Assembly (NCBI GenBank): GCA_008921705.1 | Contig: VFFE01007257.1 | Coordinates: forward strand, 431,948-495,947 | Reading direction: 5' to 3' | Length of the DNA stretch: 64,000 nt | From: Burhinus oedicnemus | Taxonomy: Eukaryota; Chordata; Aves; Charadriiformes; Burhinidae | In this document: one piece after another, positions 1 through 64,000 of the stretch | Position numbering within the stretch: the stretch's first letter is position 1 | How the letters are laid out: each line of letters begins with the position of its first letter | Translations under genes and position numbers: made by a program | Notes under the pieces: generated by a model | What the model saw: only the letters and a program-made list of their open reading frames with translations | The model's database searches: none | What the model was told of the DNA's origin: nothing

Positions 1-544
1 AGAAAGCCGAGAACGCTCTTAAACTGCAGTCTGCAATAGACTCTTGTGTGTTTGTAACTTAAGCAACCAAAGATTCAGTATGTAAAGGCTTCAAATTATT
101 TTTTCTTCCATCAGAATCAGCTATTTCATTCAGCTGGTTTTCATTGGGAAGCTCGTGTTATCATGTTATGACAATACATGGTTATTGGTAAGTGTTGCAG
201 GTCAGCCAAGCAACCTGTAGTTAGTGTGAGCAACAGTTAACAGTCATCCATGCAAGAAAAGTGGCTGCCATTGTGTGATTTCAGACTCCGTAAACAGAAC
301 AGGAAATAAGGAAAGCTGAGAAAGATGTCCTTGGAAAGAACGGACTTTAACAGCCAAGGAAAGGGAAGCATTACCAGCCTAAACCAAAGAAGTGAGTAAG
401 TTCTAAAAGGTTAACAGAATCAAAAGCCTCTGAACATTTTGCACTTAAGAGAGGTATGTACATGGATGTCTTAGATTTATCCTAGGTTCCTCTGTCTCAG
501 GTCATCTACCTAATTGATGGTGAGATCTTTCCCTGTTGCTTTGG

Positions 545-692
545 TGTACTTGAGCAGCTTGGTCTAGTGGTTGCTTGGGTTGTATTTGAGCAATCTGGTC
601 TAGTGGAAGGTGTCCCTGCCCATGGCAGGGGGGTTGGAACTAGATGATCTTTAAGGTCACTTCCAACTCTAACCATTCTATGATTTCTCAAA
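545..692 (+). mobile_element. CR1 3'-end fragment
   Basis: GGTGTCCCTGCCCATGGCAG, GGGGTTGGAACTAGATGATC and the end ACCATTCTATGATTTC are the conserved CR1 3' UTR and tail in plus orientation. The upstream part, with two copies of a GAGCA-CTTGGTCTAGTGG-like unit, is degenerate. Confidence 0.85.
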
Positions 693-1477
693 GAGGGGCT
701 GAAAACTTGTTAGTACATTCTACATTCCCTTAGCACCTTTCTCACACGAGGCAGTATTATCTCAAACATACTGCAGAGAGCTTCAGAAGAAGAATGACTG
801 TCTGCTTTCTGTCCAGTCAGAAGAGGACATTCTCCATCAGTTTCATAAGTGTAATTTCAGTTCCATGGCCTGAATAACTGTCTCCAAATTGTTTTAGATG
901 AAGCATTGAAGTTTTAGATAGATGATCTTCTAATGGGACTTTTTATGGGTTTTTCTATGAGCTCATTGAACCACAGGAGTTTTGGATACTATATAGCACA
1001 GGCTGTTCGTTCAGCGCTGATTGAATCATTGCACATTTAAAGAAAGGAGAGTTTATTTCTCTGAATTATGTGCTGGCTTCATTATGGTCATTAGTATGGT
1101 CATGCTCATGACTTTCATTTGCAAGGCAAGAAGGGCATAAGTTAAATTCACAAGTCTTTGCCATCCATCTGGTGTCCAGAACTTACTCATACCTGGGAAA
1201 TGAAAGATTGGTGAGTGGAACTGTGTAACTGTTTAGACAAAACTTCCCAATACAATTTTTCCATCAAAGTAGGATAATTTTTTTATGATAGGGATTTTGT
1301 CATCTACAAGACAAAGAGATGTTGGCTGAGGAGAATGGGAATTTATTGCTATGATGCATGTATTCTTATGTCATTATCGTGTATATCTCACAATTTCATC
1401 ACACAAAAAAATTAATGAATCATAAAAAATTATCAGCAGTCAGGCTTTCAGCAGTCTAAGTGCCTGTCCAACTGGAA

Positions 1478-1610
1478 GCCTGACTTCCTCCATGCCTAAT
1501 GAAACTTGTTCAGTTTCTCTCTACTCTCTTTCTCTTTCTGCATATACAAGCAAGTGATGGGATTACTAAAGAAAAGTGTGGTTTGAAGATTACCTACGTA
1601 GAGTAGGCTT
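1478..1610 (+). repeat. Direct repeat, copy 1
   Basis: The shared blocks CTTGTTCAGTTTCTCTCTAC, CAAGTGATGGG and AAGTGTGGTTTGAAG (followed by a TTACCTAC block) recur in the same order and orientation at about 3233-3360. It corresponds to no gene. It may be two copies of one unclassified interspersed repeat or a local duplication. Confidence 0.7.
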
Positions 1611-2867
1611 TTGGGTCCCAGCTTTTATGGTTTACCTGAAACTGCCATCCTTATCCAGCTCATACAATATTATGTTCTTATGTAATATATAGTTACCAGT
1701 AATCATTTAATCCAGTATGCACATTAGCATGACATTCCTGGTCTTTTGCCTCCATCTTTCTATGACCAAGTGCTAGGTATAACATGATTTATGTCATTCC
1801 CCAATAGCTGTTCAGTTGATTCAGTTAAATGCCATCTGATGTCTACTTGTTCACTGTTATTTTTATTTTCATAAGTAGGTGTAATGTACTAAAATCAAAT
1901 ATAGGGTAGATATATACTCAATTTTAATGTATTTTCATCCCCTTTGATAGTAGTAATGATAGAATTGCTTATTAGAGACATGGTAGAATATAGAGAGCAT
2001 CAGTCTGACATCTTTTACAGGCAATTACTTTCAATTTTCAAATACTACCTTCCACTTCAGTGATTTGACACAGATGAGGACATTTGATAGATGCACTGGC
2101 ATGCAGGGATTTCCTTTTTCTAAAAACAGCTAACTAAAACTTTACTGCTATGTCTAAATATATTCAGTGTCTCTACATGAAACTAAATCTGGGAGATGGA
2201 CTTAGGAGACAGGATCAGTATCTCTATCAGTGTACCATATGAAAAGGGAAAGCCGTACACGTTTATAAGCTTAAACTAATTTTTACAACTTTTATTTGTA
2301 TTTTTATTTAAACATAGAAAAAAGCATCATATCCAGGAATTGAAGCCAACATATACCCTTCCGTTTTTATGTATGTGGTTTTAAAGTTGTTTAGAGATTT
2401 AAAAAAAAAATTAAAATAACAAAGCCTGATCTAACCTACAGATTTCCTGAGACAGTTATTGGTTTGTGGGATGGTGGTGAATGGTTGAATATAATTCACA
2501 GAAAATTATTGAAACTATTTATTATAAATAATGGACTCATTGAGGGGCTTAACTTAAAAAAAAAAAAAGACTTTTAGAAAGTTAAAACTCCTGTGTCATA
2601 TATACAAATATATATTGCTCTCTCTACCTATCTATATATATTTGTTCAGTATGACTTCTATAGAGAATATTTATATTTGCTCTATTAGCCCCATCTGGTG
2701 AATTCTAACAGCATTGCAAACTGGACAGACTTCATGCTGAACTCTGATGTCCCTGCTCTTAGATGGGTAGTAGGGCATACACAGAGACCCATATTCCTCC
2801 CTTTGCCCGCTGCAGCAATAGTGCAAGCACCAAGAAGGAATCCTCATTAGTATTATTATCATTTGCA

Positions 2868-2983
2868 GCTGTTAGTGGACATAGTCATGGGCAACCTGCT
2901 GTAGGTGGCCCTGCTTGAGCAGAGGTGTTGGATGAGATGACCTCCAGAGGTTCCTTCCAACCTCAAACACTGTGATTCTGTAA
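2868..2983 (+). mobile_element. CR1 3'-end fragment
   Basis: GGGCAACCTGCTGTAGGTGG, CCCTGCTTGAGCAGAGGTGT, TGGATGAGATGACCTCCAGA and the terminal ACACTGTGATTCTGT match a CR1 3' UTR in plus orientation. It is short and 5'-truncated. Confidence 0.85.
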
Positions 2984-3227
2984 GTTTACCCTTAACATTA
3001 TCATTTATATTTGTGCAATATCAATATAAGTCAACACTACTTTAAGTAGGTAGCATTTTACTTACCTTCTGTAAGAATAAATGATTATAAAAGCGCTTTT
3101 GAAGTGCAGGATCAGGATCATAGTTTCTAAACAACAAATGAGGAGGCTGCTTGCCTCTAGTACATGGGTTGGCAAACCCAGTCAGCCTTTGATACATGGT
3201 ATGTCAGAATAATGCACTGTCAGCGTC

Positions 3228-3362
3228 TGTCTTGACTTGCTCCATGCTTAAGGAATCTTGTTCAGTTTCTCTCTACTCTCCTCCTGCTGCATGTCTAAAC
3301 CAAGTGATGGGCTGATTTTTTTAAAAAGTGTGGTTTGAAGGTTACCTACATGGAGTAAATTC
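3228..3362 (+). repeat. Direct repeat, copy 2
   Basis: Second copy of the roughly 130-bp unit at about 1478-1610, sharing CTTGTTCAGTTTCTCTCTAC, CAAGTGATGGG and AAGTGTGGTTTGAAG. Similarity stops at both flanks, and the 1.6 kb between the copies shows no retroviral coding sequence that I can recognise. Confidence 0.7.
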
Positions 3363-4441
3363 TGCAGTAAGACTAGTGATGATGGCGATTCTTTTACTGC
3401 CAGACTTCACTGATGAAGATTAGTTGCTCTGCTAAGTAAGCTGAAATGTGGCTACAGTATGTTTCTTTCCATCACGTCCCTTTGGAAAATTCAAACATAA
3501 TCTTGTCATAATCTTTCCAGTCAGTCTAAATGATAATTTATTCTGTTTCTTGTCTTCTTTCCTCCCCACAGCTGTGACAGGAGAGAACAATGGACAAAAT
3601 AAAACCAGCTAGTAGTGAGACACAAGGCTGTCATGGTCCTTATTCAAAACAGGTGAATAAAGGGGGTTGCTTAAGCATAACTTAAATAGGAACATTAAAT
3701 AGGAGCATATCTTAAATAGGAACTCTCTGTCATTACGTGGTTTCAGACTTAGTTATTGTTAAATGATAACAGGAGGGACTTTGCACTATAACATGTCGCT
3801 TCAATAAAGAGTGTTCCCATGTGGTATTATTCTGACTTGAATGGATTATGAGCAAGTCCATATTAGTCTCATCATTATACCAACTAAGCCAATATCTCTC
3901 ATTCTCCCAGAGAAATTTCAAGCTTATTCTTAAATAATTACCTCAGTGTGTTCCTATACAGGTAGTGTGTCAGTTAAAGGAGAGGGAGAATCTCCAGTCT
4001 TTGTTATTTTGTCATAACTGTAAAATTTAAACTCTAGGATGTCCCAGAGTATAAATGTAAATGTACATGTAAATATAATGGAAATTAATTAGTAATAATA
4101 AATCAAATCTTGTGATGACTTTTCTTGCTTTATAATACAATCTAACATGACTACATTAAAAAGCCTACTAAATTCCTCTTGATTAAACAATTATTCATCC
4201 TACACTATCTTCATCTTAAGCAAGAAATTAGAGAGAGAAGTGAAAATCCAAAATATACACCGGAGTAGTAATGACACATCTGAAATAATAATTATATTTC
4301 TCTGTCCTTCGCTCTGAGGACATATATCCAAAATTATTTTTATTTTTTCACTCAGTTTACAAAGCCATATGCCACAGTCAGGTGCGTGTGTGTATAAAAT
4401 ATACATGCAGTAAGGTTTCAGCTCTATTGATCCTCATTAAC

Positions 4442-7400
4442 ACTGAATCTGTGCAAACTGAAGATCAGCCCATGGATGAAGAGGAGAAGATTTCTGCCTT
4501 CCGGGCTGAAATAGTTGCTCATCAACACTTTCTATTCCAGCAAGAAAACCTCTCTGAGGAAGCCAGTTTGCAATTCATTGGTTGCAAGTAATCTAGCTAT
4601 TAATCTGGCTCAGCCAGTAAAATCCAACCTAAGTTCGTAAGTATATCCAGAGAATGCTCAAGCCTTCTGTTGTGGTCTGCGGACAAAATTGGACTTGAGG
4701 CCTTGACTGATTCAAACAAGCTGGATTCTGGGAATGACTGACCCAACAAGCACAATTGCACTCCGACCATCATGGGTTCAGGCACAGGATGACCAAAGCT
4801 GACCTCACTACTACTATGAGGTCCAGCAGCAGAGCTTTAATAGAAACATTGCTTGTGCTGTTGTCTCCAGGATTGGTCACTTCAGGGTCAGTTTCTTTTC
4901 TGCCTACCTGATTGCAAATGTGACCGTGCTCACAAAGCAAAAAGACAGGCAGTATGTATGTCACCTTCAATTCAAGGCTCTCTTCCTGTCAATGGTAACA
5001 ATAAATGTTCCTAAACGGGATTTGCTGTTCTCTGTCTTGTGGCTGGCTAACGTCAAGTGAACACACTGCAGAACAGCAGTGGGAGCACAGGTGCACAGTC
5101 TGATATAAGCTGACACAGGCAGGACGCAGGAACAACCACAAAACCACGGATGAAAGGCCAAGAACAAATTTAATCTTGATACCTCGTGAACCAGGGGATC
5201 TCCGAAGCAGCACCTGGGCAGATGCATGTAAGTGGGGGATGCAGGCACCGCAGTGCGAGAGAGTCCTTATTAGCAAGAGTCCTTGTTAGCGAGAGAGTGA
5301 GAGCTCAGACTTGCTGTTCTCACCTGTATTTCAAGGGTTCAAACAGGCATCGTTTTCCACTGTGCTTTGATTTTCTCCAACAGCAGGGCAGGAATCTCAA
5401 GCATGTTCGATAAGGTGCCCCTGAGTCCATCATGGACCTATGTTATCGAAGTGCAGATGTTCTACTTGTCAAGCACGTAAGACTAAACAACACTTAGTGT
5501 GATATATGTTTTCCAGCACCCCACATGCGAGTCACTGGAGTGTGTTTACAATCCTCCTTGCCAATCTTCCGTTATTTTCCCACAAATAGTATCTCTAACT
5601 TTAGCAGCACATTTGCCCTGGCTGGGTAATAACCATTGACTGAACTTTGTATAGCAGGAGCATGAAGATGCTATCACACAATACAGCACCACTGCTGCAT
5701 TTCATTTTTAGTATGTATAACATTTAAAGAAAAAGGTCAAACTTAACGAATTTCTGCATTATAAACTCCCTCTTGCATATGTTGCTCTATACTGCAGTGC
5801 TTCACGAGGGTTTTGAAAGCTGGAGGAAATATACATTGAAATGGTATGATTGCTGTAGTTGTTGCATTTGTTGGAGCACAGAATAGGTATAAAGTACCAG
5901 TTCATCATTATTAGGTAGTCAGTGATGATTAAGAATTTCATATTACAATTATATTAACTCTTAATTTCAGAAAAAGCTTGCTATTTGGCCATTTGTGCTG
6001 CCACTAGAATGCTCAGATTTCATTCAAGGGGAACCCCATGGCTGTAGAACAAAGATTATCCTGAATCTGAAGGAAGACCAAAGAGAATATTTGGAAGAAA
6101 GGCAAATCAAAGAAATTGTGAAGAAGCATTCTCAATTCATCAGCTATCCAATTACACCCTTTGTAAGTGCCTTGTTTGAGATGCTAATAGTACATGCTTT
6201 GAAACATTAGTTGCATACCTAATGTCCTTGCATCATTCCCAGATGCTACTAGTATAACATTAACTAAGCTGTCTTTGTACTGCTAGCATTAACATTTACA
6301 AGAAGGAATCTACATAATTTCTTGGTTTATTTTCCTAATGATCTCTTTAAGAGTACTATCTACATAGGGTAGAGTTATACCACATATCAGTCAAATCTAG
6401 ATGCCGCTCATTCACCAACCCAGAGGTTGTCTTATAAAGCTAACATTTATGTTAGTGAATATAGTAAGACACAGTTCATGCTTTTGTTAAAATCTGGACT
6501 ACTTGACAATGAAAATACATGTTTGTAGCTGAAGATCCTAATTATGCAGGTGAAGCTATAAACTCCAGATCAGTATTTTATATATTTTATACTGATATAT
6601 CCTAAAGTTGTACATTTGGGGCCAAAGAAATCTCCTGACATATTTAGATAGGCTTCTGAGAAAGGTCTGGTTGGCGCTGACTAATTAGTAATTCTGGCTT
6701 TTAAGCCAGAATTATTACGCTCTAGTTCCAAAACTGAGAACAGATGAGTGGAAGGCAGTTTACAAAGGTACTTTGAATGCCAGGTATATCAGTATTGTTT
6801 CATGAATGAATTCTACAAAACTACAAAGCAGAGTTGGAAATGCTTCTTGTATGACCTATAATGACCTTTACTCTTAAAATAGCAGTGACATGCAGAGAAG
6901 TCAATCAAAATGGACATAACATGCCAATTCAAGAATGTAATAAAAATGCAAGTACAGAAGTTTCTAGACTAAAGAATGGCCTGTTGTAATTTTGTGTCTC
7001 GGACAACTCAGGAGAAGGAAGCCAAGTCATCATGGTTATATTTGGTATATATTCAGAACTGTACTTCTGTTAGATGAAACAAACTTGGAACAGTTCTACA
7101 GAACTACAGGTAAGAGAGAGATTTCATTTTGAACAAATGGTCTGAGAAAATATGATTGTAGGTAAGTCATTAGAAAGAACAGCTATGCCCTGAGGAAGAA
7201 AAGCTGAAAAATCCCTTCTTTTACTATTCCAATCCTTTACTGCCCCTTCCTGCAACTTAGCTTTATAGATCTACTGTGAAGGACAGCAAGAATAAGACAC
7301 TGAAAATGGACTCTGTCATCAGGTTTTTATAGTTTCATTTTATAATAAAGAACTTTTCTGGTTAGAGTGAACTTTCTGCTTATATTCTAAACTCTAGACA

Positions 7401-8710
7401 TTTAAAAAGTAACTTGAATTTGAAAAAATAAAGGTACTTTCACTATTCCAGACATAGCTTATTCAAATAAAGTTGGAGACACAGTTATCCTGGGCTGTCA
7501 GCATCTGAAACAGTTTGAAGTTTATCAATCCAGGAGTCAATGCGACTCCCACCCAGCTGAAAGAGCCATTCTGGAGCAGTTTTCCTCAGTCCTGTTTTGT
7601 TTTGTCAATGGTGAAAGAAAAAAGGCAGAAATCTCCTGGCAAGTATTAACCAGCACCACTCAGATTAAGAAATAACCTGGTGACTTCTAGTAACTCTAGT
7701 CTGTCCTACTTTTATAATGTAGAGCAGCTGCATTATACTGACATGCATATTAACTGGCTAAGAATACCCTCAGCTCAGCTGACTGCAAAGCAGGATTTCA
7801 GTATAAACAGCCAAGTTACTTCAGGAGATTTGCCTCAGTATGGCAGGAAGCATCTCTTTGAAAGAGATGAAATCCGACTTTCCCTCTAATTCACTATGCC
7901 TGGTTACTGAAGCCTACAGATAGATTTATATATGATTAATCAAGTATTTATACAGCTCTTGACAAAATTTCTTAAAGTACCTACTCCTAATCAGCATTGA
8001 TCAGAATTATCCTACTGCTATTATCCTTTTTTCAGCATTCTTTTGTGGATAGAAAGCTAGGATTTAGACCTCTCCTGGTTTTTGACAAGCAATGAATCTT
8101 TTGATCTGTCTGACAGGAGGAAAATAACATTAAACTGTGCCTAAGCAGAGTGTTCATCATGGATAGCTGTGCAGCCTTAATCTGTGATTATCCGAAAGTA
8201 CTCCATAATTTTAGTATCTTGTTTTTTGCTTAACAGTATCTCTCTAATAAAATGAAAGTACTGTCTGAAATATTAAAAAAAAAAAAAAAATCTATCAACC
8301 ATGTGCTAAAGAGTCTACCCAGAACATATGGACAGATTTAAACTCATTTCTTGCCTTTTCCTTACAAGTATAGAGTGCTAAAGTAAAGACTATATCCTGT
8401 GTTTGAAATACTAGAAAGAATCAACTTCACGAACATCTATTTTAAATGCTAATAGTCGCCCTTCCTGAAAAATGCGGAACCTGAACTTGCAGATTTTTTT
8501 AAGTTCCTATGACTTCTAAACCCTTTGTTGAAACATGTTTCACGATGAAATTTGAAACTTCTAGGCATGTGGCACATTCATAGTATAGTCCAGTGTGTAC
8601 TGAATTCTGAATAGCTGACTTTAAATATTTCTTCACAGATATTGCAGCAGAGCGGAATTACGAAGATGACAAGACAAAGTATAATAATAAAATTCTTCAA
8701 AGTTTTTCTT
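4442..8710 (+). pseudogene. Unprocessed (duplicated) HSP90AA1 pseudogene
   Basis: Degenerate counterparts of HSP90AA1 exons occur in order and in the same orientation. Coding exon 1-like sequence is at about 4442-4592 (ESVQTEDQPMDEEEK, with an internal deletion). Exon 2-like sequence is at about 4678-4966, with deletions and an early stop. Exon 3-like sequence is at about 6029-6162, still open, with an intact GTAAGT donor at 6163. Exon 5-like sequence is at about 8036-8195, with a TTTTCAG acceptor and stops. A weak exon 6 remnant is at about 8636-8710. A possible trace of exon 4 lies near 7262-7310. The intervening non-coding DNA has intron-like spacing, and there is no poly(A) tail, so this is a tandem gene duplicate and not a retrocopy. 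Exons from coding exon 7 onward were not found. Confidence 0.85.
6029..6162 (+). pseudogene. Best-preserved pseudo-exon, HSP90AA1 coding exon 3 counterpart
   Basis: This block reads through without a stop in the frame of HSP90AA1 exon 19663-19796 and keeps the sense of [20 protein letters not shown] as [20 protein letters not shown], ending in YPITPF. It has the same length, 134 bases, as the functional exon and is followed by a consensus GTAAGT donor. The acceptor side has lost a clear AG at the homologous point. Its relative intactness compared with its neighbours suggests fairly slow or recent decay, but by itself it encodes only a fragment of the ATPase domain. Confidence 0.85.
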
Positions 8711-8761
8711 GACCATTAGAAGGAAAGAAGACAAAAGAAGTTTTGTAAGCAATTTTCCAGA

Positions 8762-9250
8762 ATATGAGGTGTTCTACCCGGACACCTCTTTCAAGGAGGG
8801 ACCGGACTGTCAGGGTGTAAAAGAGCAGGTTCCTCCACAAGGGAGGGTGACCTGGAAGCCAAGGGTAAAAACAAGGCAGTCGGGGCAGTAAGCCTACTGA
8901 CAAGGGTCATAATCCCACGGTACCCGAACAAGAAGAGGAGAATTGGTCCAGTGATGTCTCACCCAACAGCTCAATGATTGCCACACAAATCTGTAATAAT
9001 TAGGTAAGTCCAAGGACAAGCCAAGAAGTCAGGTCAGTGAGGCAAGGCTGGGATCAGCAAAGTACAAGGCTGAACCCAGGCGCAGCTACAGCATAGCTCA
9101 GGCAAGGATCAAAGCCAAGGGCCTAGGCTTAAATGCAGCTCCTAAACTAAGATGGGAAACTCTCGGCCAAAGCTTCTTACAGCTCTTTCTCACACTGCTC
9201 TCTTCATACTGGTCAGATCCAAGGTAACTTGGCTGCATGATATCAGAGCT
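8762..9250. repeat. Compositionally distinct, probably repetitive segment
   Basis: Beginning directly after the last HSP90 pseudo-exon, the sequence becomes clearly GC-richer than its surroundings, with recurring purine-rich words such as CAAGGACAAGCC, GGCAAGGCTGGGATC and CAAGGATCAAAGCC. I cannot assign it to a named family. It may be an unclassified transposon or LTR remnant, and it may mark where the tandem duplicate was truncated. Confidence 0.35.
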
Positions 9251-12200
9251 AGTTTTGAGCCATAATTCAAACTTAATAATTAACTAAAAGTCCTCACTGC
9301 AAATTCTTTCTAGAACCAGGTTTATCAGATTCTTTTCTGCACCAATTTAAGCAGAAGTTCTGCAAGATTCTTCAATTCTTCCCATTTCTGTGCCCTCTTA
9401 AAAGTGGGATGGTTGAGGTTATTGCATGCTCATTATCCTCAATAAGAATGTGTAATTGATTTTTTTTAATTTAGTTTATCCTGATTCTAGCCATCACTGC
9501 TTAGTAAACCTACTTTCTCAACTCTTTAAACAACTAGAATTCCATTCACAACTAAATCTGAAAGTGTAAGTGGTCTCCACGTCAGATTGCTCTCACTCTT
9601 TCCCTGAATCCTCTGATTTCTAAGGTAAACCTTTCTTTGAAGGTTTTTTCTTTGTCTCTAGGAACTGTGCTTATTAAGAAGTAGATGCTTTGGAAGTGTT
9701 CCTGGCGTATGAAGGCCTTTCCAACAATATTTTTTCTTGCTTTTGCTGAAGGCACTAGAACAATTTGATCCCACAGATGTCTTCTTTATATAAAATAATA
9801 TCTTCTTTATATAAAATCTTCTTTATCCAAAAATACATGATCTTTCCAGTACAGGTGACTGCACGAGTTACTTCTCTCAGCGTCTGCTTACTTGCTTAAA
9901 ATCCAGGACTAGAACTTACCTTCTGTGTGTCTATTCAAAACGAATCCAAAATTTATTTCCTACTATCAACTTTTTTGTCATGTCCTAATTATCTAGCTCA
10001 ACTCTAAAATGGCATCTGTGTTCAGGAATTTGAAAAGTAAATACTATCACATCAAGAATAAGTTAGTGAAGTACAGAATACATACTTTGTGATATAGCTT
10101 CCCAGTTTTAATTAATTTAGATTTAATTTAAGATTTTAAAGTCTTATTTCTATTGTTTTGAAGGTGGCTTGAAGGGTAGTTCTGTCACCAAATCTACCAC
10201 GCACACAAAATAATGTATGTAAGTGCTCATACCCATACCTGCTAGTAAATATGCAACAGCATGTAGCTGCTACATGCACTAAACCCACAACCTTTACTGT
10301 TACCCTGAATCCAATTCTTAGAATTTGAATATATACAGGGAAAAATATATCAGGTTTATTTCCATGCTTCTTGATGCTGTGGCTCTATTAAGTTATCTTT
10401 CTAGTGATGTAACTTTAGCATCACTATAATTTCTTAATGTCTTCATGGGTAGTCTAAGATTTTGCTTGTCTGGGGGCTTTTTAGTCGAACCTCCTGCTCT
10501 CTGGAAGAGCTTTTTCTCCAAGTTTCTCCTCCTTCTGAATTAGGATCTATTGAAACTTATGCCTATGAATGGAAAAAAGCTCTTAGCTATAGAAAATAAA
10601 AGTTACAGCTGATACCATACCTATTGTTCTTCCTTCAAAGCTAACATTTTAATGTAACTATTCCTGATATAAGGGGGTTCTGATGTGCGTGACATTCTAC
10701 TGTCATTCTCCAAACCAAATAACTGTATGCATTGTTTTATTGGTCCCATGCTAGACAAAGACAGCACACATTTCAGCAAAAAGGTACTGCAGTCACCTTG
10801 CAGTGCTCCTAAAGCAAAGAGCAGAACCAGATACCGGAAAGAAACACTTGTAACTCTGTGGAAGACCAAGTGTCCTGTGTCGCTAAGTTTGTATACGTAT
10901 AATTCTTGCTTTGTACATAAAATTTCAGCTAAGAAGTGCATATTTATGCATTTATTTTGGGAAAGTGTAAATCATGATATAAGGTATAAAACTATAAAGA
11001 CAGTATCCCTTGTTCCAGTCATAAGGGAATATTAAGTTGAGGACCAATTTAAAATAACAAATTGTAGTGGTTGTAAACTTAACCTGATCTATTAATTTTG
11101 TAACAAACAGCATATAAAGTAATTTATGATAAGATTAAACAATTATTCTGGGGCCTTTTTAACCTTCCATGAATCCAGGCCTTTCCATGCTTATTCTCTC
11201 AGCCTTTCTATGCAGCTGAGCTTTTATTATAAATTATACTTGACATTTTTTAGTAGAAGAATTGTTGAATTTTTCTATAAGAAATATATTCTTGTTCAAC
11301 AGTTTTAGTCCCTTCAGAATTTCTTCTGAGAGCGGTGACTCTGACAGTTATCACACTCCCTAACACGTACTTCAAGAACGATAAACTCTTAGAAAAAAAG
11401 ATGCGTACATATTGCCCTTGGGCCATACAATTATTGCTGCCACCTACAGTTCAAAAGTACAACTACATGAGATCGATTTTGTTCTCTGCCTCTTGCGTCC
11501 CTTTTCACTGCAAAGATATTCTTTCTGACTATCGATCCTTTTCTTGTGACCTAAAGATCTTATGATCACTTCATCTCCCAGTAAGACATGAGAAAGTAGG
11601 AAACAAGACAGCCTAAGGAACAGTTTTAAGAAAGCTTTGCTTGGTCAGAGATCCCTAGCCAGCTTTACATTTCGTTATGAGAACACAAATTTTACATGCA
11701 TAATTCCATGTGGTAAAGCAAACTAGACACACATTACCACATCTTTCTACTTATGTCAGTCTTCTGAAATCTACCATTTGGGTGATTGCAGTTTCTGCTG
11801 GTTTGTTTTCCTTGAGTAAACCCTGAAGCACTGAGATAACAACATGACAAATCTGTGTCAGAACTCAAACAGAATTAATTTTGAAGCAATGTTATAAAAG
11901 CATTAAGGATACAACACCAAGCACTCAAAAGTTAGTTAAATGCTGGAATTAGAATTCTCTATGCAAATGTCATTTAATTTCTTTGTGGCTCACAAAAATT
12001 AAAAAAGTCTTATCCAGCAACACTGAAGAAGCCTTTGATGGAATCAAGAATAAAACCCAGTTTTCCTGGGTGTTATTTCAATGCTTTGAAGATTAAATAA
12101 CTTTCTTCCAGCCATCTTTTACTTTGTTCTTTTTTAATTTTGTAACTTTCATATAGCAAGGAATTCTATGAAATTGTGTAGTTAAACACTTTTATTACGA

Positions 12201-15200
12201 TGCAAATGTATATGGAGAACAAGTACGGGACTCATCCTTAGGAAATTAGCAAATGCAAGATTGAGGCCCATGCATTTAGTGCAGCAATGCATCTAACTTC
12301 TTAGCATGTGTTGTCGGGATGGAACAACAGAGAAGTGGGCCTGTATGAACCTCATGAGGTTCAACAAGGCCAAGTGCAGGGTCCTGCACCTGGGTCAGGG
12401 CAACCTCCAGTACCAATACAGGCTGGGGGATGAAGGGATTGAGAGCAGCCCTGCCGAGAAGGACTTGGGAGTACTGGTGGATGAAAAGCTGGACATGACC
12501 CAGCAATGTGTGCTTGCAGCCCTGAAGGCCAACCGTATTCTGGGCTGCATCAAAAGAAGCATGGCCAGCAGGTCAAGGGCGATGATTCTGCTCCTCTACT
12601 CCACTCTGGTGAGACCCCACCTGGAGTACTGCGTCCAGCTCTGGAGCTGTCAGCACGGAAAGACACAGACCTGTTGGAGCGAGTCCAGAGGAGGGCCACA
12701 AAGATAATCAGAGGGCTGGAGCACCTCTCCTATGAAGACAGGCTGAGAGAGTGGGGGTTGTTCAGCCTGGAGAAGAGAAGGCTCTGGCGAGACCTTATTG
12801 CAGCCTTTCAGTACTTAAAGGGGGCCTACAGGAAAGATGGGGACAAACTTTTTAGCAGGGCCTGTTGTGATAGGACAAGGGGTAATGGCTTTAAACTAAA
12901 AGAGGGAAGATTCAGACTAGATATAAGGAAGACATTTTTTATGATGAGGGTGGTGAAACACTGGAAGAGGTTACCCAGAGAGGTGGTAGATGCCCCATCC
13001 CTGGAAACATTAAAGGTCAGGTTGGACGGTGTTCTGAGCAACCTGACCTAGTTGAAGATGACCCTGCTCATGGCAGGGGAGGTTGGACTAGATGACCTTA
13101 AATGTCCCTTCTGACCCAAACTATTATATGATTCTATGAAGAGTTTCTGGTTAAAGAAGACCTGGTTCTTCAACATTTGACTCAAACCTGAATTTTCTGA
13201 AAGCAAAAGTCACTCAGATTCTGACAAGAAAATGGCAAATCAACTATCAGCCTAAGCTTCAAATTTGAAATTAGAATTTAATATTGTGGTTGTTGGGGTT
13301 TTTTACCTTTGCATTTACAGTAATGTTTGAAGTAGTAAATCGTACTGAATAAATGGCAGTTGCTCCATGTTATTTAATATTGTATAAATAGAAAAAATGA
13401 AATCTCATGTAACCATCCCTCAGACATTGGCTACAAGTTGTTACAAAAAATGGAAGACTGTTTTTAGTCTAATTTCCCAAGGAAATGAAGAACATGCAAA
13501 AATGTGGTTGTTGTCCATCAGTCCCTCCGTAATAATTTGGACCTATTTAACCAATTCAATCAAAGTTAACAAAGGAATAGAGATCACAGAGATATTAAGG
13601 TCTACAAAAATCAATAGGCGTGCTCTGGTTGCCTCTTTTGAAGGAAGGGGCAGGGAGAATTCAGCTTTATCCTCTCCGTTTGGCTGGCCTAACAGCTAGG
13701 AGGCAACGGCTAGCTCTTCACTGACCACACCTGTGTGCACCAGCTGTAGTACGTAGTGCTTCTCGCCCAGGCGGAACATTAGAGGAAGACAGATGAAGGA
13801 TAAATGTGTTTAGGACAATGAGGAGAGGGGTCAGGGGCGTCTAGGGGATATGGGAGGGAACAAGTATGTATGAATGTAGGACTTGGAAAATATCAGGCTT
13901 CAGCATTTCCCCTGTTAATAAAACTACTTGTTAAAATATGGAAGTATATTAATCTCTTGGTTGAAAAATGGAACTATTTTGCTCAGGTTTTCCTTCCAAA
14001 TTAATTCTGACAGAAACGAAGTCTGGAACCAGTCTTTTCGGCCTAAAACTGAAGCGATACGAAACTGGGATCAGTTAAAATAGAGTAACCATAGGAACAA
14101 AGTGCCTACCTTCACTTGCCCTCGCTCCATAACAGAACAAAAAGAATATAGATTATTCACAAATCATGAAGAAAATACTTGTTTTACACAGGCACACAGG
14201 AACTTGGGTTGAGCAGACCTGGGAAAACTTAGATGGTTTGGTATGAGAATACTTTCTCCTAGTGCACTTGTCAAACTATTTTGACAAAAGACATCAGTCT
14301 GCTTTTGAGACATATGCAAAACCTTCCATAGGTTATCACATGCTTCAAATTACATATATCCCTAAGTCTGAATGACTGAATCCACATTAGTCAAGACATT
14401 AGAAAGGAAAAGATTTTCTTTAAAGAACATCTTGAATATTTTGATAAAAGCAGCAGTCTTAAAATTTTGGACATCTCAAAAGCAGAGCACACAAATAATT
14501 TTACTGGAAAAAAATGCTTGGACAGATTTCCATAAATTGCAATAGCTTAGCACTTCTCTAAAATACAGAAGTTATTTTGACCCAAATAAATGTTAGAAAA
14601 CATTTCAGTTAATGGAATCTGAGTGTAAGAGGGTTTCAGCCAGAAGGCATGTCCCATAGAATTTATATTACACCAGGACTATTTTTAATCTAAGAAAAAC
14701 ATGAAAGTTACATCGTTATGCTTGGGTATAACTGCCACACTCCATTAGGATAGTGGTCAGCAGCCCACTAAGCTGCTTTACGGAAGCAGACAATCAAAGC
14801 AGCTGTCGGACCATTGAAATCATAGTCGCTACGCAAAGAAAGGAACACGGTGCTTATTATTTTGTAGAAGGGTGTGTGTTTGAGAGAAAGGAAAAGAAAT
14901 GCATTGAGAAGCACCACAAAATCAGACTCGAAGAAGGTACAGAAAACCACCAGCCAGAGTAAGCATGAAAAAGGTGACCCAGACAGAACCGCAGAACTTT
15001 CTAGGCTGAGCGTTGGCTGAAATCCAGCTTTTTCAGTGACTTAGAACTGTGAGCAAATAACTTCGCTCTAACAGTTCAATTTCTCCCGTGTGCTGAGCAG
15101 CAGCTCATCTATACACCCTCTTACTTTATTGTTGACACCACAATTAATTTTTCCTTCTAATTAAAATAACCCGCAGTACCCTGTATTTTGGCCAGCTGCT

Positions 15201-16379
15201 TGGGTCAGAGCTGTAACACCACTATTTAGAAGGGCAGAGTCCTGTAAGTCATTGTACCAATGCAGATACTGATCCAGATACTGCAGAAACTTCACTAAAA
15301 CAAGCTGTAATTTTAATTCCTTGATGGCTCCTACGTGATGTCTTACACATATACCTAATATATCTTCTTCTCAGATACTGAGAAGTACTGAAAATTCCCT
15401 AAAAGACATAATGCTGCAACAAAATCAAGTGTATAGGCCCCAGTTCAATCAGATTTGCTTGTCTAGGTCAAACTGCAGGATACCGGGTGCTACAAATGTT
15501 AAATTCAGCATACGACTCTTTGGTTAAATGCATTAATGGACATAAGTACTGTAATATCTAGTTCATGGGGCGTGCTACCCAGTGTAATTTAGGATGCCTA
15601 AGTGGTAGAAGGGCGGGCTAGGCACATTCGAATCCCAAAAGTCAGTCAGATGTTGAACTGCATAGCTGTCTGGGGTACATCTAAGAGCTAAGAGAATATG
15701 CCAAGAAGTTGCACCTGGGATGAATTTTTGCTACAGAAACAGCATCCTTTTTATTCCTCAAGTAAATAGTTATTCTTTAGAGCAGGGATGCTTACATCAG
15801 TGTACAGTTGTAACATGCAGTTTCACTTGGTATTTATATCCCAAAAAGTGGATCAGCTCCAGGAAGAAACTTTTAGAAGCCTGTTCTGGAACATATGTGA
15901 TGCAGATCATTCTCCTGAGACATGGAAGACCTGCATTTAACTCCCTGCTTGCAATCAGGTCATTTAGGATATAAAAATAACCCCCCTGCTAAATGCCATA
16001 ATCACAGAGCTACTGCGTATAACAAGACATGTACTTATCAAAGTCTTTATGCAAGATGCATAAATGTATGTATAAAGATGTCTGTAGCTGTGCCCTTTGA
16101 ACATCAACTGAGATTTCCCACAGATGAGACAGCGAAGGCCAGGTCCAGGCTGAGAATCCCAGAGGGTTTCAGGCTTTGGGCTGTTAAACTAAACAGCATT
16201 GGCATCCACCTCATGTCTACTATTAGCACTTAAATCCTTAAGTAACTGCATAGCTATGTAGGTCTTCTGAGCTTCTTGGATTTGATCCCCTGACTCTTTT
16301 TATCCTGAACAAACACACAGACTAAGAGGCACGGCTTTGTTCAACTTGCATCCTGATACCCGCTGTCCCCGATCAGGCG
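9251..16379. other. Intergenic DNA upstream of HSP90AA1
   Basis: Apart from the CR1 copy at 12.3-13.1 kb I see nothing coding. Frames such as 10685-11035 and 13397-13699 lack splice-site context, homology or codon bias, and I treat them as chance. No HSP90 exon remnants were found beyond 8.7 kb. Confidence 0.65.
12306..13140 (+). mobile_element. CR1 LINE fragment, 3' part with reverse transcriptase C-terminal coding sequence
   Basis: Two overlapping frames (about 12306-12707 and 12506-13051) carry the typical CR1 ORF2 end: [28 protein letters not shown], then [20 protein letters not shown] and [20 protein letters not shown] frameshift separates them near 12640, so no enzyme is encoded. The element ends with the CR1 3' UTR (GGTTGGACTAGATGACCTT) and the short tail ATTATATGATTCTATGA at about 13121-13138. 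It is 5'-truncated, as CR1 copies usually are. Confidence 0.93.
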
Positions 16380-16731
16380 AAACTTTACCACAGCATCCCT
16401 AAACCGTGATTCATCCGGCTCCGCCCGCCAAAGCAAACGGGTCCTGCCCGGCGAGCAGGCTAGGGACGCGGTTCCCGGCGCTCCCCCCGCCTCCCCATCC
16501 CGCCCCGCAGCCCCGGCCTCAGGGGAAACCAGGGCCGCAGCCACCTGCACAACCGGCCGGCGGGGAGCCGCCCGGCGCGACTAACCCGCCCGGGGCCTGG
16601 CGGGCACAGCTCGGCCCGGCGGGCACAGCTCGGCCGCTGCGGCTACGAAACGGAGACGGGATCTGGGCGAAGAGGGACTGCCGCCCCTCACCCCGGCTCC
16701 AGGCCCCTCTCCCGGCGGGAAAGGGCACGGC

Positions 16732-17576
16732 NNNNNNNNNNNNNNNNNNNNNNNNNNNNNNNNNNNNNNNNNNNNNNNNNNNNNNNNNNNNNNNNNNNNN
16801 NNNNNNNNNNNNNNNNNNNNNNNNNNNNNNNNNNNNNNNNNNNNNNNNNNNNNNNNNNNNNNNNNNNNNNNNNNNNNNNNNNNNNNNNNNNNNNNNNNNN
16901 NNNNNNNNNNNNNNNNNNNNNNNNNNNNNNNNNNNNNNNNNNNNNNNNNNNNNNNNNNNNNNNNNNNNNNNNNNNNNNNNNNNNNNNNNNNNNNNNNNNN
17001 NNNNNNNNNNNNNNNNNNNNNNNNNNNNNNNNNNNNNNNNNNNNNNNNNNNNNNNNNNNNNNNNNNNNNNNNNNNNNNNNNNNNNNNNNNNNNNNNNNNN
17101 NNNNNNNNNNNNNNNNNNNNNNNNNNNNNNNNNNNNNNNNNNNNNNNNNNNNNNNNNNNNNNNNNNNNNNNNNNNNNNNNNNNNNNNNNNNNNNNNNNNN
17201 NNNNNNNNNNNNNNNNNNNNNNNNNNNNNNNNNNNNNNNNNNNNNNNNNNNNNNNNNNNNNNNNNNNNNNNNNNNNNNNNNNNNNNNNNNNNNNNNNNNN
17301 NNNNNNNNNNNNNNNNNNNNNNNNNNNNNNNNNNNNNNNNNNNNNNNNNNNNNNNNNNNNNNNNNNNNNNNNNNNNNNNNNNNNNNNNNNNNNNNNNNNN
17401 NNNNNNNNNNNNNNNNNNNNNNNNNNNNNNNNNNNNNNNNNNNNNNNNNNNNNNNNNNNNNNNNNNNNNNNNNNNNNNNNNNNNNNNNNNNNNNNNNNNN
17501 NNNNNNNNNNNNNNNNNNNNNNNNNNNNNNNNNNNNNNNNNNNNNNNNNNNNNNNNNNNNNNNNNNNNNNNNNNNN
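16732..17576. other. Assembly gap (run of N)
   Basis: An 845-base block of undetermined bases with very GC-rich sequence on both sides, as often happens over avian CpG-island promoters that are hard to sequence. Whether 845 is a measured or estimated size cannot be told. Confidence 0.99.
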
Positions 17577-17666
17577 GGGGGGAAATGTGCGCGCTGCGCG
17601 GGGCCGGCGCTGGCAGGGAGTGGGTGGAGGGAGAAGGGGGGGGCGGTCGGGGAAGGCTCTGGCAGT

Positions 17667-17688
17667 TTCTAGAATCTTTCATGGTTCC
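17667..17688 (+). promoter_or_regulatory. Heat-shock element (HSF binding site)
   Basis: The sequence TTCTAGAATCTTTC followed by ATGGTTCC gives TTC at 17667-17669, GAA at 17672-17674, TTC at 17678-17680 and TTCC at 17685-17688. The first two units form a perfect inverted nTTCnnGAAn pair. The third and fourth are offset by one or more bases. It lies about 870 bp before the HSP90AA1 start codon. Heat-shock factor control of this gene is established in vertebrates. Whether this site is promoter-proximal or in intron 1 depends on the unplaced transcription start. Confidence 0.75.
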
Positions 17689-17696
17689 GGTGAGAG

Positions 17697-17710
17697 CCTG
17701 CAGGGGGCGC
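17697..17710 (+). promoter_or_regulatory. CTCF-like binding motif
   Basis: CCTGCAGGGGGCGC matches the vertebrate CTCF core CCASYAGRKGGCRS at 13 of 14 positions; the third base is T instead of A. It begins nine bases after the heat-shock element, inside the HSP90AA1 CpG island. Occupancy is not shown by sequence alone. Confidence 0.55.
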
Positions 17711-18522
17711 TGCGCGGCGGCGCACGGCAGGCCGCTCCCGCCCGGCGGCTGGCTCTGCTCCGAATGGCCGAGCGGCCGCCGGCATGACCGGGGCGTTCGT
17801 CTTGATATCTGGTCTAGTTACTTTATTATTTCTTAATGTATTACCGTTGTAGTTAAGGATTCTGTAGCGATTAAAGTGGAGTCGAGGTTGGAGAGGTTTT
17901 CTTTTTCGAGTTGAATCTGTCGTTCCTGGGCCTTGACTGATGCAGAGGATATCCTAGGCTGCAGGCGGCCAGTCAAGTTGGGTTAATGTATCTGTGTAGG
18001 GCAGAATAACGAGTTCGGCTCTGCCGTATTGGTATGTAAGTTACAGTTGTGGATGATGTCCCCACCTGAAGATAATAGGCGTATGAGCAAAATAGAAGGT
18101 GGATGTCAGAAGGGGAACGTACTAAAAATACAAATTTCAGTGTGAGAATCGACTACAGGGTAGTGCAAATAACCTCTCAAATGCCGGGCTAAGTTCTCAG
18201 TTGCATTTTTCTTTTTTTGCAATATGTACTTGGTCAGTGGTGAGGGGAAATAAGGGTGGTATATTAATCTATAAATTAATGGAGGACAAATTTGTTACCG
18301 TAAACGGTGCAAACCAAAGTGAATGTAAAGCAAGTCTAGTTGAAATCTTCTGTCTAGTTTCTGCATTTGTTAAAGTTCCGGAACTGCTACTAGTAGGAGA
18401 TAACATCTGGGGTTTTTTTGTGCTCTGGTGGTGCTGTGTTTGAAAGAACATAGTTATATAGCTTTTATCTCAGAATGCCATAGTTGATGCCTGTAAAAGG
18501 GTATGTGTGCCAAGCTGTTTAG

Positions 18523-24552
<6,030 letters not shown>

Positions 24553-25195
24553 AACAGTTTACAGGAACTCATGAATGTTTCCTTGGCTAATATGAATAAG
24601 TTATATTTTGTATATTATGAATGTTACCTGCCAAAAAAAAAAATCTTTGACACTTTGTCTGCATTCCCTCTTTATATTTATTTTCAAAGATGTTATACCT
24701 TTATTTTTGTTACATTGCTTTTTCAGCTGATGTGAGATACAAATGCCATTGAGGGAATATTTTCTTTAACACTGTACAACCCTAAACAGGCAACTAAGGA
24801 GTAGTTATTTTTGTCTGTATTAGCTGGTTACAGGTGGCAGGGATTTTGACTTATTCTTAATTGCCAGAAATGTGGGAAAGGACTAACAAAAGACGGTATG
24901 ACATCAGGATGTTTAAGTTTGTTTAGTGTTATACAGCTCTTCAACTCTAAATATATGTCTAACATACAGTACCTAGTAACTAGGTATCTATGAGAGCTGA
25001 AATACTTGGGGAAGCTTTAACCCTTTTGCTCCTAACAAGGTCTTGATGTTTAAAGTTGTTTTTTATACTGTTCAAGGATTCTGGATTGCACTCTACCATA
25101 GAATAGAATCCACTGTAAATCTCTATTGTGACTTATGCAACTCTGCATGTACAGTTCAAACCTAGAACTGTAAGAATAAAAGTGTTAAGAATGAG
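24553..25195 (+). other. HSP90AA1: HSP90AA1 3' untranslated region with polyadenylation signal
   Basis: AT-rich, ORF-free DNA follows the stop codon. The best polyadenylation hexamer is AATAAA at 25175-25180, about 620 bases after the stop, which suits an HSP90 3' UTR. A further AATAAA near 25658 could serve a longer form. The end coordinate is an estimate. Confidence 0.6.
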
Positions 25196-28100
25196 CTGTG
25201 TCACTGACTTGTCTGTTAATGCTGGCAGCCAAGCCTGCCGTTGTTCTCCCCATGAGTTGCTGCTTTGGGTCTTGAGGTTTAAGTGGTGTTGATAGTATAG
25301 CAATTCTTTGAAAGACTTTGCAAATGGAGCTAAGCTTCTGAAGCCGTCGGCCTGATTAATCGTGTGGTACTGAGGTGGTGAGTTCTGCATGCAGTGAGGT
25401 CATCAGTACTACATCATACAGGCTTTCAAGAACTGGTGCTTGTAGGGGTGGGGGACTTCAATTTGTGCTTTACACATGGGTGGAGTGGTGGATATGTGAA
25501 GGCAGCTCTGCTCGTTGAGTATTCAGTGGCCTTTGGGCAGACACTTCAAACTGGTGGTTTTGCATGTCGGTTTACTGGACTGGTACGCTCACACTTCTGC
25601 AAATCATTCTGAATTGTTTCTCCAAAAAGAAACTAAATTAAAGGATTAGGTATGAAAATAAAATACTGCTTCAGTACTGCTTACATAATTGCTGAAGGCC
25701 CAACGTGCTTGAAGGCTTGTTTTTTCTACACCCCAACTGCTCCACTGAACTTGGGTGTTCTTCAGACCACGCTTGTATTAGATCATGTTACTCTGCTTCA
25801 ATAGGGAGATGCAGTAGTAACCGAGAGAGGAAATAGATGCCACTTCATTTCTAAGTGGCGTAATCTAAGTTTATGAAAGGAAATATGCCTTTCAAAAACA
25901 CTGCTCCTATAGTTCCTAGCGCTTTGTCACAAAGCTTGTTCCAGCTCTTGGTGATTGGAGGAATTCTCTTGTAGCACCTACAACTAGCTTGAAGTCATCA
26001 GTCACTGCACGTGGGGCATTTGTCTTCCACAGCTGTCATGCTGTGTCATGACATAAAATGTCCAAGATTACTTGAAATGATGGGTGTCTCAAAAAGACTG
26101 CAGAAGAGATTGGGGCTTATCATGGGAGTGAAAGAAGCAAGGTGAAGGTGTGAGCAATGTCAAAACATGGAAACTATTTTCTTGTGCAGTGAGGCAAGAG
26201 GTTTGGTTCCCCCAATATCCCAGCCTGGGGTCTAGGTGAGATCTGTTTAAACTTCAGTGGGGCTCTCTCTAGTTCATAGGTACTCATTGTGCTTCAAGCG
26301 GGGTGACTAGGATGAGATGTTTTCCATTACCTTCTTGGTGCCATAGTAACACATGCAGTGTTGCTACAGTAACAAGTGTGACATCAAAACAGACCCAGTC
26401 TTCCAGCCTCTCCGAGGAGTTGCACAGTTGAAAACGCGTGTAGGTAGTACTGACTTGCAGTTTGGGGCATGAATGACAAACGGTAATCAGAAGGTAAATG
26501 CTTCCTTCTTGGTGATGCTCCAATGTTGAAAGCTATCACGATGGCAGATTGCAATCTCCTTTAGGTAATTTCTCCAAGGCCTCACTGGGAAAAAATTTTT
26601 ATTCTGTAGTATTGTATCAAAACTGAAGGCTTAAAAGCAGATAGATTTTAAGATGTGTGTGTCTTGTGACTAAACCCTAAATAATGTGTAAAAAATTCTG
26701 AAAATACCTTCCAGTTAATATGCTGAGATCTAAGATCTATTGTGACAAAAAGACGCTAAAGAGACTTTTCCAGTTGGTCAGTGAAGTGATGGCTCACATT
26801 TTTAACTCCCTTGAAAACTAATTTGTCTGCTAGAGAAAAATTCAGGGGAAACTTGCAGGTTATTTATCTCCAGTATTTCTTGTGGTGAGAAATTGTATTG
26901 GTGTTTTGAGTCGTTGCCTGCATAACACCGAGTAGTCAGACCGTAGATGTTGCACGAAGGACAAAGTAAGAGCGGGTTTTGCTTTAACACAGTGTGGAGC
27001 TCCTCTCATTTGCCAGCTTTTTGCCAAAATACGTTTTAGGAAGTAAGGACACTGTTACCAAAAGTTCTCTTGCTCAGCTGTCTGTTGTAGCAGTTCACAG
27101 TCTTTGTTTCTCACATTTTGTACTGTTTCAAGGGTAGATAAAGTGTTGCAGAAGCACCGGGGTGGAGTTTAGGAAAGGCTGGGTTCCCTAAAAATACCTT
27201 CACTTTTTTTCAGGGCTCTTTGACCCTGCAGTGAGGCTCATGGTACAGTGCTGCTTGGGGCTTGCAAGTTCATGTTTTCTAAGCAGAAATGCACAACCAA
27301 GTTCAGCAAAGGGTCGAGTACCGAGATTACGTTTCTCCTTACTCGAGCTGCAGGACAGTGGAGCCAACAACTCTAAATAAGTGATTACACTAACACTTGG
27401 CACAGCTTGGTGTTACGCTCTCTCCTTGCCTGCTGGTTTAGAGCTTACACAATTAGAGGTTTCATTGAAGTTCATCAGAGCTCCGTATTGATAATCGTCT
27501 TCCTGAAATCATGCTGGGGTTAAGGCACTGAGATACTGAATTCAGAAATACTTGATTCTGCTGCTCTCTCTGGAAGGAAACTACTCCATATGTGGTTTGG
27601 ATTTTTGAACCTCAGGAGCTAAAGTGCTGGTGCCCCTGTTGCCCTAGCAAAAAGCTCCCACTATTGCGTACCATACAGTCTAAATTTTGGATGGCAGCAG
27701 AGAAGAAAAATGGCTTTTGTCGTCCTAGAAATTGCAACAATCAGTTGAACCTGATAGATTTCTAAATGTAACAAGGAAAGGAGCAGAAAAAATACATGGG
27801 TAAATTCTGTGCTGTGATGAAAGAGGGGGAACTGGATTAGTTTTTGAAATAAAAATGCATCTAGAATGTGCTATTGATATCCCGCATACATAAACGCTAT
27901 TGTTACAGCATTCATGGCCAACGATGTTCTTGCCGATGAAGAGTTTTTTCAGCTATTTTGCATTCATTTACAACTAACTATGGAATGTTCATTTATTGAT
28001 GTTCTTAATTTGTATTTGGAGGTCTTAATTTGACAGTGGAAAAATAGATCATTTGGCAAATAGATCATTTCAGGTGGTCTTCTGCCTGTGCGTAAGTTAA

Positions 28101-29117
28101 ACTTTTCTCATACCAGGATTTGCTTAATAGTGAGTGCACCCTAAAGAAAGAGTGACCTGAATTTCAGATCTATTTCTGCTACTTCAGTATGTAGTGATCT
28201 TGTTTAGATGTTCTTTATTTTCAACAAAGCAAACCTTACCTAGGAAACACCTGAATAAGTCATACTGGGCAATGAAAAGTGATTTCAGACAAAGATTTGG
28301 TTTTGTGCTAGTAAATTGTATAAAACATTGCATTTTTTAAAATTAAGGCTAAAAAAAGAAGCGGTGAATAAAACTCCATCCAAAGCATGGCCAGTCCAAG
28401 GAGGAGCGGATGTATCCGGGGAGCGTTCAGTATCCTTAGCAGCAGCAGTGTGAAGAAGAGATGGAGACACGCGTTCTTTTGTACCAAGGTGCTGTTTTGA
28501 TGGGGTGATGAGGAAGAGGAGGGTGCGGGGCAGAGGGTGTTTGGCTTTACACTTCACAGGGTTCTCCTGATTTGAACCGTTAGCCAAGCATTTCACTATT
28601 AGTGCTTTAAAATGCACAAGCATGGTTTTCAAGTACATGTCACTATGTCATTTTTTTCTTACCGATTTATGACTGGTTGTACACGATACTGTTGAGTTGC
28701 CTTTCTGTACTAGAAAAAAACGTATTCCATAATAGTTTTTAAAGCAAAAAAAAATTTTTTTTGGGGTGGAAGAGGCCTTTTCAAGTACTCTTCCACTAGT
28801 TTTTCCTGAAGCAGTTAAAAAGCTGTTAACAGGCTTCTGTTGCAAAGTAGAAGTTAGATAAAAGCACGTGTAGAGCGATTTATGAAACGAGAGTGGTGAC
28901 CGTGTCTCCTGCAAAGTGCCACGGGGGGTTGTGCTCTACTCGCTGAAGTGCTCTCCAGCATTCTTGCTTTGCTTTTGCTTGCCCCTGTGGCAGGCAGTTT
29001 TGGGCGCTGGAAGTCTGCGGGAAACCTTCCACCCAGGTGTCTCAGTGATTGCCTTGCTGGGAAATGGACCTGGCAGCACAGAAGTCATCTTGCTCATTTG
29101 GAGTAATTTTATTTTAG
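25196..29117. other. Intergenic DNA after HSP90AA1
   Basis: No exon is supported with confidence. If the orphan exon at 29118-29552 belongs to a working gene, its promoter and first exons should lie here. The only candidate I can point to is 28998-29036, with a pyrimidine-rich acceptor and a GT donor. AT-rich, with no CpG island visible. Confidence 0.55.
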
Positions 29118-29552
29118 TTTTTAGATACTTCTTGTGGCTGCTCAGAAGATGGATCACTTCATGCAGACTGCACTATGAATTTCACTAGTAGTAAACATCA
29201 GAAAGGAATTAAAACTCTACTGATGCACAGCATGCCAGAGGCAGTAGATCTGGGAGATGTTTTCCATTTAGAAGATCCACAACTTATTCTTACACCTGGA
29301 AACTCAGTCCTGCCAGTTACAGAGTCCCACATTTATATGGATATTTATATGGAACCAGAAAATTATTTTCAAACGCCAGTGGAAATAATTGGTAAGGAGA
29401 CAGCTGCTTTTCCATCAAAATTAGTGGAATCATATGAACTGTCTCAAAAATTGCAAACTACTGCAGACTCCGAATGTCCTTCACCCATGGAGATCGAGCC
29501 TTCAGGATCTGTGGGATTTCCGGATAGCTGCTCTGCTGTGGTGGGACAGTGA
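29118..29552 (+). CDS. Orphan terminal exon paralogous to the unrecognised gene's last exon
   Basis: An open exon of 435 nt (144 codons plus stop) begins at an AG acceptor preceded by the same bases (TTATTTTAG-like) as the acceptor at 40990. It opens FLDTSCGCSEDGSLHADC against FLDPYDGDSEDASIHSDC. Over the first 22 codons, 12 residues agree and about 70% of bases match. Beyond that the two proteins diverge: this one is Met/Leu/Glu/Pro-rich (SMPEAVDLGDVFHLEDPQ) and lacks the basic C-terminus. AATAAA follows at 29604-29609. A possible preceding exon at 28998-29036 (within GCTGGAAGTCTGCGGGAAAC) resembles the exon at 40715-40774 only weakly. No first exon was found. It is either the last exon of a diverged tandem paralogue or a relic held open by chance. 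Confidence 0.6.
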   Translation, partial: FLDTSCGCSEDGSLHADCTMNFTSSKHQKGIKTLLMHSMPEAVDLGDVFHLEDPQLILTPGNSVLPVTESHIYMDIYMEPENYFQTPVEIIGKETAAFPSKLVESYELSQKLQTTADSECPSPMEIEPSGSVGFPDSCSAVVGQ

Positions 29553-30054
29553 TGTGTGCGAACAGAGAGCAAACATTTCCAATTCTCTAATGCACTGGTG
29601 AAAAATAAAGGAAAAAAACCTTCATGCTACCTACAGTAGGTATGGCAATAATAATAATAATATCCACAATACTTGGTTGGTCCTGTCATTAATGTACTGT
29701 GAAATTGCTGAAGTTATCCTTAAGGTTCCTTTGTGCAGTGGTTGAAGTTGTGTAGTAGAATTAAAGCTTCAAAACCATCGTTGTTACAGATAGGGCTGGG
29801 TCCTGCTTACTTCATGAAATCCCGTGGTAGATCCATGCTGAACCTGTACACCCAGGCAGCTACAACTAAGGGCCTTGAAAAATTTAGATGATTATACTGT
29901 CCCAATTATTGCTGTCTCTCTTAGGATCTTAAAAGGAGCGCTGGTTGATGGGGTTGGGAAAGCAAGGCTTCTGGGAAGAGCCACCCCCTCCTTCAGACTT
30001 CCTGCTGTTTTTCTAGGGAAACAGGAACACAAGTTCAGCTACATATGGCAATAC

Positions 30055-30080
30055 TTCTTGTTTTGTTTTGTTTTGTTTTA
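30055..30080 (+). repeat. TTTTG microsatellite
   Basis: About five consecutive TTTTG units (…TTGTTTTGTTTTGTTTT…) in intergenic DNA. A related imperfect TTCTG/TTTTG run lies at about 36217-36246. Confidence 0.85.
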
Positions 30081-32042
30081 ATTAAGAGTAAAGCAGGGGA
30101 TGATGTGGTGGTATATGTATGACTGGGATATTCTTGTTGCCTTGTCTCCCAGGTTGCTCCTGAGGCATTTGAGAGGCTACAAAGACAGTGTGCCAACTAT
30201 TGCTCATTTTCTTCAGGTTCTTCAGTGGATGGTCTAGAGACTTAGCCATGCTAATCCCTTCTGGGGCTAATAATTTAAATGCATTTGCTATCTTTTAGCA
30301 ATTTGGAACAATATACTTGATTTTTGTGATTTTCTAAAATGTAGATATTAGTTTTGGTCAGAGCTTATATATGTTGAGACAGATCTGAAAATGAAGCATT
30401 AAGGAATTAGGAAATACACCTCTTGGTCCCGTGGTATTCTGTCCATGTGGTCATAAAAGGTACCTGGAATTTGACAGTGCCCTGAGAGAAGGAGAAATGT
30501 TTATTTCCCTACTGTAAGTTGTGCAAATATGTATGTATACAGCTGCTTCATTCGCAAGAGCTCCCAGCTGACATATGAACTCTTATTTCCAGCACTCTCT
30601 CTTGTAAGAGGTGGCCAAATCACTCATGTTACTCCCTATCTTTTTAAAGAGCAAAACTCCAGCTAAAGATCCCAGGCTCTGTCCCTGAAGCAACACTGTG
30701 CGAAGTGTAAAGGGACCAGGTCCGAACGCAGTGGGGCCAGTCCTCATACCCACCTGCCATGGAGCCTTGTCAGTCCTGTCCTGCTTGAGAGGAGAGCACG
30801 AGATACATTTCCTGAAGGTACAACCACACAGGATTTCAGCAGCTCCAGGACCAGGGTGTTACAAAGACGCTCCGGGAAGCTAAGCCAAACATTAAGGCTA
30901 TTGCACAAGGCAAATCCCTAAGGGGAGGGTCATGCTAGCTCGGTGAAGACATTCCTTGCAGATGCTGACTTTGACTCTTAACGCTGGCAGCATGTACTGT
31001 AACACTAGTGACCAGCTGCACCATTTCAGTGTGAAATTAGATCCAGAGCAGCAGACGATACAGACTGTAACATTCATTGAATGGAGTCACGAGAATTAAG
31101 AGTTTTCCTCCTCCTCAGTTCTACATTAGTCTCCTGTGCTTTTCCTCCAGTCTGCTTTCCAGTGAGCAATAAGAAAGCAAGACAAACCCTATAAACACCC
31201 GTGATTCCCATGCATGGTTTGGCCAAAAATGATTTCCAGGCTTTCTTTTTCTGAAAAATGAGATAATAGATCTGTTCTGTATATTCATGCCACTCTTGCC
31301 TGGCAGAAGAGGTGAATTTTGGGATCTGTGGAATTTTGATACCTCTAGGTAGAAACGGGGTGCATCCATACCGTCTTGTCCCCTGAACACTGCTGTCACC
31401 CTAAAGTCCTGTTATACCTGTAGGATCCTACAGACCCCAGCCAAGCCAAAGTGAGGGAGCTCTGTAATATTAAACTGAAAAGCTTTCAAATTTGGGCTGC
31501 TGATAACAAGGCAGTTCCAGCATGAGTCTAGGCTGAGCACAAACGCTTCACCTGGAGCTTTTTGGTCTCTACTGAGTGTATGTATCAAGCTTACTGCATG
31601 GTCACTGGTGAAAGGGCTGTGTACACTCCTGAGGTAAAGGGACTTTGAAAGGTTTGCTAAAACTTGCTAACCAGTCAGAGAAGCAGCTTATTGCAAGAAC
31701 TCAGCTTAGCCCTTGCGCAGTTTACAAAGCCCCCATTCAGCTTTTATGCTGTCCACTCTGCCTGCCTAAACAGCAGTATAACCACAGTATTTAACAGAAA
31801 AGGCTGAAACTGCAAACAAGCGGCTGACTGATGTATTCCTCAAGTGATGCTAATGCATCCCTGGGTGTTCAGTTGGCATGAAATCCACTGGAAATAGCAA
31901 CTAAAATATGCAGTATTGATCTCCACAAGCCATGCGCGTATCCAAGCAAGAACTCCACATGTCAGAAAGCAGGTGGCTTTCATTAAATAGGACACCTAAG
32001 TTCTGCAAAACATTAAAGTAAAATTAAAGTGCAGCAGAACAT

Positions 32043-32530
32043 ATCATAGAATCATAGAACACCAGGTTGGAAGGGACCTGAAGGATCATCTGGTCCAGCC
32101 TTTCTTGGCAAAAGCATGGTCTAGACAAGATGGCCCAGCACCCCATTCAGCTGAATCTTAAAAGTGTCCAATGTTGGGGAATCCACCACTTCCCTGGGGA
32201 GATTATTCCAATGGCTGATTGTTCTCACTGTGAAAAATTTTCTTTGTGTCCAATCGGAATCTCCCTGGGAGTAACTTGTACCCATCACCCCTTGTCTTTT
32301 CCATGTGACTCCTTGTAAAAAGGGAGTCTCCCTCTTCTTTATAGCCACCCTTTAAATACTGGAAGATGGTGATAAGGTCTCCCCTAAGCCTTCTTTTCTC
32401 AAGGCTGAACAAACCCAATTCTCTCAGCCTTTCCTCACATGGCAGCCTTCCCAGTCCTTGGACCATCTTTGTGCCCCTTCTCTGGGGCCTCAGAAGTCTC
32501 CAGAGTAACCTTTGTTCTTCACCTGATAGG
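32043..32530 (-). mobile_element. CR1 LINE 3' fragment, minus orientation
   Basis: The plus strand begins with TCATAGAATCATAGAACACC, GGTTGGAAGGGACCTGAAGG and ATCATCTGGTCCAGCC, the reverse complement of a CR1 3' tail. The minus strand encodes remnants of the ORF2 end ([37 protein letters not shown]) in broken frames. The 5' limit near 32530 is approximate. Confidence 0.9.
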
Positions 32531-35500
32531 GATTAGATCACATCGGAAAAGGAGGTGCCTTTGGTGTGGATGTACGTGTGGGGATGCCGGACGGAGCTGC
32601 ATTATCCGAATACTTCACCGCGTTACAGCCTGCAGAGCACACTGAGAAATGAGTCCAGCAGCCAGCCTGCGGCTCGTTGGGTGGGTGGGGTGACGTGCGT
32701 CGGTCTTCAGTTCGACTTCACAGCCTGCTTTCTTCAGATGATGCAATTACTGATGAAACTGGGGTAAAAGGAGGAATGTACAGATGCCATTAAAAAGAAG
32801 CAGCATGTTAGTCACGTATAACTGGAGTTTTCGGAAAGGGAGCCTGCATGTTCCCACTTTGATCACCTTCCTTGCCTCCTCAGTATCCTAATTACAAGAC
32901 CCCAGCCTTGTACCTCAGGAAGTGGCTGAGGGAACGGAGGCAGCCAAAATGCCTTACTTTTACAGCCTCAAAAGACAGAAGAGGATGTGGATGCTCCAGG
33001 GACGTTACTATAAAATAATTCATCTTCAGAAGAGCATCAGCCTGTCAAAGAAATCTATGGGTGGCTAAAGAGCTGCATTTCAAGAAAGGCAAAATATTTC
33101 CTCTCCAGTACTCATGAACAAACGTGGAAGTAAAATGGCAATAGTCCAGCCAGTCTTTAAAAATGAAATTCCCCCTCCAAATGCCAGCACGACTTCCTGG
33201 GTTATTAACACTCTGCTACAGCGAGATACTTGGCTTTATTTTTGTTTTGAGAAAATTCGGTACCTTTCATCTTCCCTGGCGAACTGTGACATTCCAAAGG
33301 CAGATTAAAGAAAACCACCATTACACCTCCATTTTGTGAATGGGGAAACAAGGTTTAAAAAGGGCTGAAGTGATTTTCCCAAGGTCAATGATTCCATGCA
33401 TCAAGACACAAAGAAAAGTCAAGAACCGAAGCAAAAAACTAAGAATCTCAATGGCTCCTTACGGTTTCTGTACCATGTCACATCCCATAATTTGGGTATG
33501 TTTCCTCAGGAGCATTCCGAAGGGCGGCCTCTGAGTATAGCACTTCTGTACTCACAGACTGGAGACACCAAGGACATTTCTTTGCCTCCCACACCCTTCT
33601 GTCGTGCATCTCAGGGAGAAGACTTCAGGAAGATAAGAACGGGATGTTGTTATGTGGAAACAGCTGTGAGTACAGGAATTTAAAGGCTGCCTTCATTCTT
33701 TCTTTTTGGTTTTGTGAAGGATTAACAGCCATATATTAACAATAATAGGTGCAGTAGCGCTTTTTGAGGTAAGCTGTGGGAATGAGGAAGCTGCAGCAGC
33801 AGTTGTAGTTTGGCCTTACTTCCAGGCATATACTGCACCGTATGTACAAGTACATATGAAGTAAAGGATAAAGCCAATTTCTGTTCTGCAAAACAGCTGT
33901 AAACTGTACTTTTAATGTCTTTGCTCACAGTTTGATTTAAATGAGAAGCGGAGTCTAAAAGATTTCCTACACCGCTCACAGGCAGAAACACGCAGTGTGA
34001 GAGGAGACCTTGCAGTTTCTGCAGCACCTCATTTCTAGCTTCCCACAGCACTCTCAGGCTTGACTGAAGTGTTCTTGATTAGCGTTCGGCAGTGAGTTGA
34101 CCCAAATGGCCAACTGGCTGCAGATCTTCATTCTCTGATCTGCACTTGCTTCTTCTGATGAACTTAATTTGGATTAAGTATCTCGTTTCGATTGTTCCCT
34201 ATTGCAAATGAAGGAAAAACCCTTTCACCAGTACAATCCCATCTTGCATTTTTAAAAACATGTTTCATGCATGAAAGACACGATTTCTAATGTCTAAATA
34301 GCACAAGCAATGCTGGTGTTGGCCTTCATCGCGATACAGCAATTCCAACAGTACTTGAGGATCAAAATTTGGAGATAGGCATTGCCCTCCAAAGACAACT
34401 CATAGTAAGACAGGCGTGTGCTTCTGTCAAGCTCTCCGCCAAAATGATTAGAAAAATCTCTGCTTGTTCTGATCCTCCTGGAGGTACCCTGCAAATAATC
34501 TGCCTTGTCTTTGACTGGCAGCTGGGGGGGCATCAGCAGCAGGAGGAGATGAGCACCTACAGCCATAGAGCCACTGGGGACAGGTGGTGGCTGTCAGGAG
34601 GCAGGGTGACACTGGTCTGAGAGTAAAGGGAGAAAAAAGCACTAGAAAATGTCGTCTGGGCTCTTTGGGCAGGGTGGAAACCTGCTCTTATGGAAAGGGC
34701 TTTAAGGAAAAAGATCTTGCTTCATCTTGGCCTTCAGAGATCAGCAGCTCATTCAGGTTTTTTTTCTTAAGAGATCACCTTCTCCTGTTCCCTTGCAGAA
34801 AAAGTATTACTTGCTCGATTGCTTTGGTTTCAGCCCCCAAACCCCAAACCACAGCTGGAGCACCCAGATGGCTGCAGAGCTGCATGTGGAGAGCCAAAAG
34901 CTTCATCCCTTTGCTTTTCTTATGGTGGGAGGTTTGCTGTCAATCAGTTCCCTGTTCACAGCTCACAGATGCAACCTGCAGCTAAACAATAATAATTTCC
35001 ATTGTCTTATAGGAAGTATTCAAGATTATTAATTAATAATTACAGATTAACATAAACTGCCACCTAAATCTGCTCCCAAAGATGGCAGTCCTGGCTGCTC
35101 TGCAGGCAAGAAGTGAGCCATGGCCCTTCCCTGATGGACGTGCAAACTCGGACAGCCTCTGCTCCAGCTTCAGTGTCTTCTCTGCAAGAGCTGAGCTCTG
35201 CTGCCCCCAGTCCCAGAGCTTTAAGGTTTTTTTTCATCTTGGACAAATGAGTTTTCTACAGTTTTTCCTTCAGCACATTTCACAGCAGACAATCTAGTAT
35301 GTTTTGTCTTTGTATGTAAAGTCAACTGTATTTCAAATGGGGGGGGAATTAATTTTTTAAAGAATTACAGAGATGCATGTGGGATTTATTGGATGGGAAA
35401 TGATAATGTAGAGGCTGAACTGATCAGCTGAGAGAGGCTTTCACAGCACTGACCTCCCAGGGGCACCCTGTGAAGCAGTGAGACAGCAGGGACCTCTGGG

Positions 35501-37461
35501 GAAGATCAGAAGGAGCGATGATGCCTTTGAGAACAGGAAAAGAAGTGTATTACCTACATTCTCAGCTGGCCAGAAAGCCTGGACTCCAGGGAAACTACAG
35601 CTACCTGGGGCTGGCGCAAGGTCTGTGCAGGGTCAAGGGCTTTTTCCTAGAGCAAGAAGAGCCAAAGCGCCGAGCAGCGGTACAGTAAACGATGGCAATA
35701 AACGGCTCAAGCAAACATTTCTGTGCCTCCATAACCCTCTGGCCACCCTCCTTGTTCATACAGCACCAACCGGGTACGGCCGAAAGCTGCCCTGCCTTGG
35801 CAATGGCATTACATGTGTGCTTTGGAAAGTGGAAACCCAAAATATTCCTTGGAAAACTGTTGTCTGACTGTACCTCTGCTGCCCAGCCACATCCCAGATG
35901 GGTGCTGGCAGCGGGTTCATTGTGCAAACCTTGGCCTAATCCCAACCTTAAAGTCACCATCTTGTCTGTAATCCCTTGCAGACCAACAGGTCTCTTGAGT
36001 CCCAGATGCCGGGGCCTTGTTGCTAACAGCTGGTGCCTGTAGAACATCAGTCGCTAGTTTTGGACGGGCTTTTGTGGGATAATGACTCCAAGCCATGTGT
36101 TTGGATTAAGGATGGTGATTGCATGCACTCATTCAACTCAGCTGGCACTGCAGGCCCTGACACAGTGGTTCTTAGCTCCCACCTCAGTGGTGGGAGGTGC
36201 TGTTGGATAAGACTTTTGTTTGTTCTGTTTTGTTCTGTTCTGTTTTGAAAGTGGTTGGAGAATTCAAAGAGGGGGAAGAACCATCAGACAGTCCGGGCCT
36301 GGGTAGAGAAGGTAAGGAGATGGAAAAGGAGGTGTCTGGGAAGAAAACAGATCTATGCGATGGGCTGCAGCTCAGCTGGTGGCAGAAGTGGAGTGGAAGG
36401 TTTGTGAAGTTTGTGAGCTGTTCTCACTGTCACCTCCTCTCACTGTCACCTCCCCAGGGGCTTACTCCTAGTGCCTTTTCAGAGTGACAACCTACTGCTG
36501 GCTTCAGAGTGAGATGTGGGTTTTATTGAGGCTTTTATACTCATCTTAAAATTAATCTAAAACAATAGTACCTTCTGCATTGTGCAGGAAGATGCAAGAA
36601 AGCCAGATAGGAAGGAAATAATGAGAGGAAAAGGAATTTTATTTGAAAAAGTAAAAAGAGTTTCTCATTTCCCTATAAAAAGGAGGAGAAGAAGGGGAAT
36701 GGAGATGTGGCCTTTAAAGGGTTGAATCAGCTCTGCTTCTTTGTGAAAAATGGATCTGATTCATAGTTCTCCAGTAAATCTGAAAAGATACTATTCCTGG
36801 TATTTAAAAATAGCAAAATTGTTGTTCCTTTTCTCAGCGAGTGGTGGCAAGTAAGGGTGAGGGTATCTAAGTCCTCCAAGTCACACATGATGGATTGGAA
36901 GTGACATGTTTAGGAAGCATTGTGTGTCCAACCGCAGCTGTCCGTCCAACAGACAGCAGATCGTCTGCTGCTGCAAATGGCAGGAGGAAACATCTTTTAA
37001 TCTCCCGGCTGTCTCTGGAGGGGGGAGGTGTTTTTCCCTTTGATTATTGATTATCTTCTGTCAGCCTGAAGGTTGTGTGAATGAAATGGGGCTACAGAAA
37101 ATACATTGGCAAGAGTGGAGAAGGAGCGTTGCATCTCTGGCCACCAGGCCTTGCAAACTCAACTGAAGATGTGTGTGCATGTCTGTGTATACGCGTGCTT
37201 TATATATATACACTTAGAAAAATGTAATGACTAGAGGACTCAAGCTACCGTGTTATTTGGGCATATTTCTGCTGTAGACCTCCACACAGTCAGCTCTGGT
37301 GGACCCATCAGGAAGAGCAGCTTGGAGCCTCCAGCAGCGGCACGAAGTGCTTTCACAGGAGGACTTTACTCTCTTTTTCCTTGCTTCACTCCCATCTTTT
37401 TTTTTTTTGAAAGAGTGAAGTGTCCATGCTGAGGGAGCTGAGCAGGGCATGTGTGGGAGGT

Positions 37462-37501
37462 GGGGGCGGAGGTGGGGCAGCTAGGGGCCTGAGCCTATAA
37501 A
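37462..37501 (+). promoter_or_regulatory. GC box and TATA box of the unrecognised gene
   Basis: GGGGGCGG at 37462-37469 is followed by TATAAA at 37496-37501 in a locally GC-rich stretch, 32 bases before the proposed start codon at 37533. A transcription start 25-30 bases after the TATA box would leave almost no 5' UTR. Either the leader is very short or the start lies slightly upstream. The arrangement supports 37533-37596 as the first exon. Confidence 0.55.
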
Positions 37502-37532
37502 GCTGGAGGAGGCTGAAGGTGCTGGGAGCAGG

Positions 37533-40500
37533 ATGGCCTCAGCTGAGAAGAGGCAGCGGCGGAGGAAGAGGCATGGGGCTGGGCAGCTCATGGAGGGTAC
37601 GGAGAGAAGGGAGCACCCTGCAGCCTGTAGAGAGCCCTGTTGGGGGTGGGGGGTACAGGGACTGAATGTCAGGGTGGGAGGGCTGACTCTCAGCATGGCT
37701 TTGGGTTTGTCCCTCTCTAGCCTGGTATGATGTCTTGAGTACAAATAACTCTTTGAGGGTTCAGAAAACCTGTAGTGCCTTAAAAAAAGGGGGGGGGGCA
37801 AAATCCACTTTGCAGAGCATAAGATTATTTAAAAAAAAAAAAAGATATTTTTCTCATGCTGCATGAAGGAACAGTGAATCTAGTCACGGTTTTGGTAGAA
37901 AACAGCAGCAGCTTCTTCCTTGTTTTTAAACAGAAGCTGTCTTTGAAAACTTAACACAGACTTTGTGAAGGGCTGACCAACCTTTCTAGCACGAGGGGAG
38001 TCACCATGTCTGGGCAATTTATTTACGAGAAGGTTTTTCTCTAATGTGCTTTCCTACCCTCTGCACGTTTTAGTAGATGCTCAGGAAATGAAGGACTCTG
38101 TTAAAAGCCCAGACTACATAGAAAGACTGGCGTGTAAATACATGGTAACTTTTTTCTAATTGCTTCTTCTAAATTATATTTTAATAGGGAGATAGAGAAA
38201 GTGTTAGTTGCTTTGTCATTAGCCTGATAGTGTAGCTAGCTGTGCTGGAAAAGAGTGCATGAAAAACATGTGTGAATGATTTGATTCAAGTGGTGTCACC
38301 TGCAAAGAAACAAACAGGGAGGGAGGGAAGAAGCTATTCCACTCCCATGCTACCACCTGGGGAATAAGGGGGCTGTTTGTCAGGTCTCTGTAGCAAAAGC
38401 TTTGGAAAAAATGAGGATGTGGTTTTAGTCATTTACCTGCAATTACATTTCTGAGATGTAGGCCCACCAAAAGCAAAGAAACAACCAAAACCTCAGTGCA
38501 AATCAAAAAAACATTTTGTGAAGTTATTTACAGACCTGGAATTACTGTTCCCAGCAAGTGCAAGGCATGTTCTGGATAGCTTCCCATTGTATTTCTTTTG
38601 GGGGAGGGAGGGAAGACTTCTACTTTTCCCCCATGTCTCACTTGCACAACCCAACCAGCACCACAAATGTGGAATATTTGGAAGGATGAGCTGGCTTCAG
38701 ATGGGAAAGCTTTGGAGAAACACAGTATCTACAGTTTGTACTAGAACTTCAGCTTCAACCTGAAGCTGGAGTAACTTCTGCTTTGGGGACCATCTCTTTC
38801 CCTTCCTCTGCAGCAGAAGTGCATAGTAGAGTCAAGTACGGAGTCCGAATCTGAATCCAGCGCAGAGGTAAGAACTGGCTCTCTGAAGCGTTTTGATGGT
38901 GGTGGGATTCCCTGTTGGGTATCCAACTCTTCCTTCACTCTCAGCAGGGAGAGTCAAAGGGGTGGTTGCTGGGGTTGTTGGTTTTGTGACTGTAAAAGGA
39001 ACGGGGAGGGGGGGGAGGAACACCAACACTATTCTATCCATGAGGCTCTTCCTCATAACCGTTATTAATTTTAGCAAAATTGATTCTGGCGGGATGAGGT
39101 AGGAAAGTGTCAGTGGTTTAGGTAGACAAATGTAGCATAAGCGCTTATCCACTAAGAAGTGCTTAAAGCTGAGCTGGGCTGTTTCTGGCAGTTAACTTTC
39201 AGCAGCTCGGGGCCAACGGGATTTCCACGGGTCTGAGTGGAGAACCTCTATCTTCTGACTGTCCATTTTGGATAAGATTAAGAGAGCAGCTCTGTTGCTG
39301 TGGTAGTTACTTATGAATATTGGTAACTTCCTGAACATTGTTCTGTCAAACCATTATGTTTAATGTTGATGAAAAAAGACCCGATTCTGGAGTGGAGAAC
39401 TAAATACTTAATTTCTGGGTAAAAGTCTTCAGAATTGATGCTCGCTGTTAGTCCATGCTGTGCTCTGTGGCTTAGAGAAGCTGTCAGGAACCTGCCACCA
39501 CACCTTCCAGAAAGCATAGGAGAAAGCTGGAGTTGTCCGTGGTCTCCTTCTGGGAGAAACAAGGCTGGAAGTCCAGTTGTCTGGCTGGATGCTGATGGCT
39601 GGGCTGGGTAGAAGGGGGGCTTGCCTGGACAAAGAGCTGGGTGCTTTCACCAAGGGTGCCGAAGCAGGTGCCAGGCCAGGGCTGGGGGATTTCTGGGCTC
39701 TTTGGAGAAGCAGAAGCTGCTTTTCTTCATTGCCCAGCACTACCCACTAGCTTTGCGGGGATGTCTCTGTGTCCTTGAACTAGCACAAGAATGCACAGTC
39801 ACAAATGGGCTTGGACTTCAGCTCCTCCACTAAAGCCTTCAGGTTCCTGTTGTGAACAGTCCAGGGTTCCCAAGCCCTGCTTTGCATCAGCTGTGCCCAG
39901 ACTCTCCTCCTTCCCCACTGGAAGCAGGCACAGCAGTGACTGGCAGCTTGTTCTCCAGGCAGCTGTGGTGGATCCTTCTAAAGGAGCACTTTCCTTGCAG
40001 TAAACATTTTTCCCTTTGTGTGACTGCTTTGTACCTGTGGCTTGCTTTTAAAAGGGAGTCTCCCTACTTAGCTTGCTTGCTTTTCTTTTTTAATAGACCA
40101 AGCCTATAAACACTATTTCGGAATGATGCGGTTCTCAAGCATAAATTCATGAAGAAAGTTGTTTACACAGGTCTGGACAAGTCCATGTGCAGTCACATGG
40201 GGAAAAGAAGCCTGAAACCTCAGTGTTACAGCAGTGATATTGAGACCAACTGAAAGAACTTGGTTTGGCTGTGTTAGTTACAGAACTCTCCAAAGGACAG
40301 CAAATTCGTAATCCAAGTAATAAGGAAGAATTTCAGATCACGCCTATGTAAAAGAACAAAAAGGGACCTCAGTAGGAGGGAAGCTCTCTAAACTCTACAA
40401 AACACTCTGTCTACTATCGATTAAATGCTGATTTGGTTTACTTTTCTGGTGGTAAGGTATACAATGACTCATTGTTCTCTTTACAGCAATGTTTTAAGTG

Positions 40501-41523
40501 CAGTAAGACTTACCGTAGCTCTTGCCAGTCCCTCTGTTTTAGGCTAACTTTACTAGGCCTTTAAAAGTCAGACTGAGATACACTTTCTACTGTCTTTCAG
40601 CAAGGGATCAATCTGGCTTCCTCTTCTCTAGGATTTTTACCTCCTCTGGTTTTACTTTGATCAATAGTTCATAGCAAGGTGCTTTATAAACCTATGTTAA
40701 CTTCTCTTAAATAGGTCACGCCCAGCCCACTTGCTGGAGGACTCCGGAAAGCGAAGGACTCCAGGGGACTGCAAGTAGGTGTGGCTATTTTGCAGCAGCC
40801 TGTTTTCGGTTTAGCACCCAAAAATTAAAATATAGGTGACAATGTGTGGATAAACAGAAAAACTTCCACAGTAAGTCTGTGACTTAGGCTGTAAGTGGTT
40901 TTAAAGCTCATGCTTCATGTTGCTTCTTATATTTTTTTTTTTTATAGACAAATAAGCATCCATGATATTTACAGAAACCTTTATTTTAGTTTTTAGATCC
41001 TTATGATGGTGATTCAGAAGATGCATCCATTCACTCTGACTGTAGCTTGAATTCTTTAAATAGTATAAAAGTTGCACCATGGGCAAACAGTGCCAAAGCA
41101 ATGGCTTTGGAGGATGCTGATACTTCAGAAGGAGAGTCCTTCCCTAAACTTCCAGACTGTCTCTGCCCAGAAACAGAAGTCAGTGAAATTCAGACAGCAA
41201 ATGACTGTAAAGCACCTCTGGAACTTCCTAGCCAAGAGAAGGATTTCCCAGGAAGCCCATTCCAATCATCTGAACTGAGTAGAACCACAGAAGCATTTAC
41301 TTCCACGTGGCTGACAACTGACCATTCCTTACTGATGAATATTAACTCTTCAGCCTCTGCAGATCTCCCTGCAAGCCCAGGTGACAGTGCTCCACAACCC
41401 ATACTAGCAGCTGACTGTGATGGCACAATGGCCAAACAGACCCTAATCAAAAGAAAACAAGGGATTCCCATTCCAGAGGGTGCTAGTGAAAAACTAAGAA
41501 GAAAGAAATTCCGTGCAACTTAA
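37533..41523 (+). CDS. Unrecognised five-exon gene between HSP90AA1 and DYNC1H1
   Basis: I do not recognise the family. Proposed exons: 37533-37596, 38074-38144, 38814-38867, 40715-40774 and 40990-41523, all with GT-AG boundaries and matching phases, 783 nt in total (260 residues). The N-terminus is strongly basic (MASAEKRQRRRKRHGAGQ, a likely nuclear or nucleolar signal). Next come KSPDYIERLACKYM, then a Ser/Glu-rich acidic stretch (ESSTESESESSAE), then SPLAGGLRKAKDSRG. The large last exon starts FLDPYDGDSEDASIHSDCSL and is Ser/Pro-rich and probably disordered. The C-terminus is basic (LIKRKQGIPIPEGASEKLRR). There is no signal peptide, transmembrane segment or catalytic motif. An AATAAA follows the stop at about 41535. 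A small nuclear, phosphoregulated protein is a guess from composition. The exon chain is inferred and the last exon is the surest part. Confidence 0.72.
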
Positions 41524-41535
41524 TTTGAGGTATGA

Positions 41536-43818
41536 ATAAATGACTGGACAAACTGTTTGCTCTTAAGAATGAACCTGGTAGAGACTTCTTTTGCAGATTG
41601 TGCCTGAACCAAACAAGTTTTGAACAAACTAACTCAAGTCTGTTATAAATGCAGTTGCCTGTGTACTGTAAACTTTGAGATCCATCTGAAAAGATGGAAT
41701 CAACTAAACAAGCTTGTGTGGCAACTTAAGTGGAAACTAGCCAAGGTATGTCCACACAGTCACAGCTAAGCTTTAAGGCTGGGTGCTACTTTGGTGCCTG
41801 ACTCCTGTATCTAGAACCTGGAGGCACCTGCTCAGTTTCCAGTGTAACTTCAAAAAAAACGTATTACAAGGGTTTGTTGAGGAGGGAAGGAAGAATGCAC
41901 TGTTGCAATTAGTTTTAAATAGCTATAGCTTACCTCACACCTGTTTCATGTCACTGTTTGGCTCTTCATATGTCTGAGCTACTGTATAATAGCTGTATGG
42001 TGAATCATCTTACACGTTTGACTACAAACTGAACTGCTTAAAGTTGAACTGCCTGCAGCTGAAGGCAGTCTAGCTTTTTTTTTTTCTTCAAACAGGGAGA
42101 AGTTGGCTTGTGCTATTAATATATCTGTCCCTGTTTTGAACACTGTTTTAGGTATGCAGCCTTTGTATACCTGCCAGTTTAGAATTTACAATGTGAAGTT
42201 GAACACATGAATTGAAAGCACTCTTCCTCAGTGAGAACAATCACTTATGAGCTGATGGGACACCAGGTAGTCAGCAAAAAATGTATTGCTGATCTCCCTT
42301 TCCTGTACAATAATTTCTTTTATCACCTTTACAGCCTGGGTAGTCCATCTATGTGGAAGGGGAACTACTATCCATAAAGGTGTAATGATGGGTTCAAATA
42401 TGTTGGTACTAACCAGTTGTTTAAAACACAGCATACTGAAATAAATAATCCATGAGGGGAAAAAAAAAATACAGGAACAACCAGGAGACAAATAGGTTGA
42501 AGGGTAAGCCATGTGGGACAGTATATATTCAGACAGTCGGTTTGGGAAGCTCTAGTACCTCAAGACGTATTTGAGACTTTCTTGATCTCATCATTAGTAC
42601 TTGCTAATAAGTGGAATTGGTTTAACAAGATTTTTATAGTAGCTGTAAGCTACTGCAAGCTATAGTGCTGAAAGAAAGGCACATTCAGCTGAGCTGCTAA
42701 CAGCTAGAACTTGGACACATTTAAGTTAATACTTCACACTGCAACTGGAACATACCATGAGCAGGAGGAGGTCTACTTCCCTACTGTACAATGTATTTGA
42801 AATGATCCCAGAGGAAATGACTATAAGTTCCAGATACTAGTACTGCGGTGATGGAAAAGGAAAGCAACTCATAAAAGCTGAAAGAGAACAAGGGCATAAT
42901 TTATGGTTAAAACTGATCTTGGATGATGAGCGTAATTCCTATCTCTGTTCCTGACTATTGGATATGAGAACTACAAGCACCAGACAAAGATTACATGATG
43001 CACTGGTCTGGCATTTGTTCTTTGTAAGGTAATAAAACCAGCCAGGACACTTCAGCCTGCAGAGATTAACTACACAAAACAGTATGGAGAGGGTAGATGG
43101 CAAGAATTCTCTTTTAGTAAGTAGTAGGCATCTGCCAAAACAAGCATGTAAGGCAGGCTCCAATAACAATTCTTCCTCCCAGCACAGGCCTGTGCTGTAG
43201 AACCACTTATCACAGAAAAAATAGAGTTGATGTACTTCTTTCATAGAGGAAATCACTGGAAGGAAGGAGCTCCTGAGATTTCCAGTTTGAGACTGAAAAG
43301 CTATGCACCTGTCTTTACTCTTCATGTGCACCTTTGAACATCAGAGAGGACAGCTGTTCTCACAGGATGGTCAGAAGGGTAGAAATGCTTACCAATGAAT
43401 TTAGGATCAGAGAACTGGAACTCTCATCTCCCCTGATTTGGTAACAGTTGGTCACATGTGAGTCTCTGAAATATTCTAACTTCTTATTTAAGCATTTAAT
43501 AAGACATGAAACTGAAGGCTTATTTCACCATAAAAGCAGCTTAAGAAAGAGGAAGCCCTGTGGTCAATAGGACAAGAAAGTCTTGTTTAGGATACTGTAG
43601 CTTCTAAATGCATCTCAGTAGCTGTGTAAACACATTACTTCAAGCAAGAGCCAGGTCATTGCAAATAATTCATGCAATAGCACAGCAGATAACATCAGGC
43701 TGTGTGTTTTTCTGCACTGAAGGCTTACATTCCAAGTTTCTTGTTACTGCAGGTTAGCTGAACCAGCTGCTGAGTGAGCTGTGTGAAGGTCAACAATACG
43801 CCTGAATACTAATTACTT
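41536..43818. other. Intergenic DNA between convergent 3' ends
   Basis: This 2.3-kb stretch separates the end of the unrecognised plus-strand gene from the DYNC1H1 3' end on the minus strand. It is AT-rich, with no exon or repeat family that I recognise. Transcripts from the two sides converge here. Confidence 0.6.
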
Positions 43819-44150
43819 TTTATTCACTGACAAGATCATAGGTACAGTTCTTGCAGACCAAAAAAAAAAAAAACCCACACTGTAAGTATTGTATTTCCAT
43901 AGAGTCAAAAGTCTTTCTATAGATTTTATTTCATATAACATGATCCATCAAGTATCACATCTACCAATGACCATCTAAAAATCTCATCCAGTTTTCCTTC
44001 GAAGAAATCTAGCCTATCAGCTTTCCAATGCACTGCCCCTTTCTTCCTAGTCAACTTAACACAAATCCATCTGACAACCTAACCAGGTTACAAAGTACAG
44101 GTGAATACTACATAGAAGACTGACAATTACTACAGTCAAAACAAATCTTT
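43819..44150 (-). other. DYNC1H1: DYNC1H1 3' untranslated region
   Basis: After the stop codon (complement of 44151-44153) the minus strand carries two AATAAA hexamers, at 43925-43930 and 43819-43824. A 3' end near 43.80-43.91 kb is therefore likely, giving a UTR of about 230-350 bases. The end coordinate is inferred from these signals. Confidence 0.65.
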
Positions 44151-63767
<19,617 letters not shown>

Positions 63768-64000
63768 TTAGTGACTGCAAGTCCTCTGTAATGGAAGGAT
63801 ATAATCACATCACACAGCAGTACTACGACTAAAGTACGTTTCCGCTTTGCACAGGTACTACTCCCAAGAGTGTCAAGTTATATCAAGGAAATATTCTCAT
63901 TTGTATTCCAGCTATTTAACATGATGCACACTTCAGTTTGGTCTTCTAATGAAAGTTGGCAAGGAGTTGGGAAAATTAATTTTGAACCTTTTCTTTTTTT

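Follow-up and report, generated by a model that had tools for sequence, protein, structure and literature searches.

A putative bird orthologue of an unnamed jawed-vertebrate gene beside HSP90AA1, and a diverged paralogous unit upstream of it that may derive from one of its isoforms

The closest described counterpart of the locus presented here is the mouse gene 1700001K19Rik. At the Hsp90aa1 locus, one report lists it as a "read-in" gene, reached by Hsp90aa1 read-through after heat shock (PMC7249449), a description that would place it downstream of Hsp90aa1 on the same strand. Of a primer pair given for it in a second report, one member translates to LDPYDGDS and the other to PERIKRKKK (PMC3308053). 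No functional study of the 1700001K19Rik or LOC423462 gene came up in literature searches by gene name, and searches by LOC names and neighboring genes gave no paper on it. The window analyzed here is a stretch of 64,000 nt from the stone-curlew Burhinus oedicnemus (contig VFFE01007257.1), in which HSP90AA1 exon matches at 18553-23508 are followed on the 3' side by the gene under study; these matches and all features described below lie on the forward (+) strand. The location downstream of HSP90AA1 on the same strand agrees with that deduced for mouse, the one species with which it was compared. The first mouse primer matches the last exon of this gene at 23 of 25 bases, at position 40992, where the best of 300 shuffled primers reached 19; the second reaches no more than 15 of 27 bases in this exon, and its likeness to the C terminus of the family is seen by translation. 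Comparison of these two primers, the portion of the mouse sequence given in that source, is strongly suggestive of 1700001K19Rik having a last exon that likewise opens with LDPYDGDS.

The window contains 114 stop-to-stop ORFs of at least 80 aa, so ORF length alone is insufficient proof of a gene. The five-exon gene proposed at 37533-41523 in the initial annotation holds up on other grounds: its exons join in frame over GT/AG sites into an ORF of 259 aa, as read from the window sequence, and the model has 76 database homologues at E <= 1, these being mostly automatic gene models. Exon 1b (37533-37596), identified by ORF joining and homologue search, encodes the basic N terminus MASAEKRQRRRKRHG. 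It is preceded by a probable TATA box, TATAAAG (37496-37502); the corresponding stretch is coding (MPIKQE...) in two turtle models. Exon 2 (38074-38144), with the tandem acceptor TAGTAG, carries the predicted helix region SPDYIERLACKYM, and exon 3 (38817-38867), with the tandem acceptor CAGCAG, carries the acidic serine stretch KCIVESSTESESESSAE. Exon 4 (40715-40774) encodes the linker VTPSPLAGGLRKAKDSRGLQ, and exon 5 (40990-41523) encodes the FLDPYDGDSED motif, a middle region and a C-terminal stretch resembling a bipartite nuclear-import signal, KRKQGIPIPEGASEKLRRKK. An AATAAA poly(A) signal follows at 41535-41540, with a second one at 42440.

Although the gene was initially taken as unrecognized, it is already present in the databases as an uncharacterized LOC in many birds. 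The downstream protein shows 82% identity over 100% of its length to Bubo, 67% over 95% of the query to its chicken orthologue LOC423462, and 50% over 100% to Lepidochelys, so that homology to the 1700001K19Rik/LOC423462 family extends across the whole protein; where chicken reads DSEDTSTHSD, the window reads DSEDASIHSD. A profile search gave 217 homologues, 120 of them listed; together with the first homologue search it shows relatives in turtles, a crocodile, squamates, amphibians, the coelacanth, sharks and rays, echidna and marsupials, and no ray-finned fish is named among those 120. The suggestion that the gene is sauropsid-retained or lineage-specific is ruled out by this occurrence of relatives in sharks, echidna and marsupials as well as in mouse. 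Loss in placental mammals was considered because no placental protein is named among the same 120 of 217 matches, and was dropped once the mouse primer matched. No Pfam family scored above its curated cut-off for 10 proteins, the three weak matches all falling below it, and the PDB gave no match apart from one at E 0.4. Together, the comparisons support orthology of the downstream bird gene to an old, unnamed gene of jawed vertebrates adjoining HSP90AA1. Retained from sharks to mouse and without a named domain, this gene would lie in the path of HSP90AA1 read-through.

The downstream protein is predicted to be disordered, with a mean pLDDT of 50.5 and one helix at residues 35-45 in the structure model. 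DPYDGD.E and the C-terminal basic residues R246, K247, K259 and K263 are invariant in 21 sequences, and both family hallmarks, DPYDGD.E and the C-terminal KRK...EK.RRKK, are present in the window's downstream protein. The earlier picture of one acidic motif on disordered tails is correct as to motif and disorder, but the motif is not single, since several parts are conserved: the helix with SSTESESD, DPYDGD, and the C-terminal basic signal. In GDSED, Tyr replaces the Ser in most of the squamate rows read, and Leu replaces it in all four sharks and rays. A SUMO-binding, FHA-binding, degron or histone-binding role is not claimed for the acidic motifs, as their positions differ between groups. 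The downstream protein is probably nuclear, and its motifs suggest that the family protein could act as a largely disordered adaptor in the nucleus, entering it by means of the basic stretches at its N and C termini and docking its partners via the short helix and CK2-type acidic segments centered on the invariant DPYDGDxE. The product of the upstream unit described below may then be a modulator with some, though not all, partners in common.

The terminal exon at 29118-29552 was originally reported as an orphan, a diverged tandem copy of the downstream last exon. The copy itself is confirmed by its 144-codon ORF, by repeat, homologue and profile comparisons, and by 25 database homologues at E <= 1. 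It is no orphan, however, as it has a first exon of its own, exon 1a (28387-28488, MASPRRSGCIRGAFSILSSSSVKKRWRHAFFCTK), detected by tblastn with a pigeon model (E 0.001) and ending in phase 0 at the donor AAG|GTGCTG, which we take to be weak against the usual donor consensus. A TATA-box-like TATAAAA (28319-28325) lies 68 nt 5' of the exon 1a ATG and may be functional or a chance occurrence, and an AATAAA poly(A) signal was read at 29604-29609, 3' of the copied exon. A start of the exon 1a type is found in 16 of the 25 upstream homologues and in two pigeon models. Bird exon 1a is also homologous to a marsupial first exon, all 12 tested pairs scoring above all 2000 shuffles. In the four marsupial models concerned (P0134-P0137), the exon 1a homologue leads through a GDHKKNRMEFAEGIIRE segment to the ordinary last exon, which is homologous to both bird copies; no copied last exon was seen in them. 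These observations support the upstream unit, exon 1a plus the copied last exon, as paralogous to the downstream gene and kept in many Neoaves.

The acceptor stretch TTTATTTTAGTTTTTAGAT (19 nt) is identical at both last exons, the pair heads the direct-repeat families reported in the interval 24600-46600 (74 nt at 76%), and the motif reads FLDTSCGCSEDGSLHADC versus FLDPYDGDSEDASIHSDC in the two copies, in agreement with the common acceptor region and motif noted initially. The near-complete divergence claimed beyond the motif is true between the two bird copies, but a profile of the 25 upstream rows matches the last exons of turtles (Emydura, 6e-25) and marsupials (Sminthopsis P0107, 6e-14) over most of their length, with E-values calculated for 150 fetched proteins, and so ties the copied exon to the 1700001K19Rik/LOC423462 family. 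DPYDGD.E is absent from the upstream unit, where a D..CG.SED-like remnant alone is left, and the C-terminal basic module is absent from the window's copy and from the six rows reaching the tail, most upstream database rows being partial. Lacking both, the upstream unit is, judged from its sequence, a diverged paralogous unit and not a full family member. In a short comparison with mixed results, module identity to turtle and mammal rows was 0.49 upstream versus 0.82 downstream for DPYDGD and 0.39 versus 0.29 for DVYM, and the C-terminal module was unfilled (2%) upstream versus 0.57 downstream. The upstream gain in DVYM is clear against crocodile, turtle and koala and unclear against Sminthopsis (6-9 versus 4-9 of 21), and in the DCSLLMSV segment the downstream copy is closer to turtle than the upstream copy. 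The paralogue shows which modules can be separately lost or kept, and could inform an initial functional study in mouse.

A tree built from 49 chosen rows recovers each bird copy as a clade at 100/100, with the upstream copy outside the downstream bird clade. Grouping the upstream copy with neoavian downstream copies only (p 0.014) or with neognath downstream copies only (p 0.0125) was rejected, both groupings having been picked after the tree was seen. AU tests of seven duplication-age groupings rejected none (p 0.38-0.59) and do not place the duplication among sauropsids. Our reading is that the last-exon copy would have arisen before the neognath/palaeognath split.

With moderate confidence, we favor an overall interpretation in which the bird orthologue is accompanied by an exon 1a isoform that, equipped with a copied last exon, became its own gene, the modules of a nuclear adaptor being divided between the two. 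The amniote ancestor gene would have had two first exons, 1b giving the full protein and 1a a short isoform lacking the helix and SSTESESD segments and entering the common last exon, as in the four marsupial models. In the bird lineage, copying of the last exon behind exon 1a would have given the short isoform a last exon of its own and eventually made it a separate gene. The downstream protein would have retained DPYDGD together with the C-terminal nuclear-import signal, and the upstream protein more of the middle DVYMxP..EII module, having lost DPYDGD and the C-terminal signal. Subfunctionalisation after duplication is known as duplication-degeneration-complementation; the two bird copies resemble it in keeping partly complementary modules, but what was copied here seems to be a single exon used by a single isoform rather than a whole gene. 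The more specific proposal, that an alternative-promoter isoform became a separate gene by copying the shared last exon only, with modules divided and both genes kept in many birds since before the neognath/palaeognath split, is tentative and may well fail. The bird locus could offer a concrete test case for the transition from isoform to gene.

A whole-gene tandem duplication, perhaps early in sauropsids, after which the upstream copy lost exons 1b-4 and the downstream copy exon 1a, would explain two tandem units on the same strand. It also fits gecko model P0104, which has an upstream last-exon copy with the C-terminal module that scores 174 and 177 to turtle last exons versus 73 to the gecko's downstream copy, as expected of an old duplicate. 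The gecko copy, however, has no match to a bird upstream copy (238 of 2000 shuffles were equally good), so direct comparison gives no support for a common origin, a grouping that AU does not reject. Nor did tblastn at E <= 10, which short diverged exons could escape, find exons 1b-4 in the 629 bp separating exon 1a from the copied exon, or exon 1a between 29553 and 37533. In the marsupial models, moreover, exon 1a already leads towards the last exon. We regard whole-gene duplication as unlikely. A single gene with two promoters, the upstream exon being an alternative terminal or internal exon of the same transcription unit, is doubtful but deserves rather more weight. Two pigeon models, P0013 and P0025, read the upstream exon as internal to one fused gene, placing it between exon 1a and downstream exons 2, 3 and 5. 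In them the possible internal donor ATTG|GTAAGG (29391-29397, the exon part ending at 29391) is spliced to downstream exon 2, and in the window this donor and a similar fused frame that includes exon 4 are open. Against this, the ORF 3' of the donor is conserved in those upstream rows that cover that part, the AATAAA at 29604 follows the upstream exon, and the fused pigeon models may derive from read-through.

A decaying pseudogene in B. oedicnemus is a quite improbable reading of the upstream unit. Its C-terminal frame is shifted relative to the upstream copies of other birds, which could be a sign of decay: remains of the tail (AALLWWDSDVCEQRANISNSLMHW, then a stop) lie at 29527-29601 in another frame, and the window's copy ends early, at 29552. 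The 25 upstream homologues at E <= 1 include none named from passerines, galliforms (chicken among them), waterfowl or palaeognaths, 8 of the 25 being without an organism name. Against decay, the frame is open across exon 1a and all 144 codons, and 11 chosen upstream copies have a mean pairwise identity (0.73, range 0.46-0.90) close to that of 10 neoavian downstream copies (0.76, range 0.62-0.86).

Exon matches to HSP90AA1 lie at 18553–23508 on the + strand, and exons of DYNC1H1 lie on the − strand past ~46.6 kb, both names as given by the initial annotation. The five-exon gene (37533–41523, +) and a second ORF (29118–29552, +) sit between them in this 1.17 Gb assembly. The five exons join in frame, as the initial annotation had proposed, to give 259 codons, and a homology search with this model returned 76 proteins (E ≤ 1), with named sources comprising birds, turtles, a crocodile, squamates and amphibians. 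These are labelled "uncharacterized", "hypothetical", "unnamed" or not at all, with one odd exception: P0060, a database protein from Platysternon orthologous to the downstream gene, goes under "ecto-NOX disulfide-thiol exchanger 1", which an automatic model seems to carry in error. A profile built from 18 of the 76 found 217 proteins, and the 120 matches listed added echidna, marsupials, caecilians, coelacanth and sharks/rays. The downstream gene is genuine and already predicted in vertebrates but uncharacterised, and the bird lineage adds a twist that deserves testing; the gene had been described as unrecognised and perhaps sauropsid- or lineage-specific, neither of which holds given chicken LOC423462 among the 76 homologues and the range of relatives among the matches listed. 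No Pfam family scored above its own cut-off, and a search of solved structures gave no match below E 0.4. Invariant columns in a 21-sequence alignment are V49, D85, P86, Y87, D88, G89, D90, E92, R246, K247, K259 and K263.

AlphaFold2 modelling of the turtle protein with 21 sequences gave a mean pLDDT of 50.5 and a single helix (residues 35–45, YVERLAHKYMR). Basic stretches at both ends, an acidic serine-rich middle and the disorder point to a disordered nuclear adaptor as the likeliest reading, one that would bind partners and may be phosphorylated by CK2. A TATA-like TATAAAG precedes exon 1b, the first exon of the downstream gene, and two turtle models translate the corresponding stretch as protein, which together suggest a putative conserved core promoter.

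A candidate placental orthologue of the downstream gene is mouse 1700001K19Rik. A figure legend in PMC7249449 gives it as a read-in gene at the Hsp90aa1 locus of heat-shocked mouse fibroblasts, and primers for it are given in PMC3308053. One of these primers matches the start of exon 5 (40990–41523) at 23 of 25 bases and translates as LDPYDGDS. Among 300 shuffled primers the highest match was 19 bases, and the next-best + strand sites, with 17, were an unrelated one and that in the paralogous exon (29120). A second primer translates as PERIKRKKK, in the C-terminal style of the family, with only 15/27 bases matching exon 5. The primer matches and the read-in at Hsp90aa1 make it very probable that mouse has the gene, adjoining Hsp90aa1.

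The ORF at 29118–29552 opens with the same 19-nt acceptor stretch as exon 5, bearing out the identical acceptor noted initially, and within 24600–46600 the two last exons form the first direct-repeat family reported (74 nt, 76%). A genome search with the upstream exon DNA found a single place in the assembly, the exon itself. Its ORF has 25 homologous proteins, 17 from named birds (all Neoaves), and 16 of the 25 start with MA[GC]P[RK]RSR(..)CIRG, the window version of which is exon 1a (28387–28488, +). Two pigeon models have the same kind of start and, via ATTG|GTAAGG, splice from the upstream exon into exons 2, 3 and 5 of the downstream gene; a fused frame like theirs is open in the window. 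A 25-row upstream profile (the window and 24 of the 25 homologues) matched the last exons of the turtle Emydura (6e-25) and the marsupial Sminthopsis (6e-14) across most of the exon, so the two bird last exons are homologous beyond the motif; the near-complete divergence claimed past it does fit the two bird copies themselves. In the window, the tail frame of the upstream copy is shifted, with AALLWWDSDVCEQRANISNSLMHW in another frame at 29527–29601.

Exon 1a is of old origin. Models from four marsupials (Petaurus, Dromiciops, Notamacropus and koala) open with MADQRQ..CIREAF...GIKK.RK..FK or near it, and all 12 pairs tested (four birds by three of the four marsupials) beat all 2000 shuffles. 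Among 150 fetched proteins scanned with exon 1a, none beyond the upstream set, the pigeons and the four marsupials reached a score of 50. Read-through models give TKVLF in three birds and FKVLL in Petaurus, which suggests a common AAG|GTG donor. The marsupial models leave out the helix and SSTESESD exons: their exon 1a-like first exon is followed by a small segment and then by the ordinary last exon. Exon 1a starts ~3.8 kb past the HSP90AA1 stop; in mouse heat shock, Hsp90aa1 read-through runs into 1700001K19Rik (PMC7249449, figure legend), a path that bird exon 1a would share.

Measured against turtle and mammal rows, mean identity (upstream versus downstream) was 0.49 versus 0.82 for the DPYDGD module, 0.39 versus 0.29 for DVYM and 0.32 versus 0.34 for DCSLLMSV. 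The C-terminal basic module stood at 0.57 downstream and was unfilled upstream (2%); the upstream rows are mostly partial, and the module was absent from the six that reach the tail (P0081, P0084, P0092, P0095, P0097 and P0098). Against crocodile, the DVYM module matched at 9–13 of 21 positions upstream versus 3–7 downstream; against Sminthopsis there was no clear difference (6–9 versus 4–9 of 21). These values, from short segments, fit a division of protein modules between the two bird copies. Mean pairwise identity was 0.73 (0.46–0.90) among 11 upstream copies and 0.76 (0.62–0.86) among 10 neoavian downstream copies.

In a tree of 49 chosen last-exon rows (14 of the birds' downstream copy, 11 of their upstream copy, one upstream copy from a gecko, and others, with no shark), bird upstream and bird downstream copies each formed a clade (100/100). 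Grouping the upstream copy with neoavian-only (p 0.014) or neognath-only (p 0.0125) downstream copies was rejected, these groupings having been picked after the tree was seen and with a palaeognath sample of two. None of seven other groupings was rejected, so the duplication may date to the bird stem or earlier. The gecko model P0104 (Eublepharis) carries an additional upstream last-exon copy (residues 1–150), which scores 174 and 177 against turtle last exons (shuffled mean 29) and 73, below those scores, against the gecko's own downstream copy. Against a bird upstream copy it gave no match: 238 of 2000 shuffles did as well. Either squamates and birds copied the last exon independently, or there was one old pair whose squamate and bird copies have since diverged past recognition.

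An N gap (16732–17576) directly precedes the HSP90AA1 exons, so any promoter or first exon inside it is not readable. Upstream of HSP90AA1, diverged HSP90AA1-like sequence (4445–5168 and 8549–8761, +; 33–37% identity) looks like an old retrocopy because its first part spans an HSP90AA1 intron position. ORFs at 12297–13051 (+) and 32203–32532 (−) look like the C-terminal part of CR1 retrotransposon reverse transcriptase, the latter lying between the upstream unit and the downstream gene.
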